Below, piece after piece: positions 1 to 64,000 of a DNA stretch of 64,000 nucleotides (its first letter is position 1; each line of letters begins with the position of its first letter). The position numbers and the translations under genes were made by a program. Origin of the DNA: Porphyra umbilicalis (lineage: Eukaryota > Rhodophyta > Bangiophyceae > Bangiales > Bangiaceae); the NCBI GenBank assembly GCA_002049455.2, contig KV918878.1, positions 1-64,000 on the forward strand, read 5' to 3'. Below the pieces are notes generated by a model that saw only the letters and a list, made by a program, of their open reading frames with translations, was not told where the DNA came from and did no database searches.

Positions 1-216
1 CCTCCTGTTCAGGCTTGCAGAATCAGCACTGTTCTCCTGACGGCTCTGGCAGCACGGGGGCGGTGCGACCGCGACCCCATCGACCGCCGCGCGCATGTCG
101 CGGCGTGTAGGGCACCCCTCCCCCCAGCTTGTGGATGGTCGCTGCTGGCGGTGCGCCCGGCGCAGCCGGTGTCGCAACCATTGACGTCGCAACCATTGAC
201 GTCGCTGCCGTGAGCG

Positions 217-335
217 GCGGTGGCTGTGGCGGTGGTGGCGGCATTGGCGGTGGCGGTGGCGGTGGTGGTGGCGGTGGCGGTGGCGGTGGCGGTGGCGGTG
301 GCGGTGACGGTGGCGGTGGCGGTGGCGGTAGTGGT
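217..335. repeat. (GGTGGC)n simple repeat
   Basis: Hexamer-like GGTGGC/GGCGGT repeat with a few interruptions. It gives long Gly-rich or Pro-rich open frames on both strands that I do not treat as genes. The rest of 1-376 shows no supported gene. Confidence 0.9.
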
Positions 336-376
336 GACAACGGCACCGGGCACCCCCCCCCCCCCTGACTGGCGCC

Positions 377-2035
377 ATGGGCCGTGTCCCTGACGCGGCC
401 GCTGCCGCCATCGACCACCCGCCGCCCTACCCCTCCCCCGGCTGTTGGCGCTCGCCGCCGGCCTTGGCGGCATCCAACTCGCGTGGGCGGTCCAAATCGG
501 GTACGTCACCAAGTCGCTGTTGCAGCTCGGCATGCCCCCCGCCGCCGTCTCGTACGCGTGGCTCGCCGGCCCCATGGCCGGCATTGTCGTGCAGCCGCTC
601 GTCGGCGCCGCGTCGGACCGGTGCACGTCGCCCTACGGCCGCCGCCGCCCGTTTATCGTTGCGGGCGCGGCCGTGGCGGTGGCGTGCCTCCTCGCCTTTT
701 CCCACGCGCGCGCCCTCGGCGTCGCTGCAGGCGACGCGCCCGCGGCGGGGGCGGACGGCCACCCCGCGGCTTGGCCATTGGCGTCGTGTCGTTTTGGGCG
801 TTGGACTTTGCCATCAACGCGGCAATGGGGCCCCTCCGCGCGCTGCTCATGGACGTGGTGCCGCCGTCGCAGCAGGGCGCGGGCAACGCTGCGTATGCGT
901 TTATGTCGGGGCTCGGCAACTTTGGGGGGAACACGCTGGGGAGTTTGCCCCTCGGCTCGTACGCGCCGGCCGCGTGGGCGCTCACCGACGTGCAGGCGCT
1001 GTACGGGTTGGCGGCGGCGGTGCTGGTCGTGACCATTGGGCTGTGCGTTGGGTGCACGACAGAGGTGCCGCTGACTGGGGGGCGGGTCGCCGGCCCGTCG
1101 GCGGCCGACGCGGAGCACGGCACGGGTGGCGGCAATGTCAGCGGCGGGGGCGGCGGTGGCGGCGGCGGCGCCCACGCTGGCTACGCGCCGCTGCGGTCGG
1201 CGCCCGCTGTGGCCGACGAGGCGGCGGCGTCGTCTGGGGCGGTCCCTCCCCCCACTGCCCCCGCCCCCCCCCACCCCCTCCGCGGGGCACCTGGGCGACG
1301 CTCATCGCCGCCGCGTGGTCGGCACCCTTCCCATTTTGGCGCCTCTTTGTGGTCCAGTGCTTGACGTGGACGGCGTGGTTTGCCCTCTTTATCTACGCCA
1401 CGTCCTGGCTCGGCGGCGACGTCCTCGGCGGCGTGGCCGACGCGCCCCCCGGCACCGCGCCGCGGGCAACCTACGACCGCGGCGTGCGGTGGGGCAATGG
1501 CGGCCTCGCCGCGCAGGCGGTTGTGTCGGTCGTCTACGCCACCGCCCTGCCGGCGCTGCTGCGGTCGGCGGGCGCGCCCGCCGTCTACGCGGGCGGGCAC
1601 GTGGTGCTCGGCGGGGCGCTGGTTGGGATGCTCGTCCTGGGCGCGGGCGCCGCGGCACGCGCCGCCGCCGCGGCGGCGGTGCCCGCCGACGCGGCGGCGG
1701 GCGACGCCTTTACCGCCCGTGCCGCCGCTGCGGTCGCCCTCCTGGCGATAACGGGCGTGCCGTGGGCGACGACCATGACCGTGCCGTGGGCGCTCATGGG
1801 CGCCGCCGTCACGCACGCGGCGGCGGCCGACGGGGCGCCCGCGTCGGCGGGCGTCTACGCGACGCTCTTCAACCTCAGCCAGTGCTTCCCCGAAGTCGCC
1901 GTGTCCCTCGTGTCGGCGCAGCTGGTGCGTGGGGGGGCCTCCCAGGGGCAGGTGCTCGGTGCGGCGGGGGCGGTCGCCTTGGGGGGGGCCGCCCTCATCT
2001 ACGCGTGGCCGCTGGAGCGGCGTCGGGCGGGGTGA
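377..2035 (+). CDS. Sucrose/SLC45-type MFS transporter, frame interrupted
   Basis: Membrane transporter of the glycoside-pentoside-hexuronide/SUT (SLC45) group, expected to co-transport a sugar with protons. Recognisable pieces are the first helices with the GRRRPFI loop (about 640-660), the helix-loop stretch FWALDFAINAAMGPLRALLMD (about 795-855), a Gly-rich central loop (about 1130-1170), and the second half beginning LTWTAWFALFIYATSWLGG (about 1360) and ending near a typical C-terminal NLSQCFPE stretch. The most likely start is ATG 377 (GCCATGG context). The coding frame then changes at about 431-440, about 765 and about 1255-1290. All three steps are in the same direction (each like a one-base loss) and lie in or near C/G runs. 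They may be assembly errors or true breaks. Introns are an alternative for the last one. Family assignment is fairly secure; substrate is unknown. Confidence 0.7.
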   Translation: MGRVPDAAAAAIDHPPPYPSPGCWRSPPALAASNSRGRSKSGTSPSRCCSSACPPPPSRTRGSPAPWPALSCSRSSAPRRTGARRPTAAAARLSLRARPWRWRASSPFPTRAPSASLQATRPRRGRTATPRLGHWRRVVLGVGLCHQRGNGAPPRAAHGRGAAVAAGRGQRCVCVYVGARQLWGEHAGEFAPRLVRAGRVGAHRRAGAVRVGGGGAGRDHWAVRWVHDRGAADWGAGRRPVGGRRGARHGWRQCQRRGRRWRRRRPRWLRAAAVGARCGRRGGGVVWGGPSPHCPRPPPPPPRGTWATLIAAAWSAPFPFWRLFVVQCLTWTAWFALFIYATSWLGGDVLGGVADAPPGTAPRATYDRGVRWGNGGLAAQAVVSVVYATALPALLRSAGAPAVYAGGHVVLGGALVGMLVLGAGAAARAAAAAAVPADAAAGDAFTARAAAAVALLAITGVPWATTMTVPWALMGAAVTHAAAADGAPASAGVYATLFNLSQCFPEVAVSLVSAQLVRGGASQGQVLGAAGAVALGGAALIYAWPLERRRAG

Positions 2036-2642
2036 GCCGCCGACCGCGTGGCCGCGGCGCCGTGGCGCGGGGCCGGTGCATTCGTCCACGTCCCTTCCTT
2101 GGTTGTGCGTGGGGTTTTCGTTTTTGTTGTTGACAGGGTGTTCCTTTATTTTGGTTCTTTTATTGTTGAGAGCGCTGTGGGGTACTGTGTTGGCGTGCCT
2201 TCATGCCGTCAGTAGTGGAGCACACTGGCCAAGGATGTTTCGGTTCTGGCTGTGGGTGCGGCGGCATGGTCTCGGCCGTGGCGCCCCCGCTTTTCGGTTG
2301 TCCTCCTTCCTCCCGACCAAGGACGTGGTGCATGCCGACGCACGGCCCTCGCTGCGAGGCGCTGGGCAGCGACGACGTCTGTCGACTTGCCCCGTGCCAC
2401 CGAGTGGCCGCGACCACTACCCCGTGCGACAGCACACGCTCGCCCGCGTGCCGTTGGGTGAGCCACGTGCGGTGGCCACGAGCGGTCACCGTCTGAAGGC
2501 GACCGCTCCATTGAATCCCATCAACTCCATGTTTCTTTACGCCTCCAGCAGTGTCCTACTCCCGCAAACAAAAAGACAAAAAAAAAAACCGTGCATGCAG
2601 TGTCGGTGCGCACGTCAACACACCGACAGACGACCAACCACT
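2036..2642. other. Non-coding stretch downstream of transporter
   Basis: No supported gene. It contains a T-rich stretch just after the transporter stop (about 2100-2165) that could hold 3'-UTR sequence, and a run of A at about 2575-2590. It ends where duplicated segment A begins. Confidence 0.6.
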
Positions 2643-4716
2643 CTGCCGCGCTCTGGCCGCCGCTCAACACAAGCAAGCAGGCGCTCTCGTTCTGGTTCCG
2701 ACATACCAACCACGACGGCCGCACGAGGCGCCAGTCACAAACCCTTCACACCCCATCGCACCACTTACTCATCGCGACCCCACCACCGCCTACCCCAAGA
2801 GGGCGAGGTGGACGTCAACCCACAGGCCGCCACATGAGGTGGTCGGCCACCGGGTCGGCTGCGGTCCCGCTTAAAAGTTACTGATAAAGTGGCTGTGCAG
2901 CGGGCAGGTCGTGCGCAACGAAAGCCCGAACGACATCAGCCAGCAAGTAGCGCCACGCCACAATAAAGACAGAGGCGCCAACACGTCGACCGGAGAGTTA
3001 GTTGTCGTCCATCCACTGACATGGACCTCGGGTGCGCGATCCGCGACGACAAATCTGCCGCGCTCACCCCTTGGCGATAAGCCCACAAACATAGAGCACC
3101 GCACGCGACGCGACTCTCCCAGTCATCTCCCCACACCCACAAGACCCCCGCCTCCACCCCGCACCGAGCAACCGCTGCAGCGTCCACATACCTGACAAAT
3201 TCTCTCTCGCTCACCCGCCCGTCCCCCCCAACGTCGACCATGCGGAAGACGGCAGCGGCGTCGGCGGCACCCATGCGCACGCCGAGCAAGTTGAGGGCGC
3301 GGTGGAACTCAGACACGTCCAGGTAGCCGTTGCGGTCCTCGTCCAGATGTCGAAACGCTTCGGCCGCCCGCGCCTGCTTGGCCGCAATGTCCCCATACCC
3401 GCTGCCGTGCGCGCCGGGCGCCGTCGGAGGCACTCCCATCGGGGGGGGCCCGTAGCCCGGTGCGCCCCCATAGCCGCCGCTGACCGGCGGGTAACCACCG
3501 CCGCCGCCATACGCGGGCGGCGCGTTGCCGCCATACCCCCCGCCGGGGGGCGGCGGGGGGCCGTACCCCCCCCGTACGACGGCGGCGCGCCCGGCGGCGG
3601 GCCATTCGGGGCACCCCCAAAGTACCCACCGCCCGGCGGCGGGGGGCCGCCATACCCCACCGGCGGCGGGGGTCCCACATACCCCCCGTACGGCGCCGCC
3701 GAACCGGGCGGCGGGGGGCCATAGCCCATACCAGGCTGCGGCGGGGCGCCGCCGTAACCGCCCCCGCCGGGCGGTGGCGCGCCATACGCCGGCGACGGAG
3801 GCGCACCGTACGGCAGCGGGGGCGCGCCGTGTGGGGGCGCGCCGTGGGGGGGCGCGCCGTGGGGGGGCGCCCCCCCGTACGGAGGCGCGCCGCCGGCCGG
3901 CGGGTAGCCCGACGCTGGGGGGGGGGCCCCCGGCGGCGGATAACCGCCGCTGGCACTCGGCGGGTAGGCGCCACCCGGCGGCGGCGGGTAGCCGCCGCCG
4001 GGCGCGCCGCCTGGCGGCGGATACCCCGGGAAGCCCCCAGACGACGCGGGGGGGGCCGACGGCGACGCGCCGGGTACGTAGCTGGTGGTTGACGAGTAGT
4101 GCGGGGGATTGGGCGGGTTGTACGACATGGTGGGCGACGGGTGGGGGCGGGACGCGGACAAGGTCCGGGGCCGGGAGAAGGGGGGTGGCGTGGGGGGACC
4201 GCCCACGATAGAACCACCCGCCGGATCGGGGCGTGTCAAACGACCGACAAGGGTAGTGAGAGACGGGGTGGCGTCGTGGCAACCGAGCGCGGCCACGAGG
4301 GGGCGGTTCGAGTGCACTCTTATCGACGAGGACGGCCGCCGCAGGTGGAGACAGCGGCAGCCAGCCGATCGAGGGGCTGACCTGTGCGTGACACTGCTGC
4401 CGCTGTAGGATGGGGTGGGGGGGGTGGGGTGGACCGGACGCGTCTCTGCCAACGAGGACGCTGTCGCTGTCCAGCCCCGTCCTGGATTGCTTGCAAACAG
4501 CCCTCGCGAGGCCTGTCTTGCTGACGGAACGCCTCGCAACAACAATTGGTGCAACAAGGTCCCCAGAGTGACGGCTGAAATTAAACTGAAAACGCGTTTG
4601 TGGAACTGCGGGCACGTTCGCGAAGATACCCTGGCCTTAATTTTCTAAACAAAAGGAAGTCAGTGTGTCCAGGTAATTTAAAGCAATGTCCAGCCAACGG
4701 CGAGTGGCCTCTGTTT
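2643..4716. repeat. Segmental duplication, segment A copy 1
   Basis: Near-identical to 28,603-31,073 in the same orientation, apart from scattered substitutions, a roughly 10-bp indel near 2735/28,700, homopolymer differences, and a 381-bp insertion present only in copy 2. It carries the EF-hand gene. In this copy segment A runs straight into segment B at about 4,716, so the junction is the unoccupied form of the site that holds a 19.9-kb element in copy 2. It also contains the empty site (4503-4510, CTCGCGAG) of the small hAT element in copy 2. Confidence 0.93.
3192..4128 (-). CDS. EF-hand protein with PGY-rich N-terminus, copy 1, first exon(s)
   Basis: Starts at ATG 4126-4128 (context CCACCATGT). 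About 240 residues of Pro/Gly/Tyr/Ala repeats (GYPPPG, GGAPP and GYGPPP types) are followed by two EF-hands. The loops read DEDRNGYLDVSE (canonical, Asp at 1, 3 and 9, Glu at 12) and DVGGDGRVSERE. The arrangement resembles penta-EF-hand/ALG-2-like or PGY-type calcium sensors; the remaining EF-hands would be in later exons that I could not place. The exon probably ends at 3192, where the frame runs into a GTATGT donor (ACATAC on the plus strand, 3186-3191). The frame shifts once near 3565, where this copy has 8 C and copy 2 has 9, so one base is probably missing here. It would bind Ca2+ and partner proteins through the Pro-rich tail. Confidence 0.7.
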
Positions 4717-4932
4717 TTCCTTCTCTACTGTGGCTTGGCCCCGTGAACGACGTCCTGAGCGTCCATCACGGCGGAACAATGCTCGTCGTCACTCGGGTGG
4801 CTACCTCCAGCCCCCCTCCGAGGCAATCAGACTGCCGGAGGACACGCTGTGGGCGTGTACATCGGCCGCCCGCACCCCACTTAAAATCGGCGGCTGACCG
4901 GCGGCAGCATCGCCCGTGGCGGCCGCCGCCAC

Positions 4933-5996
<1,064 letters not shown>

Positions 5997-6883
5997 TAGG
6001 GTTGTGCAACACGCCCCTTTTTGAAGGGCGTGCGGTCGTGACACGTTAAGACACTCCCTAAACACGCCCTTAAACACTAAACACGCCCAGCACGTCCTAA
6101 AGTAACACCCATAAAAGTTCCAAGTAGCACCTGCCAATGCTCTGCCGAAACCGCTCCATACGATACACAATCCTACAACGTCGTGTCAAACACATCCTTG
6201 AGCAGCAAGTTGGTCTGACGAGGACCGCGGCCGCTGCCTGCCGCGCTCGACGCCTCACCCACCGCAGCAGCGACACCCTCCGCACCGACGCTCCGCGCCA
6301 CGTAAGCCTCGCAAATGCTCACAAGATCAGACTCTCGGAGGCGAGGCGGCTGGCTGGCGCCGTTGACTTCCGACGCTTCGTCGTTCGCTGTCGCCTCTCC
6401 CCGCACGCGGCATGCCTGGGACACCCCGTCCAACTCTTGCTGTATGCTGCTGGCGTCGGATGCCAGGCCTGCGACCGCACCCGCGTCAGTGTCGTTCTCG
6501 TTGTCCGCAGCGAGGGGGGGGCTCCACTTGCCCTCGACGTCATCATCGGGGTCCACCATTCCGACGGCATCTTGACCAAAAGCGCCCATGCGGGACCCCG
6601 GTGACACCGTCCGGCGCGGCGCTGCCTCTTTGGCCAGAGCAGCTCGCATTTGCAGCACCACCTTGGTCATGTCGGTCAATCGGTGGGAGTCGAGTCGGTT
6701 GCAATCCCTACACGACCACCTCACTGCAGCCAGCCTAATAAGTTCACATGAACCTGTAATTAAACACGCCTAAAACACGCCCCATGTTTGGGCAGGCGTG
6801 CTGGCGTGACACGCCCTAAACACGCGATAAAATACGCCCTGGGCGTGTCCGTGAACACGCCTTGGGCGTGTTGCACAACCCTA
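5997..6883. mobile_element. Non-autonomous hAT-like element, 887 bp
   Basis: Terminal inverted repeats begin TAGGGTTGTGCAACACGCCC and are flanked by a perfect 8-bp target duplication CTAGGCAC (5989-5996 and 6884-6891), the hallmark of hAT transposons. The subterminal regions are packed with CACGCCC/GGGCGTG motifs, as is common for hAT transposase binding. Inside is a 183-codon minus-strand ORF but no recognisable transposase catalytic core or dimerisation domain. The same element is at 52,210-53,096 in the duplicated segment. Confidence 0.88.
6173..6724 (-). CDS. ORF inside hAT-like element (copy 1), unidentified
   Basis: A 183-codon frame reading toward the left end of the element. It has an N-terminal CxxC-like WSCRDCNRL, an acidic centre with DPDDD, and the C-terminal RESDLVSICEAYVARSV. 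No ATG context stands out, and a splice acceptor (CTGCAG) precedes it, so it may be one exon of a longer gene or a remnant of the parent element. The equivalent frame in the second copy (52,386-52,937) is also open with roughly a dozen amino-acid differences. I do not recognise the family. Confidence 0.4.
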   Translation of the reverse strand: MRWSCRDCNRLDSHRLTDMTKVVLQMRAALAKEAAPRRTVSPGSRMGAFGQDAVGMVDPDDDVEGKWSPPLAADNENDTDAGAVAGLASDASSIQQELDGVSQACRVRGEATANDEASEVNGASQPPRLRESDLVSICEAYVARSVGAEGVAAAVGEASSAAGSGRGPRQTNLLLKDVFDTTL

Positions 6884-6891
6884 CTAGGCAC

Positions 6892-9800
6892 ACAACCCGG
6901 TGGATGTCCACTGACACTTTCCCTCGCGAAAAAACGGAGCGCAGAGGTGACCTCCGTCCACAAGAGTCGAGCAAAGTGTCCCACTGGTGTTTCATAAGTA
7001 CTCCCGCAACGTGCGCTAGAAGAAAAAGAAATGAAAAGGGGTCCCCCGTTGTCTTTCGGGTGTAGTACCCTTGACCTAAGGCCAGAGAAATACCCTGGAC
7101 TTGTTTACAGCATGCGAAGCAGTCACCGACGACCAGCGCAGCGGGCCCAAAACCGTGACAACAAGCACCCATGTACTGATTATCCTAGCTATTGCGCACT
7201 CAACCTCTGGGTCAGAGTCGTGCCGCCCCCCCCCAGCGCTTCACCACGCCATCCACACCCCACTACCTCCCCCTCCCCTGCTTCTGCTTGCACCCATCGC
7301 CGCCTGCTACCACCGCCGCCGCTCCCTCACCGTGCACCAGCTACCCGGCCGCCGCTACTGCCAACCCCCCTCCCGCCCTGCAACTGGCTGCCACCGCCCC
7401 ACCCCTACCCTCCACAGACCAGAAAGCATTGGGAGTGGCCGGTGTGCACAGGTCACCTAAACGGCAGTGGTCGCGGTGGGGAGGAGGGTGCGGGGGGGGG
7501 GGTGCCGACCATGGGGCGACGGGCACTAAAACGTGGCCGCTGCCCACAACGAGCAGGAGGAACGATATAAACACGGAAGGTGCCGTGGAGGGGGGAAGGC
7601 ATGGAAAAAAGGATGATACAGGGCAAGGTGCGAAAGTGGGGCCGAAATCGGGGAAAGAAAAGCAAAGACGGCGAGGTCGTCGGCGGAGTGGGTGGGCGGG
7701 GGGGGGGGGGAGGCGAGTTGAGGGACCAGTGGGGGCGTACAAGGAGAGAGGAGAGGACTCGCGAGGGTGGCAGTAGTGACAGAGTGCAATGCAAGGAGAC
7801 GGGCATATAGGGAGGGGGCGGACCGGTGACGATGGAGTCTTCAGGAAGAAAGGCCCAGGGTGGTGCGCTCGGCCAAGGAGGGTCGCTGTGTTGAGTAGTC
7901 CTCGAGTCCCCAGGAGCGCTTGGGCGGGCAACAGAGATGGATCAGACCCCCCCCTATTCTGACACATGATTGGTCCAACGACGCTGGGGGGTCTTTTTGT
8001 GGAACAGATTCACGCCCTGATTGGATCAACTCAAGTTGACTGATTTAATGAGCTCCGCGAGCGCGCCTTTTTTCTTGTCAGCAGCCACAGCTGTTGCCCT
8101 GCCAACCAATCAGACCAATGACGCTCTCGTGGCCTATCCATCGCTTCACCTCGCAACAGGCATGATGCTCACCCAGTCCTCCGCACTGTCGCCCTCCGAC
8201 TCCCCCGCCGACCGCCTCCACGTCCCATGTTTTCTTTCCAGGAACTCCCATCTTTCTTGTCGCTCCTTCCTTCTTCTCCACCTCCCCTTGCTGTCGCCTT
8301 TACTTTTTTTTCCCCTCTCCCTCCCCCCCCTTGTCCGCCTCCACGTTTGCCGCACCGCACCCATCCTCTGCTTCTATGGTTTCCTCCGCTCCCCCCTCTC
8401 ACCCGGTGGCGGAAGCAAGCCTGCCGGACAGTAGCTACAGGGACGATGGGAACGTCCAAATAGGGCTACAGTACATGTTAGTTGTAGGGGGGGGGCTAGT
8501 AAGGAGGCGGGGGGTAGCAGGAATGGGGACCTGTGGATAGGCGACGATGGAGACGGGGTGTCGGCATGACAATAGGTATTCCTGAAGGTGCGGTATTCCC
8601 AAACATGCATAGCTGAGATTGATGTGTCCAGAGCAAGTACACAAGAGGAACTCCACACTTCTGCTAACACTAGGCCGTAGGGGTGAAGAGAGAAGGTCAC
8701 AAGGTGGGGTCGGACCCCTCTCTATTGGGCCGGAAACGATGACGATCGCCGTGGCTCGAAATCCATCAGACGTGCTTCATCGACACACTTCCTTGGTCGG
8801 ACTTTCGACCGCACCGTCTCGTGGCCTCCACCGCCGACTGGCACGAGTGTCTCGGCCCGAGGCAGCCACGCCTCCCCCTTTCCTCCCCCCACCACCGGCT
8901 TTGCCAGCCGGTCCCAACGGCCTGACTGGCGGCGGTCAGGCGTCAGCAGGCGTCAGCCATCCCCATCTCGCGTCGGCGGAGGTACGGCCTGTGCGGCACC
9001 CGCCGCAGGCGCGGTGACGTCGGCGGTGGTGGCTGTTGTCGGCGCCACCGCGGGCCATTACCGTCGGGGAACCGTCAGTCGCGGTGCAGCGGGCCCGCGC
9101 CCCCTACAGTCGCTAGCGGAAACGAGTGGCTTGGGGACCCCCGTCGCTATCCCGGAGGGGCTCCCCAACCGGGCGGCCGCTCAGCCTGGTGGCCCCACAG
9201 CGCATTAAGGCCTCTACCAAAAACCCAACACAATGAGCAGGACAGCACGTCGACTTGCTGGCTGGACGCGGCGGGGTGTCCCGCACCGGATTTTGGTAGC
9301 TGTAGCCAACGGCCGTTGGCGCCAACGCACCGCGGCCGCGGCTCTCCGCCACGCGGCGCGGCACGACGCGGTAGGGCCACGCCAGCTGCGCCACTGCTGT
9401 CGGCCGACGTGCATCAAGGGTGAGCACGCGGGGGGCCATGATCATCATGGCCGCCATGATGGCCCATGAAGTAGCGGCCACGGGCCACCCGCCCGTCAAC
9501 CGTGACGGGGACGTGTGCCACCGCCTCCGACGTGTCCTGGTTGCCGCCCGCCCGCCGCGCATCGGCGGCGCCAGTGCGCTCGCCAGCACCGACACGTTTA
9601 CCAATCCGGGTGGGCGAGCGGCCCCGAGCCGGCCGCGGCCAGCCGGCCGCTGCGGTGGCGTCGGCGACCGCGGCCGCTGGACCCCCGGTGCGAATCGCGA
9701 TGTCGGCAGCGCGTGTCGCGGTGGCCGCACGCTCCGCCCCGGCTCGACGCCGCGCGTCGGAGGCTGCTTGGCGCCAACATGACATGGCGCGGCGACGCGG

Positions 9801-10235
9801 CGGGAGTGGGTGACCAGGGCGCGCACGGTGGCCCCCGGGGGGGATCCGGGGTGAGGCGTGCCCCCCGCCACGTTAGCGAGGGTCGCGGTCTGTTTTGTTG
9901 GCGTGTGGGTGCCGCCAGACAGGAGCGGCGCAATCCGCCCTTTCATCTACCGCCCGGCCTTTGTGTGGCTTCTAAAGCACTACCACCGTTGCCTCTGAGT
10001 GGACGTGCGCCCCTTCCGCCGACGGCCCGCGCTATTGACACGGTCCCTTCCCACCAGAGACGCCGGCGACGGCCGGGAGCCACCACCCTGTCGCCACGTC
10101 GGCGCGTGCCCTGACCGGCCGGGCACACGACGGTGGCGACCGTCCTGCTTCCCCCACACCCGTCGCTGTTGTGACGCATCTGCCGCGGCCCGCCGTCCCA
10201 CTTGGACGTCTCGGTGTCGGCCGGGGCCGGTCGAC
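6892..10235. other. Long non-coding part of segment B
   Basis: No gene I can support. It includes a promoter-like AT-richer patch near 6900-7150, C-rich and G-rich low-complexity stretches (7220-7800, 8250-8400), and a dense GC region 8800-10,150 with many overlapping frames. None is strengthened by comparison with copy 2 (53,105-56,452), where the same frames are broken by indels. Confidence 0.5.
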
Positions 10236-10553
10236 ATGGAGGCGGCCGCATCTTCCAGCGCCCACCCGCCGCCGCCGCCGACTAACCCAATGGTCCACTC
10301 GGCATACGAGGTGCGGGATGGCCCACTGCCAGACCTGCACGAAGAGGCGCGGGCGGGGTCGGACAAGGCCGTTACGGCGCTGCTGGCGGCTGGTGCGCCG
10401 GTGAACGCCGCCACCGACTGGGGAGACACTGCCCTACACTGGACGGCGGTCGGTGGGCACGTCAGGGTCATGCGGCAGGTCCTCGAAGCGGGCTCCAATC
10501 GTCTGTCCCGGGCCGATTTGCATCGAACCCCTATTTTCTACGCATCTCGATAG
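10236..10553 (+). CDS. Ankyrin-repeat protein, short or first exon
   Basis: Starts at ATG 10,236 and reads 105 codons. An Ala/Pro-rich start is followed by ankyrin-like repeats: the stretch around AGSDKAVTALLAAGAPVNAA, then WGDTALHWTAVGGHVRVMRQVLEAG, the classic TALHxAxxxGH and xLLxxGAxVN signatures. It ends soon after a third partial repeat. It may be a small protein or the first exon of a longer one. The 5' part (to residue about 52) is inside duplicated segment B and is repeated as a truncated fragment at 56,453. Role: protein-protein binding, partner unknown. Confidence 0.65.
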   Translation: MEAAASSSAHPPPPPTNPMVHSAYEVRDGPLPDLHEEARAGSDKAVTALLAAGAPVNAATDWGDTALHWTAVGGHVRVMRQVLEAGSNRLSRADLHRTPIFYASR

Positions 10554-11131
10554 TCGTTGATGCCCGTATCGAATCCGGTCTTCGTCGTATGTTGATACGA
10601 GAGCGGGCTATCGAGCCGTCGATGAAGCGTCGACGTTTTCTCGATGGCTCTTGACAGTAGTGACGTAGCATCACGGGTCGACCGCTGCAGGCGCCATTGA
10701 CCGCCGTACGACAGGCGCCTGCGCGCCCATAGCAGCGCCCTGCCCGTACTTTTTTTCTTGTTTTTTGTTTCGTTTCTGCCGCTGCGGGGGCTCCTGCGAC
10801 CGCTCCTGGACCGGCTCCCTGCTTAGACCCGACCGAACACGTTTCTGTTGCGGTGTGTGCGCCCACAGCGGGGCCAGTGGTTGTTGAAGCAGCGATGCAA
10901 TAATATCACTCGTAAGAACAGTGCACCTCCACTGCGACGAGCGACCCAAGCAAAACCATGCGGGTGCCAGGACTGGAAGCTCCAGTCGCCCCCCGCCCAC
11001 CCCCCGCCGCCGAACAGTGTCACGCGTTGCTGGCCACCGTCCGCCCCCCCTCCTTACTCGGCGATCCTGGTAGCGCACGTCACTGCCATGGCGCTGGCTG
11101 GTCGCCTCCTGGTCGTGGCGCCCCGTGCCGT
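10554..11131. other. Intergenic stretch
   Basis: No gene seen. A T-rich tract lies at about 10,748-10,772 and otherwise the composition is mixed. It separates the ankyrin ORF from the minus-strand ORF at 11,132. Confidence 0.5.
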
Positions 11132-11650
11132 TCACTGCTCGGCCGCCCCATCCACCAGGCGGATGCCGTTGTGAACCTCATCGTCCATAACCCAGTGCTC
11201 CTCAAAGCGGGCCTGCTCAGCCTCCAACTTCTCCAGCAGGTAATCCCCAACGTTATGGGTCCCCGCGCTGTTCTCGGCCGCATCCAGGGCGGCGCGCACA
11301 AACGCGCCGACCAGGCTGACGACCGCCACGGTGGTCTCTACCACCACCTCGTCACCGACGGCGGTCGGATGGATGATGCGCGAGCCGGCGCCCACGGCGA
11401 CGAGCGTGGCCGACGTGGCCGCCACGATTCCCTTTCGGCCGAGTGTCGACGCCATGTACTTGTCGCCGTACTTCCACAGGGCTGCCGTCCCAGGTGTGAC
11501 GGTGGCGAGCGAGATGTTGACGGCCGGGAAGTACACCTGGTTGACGCGCTTCTTGAGTGCCTGCAGGAAGTGGCCGTAGACGCGGAGAAGTGGAACGAGG
11601 GGCCGCACGAAAAACGGCGTGCCGCCTGTAGCGGTTCTAAGCACCACCAC
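11132..11650 (-). CDS. Unidentified ORF, probably a gene fragment
   Basis: About 172 codons with a normal, non-repetitive amino-acid mix, unlike the compositional frames around it. The N-terminal half is hydrophobic (PFFVRPLVPLLRVYGHFLQA). A middle stretch with GRKGIVAATSATLVAVGAGS could be membrane-associated, and the C-terminus is charged and helical (LLEKLEAEQARFEEHWVMDDE). No ATG is near the left limit of the frame, so the 5' end is probably missing or on another exon. I do not recognise the family. Confidence 0.45.
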   Translation of the reverse strand: MVVLRTATGGTPFFVRPLVPLLRVYGHFLQALKKRVNQVYFPAVNISLATVTPGTAALWKYGDKYMASTLGRKGIVAATSATLVAVGAGSRIIHPTAVGDEVVVETTVAVVSLVGAFVRAALDAAENSAGTHNVGDYLLEKLEAEQARFEEHWVMDDEVHNGIRLVDGAAEQ

Positions 11651-12683
11651 GTTGGTTCGTCGTCTGGCCGAAGTGACCTCTTGATCAGCTCGGTCCGTGG
11701 AAGGAGCTGCCCCGGAAATCGACCCACAGCCCAGCCTTCCCCCAACGGGAGGAGAGGATCACGGCAAAGCCCAGGGGGGAATCGTAGTCCGAAGCACAGT
11801 TGGTTATATCAAACGGCGACGGGGACGGCGTCTCCACTCTCAATAAACCCCTCCCAAACCCGAACGCCGGTGGCCAAAGTAGCCACCCCAAATGCGCCAA
11901 ACCGATAAATCCCTACAAAGCATACAGTTCAAACAAGTAGTAGGGGGGCTGCGAAAACCACTGGGGAAAAGCCCCGGCCCCGACCGAATCCAATCTCCCC
12001 GAGATCTGGACAGGTCATTCCCTTGCTGGCCCGGATCGGGATATTTTGGGACGGCCCCCGGGGGTGTGCTGTCCACAGCTGAGGGGCCACGCCCCTTCCA
12101 ACTGGGGACCCCCGACCGCCACACAGCCCCCTCGTCGCGCGACGTGGCGTCCCTGCCCGTCCCGCGTCGACCCCTGAGGAGGGGGTTCCGGCCCGGCCCC
12201 CTGGCCGGGTGCCGGCCACAACCGCCACCCCCCCCCCCCCCGATCCTCGCCCCAGGGGGGTTGTCGAGGTCGGTCCGCGGACCGGATCGGCCCCACGCGA
12301 CACCGGCGTGGCGTGACGCGCGGCCCGCACGGGTGTCCCGCGGCCCCCACACCCCCCGATACGCACGTTGGCCCCACCCCTCCTTGTGGGCCCACACGCA
12401 CACCCCGGCCTCACCCCCCCCCCCCACACAGGCGACTCCACGACTCCTCCACGCCACCTCACGACGTTACCCTCCACGCTCGCTGCGACGCGGTGTTCGC
12501 CGACTCGTTCCTCCGCCCACCCCACGACGTGCCGTCCACCCCCCCCCCGTGGCGCCCGCGGCTTCTTGCTTCTGTCAGCCCCTGGGGGTCCCCCCCCCCC
12601 CTCCACCCCGTGGTCACCCTTGTCACCCCCCATCCCTCCTTGTAGGACCGAGGACCCGGCGGCCGCCCGTCCACGGGACGCCC
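11651..12683. other. Upstream of the plus-strand ORF; C-rich DNA
   Basis: The plus-strand frame of the next ORF is already open from ATG 11,892, but the stretch 11,892-12,683 is Pro/Arg/His-rich with poly-C runs (about 12,229-12,241, 12,415-12,425, 12,540, 12,590) and looks like untranslated or regulatory sequence. It may contain the 3' long terminal repeat of the neighbouring gypsy element, but I could not find its partner. Confidence 0.4.
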
Positions 12684-14339
12684 ATGCCCGCGTCGTCCTC
12701 CGCGATGGCCGACGAGGAGATGCGATACCAGACCGTCGTGGGCCCCCTGCCCGTGTTGTCCAACCCGGCGACGTGGGCGTCCGCGTGGGCCCGTGAGGAG
12801 GCCCGCATGGGGGTGGCGGGATCGCTGGCCCACGCGACGTTCCGGGGCATCGACTTGACGCGCCCCTCCAACTCGCTCTCCAAGCACATCGCGGCGATGC
12901 CGCACGCCCTCGTGCCTTCCCTTGACGACCGCGCCTCGTCGATCACCGTGGTGCGGCGCAGCCGTGAGGTGGGGTACCGCCGCTCCTACGTGGGATTCAT
13001 GGACGACCCCCCTGTGGACCCGCCGTCGGTGCCGACCTTCGAGTACATCCTCACGTGCCCGCCCTTCATCGACGTGTCGGACGCGGAGGGCCCCACGACG
13101 GTCCAGCTGACCACGGCTCGCAACCACGGGGGCGGCCTTACCGGACACCTCGTGGCGTGGCACCAGGCGGAGTACTCGAGGGGTGCCACGGCGACCCGCT
13201 CGCACTTCTACTTGCCGACTCCCACGTGGTGGTCCGGGGTGGAGGTCCCGCACGGCTGCATGGTGGAACTCCCGTGGGTGCACGCGTACGCCACGGACGA
13301 CCTCTACGCGGGGCGGCGCGCCTCGTGGGCCGTCTTCCGTAGCGATTGGGCCCTCGCGGCGGCAGTCGTTCTCCTCGAGACGTTCCGTACCCGTCGGGTC
13401 TTATGGCGTTACCCCCCGCGTCTCCTCGATTGGATCCGCTCCCTCGAATCGTCCAACATCTGCGTCAACTCCGCGGGTCACGATGCAGAGGCGGCCGCTA
13501 CCCTCCGGGCGTTGATGGAACTCGCAGACCAGCTTCCCGACACGGAGGCCTTCCGTCAGCGCCTCCGCGCGCGTAGCACCGACCGTAGGGACCGCGAGGG
13601 TTGGATTGGGGCGTCCCTCGAGGTGGGCGACGACGGAACTCACGCCAAGGTCGCCGAGGACCTTCGCCCTTTCGACCTGCCGTACACCGCGGACATCCTC
13701 GAGGCGCTTGGCTACGGCCCTGCTCGTGGGGGTTGGGCCGCTGCCGTCTCGGCTGCCCGCAGTTCACGTTACCCCGGGGGTGGAACCGCGCCGCCCGCTA
13801 CCTCCGTGGTGACCGGCGCCGCGGGGTTTTCCCCTCCGGGTCCGTCGCCGCCGGCCGCATCCGCCGCCCCTTCTGGGGGTAACTCCGGGGGTAGCCTCAT
13901 CGTCTCGTTCGACCCCATGAAGCACCGTGACATCCCCGACGTGGCCTTCGACCAACTCGACCACATCCCCTAGGACCGTGTCCCGCAGGGTTTGGCGCGC
14001 GTCGTGGCTTGTGACCCCGGGAAACTCCGCGGCTACACCACGGGGACCCTGGTAGCCGGCTTGAGCCACACCGTGGTCTCCCTTGGCGACTCGACCGCTC
14101 AGTGGGCCCGCGACCACCCCAGGGTTCCGCCCCTTCACTTGGAGGAGTTGCTGTAGCTGATTGGTCGGCGTACCATCCGCGCGGTTCTCATTCGCGAGGT
14201 CGGCGTGGCCGCCGGTGGGGCCAACCGCCGTCAGCAGCATCACCGCGACCGCGACGCCTACCACGAGGAGCCGGCGGCGCAGCGCCCCCGTGGTCCGCCC
14301 GGTCCCGAGTGGGGTGGGCCTTCGTCGGCCCGCCGCTGA
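12684..14339 (+). pseudogene. Convergent unrecognised ORF beside gypsy pol, two in-frame TAGs
   Basis: From ATG 12,684 the frame runs 429 codons to TAG 13,971-13,973. It then continues in the same frame with protein-like sequence to TAG 14,154-14,156, and on to a final TGA at 14,337-14,339. Both TAGs could be mutated CAG codons. The protein is globular in composition (WAREEARMGVAGSLAH near the start, Trp- and Pro-rich centre, Ser/Gly/Pro-rich tail). It has no zinc knuckle, so it is not an ordinary Gag, and it is on the opposite strand from pol, ending tail to tail 455 bp from it. Some plant Ty3 elements (for example Grande) carry an antisense ORF between pol and the 3' repeat, and this could be such an ORF. 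Function unknown. Confidence 0.5.
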
Positions 14340-14793
14340 CCCGGGATGGGGGGGGTAGTGATGTCGAAAGGGGTGGGGTAACAGCCCCCTCGGGAGTTGT
14401 AGTCGGAGCGCGTAGTAGTGTAGGGGGTCTCGTAGTGTCGACGGTGCCGTACGGCGCGTCAACGACCAATAAACCCCACGCTGGTCGTCTGCGTATCCTC
14501 CCTTGGGAGAGCCCCTTGCTCGTCAGGCCGAATCTTGGACCCCCGTCGTGGTCCATCATTGGATAGGCCCCCATCAGTCAGCCGTCACGTACCACCACCG
14601 CCCCCTGATACCGTCCATGCCACCCGATCGCTTCGGCTCCCCTCCCCCCAGGTCACGGAGAAGACGGCCAGCCCGTCTCGCAGTCGGGACGGTCGCCACC
14701 ACGGCCACATGGTTCCGACCGGGACACGTGTTGAACCCGAAAAGCTGCCACGATTCGAAACTTGAAAACCACGTGTCCCACGTGGGAATTGCC
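14340..14793. other. Gap between convergent ORF and gypsy pol
   Basis: No gene. On the minus strand this follows the pol stop and would hold the polypurine tract or 3' region of the gypsy element. I could not identify a repeat boundary. Confidence 0.4.
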
Positions 14794-17700
14794 TTACGTG
14801 AGGAAGTCGACGACCGACCCGGCTTCTTCGATTCGCAGGCCCACACGCCGCATATACTGGTGCACCTTACGTCGGTCGAATCGACTGGCCAACTCGAGGG
14901 TGTCCTCCTCGGGGTGAAACCCACCCCGAGGAGGACACCCCCGCCGGCGGGTCCACAGACGTAGCGTACCATCGTCAGCGACTTCGTGGCCCACGAAGGC
15001 CTCCCAGACGAGCTCCTTGCCCGTGTGTTGATGGCCCTCGGGGACCACAATGTCTTGGGGCACCCCGAGGTTCTGTAGGAGCGTCTGCGGATCCCCCGGC
15101 GGGCCCGGCGCCGCCCATCACGTGGTCGCTGCTTACCGTCTCAGGAAACCCACCGATGTCCAGTGAAAACGTGCCCTCTCCGCGGGACAACACATTGTAC
15201 GCCCCGGCCGCGCGGCTCCCGAGCTTATACTTGGTCCGCGTGTGGCCATCGACGAACACCCAGTCCCCCGCGCGGACGTCCTTGTTGACCGGTCGTACGC
15301 GGGCGTCGTAGTTCCTCTTGTACCGCCGCTGTGCCAGCGTAAGGGACTTCCGCACCTTGTGGATTAGGTTCCGCAGCCGCGCTCGGATACCCTTGCGGAC
15401 GGCTCATGGGCTGCCGTCCGTCTCCTCAGGTGCCGGGGAGCCGACGAGGCGTTCCACGGAGAGACTCCGTACACGCTCGGGGGTGACGAACTCAAGGGGC
15501 GCCACCCTGGTGCTCTGCTGCGGTCTGCTGTTGTAGACCAACGTCAGCATCGACACCAACTCGTCCCATCGGTCTTGGTGGTCCTCGACGTACGTCCGCA
15601 ACTGGCCCACGATGGTCCGGTTGTACCGTTCCACTTGGCCGTTCGTCTGCGGATGGTACGTCGTGGAGTACCGGTTAGAGACCCCGAGGAGCGAGCAAAC
15701 CCCTTGGAAGAACGTGAAGCGGAACTGGGGGCCATTGTCCGACTCCACCGTCGCCGGGGGTCCGTACGCCGCCACCCAGTGGTCCAAGAAGGCTGCCGCG
15801 ATGGTTTCCGCGTCGATCCGCTGAAGGGGGATGGCCCGCGTCATCTTTAAGAAACGATCCACGATGACCAATAGATGGTCGTTCCCCGCCGTTGTCCGGG
15901 GGAGGGGGCCAAGCAGGTCCATACACAGATCCGTCAGCGGTTCCGTCGGGGGGAAGGTCTTGAGATAGTTTGTCTTGCGTCGCTTGCCGACGCGGTTCCT
16001 CGCGCACTGCGTGCAGTTGGCCACGAAGGCGTAGACGTCCACTACCATGGATTCCCAATAAAACCACCGTCGCATCGACGTGTACATCTTGTTCGCCCCC
16101 GGGTGCCCGGCTTGCGGAGGGTAGTGCTCCCGCATCGTCACCCCGTAGCGCATGTGGGTCGGCACGTAGACTTGCGCGGCCCCGTCCAACGGCGCCGTGC
16201 ACACCAACAGGCCGTTCGGGTCCTCGCGGAACTGCGACTTGTCGTTGCTGTCCATCGCCGCGCGGACCTCCTTGCACCGTCAGTCCTCCGCCTGCCCCTC
16301 GAGGATCTCGGCGATCGTCAGGGGGCCTAGGCGTCCCCCCTTGGTCTCCGGCGGTAACTGCCACGCGGCCGACGAGTTGGGCACAACCAGACACGGTACC
16401 GCGTCGGGTATCGCCCCTTCGTCTCCCGCGGGTGTTGAGATGCGTGACATCGTGTCCGCCGCGTGATGTGACGCCCCGGGGCGCGTCTGTACCACGTAGT
16501 CGAACTCCGCCAGTCGCAACCGCCACCGCGCTAGTCTCCCGTGGGCCCCGTCCATGTGTAACATCCACTTGAGCGCCGCGTGGTCCGTGCGTACCGTGAA
16601 GCGGGTCCCTTCGACGTAGGGGCGGAGAAGGAGGGACGCGCACACGACCGCGAGGCACTCCCGCTCCGTCAAGCTGTAATTTCGCTCCGCCGCGTTGAGG
16701 GAGCGGCTCAAACAGCCCACGGGCCGCGTGGATTGGTCGGGTTGCTACTGTAGAAGGACCGCGCCGACCTGCCCCGCGCTTGCGTCCGTGTCCAACGTGT
16801 AGGTCCCTTGTCGCCTCGGCAGGGCGAGGATGGGGGCCTCCGTGAGTCGCCTCATGAGTTCTTCGAATGCCCCCAGGGCCTCGTCGGACAGCGTCCCCCA
16901 ACGTTTGGGCCTCTTGGAACTTGTCATGGCGGCCAACGGCCGCGCCACTTGGGCGGAGTCCTTGAAGAACCTGCGATACACGTTACACATCCCGAGGAAG
17001 CTACGTAGGTCCTTCTTGCACCGCGGGGGAGACGCCTCCTTGAGTCCGCGGATGTTCTTGTCTTGTACCTTCAGCTCCCCCCGGCCCACGATATGGCCAA
17101 AATACTCCACCTCCTCTTGGAACAAGTGGCACTTTTTGGCCTTCAGGGAGACACCCGCGCCGCGTAGCGCCGTAAAGACCTCCCGGAGGTGTTCCACGTG
17201 TTCCCCCGCAGACTGCGAGAAGACGATGATGTCGTCGAGGTACACGAGGCAGCTCTTCCACTTGAGTCCCCCGAGGATCATGTCGATGGCCCGTTGGAAG
17301 GTCTCCGGGGCATTGAAAAGACCGAAGGGAAGGCGGATGTAGCGGTAGGCCCCCTCGTGGCAAACGAAGGTCGTCTTGTCCCGGTCCTCGTCCGCCGCGG
17401 GGATCTGCCAATACCCCGAGTTGCAGTCGAGCGTCGAAAACACCTTGGCGTCCCCGAGGAAGTCAATACAATCGTCCATACGTGGCAACGGGTACACATC
17501 CCGCACCGTTACCTCGTTAAGTCGGCGGTAATCCACGCAGAACCGCATCGTCCCGTCGGGTTTCGGGACCAGAACGACCGGGAAGGCCCACTCGGCACTC
17601 GAGGGCTCGATAACCCCGAGGTCCCGTTGGCGTTGCACGTCCTTGGCGATGATGTCCCTTGAAGCGTGGATCGCCCGATAGGGTTGGGCCCGCCGTGGCC

Positions 17701-18720
17701 GTGCCCCGGGGGTCACCTCGATCCTGTGCGGGGTGATGTCGACATTGCCGAGTTGTCCCGCCCATAGCGCCTTGTATTCCTCGAGGAGTTCGTCCACGGC
17801 ACCGCGGAGCGTACCGGGGACACCCTCTCAGTGGACCCCCGGCTTGGGACACATCTTGTCCGGCGGGTGGGGCGGTGGTTGTCCCTCGTCGATCTCCTCT
17901 TCGGCTTGTCGCCCCGTCTTGACCTCCTCTTCGGGCTTGTCAAGAGGATTCGCCCCCATTGTTAGGACCGCCCCCGGTTCCTCCTCCTCCTCGACGACGT
18001 GCAGCGGTCCATTGTAGGCCGTCGCGGTTCCGATGACGTACCCCTTCGTTAGGTGCACCGGCGCGTCCCCGATGTTCGTCAGGTAGAGGGACCGCGGGGT
18101 GTCGGGGGAGAACTCCGCGACGGCGTTGTGCAACAGTACCTTCCGTCGGCTCATTTTGACGGGGCGTTCGCGTACCAGGTGGACCCCCTTGACGTTGCAG
18201 CGCACTTGGACCGCCTGGATGCACCGCAGGCCCACGGTTACCCCTTGCCGAAGCTGGAAAGCCCCAGCTTGGGCCTTCGGCTTGTTTCCTCGGCGTGGGG
18301 GCGCGTGCCGCGTGTTCCCCGTCCAGCTCCGCGTCGCCACCGTGGACGTACCGTCGTCCCACTTGATCGTCTGCGTCTTGGGGGAGATGGTGTCCACGTA
18401 GCTGCGCTGGAAGTCCCACCCGAGGATGAGCGGTACCGACAGTGCCTTGACCACGAGGAACTCATACTCCATAGCGGCACCTCCGACGTAGATCGTCAGC
18501 GACACCTCCGCGTTCACCTTGAGCAGCTGCCCCGAGGCGTCACTCACTTGGGTCCGGGGCGGCGCCCGCGATGCATGCTCGGTCCACCGTTCCGGCAACA
18601 TATCCGCGCGGATCACACTCTGCCTGGCGCCAGTGTCAACCACCGCCCTCGTGGGGACGGGGGTCTGCCACGGCGCCAGGTGGTACGACGCGCCAATCGC
18701 AAAATTCTGCTTCCGTAGCA
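14794..18720 (-). pseudogene. pol: Ty3/gypsy pol polyprotein (PR-RT-RH-IN-chromodomain), inactivated
   Basis: Reads from right to left. Protease has the active site VVDTGA (about 18,640). RT has LPFGLFNAPETFQRAI and the catalytic YLDD (about 17,240). RNase H has LTERECLAVV (about 16,665). Integrase has an HHCC-type CTQC finger, catalytic Asp in the LCMDLLGPLP and ESDNGPQF stretches, and Glu in the NGQVERYNR stretch (about 15,630-15,640). A GPY/F-like segment and a chromodomain-like end (HPEEDTLELASRFDRRKVHQY) follow. One frame is kept through 15,105 but carries four in-frame stops: TGA 17,828-17,830, TAG 16,745-16,747, TGA 16,280-16,282 and TGA 15,404-15,406, each one C-to-T step from CGA or CAG. 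A frameshift near 15,095 separates the chromodomain part. A small inverted insertion further damages it. Confidence 0.88.
14898..14940. repeat. Perfect 19-bp inverted repeat inside chromodomain
   Basis: Arms 14,898-14,916 and 14,922-14,940 are exact reverse complements around a 5-base loop. One arm is the normal coding sequence for the HPEEDT stretch; the other looks like an inverted copy of it added next to it. Confidence 0.9.
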
Positions 18721-18725
18721 GGCCC

Positions 18726-18894
18726 TGTCATAAGTATCGTTTTCAGCTTCGGGTACGGTATATACAAATCGTCGAATTCAAGTACAAGTGCTGGCCACGT
18801 ATACCTTCACTTGTATCAATACGAAATGTACCTTGAAAACACGGGTACGAATCAATTCCAAAATTGATTGACTTGGAACAGCTGCCGACCTTTA
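18726..18894. other. AT-richer spacer holding the Harbinger insertion site
   Basis: No gene. Composition changes sharply from the gypsy element. It ends with TTA (18,892-18,894), the expected 3-bp target of the next element. Confidence 0.5.
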
Positions 18895-20505
18895 GAGCAA
18901 TCCCAACAACGTCGGCCCCATCTCATATTCGTTACACGATGTGCCACGAAGCAGAAACATGTCTCTTTATTTAGGAAATGGGGCCACTGGGCTTTTCTGT
19001 CAACGCGATCGACCCCATTCTGGTCTTCAATGGTCACGATGGAATCCTGGAAGTATGAATCAACTCCGAAGCGCAGAAATGGGGCGGGCGCTGGACCTGC
19101 CCCATTCGTGAAGCGAAATGGGGCTGGTCCGGTGCCAGCCCCAATGTGTTCTGCGTTCTCATTGGTAGTGTCAAACTAAATGCATATCGACATATATCGG
19201 TTTAGGGCGCAACGTGTGTTGGAAGGATCTTGATCAGTTTTGAAAAATAATGGCGCGGATGTCCACTTTATTACGATGAGGACCGCCCTCGGCATTCGAG
19301 AGCGGACCAACAGTTTTAGTCGATTGCAGCTGGGTGACGGAGCAGTCGGTTGGTGTCGCGTGATCGGATTCTATCGCGGGGTGCAGAGCGTGCCGCGTCG
19401 GATGGGATCGGACATGTCCCTCAGAAAAGCGTACAGTGAGGCTCTCGCTCGCCTCGTGACCCCCGATCTGGCCTCTGGAGTGCCTGTTGGTGGCGGGACG
19501 ATGGATGGTTCAGGTGATGCCATCACCTCCCTGTGGTCGCTTGGGTGCGGCAGGGCGGCCAACACTGTTGCAGAGCCTGAGAGGGTGGGGGGGGAGGGGG
19601 GCTGAGCGAGATCGTGTGGGCGGCCTGGCCCCACACGCACACAGATATTTGCAGGTGGCAGGCCGCCCGACACTGCTTCAGAGCCTCTGGAGTGGGGGGG
19701 GGGGGTCGGACTGGATCGAGCGTTGCTCCCGGCCCGACACGCACACAGCGATTTGTAGGCTATAGGCGGTCCGCCACCGCACACAGAACGGTTTCAGAGG
19801 AGGGGGGGGGGTAGGCGGCGGCCTCGGTCGTCTCCCGGCGCCCGCCCGCCGTATTTGGGGGGGCTGGTGGTCCGCCACCGCCCACCGCGCCCCCGCACAG
19901 GGGGTGTGGGGGTCGATCCAGGACCAGGCGGTACCTGGTTAGCTCCCTCCCAGTGTTTGCGGGGCAGGTGGTGGTCCACCACTGCGCGCAGTGCCTATTG
20001 AGAGGGGGGGGGACTCGGTACGTCGCTGTGGCCTGCGCCAGGCGTCGCCCGACCGTTCACTGCCTGACCCATCGACGTCGCGCCCATCACTGTGACGCGC
20101 GCCGCCATCACCCCCATCGTCCCCGGCCATCACACCCATCCTTATCCCCGCTCTATTCTATCGCCCTGTTCCTCCTCCACGACGTACCCGCTGCGGCGGC
20201 ACCTGCCCTGTCCTCGGTTTCAGGCGCACGATCCGCGCACGCACCCCAACTTGTTTGCTACCCCTCTGCGTTTTTCATCCCCATTCTTGTGTTCCGAGCT
20301 CCACTACGACCTGCGCGCATTGGTCCGTCCCCCCCCCCCTGCGCTGCCGACCCGTGATTGAGTGGCATTGGCGCAAACGACACGTTTGGCCGTGTCCGGC
20401 GCCACTGACCGCGGCGGCTGCCGCCAATCGCTACCGCGGGTGGTTCCACTCGTCCCCCACCGCCTGTGCTGACCACCCGCCCTAGGGAACCTCTGCTGTG
20501 CACTC
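18895..20505. other. Left arm of Harbinger element
   Basis: No gene supported. AT-richer for the first 500 bases, then G-rich. It contains a tandem repeat at 19,555-19,780 (listed separately) and presumably the transposase promoter just upstream of 20,506. Confidence 0.5.
19555..19780. repeat. Imperfect tandem repeat, period about 110 bp
   Basis: Two diverged units, each with ACACTG(T/C)T(G/T)CAGAGCCT, a long poly-G run and CACGCACACAG. A partial third unit follows. Position upstream of the transposase suggests subterminal transposase-binding repeats, but that is inference. Confidence 0.6.
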
Positions 20506-22040
20506 ATGGACGCTGACGAAGCGGGGCTGTCGAGCACTGCATCTTTGCTCGCAGACGACGATGGTGGCGTCGTTTGTGCCGCTGTGCGCGCCCACATGGG
20601 CGTGTACTTTCTGCTTCGACGACGGTCGCGCTCCGGCGGTGCCAACCGCCGTCGTCGCTACCGTGGCTCCGTTGCTGGGCGTCGGCCAAACAAGCGGCGC
20701 GACTTTGCCGCTGGGCTCTTCAACATCCAGCGCGACTACTTTGGGGTCAACGCGGAGGCTCCCATCTACGACGACCGTGAATTTGAGACGCGGTTTCGCG
20801 TGCCGCGCATTGTGTTTCTACGCGTCTACCAGGCAGTGAAGGACGAGCCGTTTTTCGAGCAGCGGATCAACGCGACGGGTCGCCTGCAGGCCCACCCTCT
20901 TCAGAAGGTCGTTGCCGCCTTCCGCGTCATCGCGTACGGGGAGGCGGCCGACCGTGCGGACGAGTACGTGCGCCTCTCTCGTTCTACCGTGGCGCAAGCG
21001 TCAAAGCTACTGCTGGAGTTCATTGTGCGGCGGTGGGGACCAACCTACCTGCGCCGTCCTAACAATTTGGAGCTGAAGAAGATGATGGAGCGCAATGCGG
21101 AGCGTGGCCTTCCTGGATGCATGGGCTCGCTGGACTGCACGCACTGGGAGTGGCATCAGTGCTCGACAGGCGTGGCGGGCGCGTATCAGAGCCGGACGGG
21201 CTCGCGCGGCGTTGTTGTCGAGGCCGTCTGCGATGAGGACCTGTGGATTTGGCACCTGTTTGTCGGTGCCCCCGGGAGCTTGAACGACATCAACGTTATG
21301 AACCAATCGCCCCTCTACCTCGACGTCACCGCCGGCCGCCGCGGGATGTGCCCTTTTCCATCAACGGGACAACTCGCACGCTACCATACTACCTTGTCGA
21401 TGGTATCTACCCTCGGTATGCCTTCCTAGTGTCGCCCCACCCCATGCCATTGACTGACGAGGCAAAGACCTTCAACCGTCTGCAGGAGGCGATTCGCAAG
21501 GATGTTGAGCGGCTGTTTGGCGTCCTGACTAAGCAGTTTCACATTGCTTTGCACCCAGGACGGTGCCGTTACGTGAAGAAGCTGATTATGACCTGCAAGG
21601 CGGTGTGCATTCTACACAACATGTGTGTAGAGGCCCGTCGTGGCACGTTTTTGAGCCGCCGCAGACATGCACGAGGGAAGAACGGGGGTGGGAGTGCGGG
21701 TGGTGAGGGTGAGGGTCCTGCAGGTGAGGCTGCCCCTGCAGCGGGGGGTCATGGTGCCCAAGATGGTGGGTCAGGCGATGGCGGCGCTGCTGCCGCCGGG
21801 GGAGCTGCACCTGGCGGCGGCATCGGCAACGGCGGCGGCCTCTCGGCCGCCGCTGACGCTGTCGCTGACCCGCCCCCGGCACTGAACGTTGTGGAGCAAC
21901 CCCCCGCGGGCTGCATGGTTGCTGTCTTTGATGCATGGGGTGAGACTCGCAATCCCGCCGAGCACGAGCAGCTCCGTGCCGACCTGACGGCGCACGTGTG
22001 GAACGACCGCGGCAAGTTGCTGTCCCCGTATGTTGTGTAG
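20506..22040 (+). CDS. PIF/Harbinger DDE transposase, one frameshift
   Basis: Starts at ATG 20,506. An Arg-rich N-terminus is followed by a helical region (HPLQKVVAAFRVIAYGEAADR and LSRSTV, a helix-turn-helix-like pair). The DDE_Tnp_4/plant-transposase core follows: first Asp in GSLDCTHWEW (residue 210), second Asp in GSLNDINVMNQSPL (residue 261), and Glu in DVERLFGVL (codon 21,507-21,509). The frame breaks once near 21,345 (between AGRRG and PFSING), a one-base loss, and continues to TAG 22,038-22,040, ending in an Ala/Gly-rich tail. It would cut and paste the element at TTA/TAA targets together with the Myb partner at 24.7 kb. Otherwise it is close to full length (about 510 codons), so the element is young. 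Confidence 0.85.
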
Positions 22041-22053
22041 AGACGCAAGGTTA

Positions 22054-22105
22054 CACAAAGGTTTTTTTTTCCCCGCTGGGAAGGGTTTTTTTTTCCTTAA
22101 AATCG
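22054..22105. repeat. Left arm of internal inverted repeat (T-tracts)
   Basis: Contains ACACAAAGG, a T run, CCCCGCTGGG and a second T run. Its reverse complement closely resembles 23,424-23,475. It lies just downstream of the transposase stop. Confidence 0.7.
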
Positions 22106-22299
22106 TTGTCCATAGTGTGAACCACCAGGTCCGCTCTAGTTGAGATCCCCACCACCTCAGCTGGCGCTTTTGCGGGGTTCCCTGCCTCTCCGCCGTCACT
22201 TCCCCCAGCCTGCCCATCCCTGCACCCCCGCCTCCTTCCAATGGCACGGCTCGCGGCCTCCACCTCCCCATCTATCCGCCCGCGCCCACCCCCTCGCAG

Positions 22300-22314
22300 G
22301 GCGGCGCCCTCCGC

Positions 22315-22345
<31 letters not shown>

Positions 22346-23415
22346 GTGGCGGCGGCGTTCGGCGGGGGCGGCGTTCAGCGGGGGCGGAGGTCGGCGGCGG
22401 GGGGGACGGCCGGCGGCGGAGTCGGCGGCCGACGGCAGGGGGGGGCGGCCGGCGGCGGAGTCGGCGGTCGACAGCTGGGGGGACGGCCGGCGGCGGAGTC
22501 GGTGGCCGACGGCTGTGGCGGCGGTCGGCGGTGGGGGCGGCGGTCGGCGGTGGGGGCGGCGGTCGGCGGCGGAGGCGGTGGCCGACGGCTGTGGCGGCGG
22601 TCGGCGGTGGGGGCCGCGGCCGGCGGCGGGGGGGGCGGCCGGCGGCGGAGTCGGCGGCCGGCGGCGGAGTCGGCGGCCGACGGCGGGGGGGGCGGCGGTC
22701 GGTGGGGGCGGCGATCGGCGGGGGCGGCGGTGGCCGGCGTCTGTGGCGGCGGTCGGCGGCGGGGGCGGCGGCCGGCGGTGGAGGCGGCGGGGGTCGGGGG
22801 GGGCGGCGGTCGGCGGGGGCGGCTGTGGCCGGCGTCTGTGGCGGCGGTCGGCGGTGGGAGCGGCGGCCGGCGGCGGAGGCGAAGGCGGTCGGCGGGGGCG
22901 GTGGCCGGCGTCTGTGGCGGCGGTCGGCGGCGGGGGGGGCGGCTGGCGGCGGTGGCGGCGGCTGGCGGCGGGGGGGGTGGCGATCGGCGGGGGCGGCGGT
23001 CGGCGGGGGCCGCGGTGGCCGGCGTCTGTGGCGGCGGTCGGCGGTGGGAGCGGCGGCCGGCGGCTGTGGCGGCGGTCGGCGGTGGGGGCGGCGGCCGGCA
23101 GCGGGGGGGGCGGCCGGCGGCGAAGTCGGGGACCGGCGGCGGAGTCGGCGATCGGCGGCAGGGGCGGCGGTCGGCGGTGGGGGGGGCGGCCGGCGGCTCT
23201 GGCGGCGGTCGGCGGTGGGGGCGGCGGCCGGGGGCGGGGGGGGCGGCCGGTGGCGGAGTCGCCGACTGGCGGCGGAGTCGGCGATCGGCGGCGAGGGCGG
23301 CGGTCGGCGGCGGGGGCGGCGGTAGGCGGCGCGGGCGGCGGTCGGCGGGGGCGGCGTTCGGTGGCGGGGGGGGCGGCCGGCGGCGGGGGGGGCGGCCGGC
23401 GGCGGGGGCCGTGGA
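22300..23415. repeat. GGC-rich minisatellite between convergent genes
   Basis: About 1.1 kb of GGCGG(T/C)CGGCGG(T/C/G)GGGGGCGGCGG-type units with repeated GGAGTCGGCGGCCGAC and GCCGGCGTCTGTGGCGG blocks. All six frames are open and low-complexity (Arg/Gly, Pro/Arg, Ala/Pro). I regard none as protein-coding. The tract would form strong secondary structure. Confidence 0.9.
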
Positions 23416-23423
23416 AAGGCACT

Positions 23424-23475
23424 TGTAAAGGAGAAGAAACCCCTGCCCAACGGGGAAAAAAAAAACCTGTGTCAT
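23424..23475. repeat. Right arm of internal inverted repeat (A-tracts)
   Basis: Reverse-complement partner of 22,054-22,105 (CCCAACGGGG followed by an A run and CCTGTGT). It lies just downstream of the Myb-like gene stop. The two arms may be matched 3'-UTRs or the ends of an inner insertion. Confidence 0.7.
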
Positions 23476-23530
23476 ACTCAACATGCAAACACATCATGTC
23501 CTACACAAAGGCAACAAACTACAGGTATTT

Positions 23531-24727
23531 CTACTCGGAGGCATCGTCGACGTCTGTCGACTCGCTCTCTTCGTCCAGGAGGCAAGTCGTGGCCGAGGTG
23601 CGCGCGAGCTGAGCCACGGCTGCCTGCCGCTTGGTCTCCATCGAGCGGCGGCCGGCGGCAGTCCTTTGTTGCTGGCGCACACGCGCCACCGCGGACTTGG
23701 CCGCCGACGCCGCCGCCAGAGCAGATGCAGATGTCCCATCCGCACCCGACAGCGCCGCCAGCGCTCCTGGCGCCGGCGGCGCCCGCGCTCCGGCGGCAGG
23801 GCCAGCAGCAGTCTGCGGCGTCTCCGTCGTGCCGCCAACACCCAGACCAGCAGCGCCGTTCCCCACACCACCGATAGAGTCGTCAGTCCCCTCACTCCCC
23901 CCCAAATCAATAGTAGAAGAGCTCGCCAAACCTGCACGCTCAAGCATCTTCTGCGTAATGGCCAAGCGGTACCGAGCCGCTTCAGGGGTGTGCCGCATCA
24001 GTGGAGAGTCAAGAAAGCAAAGGGCAGTGCGCTCATTTTGCGCGTCCGTCAGCTTGCGGAGGGCCTCAGTACTGTCCTTGACTTGAGCGTCCATCTGGAT
24101 GTCGTCTTGCCGCTGCGTCTTGGCAGCTTTGATGCCAATAGGGCGACCCTGGAAGCCGCTGTTGCGTCGGCTGCGGCTGCTGCCGCTGCCACTCGCGTCG
24201 TCGTCCGACGACGAGTCGCCAAAAATGTCGATTGTTGAGGCGTCGCCGCCGTTGGCGGCGCCGCTGAACTTGTCACTCTGCCGCAATACGCGCCAACACG
24301 CCACCCACTTGCAGTGTGCGACCTTGGCCTTGCGTTTGCGAGTTTTGTCGTTGCGCTTGTCTTGGTCTCGGTCGGCACGGATGGCGTCGTACACGTCCAG
24401 CGAGCAGTAGCGCGCCACAGCGCCGCTAATGATATCCTCCTCAGACAGGTTTCCAGTGGTCGGCATGGCCTTAACAGCGAGGTAGTGCGACGTGAAGGTG
24501 CTCACCCCCGTTCGGATGCGCTTGAACTGCTTCTTCAGCGCGCTTGGTAGGCGGTACACTCTCATCGGCCCCTTCTTAAGCACTTTCTCAGCCCACAGCT
24601 TGTGAACAGTCCCCCAAAGGTTCTCCTTGGTGCGGGCAGTCGCCCTCAACGGGTCACTCGTCACCTCCAGGTAGGCCTCACAGAGTGGCGCACGGTCTGC
24701 GTCCGTCCATCCCAGAGCAGACCCCAT
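23531..24727 (-). CDS. Harbinger-associated Myb/SANT-like DNA-binding protein
   Basis: Intact 398-codon ORF from ATG 24,725-24,727. The N-terminus (WTDADRAPLCEAYLEVTSDP, then LWGTVHKLW and LKKQFKRIRTG) is the trihelix Myb/SANT domain found in the second protein of PIF/Harbinger elements, which carries the transposase into the nucleus and to the transposon ends. Then come a basic stretch (KRNDKTRKRKAK), an acidic/Ser patch (DSSSDDDASGSGSS), a conserved ALCFLDSPLMRHTPEAARYR segment, and an Ala-rich C-terminal half ending in ESESTDVDDASE. Transcribed toward the transposase (convergent). No stops or frameshifts. It might have an upstream exon, because the reading frame is open above the ATG. Confidence 0.8.
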   Translation of the reverse strand: MGSALGWTDADRAPLCEAYLEVTSDPLRATARTKENLWGTVHKLWAEKVLKKGPMRVYRLPSALKKQFKRIRTGVSTFTSHYLAVKAMPTTGNLSEEDIISGAVARYCSLDVYDAIRADRDQDKRNDKTRKRKAKVAHCKWVACWRVLRQSDKFSGAANGGDASTIDIFGDSSSDDDASGSGSSRSRRNSGFQGRPIGIKAAKTQRQDDIQMDAQVKDSTEALRKLTDAQNERTALCFLDSPLMRHTPEAARYRLAITQKMLERAGLASSSTIDLGGSEGTDDSIGGVGNGAAGLGVGGTTETPQTAAGPAAGARAPPAPGALAALSGADGTSASALAAASAAKSAVARVRQQQRTAAGRRSMETKRQAAVAQLARTSATTCLLDEESESTDVDDASE

Positions 24728-25076
24728 CTTCTTGGGTAGCGCGTAGGTTACAGCCGGTACGGAGGCGGAGTGTGTGTGCAGGAAACAGCTGGGGAGGGCG
24801 CCGAGGCACAGGGACTAGCTCGTACGTCGGGTCGAGAGAGGGTTGGGTCCCCTGCACCATGTACACTGGACGGCTCGGAGGCTCGAATGGCGTCGGCGGC
24901 CGCAACGGCTGCGACGGCGCGTGCCACCAAGTCCACGGCGCGGACGTGCTCCGTGCGGGCGTCCGCGTCAGCACTCACTGGAAGTCCTGCGTGCCTGCCG
25001 GACCTCCGCACTGGTCGACCCGCCAGGGCGAGCGCGCGTCAGGCGAGCGCCACAGAGTCTCCGGTGGTGAACACTC

Positions 25077-25931
25077 TCAGACGGGGGGTTGGTCGTCGGC
25101 CCACGCCTCGTAGGGGGGCGCCCACCGCCAGCCAGGAGGAGGGCCCGGGGGGTGGCGCGGCAGGTCCCACGGCCGGTCCCAATTGCCGCCCCTTGGCGAG
25201 CCCCAGTAGGCCGTTGGCGGGCCAGGCGGTGGGCCCCACGGCTGTCGCGGCAAATTGCGCGGGCGGTAGTCGTCGGTGCCGCCCCTGAAATGGGGCGGAT
25301 GTCTTTGCGGGCTTGGGGGAGGGCCCGGCTGTAGAGGCCGCGGCAGGCGTGGAGGGCTGCACGAGCGGTACCCGCGACCGCGAGAAGGTGGATGCTGCGG
25401 AAAGCGCGGCGGGCCGGGGGGGCGACCAGCCGGCAGGCGCCCAACGCTTCGACCACAGTGGTTGAAGGCGAATGGCGGGCCCCTTGTAGGACAGGGAGGA
25501 GCGCCGAAGGGCACCCGCGGGGGGCTCGGCGGTCGCCCGCCGTCGTTGTTGCCACCGCTGCGCGGATGCGCACGCACAGGGCCTGGAGGGTCGCCGTCAA
25601 AACCGGGGCCGTCCCAATCGCCGCGGTGTCGCACTTGCCGCCGTTGTTGGTCACAGTCGTCGCGGTCTCCATGTCGGCGGCCGCGTCCGAGAGGGGAGTA
25701 CGGCCGCTTAAATGGTCGGGGCCGCCCGCCCTCAGCCGGACGACAAAAGCCGGGGGGCGGGCGATGACCACCCGGCGCCGCGCGCGGCATGGGAGGCGGG
25801 GGGGGGGGCATGTCGGCGTGCTCGCAGGCGTTCTCGCAGGGACTAGGAGGGGGAGGCAGGCACCGGGTACCGTTACGATTGCGCTGCGTGCGTCGCCGCC
25901 GTGAGTTGTCGGCGCCCTTCCCGCGCGTCAT
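25077..25931 (-). CDS. Pro/Arg/Gly-rich ORF of the Harbinger element
   Basis: From ATG 25,929-25,931, 284 codons. The basic start MTRGKGADNSRRRRTQRN is followed by Pro-rich sequence with repeated PPGPP, RGGNWDRPWD and DRPW/PRQPWGPP motifs, ending in WADDQPPV. Same strand as the Myb-like gene and 349 bp upstream of it, so it could be a third element gene or a 5' exon of the Myb protein. The aromatic-plus-Pro pattern is unlike random GC-rich frames nearby. No known domain recognised. The frame is also open upstream to 26,609, but that part has ordinary shadow composition. Confidence 0.45.
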   Translation of the reverse strand: MTRGKGADNSRRRRTQRNRNGTRCLPPPPSPCENACEHADMPPPPPPMPRAAPGGHRPPPGFCRPAEGGRPRPFKRPYSPLGRGRRHGDRDDCDQQRRQVRHRGDWDGPGFDGDPPGPVRAHPRSGGNNDGGRPPSPPRVPFGAPPCPTRGPPFAFNHCGRSVGRLPAGRPPGPPRFPQHPPSRGRGYRSCSPPRLPRPLQPGPPPSPQRHPPHFRGGTDDYRPRNLPRQPWGPPPGPPTAYWGSPRGGNWDRPWDLPRHPPGPPPGWRWAPPYEAWADDQPPV

Positions 25932-27811
25932 GCTCGGGAGCGGAGGCGTCGCCAAAAGCAGGGGAGAAGGTGTGCGAGGGCTAAAGACGCCGTGGAAGTG
26001 GGGTACGGAGGCGGGCGCCGCGGCGCCGCCGCCGGGTTGCGCGCACACAAACGGCACGCGGAGGAGCCGCGCGCGGGAGACACCACAGGGCCCCCACACT
26101 GCGTGCCTGCGACGGTGAAAGACCGTTGGCTGCCCGCCCGCGCCCGCGTCCGTCCACAAAGAGCGAAAAAGAGTCGCGGTTGACCCGCCCGCGGCACACC
26201 ACCGCATGCTCTCTATGCGTGCCTGGGTGGGAGGGCGCAGCCTGCGCCTCACCTGAGGTGGCCCGCAAGAGCCCAAAAGAGGTCGAGCGTCGGACTCGAG
26301 CGAGGGGACAACGCGACAGGTCCCACCCCCCCAAACCCACGCGCGGGAACAACGCAACAGGTCCCCCCAATCGCTGTCTCGCGTGGCAGGCGACCGCCTG
26401 TCGGTCCCCTCGGACTGCGCACGCCGGGAGGCGTGTCTCGGCGGACCCACGTGTGCGTGGCGAGCGCGCGTGTCGAGGCACGCTCTGGCCCGCTCGCGCC
26501 ACAAAAAATGCGGCACTCGCCGGACCCGCGCAGGGAAACTGGTCGAGGTCCTCCAATGCGCGGCCTGGGGAGGCGGGGTGCACCCGCGCAGGCACCCCCT
26601 ATCCCACAATGCCTGTTAATTGGACCGCACACGATGCGCGTACTGACGACAGGGCAGTGGCTGCCATCATCGCTGTCCGCCCACGCAACGCAATCAGTCG
26701 CCATACGTGTGTGTGAGGCCCTAATCGCGATCACGCGACGGGATAACGTAACCACTCATTTCTGCGCAACGCTCTCGAATCTCCCACCCAGTGTCACAAC
26801 TGGCCGCCACATCGTCCGTTTGAGACAAGCGGCGTCCAATCACGTCCACAGGAGGACTGAGGGCGGAGCCCAGCCCGACCAGATTGCCGCAGGATCGAGA
26901 CAGAACATTTTGAAAATACCTGGACTGCACGAATGACACTTCGAGGCCGGGGCACGGCTTAGAAGTTCTGCATTGACAGCCAATCAAAGAGCACCTCTTC
27001 CGTCCGCTGACCGGAGAGCCTCACCCGAGAGCGTCGCAGCGCAATCGATTCTAAAAGCTTGCACTCCCAAGAGATGGTCCATGGGTGTTGCGAGCTATTT
27101 GGGAGGACCACTCTGCGGTGCGGACAGTGCCGTGGTCCTCTCGGGCAGGTGATTGTCCACCAGACTGGCCCAGATTGCTGGTGTGGCGCCTCGTGCAACG
27201 CAGGTCCTCGCCTGTGTCAGGCGTTGACATCGAATATTCTTGCGCGTGGTGCCGTGGCACTGCCAGGTGTCGTCGCATTCTCCCCATGTTGTTGCGTCTT
27301 GAGCCTGATTCCTGTCGGTTTGGGCTTCGTTCGCATACTGTGCATCAATTCTTTGTCGCGTGGCATGCCCGAGCCCATTTTCGAATGAATCTAGTGACAA
27401 GCTCTGCACGATCTGCCATCGGTTTTGGACACATCAGCCAGCGTCGTTCGGCTAGTCCCCTGCAATACGAGGCGAGGTCAGATTGGGGCCTCGTCGGACC
27501 CACCAACGTAGACCCTATCGTTCAATCGGCCAGAGGGCATTCGATGGTCCATGTATTGCTGTCTTCCCAATCTTGGCCGATGTGGTCAAAGTCAAGAAGG
27601 GGTCTGGGTCAACTGCCTATTGGGTAATCGGCTTTATCCGGCTGAAAGGATGGCTGAGACGCTGTTTCACACTGTTGATCACCCCTCTTGACATCGACGG
27701 GATCGGCCAAAATTGGGAAGACAGCAATAGCAAAGTCCATCGCGACGTTTGGGATATGGGGCCCCCAGGATGGTCTTTCCATTCAGAGACCCACACGTTG
27801 CACCTCCAGAT
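25932..27811. other. Right arm of Harbinger element
   Basis: No gene supported. Mixed composition up to about 26,600, then clearly less GC-rich to 27,811. Includes small TATA-like patches but nothing I can assign. Confidence 0.5.
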
Positions 27812-28581
27812 TAGGCTTGTATTTCACGCCCCCAAACCCGGGGCGTGTGGGCGTGTCACGCCCGATCACGCCTGATCGCGCCCTAATCACGCCCCTTTTG
27901 GGGGCGTGAACACACACAGGTAGCACCCATTGTATACGAATCTGCTTGTTCCTTGATTATGTAGAACCCCTTTCGGACTGGCGGCGATCAATGTGAACTG
28001 CTTTGGGGCTGTACTGTATAGAACCAATCAATCACAGACCGAAGGCTGCCTTGGCATCCTTCAAGTACGACTCTATGTCAAAGAGGTTGAAGAAGAAGAC
28101 GTGAAGGCCGATTTGTCAGAGTGGTGCAACAGTTGGCGTGCGAGGTTTTTGAGAGAACGGCTGTACGGGAGGGGGGGCAAATTACGATGACGGACGGCGG
28201 CCAGGCAGTCTTGGCATCACTGTCGCTGTAAAACAGAGGCAACTGCAGAAGCAGAAGCTGCCGTCGCAGCCGCAGCCACCGACGCAGACAATGTGGGAGG
28301 GACACCCGTCTAGGAGAGGGCCAACCCCGTGGCGCTTGGGGCGGCGTGCGAGGGCCGGTGGGCTGATCGTCTTGGGCCGCAGCAGTGCGCCCCCGCCCAC
28401 TGTCCAGTGCATTGGATTGCACTATATTAAGTTCGTCGGCGGCGTATTTATTCTATGAGATCACGCCCCAGTTCACGCCCTTTTCTGCTTGGGCGTGATG
28501 AGTGATCGCGTTAAAAAACGTGCTTGCGATCACGTAAAACGTGACTTACCAATCACGTAGAGGGCGTGAAGTACAAGCCTA
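27812..28581. mobile_element. hAT-like non-autonomous element, 770 bp
   Basis: Inverted ends begin TAGGCTTGTATTTCACGCCC (left) and TAGGCTTGTACTTCACGCCC (right, reverse complement), with the same GGGCGTG/CACGCCC-rich subterminal pattern as the 887-bp and 381-bp elements. Flanks (CTCCAGAT left, CTCCGACG right) share only four bases, so the target duplication is decayed or rearranged. No transposase. Confidence 0.7.
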
Positions 28582-29159
28582 CTCCGACGTTGCTGGGATT
28601 GCCGCCGCGCTCCGGCCGCCGCTCAACACAAGCAAGCAGGCGCTCTCGTTCTGGTTCCGACATACCAACCACGACGGCCGCACGAGGCGTCAGTCACAAA
28701 CGCCCGTTGCCCTTCACACCCCATCGCACCACTTACCCATCGCGACCCCACCACCGCCTACCCCAAGAGGGCGAGGTGGACGTCAACCCACAGGCCGCCA
28801 CATGAGGTGGTCGGCCACCGGGTCGGCTGCGGTCCCGCTTAAAAGTTACTGATAAAGTGGCTGTGCAGCGGGCAGGTCGTGCGCAACGAAAGCCCGAACG
28901 ACATCAGCCAGCAAGTAGCGCCACGCCACAATAAAGACAGAGGCGCCAGCACGTCGACCGGAGAGTTAGTTGTCGTCCATCCACTGACATGGACCTCGGG
29001 TGCGCGATCCGCGACGACAAATCTGCCGCGCTCACCCCTTGGCGATAAGCCCACAAACATAGAGCACTGCACGCGACACGACTCTCCCAGTCATCTCCCC
29101 ACACCCACAAGACCCCCGCCTCCACCCCGCACCGAGCAACCGCTGCAGCGTCCACATAC

Positions 29160-30096
29160 CTGACAAATTCTCTCTCGCTCACCCGCCCGTCCCCCCCAAC
29201 GTCGACCATGCGGAAGACGGCAGCGGCGTCGGCGGCACCCATGCGCACGCCGAGCAAGTTGAGGGCGCGGTGGAACTCAGACATGTCCAGGTAGCCGTCG
29301 CAGCACGTGTCCAGATGTCGAAACGCTTCGGCCGCCCGCGCCTGCTTGGCCGCAATGTCCCCATACCCGCTGCAGTGCGCGCCGGGCGCCGTCGAAGGCA
29401 CGCCCATCGGGGGGGGCCCGTAGCCCGGTGCGCCCCCATAGCCGCCGCTGACCGGCGGGTAACCGCCGCCGCCGCCATACGCGGGCGGCGCGTTGCCGCC
29501 ATACCCCCCGCCGGGGGGCGGCGGGGGGCCGTACCCCCCCCCGTACGACGGCGGCGCGCCCGGCGGCGGGCCATTCGGGGCACCCCCAAAGTACCCACCG
29601 CCCGGCGGCGGGGGGCCGCCATACCCCACCGGCGGCGGGGGTCCCCCATACCCCCCGTACGGCGCCGCCGAACCGGGCGGCGGGGGGCCATAGCCCATAC
29701 CAGGCTGCGGCGGGGCGCCGCCGTAACCGCCCCCGCCGGGCGGTGGCGCGCCATACGCCGGCGACGGAGGCGCACCGTACGGCAGCGGGGGCGCGCCGTG
29801 TGGGGGCGCGCCGTGGGGGAACGCGCCGTGGGGGGGCGCCCCCCCGTACGGAGGCGCGCCGCCGGCCGGCGGGTAGCCCGACGCTGGGGGGGGGCCCCCG
29901 GCGGCGGATAACCGCCGCTGGCACTCGGCGGGTAGGCGCCACCCGGCGGCGGCGGGTAGCCGCCGCCGGGCGCGCCGCCTGGCGGCGGATACCCCGGGAA
30001 GCCCCCAGACGACGCGGGGGGGGCCCACAGCGACGCGCCGGGTACGTAGCTGGTGGTTGACGAGTAGTGCGGGGGATTGGGCGGGTTGTACGACAT
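29160..30096 (-). CDS. EF-hand protein with PGY-rich N-terminus, copy 2
   Basis: Duplicate of the 3192-4128 gene, starting at ATG 30,094-30,096 with the same GTATGT donor at 29,154-29,159. Two differences matter. The first EF-hand loop is DTCCDGYLDMSE instead of DEDRNGYLDVSE: the position-3 Asp is replaced by Cys, which should weaken calcium binding. The frame breaks near 29,893, where this copy has 9 G and copy 1 has 10, whereas copy 1's break near 3565 is absent here. Each copy therefore lacks a different homopolymer base. It is either an expressed paralog with assembly errors or a decaying duplicate. Confidence 0.65.
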
Positions 30097-30478
30097 GGTG
30101 GGCGACGGGTGGGGGCGGGACGCGGACAAGGTCCGGGGCCGGGAGAAGGGGGGTGGCGTGGGGGGACCGCCCACGATAGAACCACCCGCCGGATCGGGGC
30201 GTGTCAAACGACCGACAAGGGTAGTGAGAGACGGGGTGGCGTCGTGGCAACCGAGCGCGGCCACGAGGGGGCGGTTCGAGTGCACTCTTATCGACGAGGA
30301 CGGCCGCCGCAGGTGGAGACAGCGGCAGCCAGCCGATCGAGGGGCTGACCTGTGCGTGACACTGCTGCCGCTGTAGGATGGGGTGGGGGGGGTGGGGTGG
30401 ACCGGACGCGTCTCTGCCAACGAGGACGCTGTCGCTGTCCAGCCCCGTCCTGCATTGCTTGCAAACAGCCCTCGCGAG

Positions 30479-30859
30479 TAGGGTTGCTCAGAACGCCCGG
30501 GGCGTCGTTCAGGGCGTCGTTAAGGGCGTCACCAGGGCGTCATTTGGGCGTCGTGCGCCCCGAACGCCCCAGCTCAAAAGGGCGTCAGCAAGGCGTCGCG
30601 AAGAGATAGTTTTCAGGGGGTCTACATAATTCAGCAGGTGGCGGCTGTGCACCTTGGTTGAGGACATGCACCCAGTCTTGACACAAAAATGACATAAGAA
30701 AGGAACATATGGGTGCCACCTGACTGATATTGCGAATACTGAGTGTGCTACTTGGGGCGTCGTGAGGGCGTTTTGGCTGCCTAATGGGGCGTCAGTAAGG
30801 CGTCTTATCCGTCGCGCGCCCCTGACGCCCCAGAAATAGGGGCTTCGTGTGCAACCCTA
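30479..30859. mobile_element. Non-autonomous hAT-like element, 381 bp
   Basis: Ends TAGGGTTGCTCAGAACGCCC and (reverse complement) TAGGGTTGCACACGAAGCCC. It has a perfect 8-bp target duplication CTCGCGAG (30,471-30,478 and 30,860-30,867). The paralogous site at 4503-4510 has a single CTCGCGAG with no insertion, proving the insertion happened in copy 2. GGGCGTC motifs are repeated near both ends. No ORF of note. Confidence 0.95.
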
Positions 30860-31794
30860 CTCGCGAGGCCTGTCTCGCTGACGGAACGCCTCGCAACAAC
30901 AATTGGTGCAACAAGGTCCCCAGAGTGACGGCTGAAATTGAACTGAAAACGCGTTTGTGGAACTGCGGGCACGTTCGCGAAGATACCCTGGCCTTAATTT
31001 TCTAAACAAAAGGAAGTAAGTGTGTCCAGGTAATTCAAAGCAATGTCCAGCCAACGGCGAGTGGCCTCTGTTTGGCCCAGGAAGACCTCAGTTCTTGCGG
31101 CGAGAAGGTGCCACCAGTCTCCAAGGGGCGCATTCGATGCGTTTCCAGCTCGCATTCGGCTCTCGGCACGGCACCAAACGGCCAATTTCTGTGCGTGCCG
31201 CGGATTGAGCCAATAGGAAGCCAAGATACCCTCTCCTGAACGCCGCCTCAGGCCGCTCTGGCTGTCGCCCGGAATTTGCGCTTTCGGCCTGCAGAATATA
31301 TTGGACGCATGCAGCGCTCGATTGCCGCCGATCTTACAGAGTTTTTTTGCCCCTGCAAATTGACTGGCCTCAGATTGGGACATTGACTGGCCCTCCTGAT
31401 TGCTTGGGGGCACCCGTCGGCGGGTGCTCTGGGCCCGCTACGCTCTCGGGTCGGGTCCTCGACGGTGGGGAGCGCCGCCCCCGGGGCACCTGCAAGGGAC
31501 GCTTCTGGGTCACGTGAATGCCGCTGTGCGTCAGCTCATCAATCGCGCGAGATTTTCTCCTCTCCCGCCAGCTTGCGATTGCGCGCCCCGTGCTGCTGGC
31601 GCTTGGGCCGGTCCCACGCAGGCCCTCGGGGTGCCCCGCTCTTGGCCTGCCCGCGTCGTCGCCGCCGCTCCCGCTGCGGATGCCGACCGCACTCTCTGGC
31701 GTTGCTGGTGTCGGTGACTCCCGCCCTTCCGCCCTGATGCACGCGCTTGTGCCCTGCTTGCTGCGCCTTTGAGTCCTACCACGTTGGATGCGCC

Positions 31795-34700
31795 ATGGTG
31801 TCCGCAGGCGTGCGTGCCGCGGCCGCAAGGACGTGGAACTAGCTGTTGCGCTTTGTAGGCCCGGGGCGCACGGGTCCTGTCTCCCTGGCGCGGCTGGAGC
31901 AGATCTTGGACATGATCGAGCTCTTTCCCACCAACAACACCGACTTCAACTTTCACGTGCACGTGTCGGGCTACGACACCACGGGAAAGATCTTCTGGCT
32001 GCAGGTGTTTGAGGACCCTAACGTGGTGGAGAGCGCTTCCGCCACGCAAGTGCTGAGCATGTTGTACCGGTACGTCGAGAGCGCGAACGGCATGATGGCG
32101 GCGTCTGGCTCCCTCCTGGCGCTCAAACCCGCGTCGGCCGCAACCGCACGCGACCCGCTTGACCTTGGTCATCCTCTGACCACCACGGACGACGAGCTGG
32201 TCGCGCCTGCCGGCGGAGGGGCGGCCGGAAGAGGGGCGGCCGGCGGAGTGGCGAGCGGCGGAGGGGCGCGGAGGGAAGGGGCGGGGGTCGGAGGACGCGT
32301 GAGCGGCACGCTGGGGGATGGGAGAGGAGGGCGTAGACATGCTGCCACTAGGGTGGGAACCGGCAGCGACGGAGCCGCAGCAGGCGGCACCATACGCGTA
32401 GCCGGTGGCGGCCCCATTGGCGACTTTGCGGCAAGAGCGGCGACAGCTTCTCAAGCCGAGTCCGCCGACCTTGCCCGCGCTCAAGCGGCTGCTGCAGCAG
32501 TGTTGGAGGCCGACGACGACGCGGGTCATGCCGAAGACGCGGCCGCCGGGGCTGAGGCTGTCGGCGCGACCGTGGCCAGCGGCGTGGTTTTGGGGGGTCG
32601 TGGTGTGGTTGTGGGGGGTTGTGGTGTTGCTTTGGGCGGCGGTGACTTGTCGGGGGGTGACGCGTCACTCTATGCTGCGGGTGGCGCCCCGCGGCCTGCT
32701 GGCCCTGTCGACAGCGGAGACGACGTCGATGACGACGACTCTGGCGACTCGGGCGACTCAAGCAGCTCTTCAAGGTCTGCCTCGGAGGGAGCGTCAGACG
32801 CTACGCGGCGTGGCGTTGGCAAGCCGAAGATGAAGCAAGTCGGCGGCCGGCCCAAGAAGCGGCAGCGCTGGCAGCGCCTAGCCCCGGTGATGCACCACGC
32901 ACCGGCGAGCCACATCCCGACGTCTGACGCCAAGGACTTGCTGCGAGCCATGCTGGACGCGTCCACCAACCGCCTAACGCGTCTACGTTGTGCCCTAGTT
33001 AAGGGAAACGCGGCTGTTGCGGGCGGGATGTCCGCGAGGCGGTTGCGGATCTGCTTGCCGTGGTGGCCGCGGCAGGCTATCAAGGACGCGCCGTGGCCGT
33101 TGGGCGTGGTTGTCGACAAGGACCTCATCGTTTTGGCGTGCGCCAAGGATTCGTCTACTATCAACACGGCGACGGTAACAGCGGTCCTTCCCAAGATCAC
33201 ACTCAAGCGCAAAGCGACGGCCAGGCAGCGGCTGGCCGAGTTTCTTCTCCTGGTTGAGAAGTCGCCGGCGGCGCGCGCGGCTATGGAAAAGTACATCTCC
33301 GGCTTTTCCCAGTCAGCGAGGATGCAGGGCAAGGCGCGCGCGCCCGTGCTCGGGGTGCTTAGTGGGCTACGGACGGCTCCGCGCATTGCGCCGTCGCCTG
33401 CCATGCTTGCATCCCTGCAGGCGGCTCCGAGGCGACCCGGCGAGACGTTCTCGTCTGAGCCCCGGCGCCCTGCCGGCTTTGTGCCAACAGGGTCCCCGCG
33501 GCCAACACATGTCGCACGCTTGGCACCTGAGGAGCTGCCCGCCCCGCTTCCACCAACCCACCCCGCCGCTGTGCGCGCCGCGGCCGCAGCTGCAGTGGGG
33601 ACGGTCACCCCTGCGACCCCCGGGAAGGCCACATCCGACAGCGCATCCATCCGGGCGGCGCTGCTGGCCCGGGCAGCGGGTGCAGCTGCTTCCAAGGCCG
33701 CTCCAAGTGGTACGAGTGCAAGTGCTCGGGCTGTTTCTCGCTTGGCGCCGCCAGGTGCAGCTGCTGCCAAGGCCGCTCTAAGTGGTACGAGTGCAAGTGC
33801 TCGGGCTGTTCCTCGTTTGGCGCCGCCGGGTGAAGCTGCTGCCAAGGCCACTCCAAGTGGTGAAAGTACAAGTGCTCGGGCTGTTGCTCGTTCGGCGCCG
33901 CCAAAGTCCTCAACCTCGACACCCGCTGCTCCGCCTATGCTTGTCTCATCCACAAGTGCTACCAAAACTGGTGCTCGACCGCCACCTCCTGCGAGAGCGG
34001 CAGCTCCGCCGGCAAAGACGAGTGCGCCGCCATCCGCGCCGCCTCGTGAGCCTCCGGCACGATCAGTTGCTTCTGGTATAGCTATAAGACGACCTCCGAC
34101 CCTCGGACCACCTTGTGCTCCCGAGTCGCATGGGTCTTCAGCAAATGCGCATCCGGTCTGTTCTCGACCGCGGCCGCCTGCACTCGCGGCAGCTCCTCCT
34201 GCGACACGGCCAAGCGCACCCCCGTCGGCACCGCCTTGTTTGCATCAAGGAGCGTCGGCTGCTTCTGCTACTACTGCACCACGACCGGCGCCTCCTGGAC
34301 CTCCTGCTGCTTCGCCTTCGCCTCCTCGGCTGCCGGTTCCCGGACCTGCAGAGAACGATGGTGTCGCGAATGAATTCTTTTCAGGACCTGCTGGAGCCGA
34401 TAGTCGGCGGAAGATGGCCCCTGGTCATGCACCATGTGCTTTACCCGTGGCGGCTGCTGCTGCTTCAGGCACATGTACCTCTCCCTCGGAGTCCCCTTTC
34501 TCGACCACCCCCTGCTCGCCAACTGGTAGTCCGGCGTCGACGACACCTTCAAGAGCGCCATACTCAAGCGCGGCACCGGCACCATCCGGTGGCAGCTGCG
34601 CTGCCGAACTTTCACCGCCGGTCGCTGTGGTGCGCTCCAATGCAAGGACGCACCTGTCGGACCGGCCGTCGCAGTTGCCAGCAAAGAAGAAGCCGGCTAC

Positions 34701-34995
34701 AGCATCATCTGGCAGCACCGGCCTTGCCACTCCACTGAGTGTAGCGCGGATGCCTCTGCCACCGGGCGGTGGCACACCACGGGGTGAGACCAGTCTGGTA
34801 ACCCCGGCGGCTTCGTCTTCTCGGCGCCCTCCGCTGCCGCCTCGCCACTCGCCATCATCAAGTGGCATCTCACGCAAAGCTGACGGCAAGGCGGTGGAGC
34901 ACCAGACGGTCCGAGTGGCGGGGGGGGCTGCCGCGGTTGAGAAGGGAGGGGAGGCCAAGGCCAACGCAGCTAACGCACGCAAGGCCAACGATTGA
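31795..34995 (+). pseudogene. Large unknown ORF of the giant element, early TAG
   Basis: ATG 31,795 (CGCCATGG context) reads 15 codons to TAG 31,840-31,842, then stays open in the same frame to TGA 34,993-34,995 (1,066 codons in all). The TAG is one C-to-T step from CAG. The first about 100 residues after it are protein-like (LEQILDMIELFPTNNTDFNF, GYDTTGKIFWLQVFEDPNVV). The middle has an acidic Ser/Asp patch followed by a basic GKPKMKQVGGRPKKRQRW stretch, and a second compact region (ICLPWWPRQAIKDAPWPLGV, then KRKATARQRLAEFLLLVE). The last third is Ala/Pro/Ser-rich with three 25-residue repeats. No family recognised; the basic region could bind nucleic acid. Same strand as the MUS81-like gene. 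Confidence 0.5.
33682..33906. repeat. Three tandem 75-bp coding repeats
   Basis: Three in-frame copies of a 25-residue unit containing SGTSASARAV and APPG. The third copy is more diverged (SGESTSARAV). Confidence 0.85.
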
Positions 34996-35110
34996 AGGCG
35001 GCGAGGGGATGTTGGCGGGGCAGCCGCTGGGGCGGACGGTACGGCAGCTGCCTTGACAACCGGGGTACGCGGAAGCTTGGTCGACAAGCGCCGGCGGTCG
35101 ACAGCGGCCC

Positions 35111-35737
35111 GTGCATCGGGCCCGTCATGAAGGAGCGGGCAAGAAGCGTCGCCGCAAGGCGCACTACAATCTGTCGTTGTTGCCGCTGCACCCCCAGCAG
35201 GAGGCAAGCGCGCGCTCACCCGTGCTGTTTCGGCGGCCGCGGCCCCATACTGCTGTCTCGGGGGCGGCCGCCGCTGAAGCTACTGCTCCGGTGGGTTCAA
35301 CCAGGAGGTCAAAGCGGGGTCTGCGCGCCGCCGAACTCGCGGCTGTTGGCCTGGAGGTCGCCGACCCGGCTCCAGCCGTTACCCGCAAGCGGGCTGCGGC
35401 CACCGAGACTGGTGCTGCATCTTCCCTACCCCGCAAGCGGTCCCGTCGGCTGGCGGACCGCCTCATCTCTACGGCAGACGACTCCATCGGCCCAAGTACC
35501 ACCAAGCCGTCGTCGAAGGAGCGTGCTTTTGAGGCCGTCCCCAACTCTACGACGTGCACGCTCATGTCGGAGCTGTCCGTGCCTGTTGCTACCGGGCGGC
35601 TTGTCAAAGACATGCACTCTTTCTTCGGCCGGCGGATTGACCGGGACGTGGTCACCGTCACAATCACGGCGGTCTTGGACGAGAACCCATACCCGTACGG
35701 CTCTCGCTACCCTCTCCCTGGCACTGGTAAGAAGACG
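35111..35737 (+). CDS. Unknown ORF/exon of the giant element
   Basis: Open frame of about 209 codons with two nuclear-localisation-like clusters (STRRSKRG and PRKRSRRLAD) and a C-terminal block TLMSELSVPVATGRLVKDMH, FFGRRIDRDVVTVTITAVLD, ENPYPYGSRYP. It has no convincing ATG at its start, and at its end are two good splice donors in a row (GGTAAGA at about 35,726 and GGTATGT at 35,737). It is therefore probably an internal exon. Whether it joins the 31,795 ORF or the MUS81-like gene is not clear. No known domain. Confidence 0.4.
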
Positions 35738-38141
35738 GTATGTATGAGTTCGCTGGTTGGCACTGTGGTAGTGTGGCCGATAAGCAGCCTTACGTATTGA
35801 TTGTCTGTTGTACTTTCCCTCTCTTGTCTTGCTCAAAAGCATGCACTTGACCGCAGATATGCCTATCAAGCGCGACACCACTGCTCCGCTTAGCAAACCA
35901 ACGACTTGACCGACGAGACCCGAAAGTTTCGAGTAACAAACTCCATGGGGCGGTGACTCATGTATCCGTGACGAGGTTCATACTATAAAAGCATAAAGGC
36001 AGTCACACACATGTCGCCGCTACAAGAAAGAAAGATGCATAAGAAGGCCAGCCCCAATAAACTACAAAGAGAACTTGAGGCACGAATGTATGCGCGACAT
36101 GGCAACGCCATCAGCATGGATGGCCGGCATATTGACAGCGCAAAACAGAAAACGAGTGACAGCACGAGGCAAATTCTCCCGTCCCAGCAAGTCGGCCAGC
36201 CGGCCGATGGAGAAAGGACCTTTGTGACGGCAATGTGAACAGCTGAGGATTCCATAGCACTTTTTTCATCCGACACCCCGCATCACCGGCCGCGCAACCA
36301 GTGACGGTTTCAGTCGTGTCGCCGACGGCGCTCACAAAATTGCCGCAGGCCGCGCCGTCAACCTACTCGCAGCGCCCTCACCTAACACTCACACTAGTGC
36401 TACCGCTGCCCACCAGCGGGGCTGGTCCGCCGCCAGAGGCGGTTGCGGCGGCTCCTCGTCACTAACGGCGGCCGAGTACGCTCCGGCGCCCCCAATCGGT
36501 AAACACCAGCAGACGCTAAAACTCATGCCCAACCCAGACAGCCCTGCCTGCCGCCTTTCACGCTCACGAACTCCCAATCCAAAAGAAAGGCGCCGGCTGA
36601 CGGCGGTGCTCGTTGGCCCGGCGTCGTGCGGCCGACTGCGCTGCTGACTTGACCCCCGCCCCCTATCGCCCGGTCGACGCACTCTCTCGGCCCGCTCGCA
36701 TCGAGGCGTCCACCCCCACGAAGACCGCACCACGCCCACGTCCCGATACGGACCGCGTCAGCGATCAACACTACAGATGGTCGCCGAATGCCGTGCCAAG
36801 CTGGACACACCGCGGCTCGAGTGGGTGTCAGGGTTCGATAGTGGGGGGGCTATCGTCGTTTGCAGACTCTCCCCCCGCCCTCACTTACCCCCTCTCAAAA
36901 CGTGCTGACGATGAACCACCGCATCGACAAGCGCTTCCTTGCACAAGGGACCAGCGCGCACAGTCGCGAAAAATAGACCGCTCTGCTTTCCAGAAAGAAG
37001 CGCGGCGAGAACGGTTGCACCTGCGACCTCCCCCCTCCCATCAAGATCCACGCGGGGGCGGCGGGGGTCCCCACGGCGGTGCTGGCAGCTGTGGCGCCCT
37101 GCCAGTACACAGCGGGACACCCTCCATCAATGGCAGCACGCCCAGCTGTCTCAGCCCTCCCAGATCTCGTGCCAGTGTGGCCTCGCCCGACACTTCCAGA
37201 TCCCCACAAGGCCGGCGCGAGCGCCGACCGTGATCATCGAATGATTCGCTGGTGTGGTGCTGCAGACACATCAGCGTCCACTGCCAGCCCCTGCCCCCTC
37301 ATGTGCCTTTCTGCGTCAGGAACCAGGCCAGTCGCCAGTGGAGTAGTGGCCCTGCTGCCGCCACGAAAGCTACAAGCTCAGACCGCTGGCCGCTTCGGCC
37401 AATCAGCCTTCACCACTGGGGCATCGGAGGCAGAGGCGTGGCTCTCAATTTTTGGGCGGGACGCACGTGCCTCAGTGGAACGGACGAGGCAGCCGCAATC
37501 CAAGTGTCGCTCAGCAGCGAGAACGGTCTTCGCGCGACCCAATGCACATAACCATCCCAGCGCGCCAGAAAGCCTCTCAGCAGCAGGGGGTCGCTGCTGC
37601 GCGAATCTGCCACCGCCGTGTCCCACAACCCTGACCTGGCTCGTTGACAGTGGAGCATAGCGAGGATCCGACGGCCGAGGTGCCGGGCCTTCGATATCGA
37701 TGATGCATTGCAGGACTTCACATATGCAATTAACACGGCGAGAAACCCACTGTGAAGACATTGTCTGGCGAAGAGGCCCCCCTATTCGGGCGCTTCACCG
37801 AGATATGATGCCCCATTTGGATCCAGATCGACCTAACGGCTGTCGATCTGTGGTCTCTAGCTCTCTCGTTCGCCCACGATTCACACCCCTCACAGTTAGC
37901 TGGCGGGTGCTTGCAGGCACCCGCCACTAACAGATTTGCGCGGGCTGCGGGACACCGGCCCTCCGCGACGTACCACCACCAACGGGTACGATGCGTGCCC
38001 CCTCCCCCCCTCGCTCTACCTCCAGGTCGCACGCCCCCTCCGCATTGCCGATCTGCCTCTCAGTGCCCCCCCCCACTCCAACTTCCCCTCGTTCCTCTCA
38101 CCACTTCGCCTGCTCCCATCTTCGGCCGTTGCGCAGGCGTG
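35738..38141. other. Non-coding interior of giant element
   Basis: No gene supported. Intron and intergenic candidates; less GC-rich around 35,800-36,250. Confidence 0.5.
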
Positions 38142-39818
38142 ATGGCTGCACGTGGTCATGGCAACGGTGATACGGTTGGTGCCGCTGGAAGCGGCTCCAC
38201 CGGACCGCCTCCGCCGCCGCGCACCCCATCTCTTCCTGAGCCAGGAGCCTATCCTGATACTACGGCCACCAGCGGTGTGGCACAGATGCGGCGGCTTTGT
38301 AGTCTTGGATTCCCCACCTCTGTTGCTGTGGCTGCGGTCGGGCCCGAGCTCGCGGGCGGGGCTGTGAGTGCCGGCGGTCGCACCTTCGAGGACCGCAAGA
38401 CGGATCGGGCCCTGGATACCATGCGCCTCCGTGGTGGACCTGTGGTCGACGTCGGGCGTGCTAGCAACGGTAAAGGTGGCGGTGACGACGCGGGTCGTGT
38501 CGCAGCGAAGGCACGTGCACGGCACGGTGCTGCCAGCGGCGCGCACGACCATGGTGACAGCGGTCGTTGTCATCATCGTCATCGACGACGATTGCGGGGA
38601 CGCCCTACAGTCCCCTGCGAGGCAGGCCCTCGCGGATCGCGAGGAGGCCGCGTTGTCCGCGCCGACGGCGGTGGCCAACTCCGGCGCCAGCGCCATCGTC
38701 GTTGTCGACGACGACTCCCACCCTGCTATGGACGCCGCCGGTGAGATGCTGTCTGCTGTTGTCGACGACTGGCCCGAGCACGGCCGTGTCGGCAGCCACC
38801 TGCAGACGGCGGCCGACCTCATGCGCACCTTCCCCGTTGCCGGGACCGGACCAACTGCACGTAACAGCAGCGGCATGGCGCCCGCCCGCAAGCCGCTGGC
38901 ACTGACCTACTCTCCGCAACCTTGGTCTAGCGGGCCGCTGGCTGCCGCGGTCTTAATTCTCGTTGACGACCGGGAGACGGCTCGCAGTGGCGCAAGGCGT
39001 CCAAGCTGCGCCTCAACCCTGGGTTGGCCTACCGGGTCATCACGCGTCGCTTGCCGACGGGCAATGCCGTGCTCGTTGCGCGGGTGACAGCCGCCGGCGC
39101 GGCCGCTTTTGAGGGTGCCCCCCCTGCGGGTACAGAGCTGATGCTGGACACCATCATTGAGCGGAAGACTGTCGCGGATCTTGTGGACTCCCTCAATGAC
39201 GAGCGGATGCCAGAGCAGGCATACTACATGGCGGCCTCTGGCTGCCACCTGCAAGCCTTCGTGGTTGAGAGAGTCGTGGTTGCCACCCTCGCGAGCGACC
39301 GAGGCATGCTGGCGGAAGTCAACAAGCTCCTCTCATCGCTGGTGGTCACCACCGACCTGTTCATCCAGCACACGCGCAACATTGAGGAGACGACTATCTT
39401 ATACTCCGCGGTCGTGTGGCACCGAGGCCGCCGACTGGGCACCCGTGACGGAATGGCCAGTTGGCTGCAGCATCAATACGTCAAGGACGACACCGTGGGC
39501 GGGCGCGCCTTTCTCACCTACTCGCTTTGGGAAAAGCGCACCAAGCTGATGCGCGGCGAGATCTCACTGCAGCAGTTGTGGGCGTTGCAGCTAAGTATCC
39601 TGCCTGGCGTCGGCCTGGTGTGCATCGACTACATCATAGAAGCCGGCTTTGAGACGCCTGCCTCCTTGGCTGCGGCCTACACCAAGGTGCCGTCAAAGGA
39701 GGACGGCAAGATGCTGCTGGCACGGATACCGCCGCCGACTGGGGGCAACCACATCAGCAAGAAGGTGTCTAAGTACCTGAACGACCTTTTCACAGCCAAG
39801 GAGTACGCGGGTCACTAG
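38142..39818 (+). CDS. MUS81-like ERCC4-family structure-specific nuclease
   Basis: Three frame segments give one protein plan. From ATG 38,142 an N-terminal part includes LCSLGFPTSVAVAAV (UBA-like). In the next frame comes DDDSHPAMDAAGEML, then LILVDDRE (38,950-38,976), the first ERCC4 motif. After a frame change at about 38,980, the rest follows: RRLPTGNAVLVAR, then the catalytic DTIIERKTVADLV (39,147-39,185, motif ERKxxxD), EQAYYMAASGCHLQAFVVE, and a C-terminal helix-hairpin-helix region (LSILPGVGLVCIDYIIEAG, TPASLAAAY). This is the order in MUS81, which cleaves branched DNA in a complex with EME1. The nuclease residues are intact. The frame changes may be introns (a GTAAAG donor is near 38,470) or indels. 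Whether it is captured cargo or part of the transposition machinery is unknown. Confidence 0.72.
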
Positions 39819-42621
39819 AGTGGGGGGGTGAAGAGTCAGGACGACGGGTGGATAGTAGAAGGGGGAGTTGTGGTGCGGGTGGATGTGCGGCGACGCACGA
39901 ACGGCTCAGGTTGTCCCATCAATCAATATGTATGCTTATCTGTTTCTGTGTACTCGACACCCCGCGGTGGACTGGTTCTCCATTCAGCACAGCCTTGACA
40001 GAAGATTGCTCGCTCCTGCCATTCAGCAGCAGCTGATCATGCCGCGGTGGACGGGTTCTCTATTCAGCTCTGCGCTCACAGAACGGAGCTCTCTTCTGCC
40101 ATTCGGCAGCAGCTGGATACTGCGGAGCCCGGAATGCTGGTGGAAGAAGCGTGCAGGAGGACGCTGTAGGGTGGAAAGAGCACGAAGATGGCAGCGCCAG
40201 CGGGGGGAGGTGCCTCCGTTACCCGTTCGTATCCTTCAAAAGGAACAGCTTCGTCATTACACTCTACGGTCAGATCCCGTACCTGGAGCCAGCATGCTGG
40301 GCTTTTGGGAGCTTCAGTCAAGCGCGCCTGCGGAACTCGCGCCTGCGCACCCCCACACGAACGGGTACGTATGTGGCTAAGACACACAGTTGGCCAATCT
40401 GTGGTGGACGATGGGCACGCAGGCACCGCCCGTGCAATTGAGGTCGCTTCCTGTCTAATAGTTTGAGAACTGCTACAGTAGCGACAGCTGTCGTGCTTTG
40501 GCGTTGCTACGTCTGAGAAATGCGCACCACAGTGCGCAATACCTGCGAGGCGAAAGGCGCTGGGTGCGATGGTCACTAATCGTTTGGCTGTCCCTCGCGC
40601 GTGCCCACAGGCTGGTTTCTATTCTATCTGCTAGACAACGGTTACCACCCGTGCTGTGGGGAGCGTGACCGTGCCCAACAACCAGCAAGTGACCTGTACA
40701 GACCGCACCTCTCGAAGGACTTGGCCTTCAGGGCGCTCGACCGGGGCCAAAACACAGAATCTATTAGAAGCCTGCCAACAGCCGTCGGCCAAACCCAACG
40801 ACTGATGGCAGCGCCGCAGCGCGCTGATCGTCGCCAGGCTCACAGCCCTGATGGCCATGTATATCTGCCGTGCTACCGTCCCGGGTCCGCTGCAAACCTA
40901 TGGACTTAGCACAGATCAGCGGCACCGCAAACATGAACAGCTAAAGATGCTATGACCATGCACTACAATCATACTTTTGCGCCGTGCCTTCCGTGGAGCA
41001 CCTGTAACGCCGAATTCTCCTTGGTGCCCTGCTCCATGCTGCCGATGCTGCCTACGAGATCACCATCATTCGAGGCGATAGCAAAATAGCCTCCTTCGCG
41101 TCATTCCACAACAGCGACCAGTATGACGCCTCCCGCCGACTGTCAGTCTGGATACGCCGCCCCTGGCTCCTTACTGATGAGTGCGGGCGAACAGTCCATG
41201 GCGGCTTGTAGCGCAGGCAGTAGCCCGGTTGATGAACTGGCCTGCTTGTTTGTCGTCCATCGAGTGGGGGCTACTCAACAAAACTCTTTCGGCGTAATTC
41301 TTGGGAGTACTGCAGCTATAGTTTCCAATGCTCCGACGAAGGCCGCTCATCCGGGATCGTGGTTTAGGCAGGCAGGGTCGCTTGTCTGTAAGCGGTCCCT
41401 TCTGTGCTCAATGGGTGAAACGACACTGGCTCGCGATCACCAGGCGCTTGCAAGCCCGATCTGATCTGTCCGCCGATGCGCGGCGCAGCGCCGCAGCGGC
41501 GGACGCCAGTCTGCGGCACGTGTGCTGGCTTTGGCCGTCGTCAGGCGTCCCCTGTCACTCACCGTCGCTCGACGGCTCCCGCTCATACGCGTGGCGTGTG
41601 CTTGACGTCTTTCGTCGTCGACGTCACATTCCCCGGCCAGCGTTTAGGCTGCTGCTGTGTCTTGCTCCGGTGCAGGGCCTGGAGCTCTTGGGAGTGATGG
41701 AGGTGCCCATTGGCATTGGGTCCGCGGTGGGTGACGTCGGCGCGTGCTGCTGGAGGTGCTGGGGCCTTGGTCGCGGCCCCCTCTTGTTCCCAGTTGGCTC
41801 GGCGGCGTGGATTCCAATGGACCGCTTCTTTCACAGCAACCATTGCTGCCGCGGGCACCCGCTTCACTCCGCGGCCCCGCTGGCGACCTGGCTCCACGCC
41901 TCGAGCAGCCGCATTGCTGATCGGGCTCCTGTGGACAGGTCATCAGCGTTGCTCTCTTCTCTCAACGTGTACTCCACTGTCTTTATCACTCGGACTCTAG
42001 CACTGGGTCATTGCGCGAGCACGGTTGAGGTGTTACGCGCTGGGAGCTGATTTATGCTACCGCCGTCTCAACAGCAACCGGGGAGAGAAGATGAGATTGA
42101 CAGGGGTATTTCTGGCCAGCGTAACCCGCTGACTGCTGTTCCTATGCCCACGATGCGCTTTCTTTTCTTTGAGGTTTGTCGTGGTCGTGTCTCCTTGCTG
42201 TAGTCGTATAATTGCCGCGGCGCGGGTGCCCACCACCCTCTGAGGCTGGAGTCCGGTCCTGCAAAGACGGCATTTGAACGTATCGGCAGCGGCTGCGTTT
42301 GAGGTGGGGGTCGTGGCGGCCGTGTCAACGGGCCTTGCTGCCGCCTTTTGTTTCCATATCTCCATACATTATAAACCGCCCAGTTTCTCTGTTTTCCTGT
42401 TTGATACGGGACCGCGTCCGGACCAAGCTCCCTCGCGACAGCCGGTAGGCGTTCCTTACAATCGTGAGTCCCTCTCCCGGGCTTTTGTCCCTTGCGTGTT
42501 CCCCGTTGAAGTTGATGGGGAGCTGCCACTGTGTCCAACGAGTGATGCAGTGGAAGGAGAACTGCGACTGTGTCCAGGGTTTGTCGATTCTCTGGCTTCT
42601 ACTCTTTACTTCTAAGGCTTC
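39819..42621. other. Non-coding interior of giant element
   Basis: No supported gene between the MUS81-like and transposase genes. It contains an 80-bp tandem duplication (39,962-40,121). Composition is mixed and less GC-rich; short frames are not protein-like. Confidence 0.5.
39962..40121. repeat. Two tandem 80-bp units
   Basis: Both units begin CCGCGGTGGAC and include GGTTCTC(C/T)ATTCAGC and CTGCCATTC(A/G)GCAGCAGCTG. Confidence 0.8.
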
Positions 42622-44425
42622 TCACACCTTCCTCTCTAACCCGGATTGCCCTACGCGCTTCACCTCGCCTCTGCACGGGCACCCGTCACCCATCTCGCAA
42701 TGAATAACAATGAAGTGATGGTAGAACGTTTCAATCGGCTTGTGCTGGATCACGACGCCACTTGTGGCCTCCCCAGCGGGGCGCAACGCGTTGGCCTGCT
42801 TGGTTGCCTCGCGCCGCTGGGACGTCCGGATGTTGTTGTGTGCCGCAATGATGCGGGAGCGTACAATAAAGCGGCGCTTGGTCATGCACGAAAGACTGCT
42901 CTTCGAGCGCATCTTGATCGAATGTTGCCGCTCGGCGCCCGACGTGTCGTGCCCACGCGAGAGGTTTGGGTACTGGTCCGCGTTAAACACCGGCAAGCAC
43001 GTGTGGTTGCACCTGTGAAACCGGTCAATGATCCAGGCGGTGCACGCACCGTCCATCATCCAGGGCACGCGCCGCTGGGCGTTGCGTTCAGCTTTGCAGG
43101 CGGTGTCGAAGTGAACGACCCGGGGAAACCTTTGAAGCCGCTGCCCGCGGTCCGCCACGACGTGCGCGGGGTTTTCGGTCTCCCTCAACAACTCAAACCC
43201 GACAATGTAGCCGCAGCCACACACAAACGTCACAACCCCGGGCGCGAGAAGCACGCTGTCCGGGAACGTGTGCCGGAAGTCGTGCACGTCCCAGGCCTTG
43301 ACCCCCTTCACCTTGTCGTCTTTGTTGCTGTCCTTGTCCTTGTCGGCCTTCTTCCCTTCCCGCTTGCCCGCAGCTTTGGCCCGCTGCTTCTCCGCCGTTG
43401 TGTCTTCAGGGAAGCCAAGGAGGACGGGCCTGCCTGGCCAACACTGCCCCGTCCGCAGCTCGTCGGCCTGCTTCAACACGCGGGCCTTGGACGGCCCTTT
43501 CGCAACGACGTGAGTCACCGGCGGTTGGACGCCAATGGTGAGCAGCCACTCCCGGTAGGTCGCGGCGTCGCCGACCTCCCACTTGTCGCGATACGCCTTG
43601 GCGACTGGCTTGGCCGTGGACGCTCAGCGCACCATCGTCTCCTCCTCTGCTGCAACGCAGAGCAGCATGAGCTCGCCGACAGCTTGGCAGAGGTTGGGCT
43701 TTGTGACCATGGCCGAGCGTACAAGGAGAAGGAACTGCCACACGAACACGACAGGCGTCACGAACGGCGCCAGTTGAATCCACTCAGAGCTGGACGCCCG
43801 CGAGGTGAGCGCCCGCGCCAGGACCTCCACGTCGACGAGATCGCAGCCAATGAACACGTTGAGGACGCGCTCTGCGAGAATGGCCGCCACGAAGGACAGC
43901 ACGGTCATCCACCGATCCTTGTCGACGTCCGCGTCGCCCGAGTCGGGAAAGAAGTCGGTGCAGACGCACAGAACCTCTTCCACCTCTGCATGGCTCGGGG
44001 CGGTCGACGGGCGATAAGCCGCCCACCAGCACCGCTAGACCCACCGTCCCACCTTCGATGAACGGCATATCCGCTGCAGGCGGCTCAGCGGCGGCCTCAT
44101 CGGGAGGGCGGTCGACGACCACCGACCTGGTGTAGGTCGCCGACTCCTCCTCGACGCCGACGGTCTTCCTGCCGACGACGGACTCCCCGTCGACGGTCCG
44201 TCCCGAAGGAGCGGACGACTCGGGCTGGTTGCCCACGAAGCACTCGCCGGCACACACGGCGTCTGCAGCCAGCCTCCGTCCCGGTACCGACGCGACGTCC
44301 GACACCGAGGCCGGGTTGCGGTCGTCCACGGTGGGGGCCAGGGACTCCGCGTCGGACGACATTGCAGCTGCGGCCGCGACCGCAGCCGCCGCCGCTGCCG
44401 TCGCCGCGTCGGCGGCGGCAGTCAC
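42622..44425 (-). pseudogene. KDZ/HMGXB3-like transposase, one stop and one frameshift
   Basis: Reads right to left. An Ala-rich and acidic start (44,425 to about 44,000) is followed by a frameshift near 44,000, then one frame to 42,622 with a TGA at 43,624-43,626 (CGA-derived if deamination). The core has VVTFVCGCGYIVGFELLR (Cys-x-Cys), VVHFDTACKAERNAQRR, DRFHRCNHTC, YPNLSRGHDTSGAERQHS and a basic RRFIVRSRIIAAHNN. These blocks (CG..GFELLR, FDxAC, HxxC, SGAERQHS) are the pattern I know from KDZ-type transposases and from the C-terminal region of animal HMGXB3 proteins; the Asp of FDTAC and Glu of GAER are likely catalytic. It would mobilise the element. Family name rests on motif memory. Confidence 0.6.
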
Positions 44426-44960
44426 GGCATCGATCGCTGCGACCGAGCGGGCGGCTCGTTATCGCGCTGCGCCGCCGCTGGCGGCCCCAGCCATGATAGG
44501 GAGCCAAAGAGGCGGGCGTGTCGCGTGCCAGGGGCCGTGAGAGAGAGGGTTGAGCGCAGCGGATGGTGGGAGGGAAGTTGGGGGTGCAGATGGGCTGCCA
44601 GCGTGCCGTCAATGGCAGGGCAGAGCGTGATGGAGGATGGAGGAGATGGTGACGTGGCACACGAGCGGCAGGGCCGCAGGCTACGGCGGGGTAGAGCCCG
44701 GTGGAGGGTGAGGGGAGATGGTGGGGTGGATGACGCTCGACATGGCTGCCGTCAGATACAGCGCCCATCTAGGGGGAAAGCGGGAGGAATGGTGGGAAGG
44801 CAGGTAGAAGAGGTGGCGGGGCGGCGAGTGGGATGGAGGGTGGGAATACAAACACGCGGCAGGGGTCGCGGGACGTTGGCTTCCCTGTTGTGGGGACTCA
44901 GACGGCCGCCTGCATGAGGTCGCGAGCCTCAGGGGGGGGTGAGCATCGGACGCCCATGAC

Positions 44961-45300
44961 GTGGCAATGGCATTGTGCCAGACCGGGCACGAGAAGGGGC
45001 CCGATGTGGGGCGGGGGCAGCCAAAGAAAAATGCCCCAGGCATAGGCTGGGGAACGGGGTCCACGGCGGCAGTCACCGCGGCAGTCACGGGGGGGCGACA
45101 GTCACGGGGGGGGCATGCGGGGGGCGGAGGCCCATGTCGGGGCAATGGCAAGGCGCCACGCCGGCCTTGAGAAGGGTGACCGTGGGGGGCGGGGGCAGGC
45201 AAAGCAGATTGCTGAAGGGATTGGCGGGGGAACGGGGTCCACGGCGGCAGTCACGGGGGGGGCATGTGGGGGGGGGACAGTCGCCAACATCAGGCTGCGC
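44961..45300. repeat. Tandem repeat, period about 176 bp
   Basis: Two units, each running from GGCAATGGCA through GAGAAGGG and GGGGCGGGGGCAG to GGGGAACGGGGTCCACGGCGGCAGTCAC. It lies between the two minus-strand genes, upstream of the transposase, where regulatory repeats would be expected. It is G-rich with several runs of 6-9 G. Confidence 0.75.
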
Positions 45301-45888
45301 CACGAGTGGCTGCCCGCCCATCAAAGTGTGACCGCGTGCGTGGCATCGAGAGCGCTCCTGAGGACCGTGAGACACCCCAACGCACCACGGCAGGGGCCAC
45401 GCCGTGGTGCGCCAGGACCCAAAAGATCATGTGGCACCGTAACGTCCGAGCACCTGGGCAGGTCAGGGAGGCGGTTTGTGGCCCTGTTGACGGGTGGTTC
45501 ACAGCTGGCCGTGGACACGGTGCTGACGGCAGATTCCATCAGCAGTGCGGCAGCGGGGCGCTACCTTTCAAGTTCAAATTCGTCATACTTGCTTTCTCAT
45601 TGTTGGGCGAGCTTCACTTGACCTCCACTGGACCACAGGGACGAGGGGCACAGTTGATGTGCTGTACACGCAACGGCCGTGCAATTCCGTACTTCTGAGT
45701 CCATTTTTAAAGAACTTGAGCATAAGGTCGCCCCCCCGTCTCTCTAGCACCTGACTACGTCGGGACGTGCGCGCGGAGAAGAGTATCGGTACCACGCCGA
45801 AGTCCCAGACGCCAATCGGCCGCGACGCCGTCCTTTGCAACACATAGTCAAGCGGGCGCGCAGGGGTGTCTACATCGTTGTATGCCGG

Positions 45889-48800
45889 CTAGAGAGCGAA
45901 AAGAAACAGAAACAAAACGTAAATCTTGCACAAACGACCAAAGCAAGAGACATGTAGTCCTGCCATCTCTCCCACGTACACCACCACCCACCCCTTCCCC
46001 CCCATTCTCTTCGCCAGCAGCTCCGCCGCAATTCGCCGAAGGTAGTACGCCGTGCTCCGCCTCATGGTCCTTGGGTCCAAGCCCTGCGCGATGTAGTTCA
46101 TGTTTATCACCGTGAAAACGCCGCAGTCATCTGCGTTCTCCTGGGCGCGACACCACACGTGCTCAACCGTCCACTCGCGCTGTGGCGTCTTGCAGTGCTC
46201 GGCCTCGTCGACCAGCCAGAGCCGCACGCTCTCTGCGACGCGTTCGTTCCTCGCGCCCAGGGATTCGTACAACGAGATGGTACCCGCGCGATGGTCGACA
46301 GCGACCAGGATCCAATGCGTGTTTCAATCGTTGACGGGGATGAAGAGCTTGTCCGTCGCCAACGCGTCAAAGTTCTTTGTCCACCGCTGCATCGCATGGT
46401 AGGAGTACTTGTGCTGGTGCCACAACTTGGCGTAAAAGAACGTGTTGAAAAAGTAGGGGGTGGGCGCCGTCGGGTCGTCCGCCACAGTGCGGTCATTCTG
46501 CAACTGCATCAGCGTGACCACGCCGTTGATGCACTCGTCGCTGAGCCAGTTGTACGGCATGAGCCGCTCAATCCCTGTAAACGAAACGGGGATCTTGCCG
46601 ACCTGCACGATGGTGAAGAGGCCGCGCGTGCGCGGCCGCTTGCTTGCCGCCAGCGTGGCGGAGACGGCGCGCTGCGTCAGCGGAGACGCCGGGTCGGCCT
46701 CTTAGATTGCCACCGGGTTGTCCCTGTTGGCGTCTGCCGTGCCCGCCGGCTCCTCGACCGACAAAAGAGGCACCCGCCAGCAGTCCTTGGTCTTGGGCCC
46801 CACATCCTTGACGGACTCCGTGACACACAACTCATCGGCCGCGCCGTCCGTGCCGCCGGGCTCAGAAAGCAAAAACTCTGAGCCGTCGCCGGTCGAGGGC
46901 GGCGTCACGGGTAACGCATGCGCGACGGCCTCTAGCGCCATCGTCTGAACGCCGAAGCCCAGCGCCAGGTGCTCTTCAACTGCACCCCCAGCTGCAGAGT
47001 CCCATGGCAGAGTGCCCGCCTCAGCGGTGCCCCCCTCGGTATCTCGGCCGACTTCCGTAGATGTCGCGTCCTCCTCCGTGTCACTACTGCTGCTCTAGCC
47101 CGCAGAGTTCCCCAAGACACCGCTCGAGTACTTTGAGGAGCGTTTGGCCGACTCTTGTTGGACGCCGCCATCGCCATCACTGACCAAGTCCACAAAGCTC
47201 CCGTCATCGCTTCTGGTCGACACCTGCGCCACGTCGGTGGCGCTTGCGGCGGCAGCAGTGGCGGCGACCGCGGTAGGAGAGTGAAGGTTGCGCACGAAGA
47301 AGAACTCGTGGAAGAGTTTCGTCGACGCCCACTGAAGGGCCTTCTCTTGTTGCTCCCGCGTACGCAATTCCCGGCTCTCCTCCGTCGATGCAGGTGGGGG
47401 GGCAGGTGGGGTCTCGCTTAGGACAGCAGCGAAAGGGCGGAACTTGAGGATCTCACTCGCGGTCACCGAGACCGTGTCCGTCGCGCTGGAGCGAACGCGG
47501 TGCCTGATCACCGCACGCACAGTGGCGTTGCGGACGCCACAGGCGTAAGTCATGGCCATGTTGGCCCTCGAGGCGTCCATGTCCGGCCGCAACATGGGCT
47601 TGATGTAGTCCTGCAAGACTGCGAGGATCTGCCCATCGCCAAGAATGCAGTTAACGCGCCCACCCTCCGCCTCATCTTCGCCACAGTCACCGCATTGGAA
47701 GGCCACGTCGGGGACGACCAGGGTCTCGGTGAACTCGCCGACGGCTTTGGACACTTGCTGCCGCGCCTGACCGTCCTCCCTGTCGGCGTTTGCGCCCGTG
47801 TTGCGGAGAAAACCTGTCAGGTACTCCGATGCCGCCGCCATCGTCGAGCGTGCAATGACGAACACTCCCAGCACGTCGTCTAGGAACACGCGCACGTAGA
47901 TCGTCTCAGGGGCAGCCGCAAACAGACCGTCCTCGGCGCCTTCATACTCCACCAGGTGACCGCTGCTGCACGTCCACGTGCCGACGACGACTTTCAGACG
48001 CCCGCGCATGGTGTATAGGTCCGCCTTTCAAGTCTGGATGTCGCGTCCACGACTAGGTAGCCCGCACACACGGAACTCAGGCTCCAGATGCACGCGCTCC
48101 AGTTGCCGGAACTCGCCGCCGTCCCTGAAGCTATCCACGGCCGCGCTGTACGCGTCCCACAGCGCCGCCTCGGCCGCACACGGAATCAATTTCCTCGCGC
48201 GTCGCTGTTGGGGGAGCTTGTCTGGCTTGGGGACGGGCGTAGCAACGGCAGCCCGGCGCGCAGCGCCAGGAGCAGCAAAACGGGGCTTCTCCTTGTCCAG
48301 CACCCCGTCGGGGCCGAGTGAGAGCCCGTTCTCGCGGTCCATCTCTGCCCTTACCGCCACGGACTCGGCGTCGACGAGCGTGTTCTTGTTCACCGCCTTT
48401 GCGTGGATGCAGCCCCACGGCCGCGATTTGCACGACAGCTGGCAGCAGGTGGCGAGCTTGAACTTGTTGCTGGTTGGCCGGATGAAGACCGCCGTACACA
48501 TGCTGTCATAGCGCACGGCGTAGATGGGCACGTTCCTGCGCCTGCCGGCCATCAACACGTGGTAGGTGATCGTCGGCGCCAGCTCCTCGTCCCTCTCATC
48601 GGAGCGGTGTTGCCCGAGCGTCATAGAGAGCATCGTACAAAAGTCGAAGTAGGTAGTGGCGCCAACGTCTATGGCCATGGAGTCATAGGCCCGCAAGAGC
48701 GCCAACGCGTGCCGACACGTGCTTCTCCGTCTCAGCGCCGCCTGCATCTGGGGGTACTCCATCACAACCTCCGTAAACGCCGAGCGGCCGTTGCCAAGCA

Positions 48801-49254
48801 CGCCCGAGCAGCTGCAAAACGCCAGCATGCAGGAGTTGGAGAAAGGTGACCACGTCACGATGGGGTCGAACGCCTCGACGACGACGAGCACTTGAGCGCC
48901 GTGTACGCACGCGCCCGTCACGGCCGGCGTGGTGCCCATCCGTGCCGTCATACCGACAGCCACGGCAACCTCCGTCTTGTAAAACTCCATGAGGACATCT
49001 TCCCCGATGGGAAGGCGGTCGGCGATTAGGGCAGCCGGTGGACGTCGATGCACCGACAAAGGCGCACCAGGAGCAAGAGCAGGGTGCGGAACTCGGGTAG
49101 AAGTACGAGCCCCGGAAGCCACGTTGGGGGCAGTCGCCGCAAGAGCGAAAGCAGCAGTGTCGCCGTAAATGGCATCGTCGGCGTTGGCCGCCATTGCAGG
49201 GGCTGCATCTAGGGCCATGTCGGCGGCAGCTGCGTTGGAAGGCGCCGCGACCAC
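45889..49254 (-). pseudogene. Cysteine-cluster plus Ulp1 (C48) protease ORF, four in-frame stops
   Basis: A single continuous frame of about 1,120 codons with no frameshift but stops at TGA 48,028, TAG 47,095, TAA 46,702 and TGA 46,324. N-terminal half: Cys/His clusters (CMLAFCSCSG then CRHALALL; CCQLSCKSRPWGCIHAKAV), SWIM/CxC-like. After the first stop: GTWTCSSGHLVEYEGAEDGLF and FQCGDCGED followed by ILGDGQILAV, both typical of KDZ-associated proteins. C-terminal: a Ulp1/SUMO-type protease with LMPYNWLSDECINGVV, YFFNTFFYAKL, RWTKNFD, catalytic HW (46,312-46,317), Asp in LVAVDH, and the catalytic Cys in QENADDCGVFTVIN. Ulp1 domains accompany KDZ transposases and may act on SUMO-like modifiers. 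The left limit (49,254) is where the frame opens, not a verified ATG. Confidence 0.7.
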
Positions 49255-50552
49255 CGCGACAGGTGCCGCCGTCGGGGCTGCAGCGGATTGAGCATCCCTC
49301 CCGCCGCCCCAGTCGAGGCCCTGGGCGTTCTACAAGCCCCCCCCATCGTCGGTCGCCGCCTCCTCACTGGTGACCACGTCCTCGTCTGTCCCTTCCTCCC
49401 CGCTGGTGCCCCCCCCCCGTCAGTAGCGCCCTCCCGGTCGGTACCTCCCCCAAGGTGGATTTTCCGCCCGAGATCCACCCCTAGTTCTCCCCCAACATCT
49501 CCATCGTCTCCATCGTCGCCATCCACAGCTTGCACATCCCGGTGCGTAACGGCAGTCGGGTACAGTGAGTAGCCGATCAGGATGATGGTATCTTCGGGCC
49601 CATCGACAAAGAAGGGTGGGTTGGCCACGAAGCCGCAGCGAAGATGCGACCGCCGCACATCGTGAAAACTTGGACGGCATGAAGGAACCTGCGGGGTGGC
49701 ACGCAATGCAGCCGTGGGAGGCACTGTCTGCGTCCGCCCCTGCAGTGGTCTGGAGCGTTTACGGCGGCGGGACATCAGGCGGCGAGGGTGAGACGACGGC
49801 CGCAACGAGTTCAACCGCGCCCGCACCCGCCAGCACGCACGGCCAAGCAGCCGGCGGAGGAAGGCAAAGCGAATGGCGGCCGTACGACAGGCGACAGCGG
49901 TGGCGATCGTGGCGCCCGCGGCGGGCACGGGCGCCGGCGGGCCAGCGGGCGCGGGCGCCGGCGGGCCAGCGGGCGCGGGCGCCGGCGGGCCAGTGGGCGC
50001 GGGCGCCGGCGGGCCAGCGGGCGCAGGCGCCGGCGGGCCAGCGGGCACAGGCGCCGACGGGCCAGCGGGCGCGGGCGCCGGCGGGCCAGCGGGTGCGGGC
50101 GCCGGCGGGCCAGCTGGCGCAGGCGCCGACGGGGCAGCGGGCGCGGGCGCCGGCGGGCCTGCGGGCTGGGGCGCCGGCGGGCCAGCGGGCGCGGGCGCCG
50201 GCGGGCCAGCGGGTGCGGGCGCCGGCGGGCCAGCGGGTGCGGGTGCCGGCGGGGCGGCGAACGCGGGCGCCGGCGGGGCGGTGGAGGCAGGCGCCGGCGG
50301 TGCGGCGGACGCGGGCACGGCTTGGCGGCGGACGTGGGCGCGGCGTGGCGGCGGACGCGACGGCGGATGCCGGCCCGCTGGAAGCGACGACCCCGCTTCC
50401 ACGCTCGACAGGGAGGGGTCGCGTGACAGGGGCGCGTGTCGGCTGCCTTGCAGCGCGCCCAGAGGCGGTGACCAGTGTCCGCATTCCCGAGAGCAACCTC
50501 GATAGATCTTCCGGACCACTAGCCTCTCACCAGTGGTCCACGGCCTGATCAC
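49209..50552 (-). other. Pro/Ala-rich frame overlapping a 24-bp minisatellite
   Basis: A 447-codon frame. The centre is a PAPAGPPA repeat caused by the minisatellite. Downstream of it is a more protein-like piece (VRRSHLRCGFVANPPFFVDG, EDTIILIGYSLYPTAVTHRD, then an Asp/Gly-rich run). That piece could be the real N-terminal part of the cysteine-cluster/Ulp1 protein in a shifted frame. Low confidence. Confidence 0.3.
49915..50335. repeat. 24-bp minisatellite, about 17 units
   Basis: Units of GGCGCCGGCGGGCCAGCGGG plus GCGC with small variants, encoding GPAGAGAG on the plus strand and PAPAGPPA on the minus strand. The period is a multiple of three, so frames stay open on both strands. Confidence 0.92.
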
Positions 50553-50929
50553 GACTGAACGTGATTTGGCGAGCTATTTTGCAGGTCCTCCATCGGCCCG
50601 GCTGACAGCAACTTTGAGCTAATGAATGATCGATATTAAACATGCGGGCGCCCCTCCCAGAGGGCCGCTACAGGGCCCGAAGAATTGAGCCCTTTCCCGC
50701 TGAAATGTAGGGTCGAGTTCGTAAAACCGGATCGGTACCAAATCCCAATGCCGCTTTCAAGGCCCTGTGGTGGGGTACTTGTCGGCATCTGATTGATGGC
50801 CCGATTGGCACACAAGGGATGGTTGAATCATGCTGTGCCGAGAGTCGATTCCGGGCTGAAAACGCGTCGAATGAAGCCCATAGAGCCATACGGTCACATC
50901 TCGCCGCAAGATCGAGGGTCCTCCTTTGC
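50336..50929. other. Right end of giant element
   Basis: No gene. Holds the right inverted end; the conserved core TCTCGCCGCAAGA is at about 50,900-50,912. Confidence 0.6.
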
Positions 50930-51164
50930 GTCTGTTTGTCATTCTCTATTGTGGCTTGGCTCTTTTCGCCGTCTTTGCACCGTGAACGACGTCCTGAGCG
51001 TCCATTACGGCGAAACAATGCTCGTAGTCACTCGGGTGGCTACCTCAACCCCCCCTCCGAGGCAATCAGACTGCCGGAGGACACGCTGTGGGCGTGTACA
51101 TCGGCCGCCCGCACCCCACTTAAAATCGGCGGCTGACCGGCGGCAGCGTCGCCCGTGGCGGCCG

Positions 51165-51179
51165 CCGCCACAAGACGTG

Positions 51180-51217
<38 letters not shown>

Positions 51218-51255
51218 TGCCGCCGCCGCTGCCACCGCCGCTGCCGCCACCACAA
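51165..51255. repeat. (GCC)n tract, copy 2
   Basis: Shorter version of the tract at 4933-5045. Confidence 0.88.
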
Positions 51256-52209
51256 CCGACGAGTCCCCGAGTTGCGCTACGCTGCAAGGTGGCGAAGGTG
51301 GCGAGTGCGTGCGCGGCGGCGCGTGTGGGGGGGGTGGTGTGCGGCGGCTGCAAGGGGTTGCGGCGGCCACCACGCCAGTGACGCGCGGCAGCGCCGTGCG
51401 GCGGCGACGCGACGGTTAGCGGAGGCTGCGGCTGAGACGGCGGCCGGCTGCACCGCCAGTTGGCGCGGCAGCGCGCGCACACGGGTGATCGGCGCGCCGC
51501 GACCGCGACGTCATCGTCGTGCCGCTGCTGTCGCACCGGGGAGCGGCAAACAGAGGCCACCCCGTCCTTGCCGCCACCTCCGAGGCGCAGCCGCCGCGTC
51601 ACCGCCGCCGCACTGCCGCCGACGCTACTTCCGCCGGACTGGCCGTCGCGACACCGCCCCGCGCCCTTAGCCCCCCCTTGACGGGGGGCGCGCTCCGCAG
51701 GTTGCCCAGTCCGCCTCGGCAACCACCAGTGTACCGCCCAGTCCCCCCCCCCCCCCTCCCCACGCGCTCCCACCACCACCTTCGTACTCATCAATCAGCT
51801 CACGAACTGTACCTTGGCAACCACCATGTCCACCGCTGCCCCGTTCCCGATCCCCCACCCAGTGCGCCACGTCTGCGACCATGAGATCCAGTCTGAACGC
51901 CCAGGACAATGCCCGCTCGACCGAGAGACTAAACTGGGCGGCTCCGCGTCAGAATCACTTTCGCGCTTGCCGCGACCGCTCGGCCCGCACCGTTCAAATT
52001 CAAACGACCTCTTACGAACGACCCCCTCTCCAGCACCCCCACCTTGCCCATTCACCATGTAACCGAAACGTACGACCACGGACCCGCCCCACGACGGCGT
52101 AAACGCACAACCCCCCCTCACCGGTGTTTCCAACCGGAAACTGAGGCGACAACCACGTCCGCGCCCCGTGCCGGAGATGAAGATGAGCAAAGCTTTCGCC
52201 ACTAGGCAC
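51256..52209. other. Segment B copy 2, non-coding part
   Basis: Counterpart of 5046-5996; no gene supported. Ends with CTAGGCAC (52,202-52,209). Confidence 0.5.
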
Positions 52210-53096
52210 TAGGGTTGTGCAACACGCCCCTTTTTGAAGTGCGTGCGGTCGTGACACGTTAAGACACTCCCTAAACACGCCCTTCAACAGTAAACACGTC
52301 CAGCACGACCTAAAGTAACAACCATAAAAGTTCCAAGTAGCACCTACCAATGCTCTGCCGAAACCGCTTCATACGATACACAATCCTACAACGTCGTGTC
52401 AAACACATCCTTGAGCAGCAAGCTGGTCTGACGAGGACCGCGGCGGCTGCCTGCCGCGCTCGACGCCTCACCCACCGCAGCAGCGACACCCTCCGTACCG
52501 ACGCTCCGCGCCACGTAAGCCTCGCAAATGCTCACAAGATCAGACTCTCGGAGACGAGGCGGCTGGCTGGCGCCGTTGACTTCCGACGCTTCGTCGTTCG
52601 CTGTCGCCTCTCCCCGCACGCGGCATGCCTGGGACACCCCGTCCAACTCTTGCTGTATGCTGCTGACGTCGGATTCCAGGCCTGCGACCGCACCCGCGTC
52701 AGTGTCGTTCTCGTTGTCCGCAGCGAGGGGGGGGCTCCACTCGTCCTCGAAGTCATCATCGGGGTCCACCATTCCGACGGCATCTTGACCAAAATCGCCC
52801 ATGCGGGAACCTGGTGACACCGTCTGGCGCGGCGCCGCCTCTTTGGCCAGTGCAGCTCGCATTTGCAGCACCACCTTGGTCATGTCGGTCAATCGGTGGG
52901 ATTCGAGTCGGTTGCAATCCCTACACGACCACCACACTGTAACCAGCCTAATAAGTGCACATGAGCCTTTAATTAAGCACGCCTAAAACACGCCCCATGT
53001 TTGGGCAGGCGTGCTGGCGTGACACGCCCTAAACACGCGATAAAATACGCCCTGGGCGTGTCCGTGAACACGCCTTGGGCGTGTTGCACAACCCTA
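52210..53096. mobile_element. Non-autonomous hAT-like element, 887 bp, copy 2
   Basis: Same length and ends as 5997-6883, with the same CTAGGCAC duplication (52,202-52,209 and 53,097-53,104). Carried here by the segmental duplication rather than by a second transposition. Confidence 0.88.
52386..52937 (-). CDS. ORF inside hAT-like element (copy 2), unidentified
   Basis: Counterpart of 6173-6724, also open over all 183 codons, with roughly a dozen replacements, mostly in the acidic centre (for example EDEWSPP for EGKWSPP). Same absence of a known domain. Confidence 0.4.
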   Translation of the reverse strand: MWWSCRDCNRLESHRLTDMTKVVLQMRAALAKEAAPRQTVSPGSRMGDFGQDAVGMVDPDDDFEDEWSPPLAADNENDTDAGAVAGLESDVSSIQQELDGVSQACRVRGEATANDEASEVNGASQPPRLRESDLVSICEAYVARSVGTEGVAAAVGEASSAAGSRRGPRQTSLLLKDVFDTTL

Positions 53097-53104
53097 CTAG
53101 GCAC

Positions 53105-56100
53105 ACAACCCGGTGGATGTCCACTGACACCTTCCCTCGCGAAAAAACGGAGCGCAGAGGTGACCTCCGTCCACAAGAGTCGAGCAAAGTGTCCCACTGG
53201 GGGTTCATAAGTACTCCCGCAACGTGCACTAGAACAAAAAGAAATGAAAGGGGGTCCCTCGTTGTCTTCCGGGTATAGTACCCTTGACCTAAGGCCAGAG
53301 AAATGCCCTGGACTTGTTTACAGCATGCGAAGCAGGCACTGCCGACCAGCGCAGCGGGCCCACAACCGTGACAACAAACACCCATGTACTGATTATCCTA
53401 GCTATTGCGCACTCAACCTCTGGGTCAGAGTCTTGCCGCCCCCCCCCAGCGCTTCACCACGCCATCCACACCCCACTACCTCCCCCTCCCCTGCTTCCGC
53501 TTGCACCCATCGCCGCCTGCTACCACCGCCGCCGCTCCCTCACCGTGCACCAGCTACCCGGCCGCTGCTACTGCCAACCCCCCTCCCGCCCTGCAACTGG
53601 CTGCCACCGCCCCACCCCTACCCTCCACAGACCAGCAAAGCATTGGGAGCGGCCGGTGTGCACAGGTCACCTAAACGGCAATGGCCGCGGTGGGGAGGAG
53701 GGTGCGGGGGGGGGGTGCCGACCATGGGGCGACGGGCTCTAAAACGTGGCCGCTGCCCACAACGAGCAGGAGGAACGATATAAAAACGATAGGTGCCGTG
53801 GAGGGGGGAAGGCAGGGAAAAAAGGATGATACAGGGCAAGGTGCGAAAGTGGGGCCAAAATCGGGGAAAGAAAAGCAAAGACGGCGAGGTCGTCGGCGGA
53901 GTGGGAGGGCGGGGGGGGGGGGAGGCGAGTTGAGGGACCAGTGGGGGCGTACAGGGAGAGAGGAGAGGACTCGCGAGGGTGGCAGCAGTGACAGAGTGCA
54001 ATGCAAGGAGACGGGCCTATAGGGAGGGGGCGGACCGGTGACGATGGAGTCTTCAGGAAGAAAGGCCCAGGGTGGTGCGCTCGGTCAAGGAGGGTCGCTG
54101 TGTCGAGTAGTCCTCGAGTCCCCAGGAGCGCTTGGGCGGGCAACAGAGATGGATCAGACCCCCCCCTAATCTGACACATGATTGGTCCAACGACGCTGGG
54201 GGGTCTTTTTGTGGAACAGATTCACGCCCTGATTGGATCAACTCAAGTTGACTGATTTAATGAGCTCCGCGAGCGCGCCTTTTTTCTTGTCAGCAGCCAC
54301 AGCTGTTGCCCTGCCAACCAATCTGACCAATGAAGCTCTCGTGGCCTATCCATCGCTTCACCTTGCAACAGACATGATGCCCACCCAGTCCTCCGCACTG
54401 TCGCTCTCCGACTCCCCCGCCGACCGCCTCCACCTGCCATGTTTTCTTTCCAGGAACTCCCATCTTTCTTGTCGCTCCTTCTTTCTCCACCTCCCTTTGC
54501 TGTCGCCTTTATTTTTTTTCCACTCTCGCTCCCCCCCCTGGTCCGCCTCTACGTTTGCCGCACCGCACCCATCCTCTGCTTCTATGGTTTTTTCCGCTCC
54601 TCCCTCTCACCCGGTGGCGGAAGCAAGCCTGCCGGACAGTAGCTACAGGACGAAGGGGGACGATGGGAACGTCCAAATAGGGCTACAGTACATGTTAGCT
54701 GTAGGGGGGGGGCTAGCGGGGAGGCGGGGGGTAGCAGGGATGGGGACCTGTGGATAGGCGACGATGGAGACGGGGTGTCGGCATGACAAAAGATATTCCT
54801 GAAGGTGCGATATTTCCAAACATGCATAGCTGAGATTGATGTGACCAGAGCAAGTACAAAAGAGGAACTCCACACTTCTGCTAACACTAGGCCGTAGGGG
54901 TGAAGAGAGAAGGTCACAAGGTGGGGTCGGACCCCTCTCTATTGGGCCGGAAACGATGACGATCGCCGTGGCTCGAAATCCATCAGACTTGCTTCATCGA
55001 CACACTTCCTTGGTCGGACTTTCGACCGCACCGTCTCGTGGCCTCCACCGCCGACTGGCACGAGTGTCTCGGCCCGAGGCAGCCACGCCTCCCCCTTCCC
55101 TCCCCCCACCACCGGCTTTGCCAGCCGGTCCCAACGGCCTGACTGGCGGCGGTCAGGCGTCAGCAGGCGTCAGCCATCCGCATCTCGCGTCGGCGGAGGT
55201 ACGGCCTGTGCGGCACCCGCCGCAGGCGCGGTGACGTCGGCGGTGGCGCCAGTTGTCGGCGCCACCGGGGGCCAACACCGGCGGGGAACCGTCAGTCGCG
55301 GTGCAGCGGGCCCGCGCCCCCTACAGTCGCAAGCGGAAACGAGTGGCTTGGGGACCCCCGTCGCTATCCCGGAGGGGCTCCCCAACCGGGCGGCCGCTCA
55401 GCCTGGTGGCCCCACAGCGCATCAAGGCCTCTACAAAAAACCGAAAACAATGAGCACGACAGCACTTCGACTTGCTGGCTGGACGCAGCGGGGTGTCCCG
55501 CACCGGATTTTGCTAGCTGTAGCCAACGGCCGTTGGCGCCAACGCACCGCGGCCGCGGCTCTCCGCCACGCGGCGCGGCAAGACGCGGTAGGGCCACGCC
55601 AGCTGCGCCATTGCTGTCGGCCGACGTGCATCAAGGGTGAGCACGCGGGGGGCCATGATTATCATGGCCGCCATGATGGCCCATGAAGTAGCGGCCACGG
55701 GCTACCCGCCCGTCAACCGTGACGGGGACGTGAGCCACCGCCTCCGACGCGTCCTGGTTGCCGCCCGCCCGCCGCGCATCGGCGGCGCCTGTGCGCTCGC
55801 CAGCACAGACACGGTTACCAATCCGGGCGGGCGAGCGGCCCCAAGCCGGCCGCGGCCAGCCGGCCGCTGCGGTGGCGCCGGCGACCGCGGCCGCTGGACC
55901 CCCGGCGCGAATCGCGATGTCGGCAGCACGTGTCGCGGTGGCCGCACGCTCCACCCCGGCTCGCCGCCGCGCGTCGGAGGCTGCTTGGCTCCAACATGAC
56001 ATGGCGCGGCGACGCGGCGGGAGTGCGTGACCGGGGCGCGCACGGTGGCCCCAGGGGTGCATCCGGGGTGAGGCGTGCCCCTTGCCACGTTAGCGAGGGT

Positions 56101-56452
56101 CGCCGTCTGTTTTGTCGGTGTGTGGGTGCCGCCCGACAGGAGCGGCGCAATCCGCCCTTTCATCAACCGCCCGGCCTTTGTGTGGCTTCTCAGACATTAC
56201 CACTGTTGCCTCTGAGTGAACGTGCGCCCCTTCCGCCGACGGCCCGCGCTATCGACACGGTCCCTTTCCACCAGAGACGCCGGCGACGGCCGAGAGCCAC
56301 CAGCCTGTCGCCACGTCAGCGCGTGCCCCGACCGGCCCGGCAAACGACGGTGGCGACCGTCCTGCTTCTCCCACACCCGTCGCTGTTGTGACGCATCTGC
56401 CGCGGCCCGCCGTCCCACTTGGACGTCTCGGTGTCGGCCGGGGCCGGTCGAT
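53105..56452. other. Segment B copy 2, long non-coding part
   Basis: Counterpart of 6892-10,235; no gene supported. Confidence 0.5.
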
Positions 56453-56610
56453 ATGGAGGCGGCCGCATCTTCCAGCGCCCACCCGCCGCCGCCGCCGACT
56501 AACCCAATGGTCCACTCGGCGTACGAGGTGCGGGATGGCCCACTGCCAGACCTGCACGAGGAGGCGCGGGCGGGGTCGGACAAGGCCGTTGCGGCGCTGC
56601 TGGCGGCTGG
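56453..56610 (+). pseudogene. 5' fragment of ankyrin gene
   Basis: Repeats codons 1-52 of the 10,236 gene (one substitution, Thr to Ala near KAVAALLAAG) and is then joined to copia sequence in another frame. Non-functional remnant. Confidence 0.85.
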
Positions 56611-57534
56611 GATACGTCGATCCTACGTATCCGGACAAGGTGTGCCGTCTTCTCCAAGCGCTGTATGGGCTTAAGCAAGCCCCCAAGATGTGGTACGCCA
56701 AGCTCGACGCCTTCCTCACGTCCCAAGGGTTTCACAACATCGACCCGGATGCCTGCCTCTACCTCCAGATGGATGACGGTGATATCATCATCGTCCTGGT
56801 GTACGTCGACGATCTTCTTCTGGTCGGGTAAAGCATGGAGGCGATTAACAAAATCAAGAAGGCGCTTCGCAAGCGCTTCGAGATGAAGGACCTGGGCGAG
56901 GCCAAGGTCATCCTAGGGCTAGAGATCAGCCGTGACAAGACGTTGGGCACCCTTAAGCTGTCGCAGGGCAAGTACGCGGGACAAGTACTCGAGAAGTTTG
57001 GTATGGCGGAGTGCAACCCGATCGCGACTCCGTTGGAGGTCGGGCTGCAGCTGGCTAAGTCTGAGAAGAGCGACAAGTCTCTTCCTTATCTCGAGGCCGT
57101 CGGAAGCCTGATGTACCTGATGGTCGGGACGCGTCCTGATCTCGCCTTTGCGGTCGGCAACCTAAGCCGTTTCGTGTCGGGCTACGGAAAGGAGCACTGG
57201 GCGGCTGTGAAGCGCGTCCTCCGATATGTCAAGGGGTCTGTCGACAAGGGCCTGGTCTACAACAAGTCCTCGTCGGGCATTCTCCAAGGTTTCAGCGATG
57301 CCGACTGGGCAGGTGACTACGAGACGCGGCGGTCTACGACGGCCTTCATGTTCATCTTTGGCGGGGCGGCCGTCAGCTGCGCTTCGAAGTTGCAGAAGAC
57401 GGTGGCGCTATCTACCATGGAGGCGGAGTACATGGCTCTTTGCGAGGCCAGCAAGGAAGCTGTTTGGCTCGACAAGCTCATCCAACGCGTCACCATGCTC
57501 GTGACGCAGTCGGACACCTTGGTTGAGCCGGTTA
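56611..57534 (+). pseudogene. Ty1/copia RT and RNase H, 5' part, with TAA
   Basis: The 3' half of a copia reverse transcriptase (LLQALYGLKQAPKMWY, catalytic YVDD at about 56,803), then a TAA at 56,829-56,831, and on in the same frame through KKALRKRFEMKDLGEAKVIL, VGSLMYLMVGTRPDLAFAVG, and RNase H motifs FSDADWAGD and STMEAEYMALCEASKEAVWL. The frame breaks off at 57,534, where a DNA transposon is inserted. The upstream Gag, protease, integrase and start of RT are missing. Confidence 0.9.
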
Positions 57535-57714
57535 GAGCATTCCCACCAATGTCGGGCCAACGCCATATTGGGCACACGTTGCAGAAACGTGTCTCAAATT
57601 CGCCGTTGGCCAGTTCTCGGGGCGGGTAACAATGTCGAACGTGCACGCGGCGTTGCCAACGGAGGTCAAGCGAGTTAAAACGCGAATGTACTTGCGTCCG
57701 ATTCGGGGTCGGAG

Positions 57715-57785
57715 CCGTTGGCCCCAGGGCCAACGAGTTGCCAACGGAGCCTCCGTTGGCAACTCGTTGGCCCTGGGGCCAACGG
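57715..57785. repeat. 71-bp perfect palindrome
   Basis: Two exact 35-bp inverted arms (57,715-57,749 and 57,751-57,785) around a single base. Composed of CGTTGGC/GCCAACG words. Confidence 0.92.
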
Positions 57786-58189
57786 GATCTGTGCTCTGAT
57801 TGGTCCATCGCGGTTTCACGGGGTTAAATGAGTGACAAGTGGCACTTCATATTGGCCTCAGATTGTCCGATTTATCATACTTTTGTTTCGACAGCTACCC
57901 ACGGATGGAATATGGTACCTCTCGGAACTGGGCGGCTGCCTGTCAGCTCGGCCCAATGGTCCCGATCGTTGGAGCGTGTCACGTATCAATCATGCGGTGG
58001 CGCGTGGCCGAACGGTGTTTCGGGCCCATCAGACACGCGGCGCGTTGACACTGACACTGGGAAAACAAGAGGATCGGCGCTGATGAGGGGGCACACGAGG
58101 CGGGGCTGCGCCGAGCGGCCCCGCGTCAGGCCCTCTTCAGGCAGCGACTCGGCTGCTCATGCCGCCACGCGTGCCCGCGTGGCGGCCGT

Positions 58190-60640
58190 GGCCAGCGCCG
58201 GTGCGTGCCCTCCCCCCCCCTCCCGCACCGCACGGCAGTGGCGGTGGCCCACGACAGTGCCCACGGCCGCCCTGACCGCCGCCGGCACAGCACCAGCGAC
58301 CCCCGCACGCCGACGGCCACCGCCCCCACCCCACCCACCGCGACCCCGGCCGTCCTGGCCGCCCCCACCGCCGTCGGCCGCGCCCCCCCCGGCTGCCACC
58401 GCCCTCGCGGCTGCCGGTCGCCGCCGGCCCCGCCGCCCCCGAGACCGCCGCCCGCCTCTCCACCGCCGACGTCGGCTTCCGCCCCCCGCTCCCCCGCCGC
58501 CGTCCGCGGCCGCCACCACCGCAGCCCTCACCGCCGCCGCCAGGCGCCGGCCGCCCCTCCCCCGCCGTCCCCGCCGCCGTCGGCCGCCACTGCCGGTGTC
58601 CGCCGCCGCCTCAGCTGACCCTGCTGCCGTCGCCGTGGTCGGCCGCCCCCGCCTCCCCTGCCCATGCCGCCTACTGTCGCCGCTCCTCCCGCTGACGTCG
58701 TCCCTGCCCCCGCCACTGTCGGCCGCCGGCGCTGTCTACCGCTGGCCCGCCGCCCCGGTCCCCGCCGTTGACGACGGCCGCCCCCGCCGTCGCCGCCCCC
58801 GCCACCGCCGCCGACCGCCGCCGCCCCCGATCTGACCGTCGCCGCTCGCCCCCCCCGCCGCCACCTCCGACCGCCGCCCCCGCCGTCGCCGCCGCGCGCG
58901 TGATCGCCTCCGTCTGCCGCCCCCGCTGTCGACGCCCCCCCCGCCGCCGCCGTTCGCAGCCGCCACGCCCACCGCCCTCACGGCCGCCACCGCCAGCCAC
59001 CGGCCACCCCTCCCCCGCCGCCCCAGCCACCGTCGGCCGCTACCGCCGGTGTCCGCGGCGGCCGTCCCCGCTGAGCCTGCCGCCGTCGCCGTCGTCGGCC
59101 GCCCGCGCCTCCCCTGTCCATGCCGCCTGCTGCCGCCGCCCCTCCCGCCGCCGCCGTCCCCGCCCCCGCCACTGTCGACCGCCGGCGCCGCGGCGACCGA
59201 TGCCCGCGTCTTCTGCTGGCCCTCCACTGCCGCCCCCACCACCGCCACTGCTGTCGCTGCCTCCCCTACCGCCGCCGACCGCTGCCGCTGCCGCCCCCGC
59301 CGACCGCCGCTTCGGCCGACAGCCGTCCGCGCCACAGCCGCAGTCCCCGCCGTTGGCGACGGCCACTCCCGCCGTCGCCGCGCCCGCCGCCGCCCCCGTG
59401 CGGCCTCCGACCGCCGCAATCGCCTCCCTCTGCCGCCCCCGCTGTCGCCACCCCGCCCGCCGCCGCCGACTGGCGCCGCCACGACCCCCTCCAACCGCCG
59501 GCCCCGTCGATCGCCAACCCCTCCCGCGCCCCCATCTCCGGCTTCGCCGCTCCGAAGACCGCCGCCGTCCCTGCCGACGGCGGGCACCGCGGCCGGCTCC
59601 GCCACAGGAGCCCCCACCCCCCCAGCCGCCGCTGCCCGAGCTGCCGTCGGCTGCCGCCGCCCCACCGCCGCTCTTGCCGTCGCCGCCCGCACGCTCCCGC
59701 CGACAGACTCCCCCACGTTCTCCGCCACCTCCGCCACCGCCGACGGCCGAACCCGCTGTCTCTGCCGCCCCCGCCGCCGCCAACCGCCGCCTCCGCCGTC
59801 GCTGCTCCAGCCGACCGCCGCCCCCGACGCCGCCTCCGTCCACGCCTGCACCGTCCACGCCCCGCGCCGCCACCATCAGCCGCCCCGGCAGTCGCCGCCC
59901 TCCCCGCCGACGCCGACCACCGACCCCGCCGTCGCCGCCCCCGCGACCACCGCGTACCGCCGCCACCGTTGACAGCCGCCCCTGTCTCTGCGGCCCCCGC
60001 CACCGTCGCCGGCCGCCACCCTTACCGCCCCAGCCGTTGCCTTCGCCAGCCGCCGCCCTCGCCGCCCCCGACGACTCAGCCGTGCGCCGCCCCCCCCTCG
60101 CTACCGCAGCCCCCTACATCCCCGCCGCCACAGGCCACCGCCGCTGCTCACCCCGACAGCCCTGCCGTCGGCCGCCGCCCCAGAAGCTGCCGCCGCCGCC
60201 GCCGCCGCTGCGGCCGCTGTCGCCCCCCCAGCCGCCGCCGCCCCCGCCGCCGTCCTCCGCCACCGCGCCCGCCGCCAACGCCGTGGCCGCCGGGTTAGGC
60301 CGCCGCGCTCGCCGCAGCGGACCTCTCCGCCCCAGCTGCCGTCCGCCGCGGTGCCCGCCACCACTCCCACCGTCGTGTGCCGCCCGCGCCGGTCCACAGC
60401 TCTCGTCGCCGTACACTGCCAGCCCGTCCCACCTCCCCCGTCCCTCGCGATCCCCTCCGCCGCAAAGGGCGCCCGCGCTGCGTCCTTCGCCGCCCTCAAC
60501 CGCCGCCCCCACTCCCCCCAGCGCCCTGTCCCGCCGAACCCACCGCCAGCACCGCCATCTGCGGCCGCCCCCGTCCTCCCCACGGCTGCCCGCTCCAGTC
60601 TCCTACTCTGTGGGGTGGCTGCGGCTGTAGCATCTGCGAG
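58190..60640. repeat. CCG-rich low-complexity tract
   Basis: 2.4 kb of CCGCCGxCGCC-type sequence inside the 4.7-kb element. Long frames on both strands (up to 620 codons on the plus strand) are Pro/Ala/Arg-only and not convincing genes. Similar in kind to 22,300-23,415. Confidence 0.88.
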
Positions 60641-62150
60641 GTCAACGTACGGCGGCAGCCCCCTCGAAATTATTGTATTTTTCCAAATCCCACCACACAG
60701 CTGGAGCTTGCGCAGTGGAGTTGCTCACTTGAGAATACTGGCAGATATACACAATATCAACTGCGCCAGAACCTGCAGTCTTGGCCAATGACATATCCGG
60801 AAACGGGCAGAGGACAACGCAAACAATGTCCTGCTCTGAGCGTTTTGATATCAAGGTCTGCAAATTTTCATGCAACAGCAATACCCCACACAGCAAGTGC
60901 GCTACAGGGGGATTTGTGGCGCAGAGGGGACACGGCCGGCTGCCTGCGAGGGGCAAAGACCGGTGGCCGCCATGAATAGAAACGGTAGTGTGGTGATGAG
61001 GTATCTCGCCCGCGTGCACGTGTGGTCGCGACGACTGGACGCAACCACCGCCTCGTGCTGTCCACCGTGCGCAGGGGTCCGCCGCCCGCTGCCGGGGGCT
61101 CCGGGCTGTACCTCGGCCGCCAGGTCGCTTCTGTGTCGCCGCGGAGGGGGGAGGAACCGGCGGGGAGGGTTGTGGGGGACGGTCGGGGGGCGGCGCTGGC
61201 AGGCCAGGGGGGAGGGTGCGCTCGTCGCTAGCTGGTGAATGCGCCCTGCTGCTGCCGATTGGTGGGGGCGCACCGGGGTGGCAGGGATAGGGCTCCAGGT
61301 GGGTCAGAGGGGGGGCTGCTTACGTGGGATAGTGGCGTAGTTGGAGGTGCGGCCGGGGTCGGGCTGGAGGTGGGGCTTTGTTGAGGTTGGCGTCCCAGCC
61401 TGTGGTCAGCTATCACATACGACGGGGCAGCACGCAAACACCAACAACAACGTTCAAGCGTTGGCGACCCAGTGCACGGTTCTACAGTGAGCCTACTGCC
61501 TGGGCTGTCAACGTTTCCACTCTCGCACTTGCCAGCAGTGCCCACAATAGCACGAGGTAACAACAAAAGTGAACAAACACGCACTCAGAAGTGCCTAGAT
61601 CTCAGTCACTGCCCCCTATCGACCCTTTCTGGCCCAGCCTTGGCCTTCTCAGGACAGCACAGCCTGGAGAAAGGGCGTGCCGGCGCCTTGGCAGTCGCCC
61701 TCGTCAGCCTAAGGTGGCACGCACACAGTTGAGGGTGACACGCACACGGCTTTCGGACCACCCAATGGCGCGATTCGACAGGCCACTGTGGCCTCTGGCG
61801 ATGGTTTGACCGGCATGATTCAGGCTCCAACATCTTCCACAACCTGAGGGGGTGCGGGCGCAACACACGTCACACACTCGAGCGGATTCGATCCGAATTG
61901 GTACCGAAAGGCCTCCACGTGTCTCGCTAGATTGCCTTGATTTGGGCGGTTTGGGCTCCGTTCATACGCTTTCCGTGACATGTTCGGCACGTATTCGACG
62001 GACGCCTCTTCATTTCGATACTGGCGACGACGCTGATACGTGTCCTTCGTTGGCAACCACGCAGTGCGGCCAACAACGTCGAGGCCAACGGCGCTCAGAT
62101 CTGCGAAAGGTAGCCCACTCTGTTTCACCCATTACATTGGCCGTTGGCAA
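60641..62150. other. Right arm of the 4.7-kb element
   Basis: Less GC-rich DNA without a supported gene. Confidence 0.5.
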
Positions 62151-62250
62151 CGCGTTGGCCCGTTGGCAACTGACCACTCGCAGGGCCACACGTAGCGGTT
62201 TCGTTTCACCGTTTCAGACCGTTGGCCCGACATTGGTGGGAATGCTCTTA

Positions 62251-62477
62251 ACATCAAGGTCGACAACAGCGGCTGCATCGACTTCGCCAAGAATCCCGTC
62301 GAGCACAAGCGCACCAAGCACATCGACATTCGCTACCACTTTGTGCGGGATGCGATCACGACGGACAAGGTCATCCTCGAGCACTGCCCAACGGACGAGA
62401 TGGCGGCAGACCCGATGACGAAGGAGCTCGCCAAGGTCAAGCACGACAAGCATGTCAAGACGATGGGGATGTGTTGA
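62251..62477 (+). pseudogene. Ty1/copia RNase H, 3' end
   Basis: Resumes the interrupted copia frame: DNSGCIDFAKNPVEHKRTKHID, then HFVRDAITTDKVIL, CPTDEMAADPMTKEL, ending KTMGMC and TGA 62,475-62,477. These are the standard last motifs of copia pol. Confidence 0.9.
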
Positions 62478-62642
62478 CTTCAAGTACGCGCCGTAAGTAC
62501 ATCCGGATGTACGTACATTGCTCCTCCAAGGCGGCCATGACGGGCGGCATTGGATTTGGGACGTCAAGATTCTAGGCGGACTTACTTCTCGACAAGTACT
62601 TCAAGGGCGGTCAGCTGTCAGGCGGCGTCAAGCAAGGGGGCG

Positions 62643-62700
62643 TGTTGGAACGTCATGCTCAACGCCGCTGTAAGCCCTCCTGCTGTAAAAAGCAAAATTC
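62643..62700 (+). other. Probable start of copia 3' LTR
   Basis: After a purine run (CAAGGGGGCG, 62,633-62,642) the sequence TGTTGGAACG begins, the usual start of copia long terminal repeats. The LTR's right end was not found. Confidence 0.5.
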
Positions 62701-62702
62701 AA

Positions 62703-62797
62703 GAAACCAGGTATTGACAGGGTTCGAACCCCCGACTCCCGGACGCGACCCGAAGGTCACGCGTAATGAGAGTGGGTGCCTATCTCCCACTAGGCTA
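62703..62797 (-). other. tRNA-like (box A/box B) sequence, degenerate
   Basis: On the minus strand: box A TAGCCTAGTGGG, a good D-arm (GCCT/AGGC), an ACGC..GCGT and GACC-TTCG-GGTC hairpin, box B GGTTCGAACCC, and a T run shortly after. The T-stem and acceptor stem pair poorly, so it is more like a tRNA-derived SINE or pseudogene than a working tRNA. Confidence 0.4.
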
Positions 62798-62809
62798 CCC
62801 ATGCGACTT

Positions 62810-63043
62810 CCTCGCGGTGTGGTGACTGCTGGTGCATTCGACATTTGTACCCGTGCGATTTTGAGTGAAATTTTCAAGATTTCACATTTTTTGTTCTTGC
62901 GCTTCTGATGCTTTGATTTGCGTGGGCTTTGCTTTGATCCCTGATGCTTTGTTTTGGTGAGCGTTTTGATTTAGAGTGTGGGCGGGCGCGTGCGCGGGCG
63001 AGCTGCTTGGGCTGCGTGGTGGGCTTAAGTGCTCCGACTTGAA
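62810..63043. other. AT-richer spacer
   Basis: No gene. Contains T-rich repeats with GATGCTTTG(A/T)TTTG words (62,907-62,960). Confidence 0.5.
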
Positions 63044-64000
63044 CTACTTGAGGAGTGCCCTTGATGGGAAGAGGGGCGCTTTGGAGAGACAACCAACAAA
63101 GCACGTTCGCACACATACACACAAGCTCAAGCCACTCAACCACTTCACCGTGGTCCCCCATCCCCTATCCCCACTGCGTTTAAACACGCCGCGCCACGTC
63201 GCGTTCCAGCGCTCGCCGTGAGCCGTGCCGGCCCTGTCTTCGCGGACCGCCGCGCGCGGGCCCCACTCGGCGCTGCCGGCAAGGGTTGACGCGAAGAAGC
63301 CGCGGGAGTAGGCGTCGGGACCTCCGGGGTCGCCGGCGCTGGCCTCCTCCTCATCCCCCTCGGGGTCCCGGGGCCCCGGGCGGTGAGACACAGGTAGAGC
63401 CGGGCCGCCGCGCGCCATGTCGGCGTGGCGCCGCTTTCGCGCACGGTACGCGGCCGACGCGGCCGCCTCCTCCGTCGACGGCGGGGCGGCGTCCGGGTCG
63501 GGCGAGGTGAAGCCGGCCGGTACCGCCCATGGCTCCGTCGTCACGGGCAACGCCCGCGGGGCGACGTCCGCAAGCCGCGGCTCCGCGAGCATGACCGCCA
63601 ACGGGGCCTGCGGCGACCGCAAGACGGTCACGACGCGACGTAGTGGCGCCGGCTGTCCGCCACGGTACCCACTTGGTGGGGCAGGAGGGTGCTGGGGGCT
63701 TGACGGGTGGTATCGTGGTGGTAAGGCAGTAGGTCATGGACGGCCGCCCAGGGCACCGCCCTCACGATGGCGTCGTACTCCTCCAAGGCGTCGGCAGCAC
63801 CGCTGTCGCCCGGCGCGAGGTCGTCGACCATGAACTTTCGCGTCAAGTCGTAGTAGCACGGCGACGGCTCGAAGACGCCGCGGTACGCGCGCAGCAACCC
63901 CGACACGATGGCGGCCGTCAGCATGACGTAGGCCGTGCCCTGGATGGGGTGGCAGGGGAACGCCTGGAGCAGCGACTGCTGCTGGTGCACAACGGGCGGG
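63044..64000 (-). CDS. 3' end of an unidentified gene, cut by the window
   Basis: The frame enters at the right edge with HQQQSLLQAFPCHPIQGTAY, VMLTAAIVSGLLRAYRGVFE and YYDLTRKFMVDDLAPGDSG, to about 63,665, then stops at 63,628. An overlapping second frame (63,631-63,044) with LADVAPRALPVTTEPWAVPA and ARKRRHADMARG could be the next exon, entered at an acceptor CCGCAG near 63,607. The amino-acid mix is that of a real protein, but I do not recognise it. The true stop is uncertain. Confidence 0.45.

What the first reader, a model, noticed from the sequence alone, without database searches (positions are those of the whole stretch)
31074..50929. 19.86-kb KDZ-like transposon with its own empty site in the same window
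Seen: segment A-B is continuous at 4,709-4,716, but in the duplicate it is split by 19,856 bp. Flanks are CTCTGTTT/GTCTGTTT, and the two ends are inverted relatives of each other over about 95 bp (shared TCTTGCGGCGAGA, CATTCGA-GCGTTT and CTCTCGGCAC blocks). Inside are a KDZ/HMGXB3-like transposase, a Cys-cluster/Ulp1 protein, a MUS81-like nuclease and two unknown ORFs. Known: KDZ elements make 8-bp duplications and often carry Ulp1 and cysteine clusters. Inference: a multi-gene giant KDZ element in an alga, dead in this copy.
Basis: partly seen in the sequence, partly recalled or inferred. Interest (0 to 1): 0.92.

Follow-up and report, generated by a model that had tools for sequence, protein, structure and literature searches.

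The report
Giant algal transposon with repair nuclease
This is a dead copy of a 20,000-letter jumping gene in an alga; apparently intact sister copies carry four genes, one of them a DNA-cutting enzyme of the kind cells use to untangle branched DNA, which I found reported for no other jumping gene of this class in the papers I could search.

Summary
31,074-50,930 is a 19,857-bp insertion with ~100-bp imperfect inverted repeats; its empty site lies at ~4,716 in the same window. The duplication is 7 bp (TCTGTTT), not 8: perfect in 6 of 9 copies examined, 6/7 in two, partly off-contig in one. Other copies in the same genome (83.8 Mb, light-harvesting genes) have such ends: C475 and C11 (21.0 kb; 97.5-99.5% identical to C60, 20.5 kb, in the segments compared), and C53, C181, C88, C248 (19.6-20.0 kb). 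C60 has four long open genes: an unknown "left" protein, a MUS81-type ERCC4 nuclease, a KDZ transposase core, and a Cys-cluster/Ulp1 protein. In the window all four are broken. The nuclease gene is no chance passenger: it lies 2.4-3.1 kb downstream of, and convergent with, the transposase at 9 of the 11 best transposase loci and at none of the next 17; its active-site residues are conserved in 21-22 of 22 homologues; pairs at informative distance show purifying selection. Giant KDZ elements are already reported in algae. The MUS81-type nuclease, the two-ORF layout, and 7-bp duplications with long inverted repeats make this a new variant. Its proposed role, processing branched transposition intermediates, is inference.

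The parts
31067..31073 (.). left target-site duplication TCTGTTT (7 bp)
   Evidence: single copy at the empty site 4,710-4,716
31074..50930 (.). whole element, 19,857 bp, degenerate copy
31074..31173 (+). left terminal inverted repeat (~100 bp), starts GGCCCAGG
   Evidence: other copies at C287, C422, C21 (91-94%)
31795..35797 (+). left gene, protein of unknown function, broken: conserved blocks 31795-32202 (in-frame stop at 31,840), 32869-33510 and, in another frame, 35360-35797
   Evidence: tblastn with the C60 protein; stop; no Pfam or PDB match
38692..39815 (+). MUS81-type ERCC4 nuclease gene, broken: blocks 38692-39060 and 39000-39809 are in different frames; conserved GD reads GN
   Evidence: Pfam ERCC4 6.7e-13
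42625..43971 (-). KDZ transposase core gene (gene 2), one in-frame stop at 43,624-43,626
45991..49676 (-). Cys-cluster (CxC4-like) plus Ulp1/C48 protease gene (gene 1), in-frame stops at 46,324, 46,702, 47,095 and 48,028; the block 49,533-49,676 lies in another frame
   Evidence: Pfam C48 2.8e-22; CxC4 at E 0.011 in the intact relative C516
50831..50930 (-). right terminal inverted repeat (~100 bp), outer end CGCAAAGG
50931..50937 (.). right target-site duplication TCTGTTT (7 bp)
4710..4716 (.). empty target site TCTGTTT in the paralogous segment

Best explanation
The insertion is a dead member of a lineage of ~20-kb, apparently autonomous KDZ-class transposons whose intact members encode four proteins: from the left end, rightward, an unknown protein and a MUS81-type structure-specific nuclease; from the right end, leftward, a Cys-cluster/Ulp1 protein and a KDZ transposase core. 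Shown: ends, 7-bp duplications, near-identical copies at different sites, long open frames, co-inheritance of nuclease and transposase, and selective constraint on both. Inferred: the KDZ protein, helped by the zinc-cluster protein, binds the ~100-bp inverted repeats, cuts, and inserts with a 7-bp stagger. The MUS81-type nuclease then processes branched strand-transfer or gap-repair DNA, as a second nuclease. The Ulp1 domain removes SUMO-like tags from the transposition complex or host silencing proteins. The window copy inserted at TCTGTTT, most simply after its host segment duplicated, and could now move only if helped in trans.
For: Empty site and TSD. Sister copies C60, C475, C11, C53 with both ends; C60-C475 98.9-99.5% identical over four segments totalling ~10.9 kb; the C60-C11 match stops at the element's right end (C11:193,260) though the contig goes on. 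C60: open frames of 1475, 738, 720 and 1444 codons; C516: two open genes. Further full-length elements C181, C88, C248 by their ends, transposase and ERCC4. KDZ assignment. MUS81 assignment: profile E 3e-23 to MUS81, 1e-3 to XPF. ERCC4 gene 2.4-3.1 kb downstream and convergent at 9 of the 11 best transposase loci. dN/dS 0.06-0.19 in 9 of 10 transposase pairs; 0.23-0.37 in 11 of the 12 ERCC4 pairs with dS above 0.7.
Against: No transposition was observed and no RNA was seen. The C516 and window transposases have no Pfam KDZ hit themselves; only 5 of 42 homologues do, best 25.7 bits against a cut-off of 26.6. The structure prediction was too poor to test for an RNase H fold (pLDDT 48). CxC4 is below its cut-off. 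Complete intact gene 1 was read in C60 and C516, the complete left gene only in C60; at C475, C11 and C53 only their end parts were seen, and at C181, C88, C248 neither was looked at. The genome-wide searches with gene 1 and the left gene did not complete. C473, with the tenth-best transposase, has ERCC4 pieces only 15-17 kb away. Many transposase pairs have dS above 1, near saturation; dN/dS among near-identical copies is undefined or uninformative (0.55-2.5 at dS <= 0.013), and one ERCC4 pair (window-C181) is at 0.50. The role of each accessory protein is inferred from its family.
Confidence: 0.85

Rival explanations
1. The MUS81-type and left genes are passenger or host-directed cargo (as TET/JBP in fungal KDZ elements), for instance steering repair of the donor gap to regain copies, and take no part in transposition chemistry.
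For: Fungal KDZ elements carry accessory genes (PMC12730594, passages and one section). The C422 derivative has both ends but lacks transposase and nuclease, so neither seems needed in cis.
Against: Fixed position and orientation next to the transposase at 9 loci of differing divergence, with constraint. This does not exclude a host-directed role.
Confidence: 0.4
2. The interior is a chance nest of unrelated elements inside a simpler KDZ element.
For: The window copy has ~7 kb (38.06-45.14 kb) that C422 lacks; nested insertions are common in giant transposons of Ectocarpus, KDZ included (PMC12477816, passage).
Against: The extra 7 kb contains transposase and nuclease, present in the same order at other loci that have both ends; C422 is best read as a deletion derivative.
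Confidence: 0.05
3. The split of the A-B segment is a rearrangement or assembly error, not a transposition.
For: The host segment is itself a duplication, and the filled copy has ~380 bp near 30,480-30,860 that the other lacks.
Against: Inverted repeats plus 7-bp duplications recur at unrelated sites.
Confidence: 0.03
4. It is an integrated virus or virus-derived element.
For: About 20 kb, several genes, a protease of the Ulp1 type.
Against: Six-frame Pfam of the window copy at E 0.05 gave only C48 and ERCC4, no capsid, polymerase or packaging family; no relative of the transposase was confirmed among viral contigs.
Confidence: 0.02

Closest known systems
KDZ superfamily (Kyakuja-Dileera-Zisupton) DNA transposons
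   Same: homologous transposase core; Cys cluster of CxC4 type (weak); inverted repeats as in Zisupton; 7-bp duplication as in two fungal Kyakuja families (PMC12730594, passages and one section read)
   Different: those fungal Kyakuja have CA..TG ends and no inverted repeats, Zisupton and a Dileera family make 8-bp duplications; here ~100-bp repeats, outer ends GGYCCAGG on the left and CGCAAAGG or CACACAGG on the right, transposase core and Cys cluster on separate ORFs, MUS81-type nuclease and no TET/JBP hit
Giant KDZ elements of algae (Ectocarpus to 30.3 kb; Chlamydomonas reinhardtii 31.7 kb, seen to move)
   Same: size class, algal host, accessory genes (PMC12477816, passages; the Chlamydomonas paper itself is not held)
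   Different: the terms ERCC4 and Ulp1 do not occur in the Ectocarpus paper's main text; gene content could not be compared further
MUS81 (XPF/ERCC4 family) Holliday-junction and flap nuclease
   Same: DDRE, GD, ERKxxxD motifs; the profile alignment runs through the C-terminal part of the MUS81 constructs
   Different: transposon-borne, one ERCC4 gene per element, no EME1-like partner recognised in the element, long low-complexity N-terminus
Tn7 TnsA+TnsB two-nuclease transposition (recalled, not from a call)
   Same: idea of a second nuclease next to a DDE-type transposase
   Different: bacterial, unrelated nuclease fold; analogy only

Membership tests
KDZ transposons | transposase core homologous to PF18758 | tested here: met
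   hhalign of 42 homologues vs 4 KDZ ORFs above the Pfam cut-off: prob 99.4, E 3.1e-21, 204 columns; direct Pfam hits in 5 of 42 homologues, none in the first member, none for the window or C516 protein
KDZ transposons | associated Cys cluster (CxC) | tested here: inconclusive
   CxC4 E 0.011, 16.0 bits vs cut-off 26.9 in C516 gene 1; not seen in the window gene 1 at E 10
KDZ transposons | target duplication of 7 bp (fungal Kyakuja) or 8 bp (Zisupton, Dileera) | tested here: met
   7 bp perfect in 6 of 9 copies, 6/7 in two (C422, C248), C475 4/4 visible; it does not fit Zisupton or Dileera
Kyakuja subgroup | CA..TG termini without inverted repeats (as in the fungal members described) | tested here: not met
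   GGCCCAGG...CCTTTGCG and ~100-bp inverted repeats
KDZ transposons | RNase H-like catalytic fold (recalled) | tested here: inconclusive
   AlphaFold2 pLDDT 48, pTM 0.32; fold not searched
MUS81 subfamily of ERCC4 nucleases | ERKxxxD active site with D/E and GD residues (role recalled) | tested here: met
   DDRE, the D of GD, R, K and the last D in 22 of 22 homologues, E of ERK in 21, G of GD in 21; the window copy has GN
MUS81 subfamily of ERCC4 nucleases | closer to MUS81 than to XPF, with C-terminal HhH region | tested here: met
   3e-23 vs 1e-3; Pfam EME1-MUS81_C only 0.0045, below cut-off, in the window protein
MUS81 subfamily of ERCC4 nucleases | EME1-type partner and structure-specific cleavage | not testable with these tools
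   needs biochemistry
Ulp1/C48 proteases | C48 domain with His-Asp-Gln-Cys residues (role recalled) | tested here: met
   C48 8.5e-28 in C516 gene 1; residues present in C60 and C516, Asp is Glu in the window

The most novel reading that the evidence does not exclude
A eukaryotic DNA transposon lineage that uses two nucleases: a KDZ transposase and its own MUS81-type resolvase, which cuts branched transposition or gap-repair intermediates and so lets very large elements move or regain copies.
Probability: 0.35. Interest if true: 0.85.

Novelty: new variant of a known kind. Interest (0 to 1): 0.68.

Why it matters
How 20-kb DNA transposons move and how their DNA intermediates are resolved is, to my knowledge, largely unknown. 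A transposon lineage that keeps its own MUS81-type nuclease beside the transposase makes the question testable with a defined four-gene set from near-identical, probably recent, copies, and adds a DNA-repair enzyme to the known cargo of KDZ elements.

Tried and rejected
Looked for KDZ directly by Pfam in all six frames of the insertion: none. Structure of the transposase: low confidence, not pursued; structure of the left protein never accepted by the queue. Looked by eye at whether gene 1 and the transposase could be one spliced gene: the stop at the end of gene 1 lies at about the same place in C60, C516 and C422 and I saw no shared splice donor, so two ORFs is the simpler reading, not proved without RNA. 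Viral contigs: 47 pattern matches, none a relative by tblastn. Whether the strongest ERCC4 hit (C17) is a host MUS81: it is nearest to XPF; a host MUS81 gene was not found. Papers: Iyer 2014, Bohne 2012 and Lopez-Cortegano 2023 are not held and are known here only from citations. No paper reporting an ERCC4/MUS81 gene in a KDZ element appeared in the listings of searches (listings show the top 40, 20, 15, 15, 12, 13 and 1 rows of 68, 205, 60, 63, 31, 13 and 1 papers); Repbase was not available.
Full report
Observation. The window is G000:C118:1-64000 of an 83.8-Mb assembly in 665 contigs. The segment at 2.6-10.4 kb recurs at 28.6-56.6 kb, interrupted by the insertion. The joined flanks align across the junction to the uninterrupted copy; further left, beyond ~30,860, the two copies differ for ~380 bp. 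The two ends are imperfect inverted repeats over ~100 bp, score 68 against a maximum of 46 among 4,920 random interior pairs.

Duplication length. Nine copies with both ends located were compared: window TCTGTTT, C60 TGGCGGT, C11 ACATCCG, C53 GCACGTC, C181 AAGAACC and C88 GTGATCG are perfect over 7 bp; C422 and C248 match 6 of 7; C475 shows 4 of 4 before its contig ends. The next base agrees in 2 of the 6 perfect cases, so it is read as part of the element (terminal G), and the duplication is 7 bp.

Other copies. The left-end query found 8 places, the right-end query 6, including C422:14,923-27,740, a 12.8-kb copy lacking window 38.06-45.14 kb. C516 holds open gene 1 and gene 2 but is cut by its contig start. 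C60:268,024-288,520 has inverted repeats and open frames of 1475 (left), 738 (ERCC4), 720 (transposase) and 1444 codons (Cys-cluster/Ulp1). C60's ends recur at C475:22,189-43,164, C11:193,260-214,240 and C53:219,270-239,256, and partly at C114. At C475, C11 and C53 the left gene's start lies next to the left end and gene 1's start next to the right end, with transposase and ERCC4 between; the C11 transposase has two in-frame stops. C60 and C475 are 98.9-99.5% identical in the four compared segments, C60 and C11 97.5-98.5%, C60 and C53 72-84%. C181 (19,820 bp), C88 (19,612 bp) and C248 (19,817 bp) are further full-length elements, judged by their ends and by transposase and ERCC4 between them; their gene 1 and left gene were not looked at.

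Transposase. Gene 2 of C516 has at least 73 matches in the genome, some loci giving two, and 42 homologues at E <= 0.001 among the 8,000 candidates scored from a database of 5.8 billion proteins. Neither it nor the window protein hits Pfam KDZ; 5 of 42 homologues do at E <= 0.1; of ten rescanned, three do, at 1.1e-5, 1.2e-4 and 9.4e-4, all below the cut-off. Four ORFs of the same genome that exceed the KDZ cut-off were aligned and compared by profile: probability 99.4, E 3.1e-21, 204 columns. The shared blocks include YFDTAC/FYDVAC, DRxHxxxHTC and AExQHS. The genome has 28 PF18758 matches, 19 over the cut-off, at places other than the 73.

Nuclease. The ERCC4 ORF resembles MUS81 (1.6e-12 for C60 alone; 3e-23 for the profile of 22 homologues, with XPF at 1e-3). 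In that alignment DDRE, the D of GD, and R, K and the last D of ERKxxxD are in 22 of 22; the E of ERK and the G of GD in 21 each. Pfam ERCC4 rings at 15 places in the genome: one is nearest to XPF (C17), the other 14 are among the 16 matches to the window protein, some of them broken pieces. I set 28 of the 73 transposase matches (the best by score) against 15 of those 16 ERCC4 matches: ERCC4 lies 2.4-3.1 kb downstream and convergent at 9 (C181, C248, C88, C53, C60, C475, C12, C11, window), all among the 11 best; the other two of the 11 are C516 (contig ends too early) and C473 (pieces 15-17 kb away). None of the next 17 has one near; one of them has an ERCC4 piece 19 kb away. This fits one acquisition in one sub-lineage; no tree was made.

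Selection. Transposase dN/dS was computed for ten pairs (last 440 codons or fewer): 0.06-0.09 in five (C516 with C181, C248, C88; C248 with C181, C88), 0.16-0.19 in four involving C60, C140 or the window, and 0.36 for the near-identical C181-C88; dS exceeds 1 in seven of the ten, so these values are rough. Three near-identical pairs among C60, C475 and C11 have dS 0. ERCC4: 0.23-0.25 (C53 with C60, C11, C475), 0.34-0.35 (C181 with four others), 0.35-0.50 for the five pairs with the decayed window copy; near-identical pairs give 0.55-2.5 at dS <= 0.013 and say nothing. C248's ERCC4 did not match the motif search and was dropped; C53, C12 and C473 were dropped from the transposase comparison for a missing or short frame, C11 for a short one.

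The window copy. Gene 1 has in-frame stops at 46,324, 46,702, 47,095 and 48,028; gene 2 one at 43,624; the ERCC4 gene changes frame around 39.0 kb and reads GN for GD; the left gene has an in-frame stop at 31,840 and changes frame before its last block. Since the empty paralogue is uninterrupted, the simplest order is duplication, then insertion, then decay, or insertion of an already broken copy in trans; excision from the other paralogue is not excluded.

Host. Ten light-harvesting matches; the one tested is nearest to antenna proteins deposited under red-lineage names such as ACPI, CAC and FCP (that these are red-algal, cryptophyte and related proteins is recalled). The species is unknown: the rRNA search did not complete.

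Mechanism. Shown: a mobile unit with constrained nuclease and transposase, four genes in the copies read. Inferred from families: KDZ cleavage and integration with a 7-bp stagger; zinc-cluster DNA binding; SUMO-protease action; branched-DNA processing by the MUS81-type protein. The left protein has 7 relatives in the protein database, one of them the window's own, and none of known function; no Pfam or PDB match.

Known or new. Giant KDZ elements in algae and accessory genes in fungal KDZ are in print (PMC12477816, passages; PMC12730594, outline, abstract, passages and one section; PMC8226300 reports Zisupton and Kyakuja in Chlamydomonas relatives, passages). An ERCC4/MUS81 gene in a KDZ element was not found in the searches named under Tried and rejected. 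I rate it a new variant of a known kind.

Noticed in passing
G000:C422:14923-27740 (L015-L016): 12.8-kb derivative with both ends that lacks transposase and nuclease: a likely non-autonomous deletion product.
   Followed up: partly
window 2645-10393 and 28604-56610: Host segment duplicated in the same contig (95-98%); the filled copy has ~380 bp at 30,480-30,860 that the other lacks.
   Followed up: partly
window 22313-23409 and 58260-60390: Long GC-rich tandem arrays (19/38-bp and GCC-like units), similar to each other in inverted orientation at about 66-70%.
   Followed up: no
L056 (C273), L057 (C244), L058 (C66): Three related left ends share the same 20 bp of outer flank, so they are probably copies of one insertion carried by a larger repeat or duplication.
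   Followed up: no
G000: 28 PF18758 matches, e.g. C104, C172, C342, C24: A second population of KDZ transposases with ORFs to ~1200 codons; none of the 16 ERCC4 matches lies on those contigs.
   Followed up: partly
G000:C238:9581, C191:15110, C143:59561: ERCC4 genes of the transposon type without a listed transposase match on the same contig; possible further derivatives.
   Followed up: no
window 33679-33903 and 49921-50316: 75-bp (3 copies) and 24-bp (16 copies) tandem repeats inside the left gene and upstream of gene 1.
   Followed up: no
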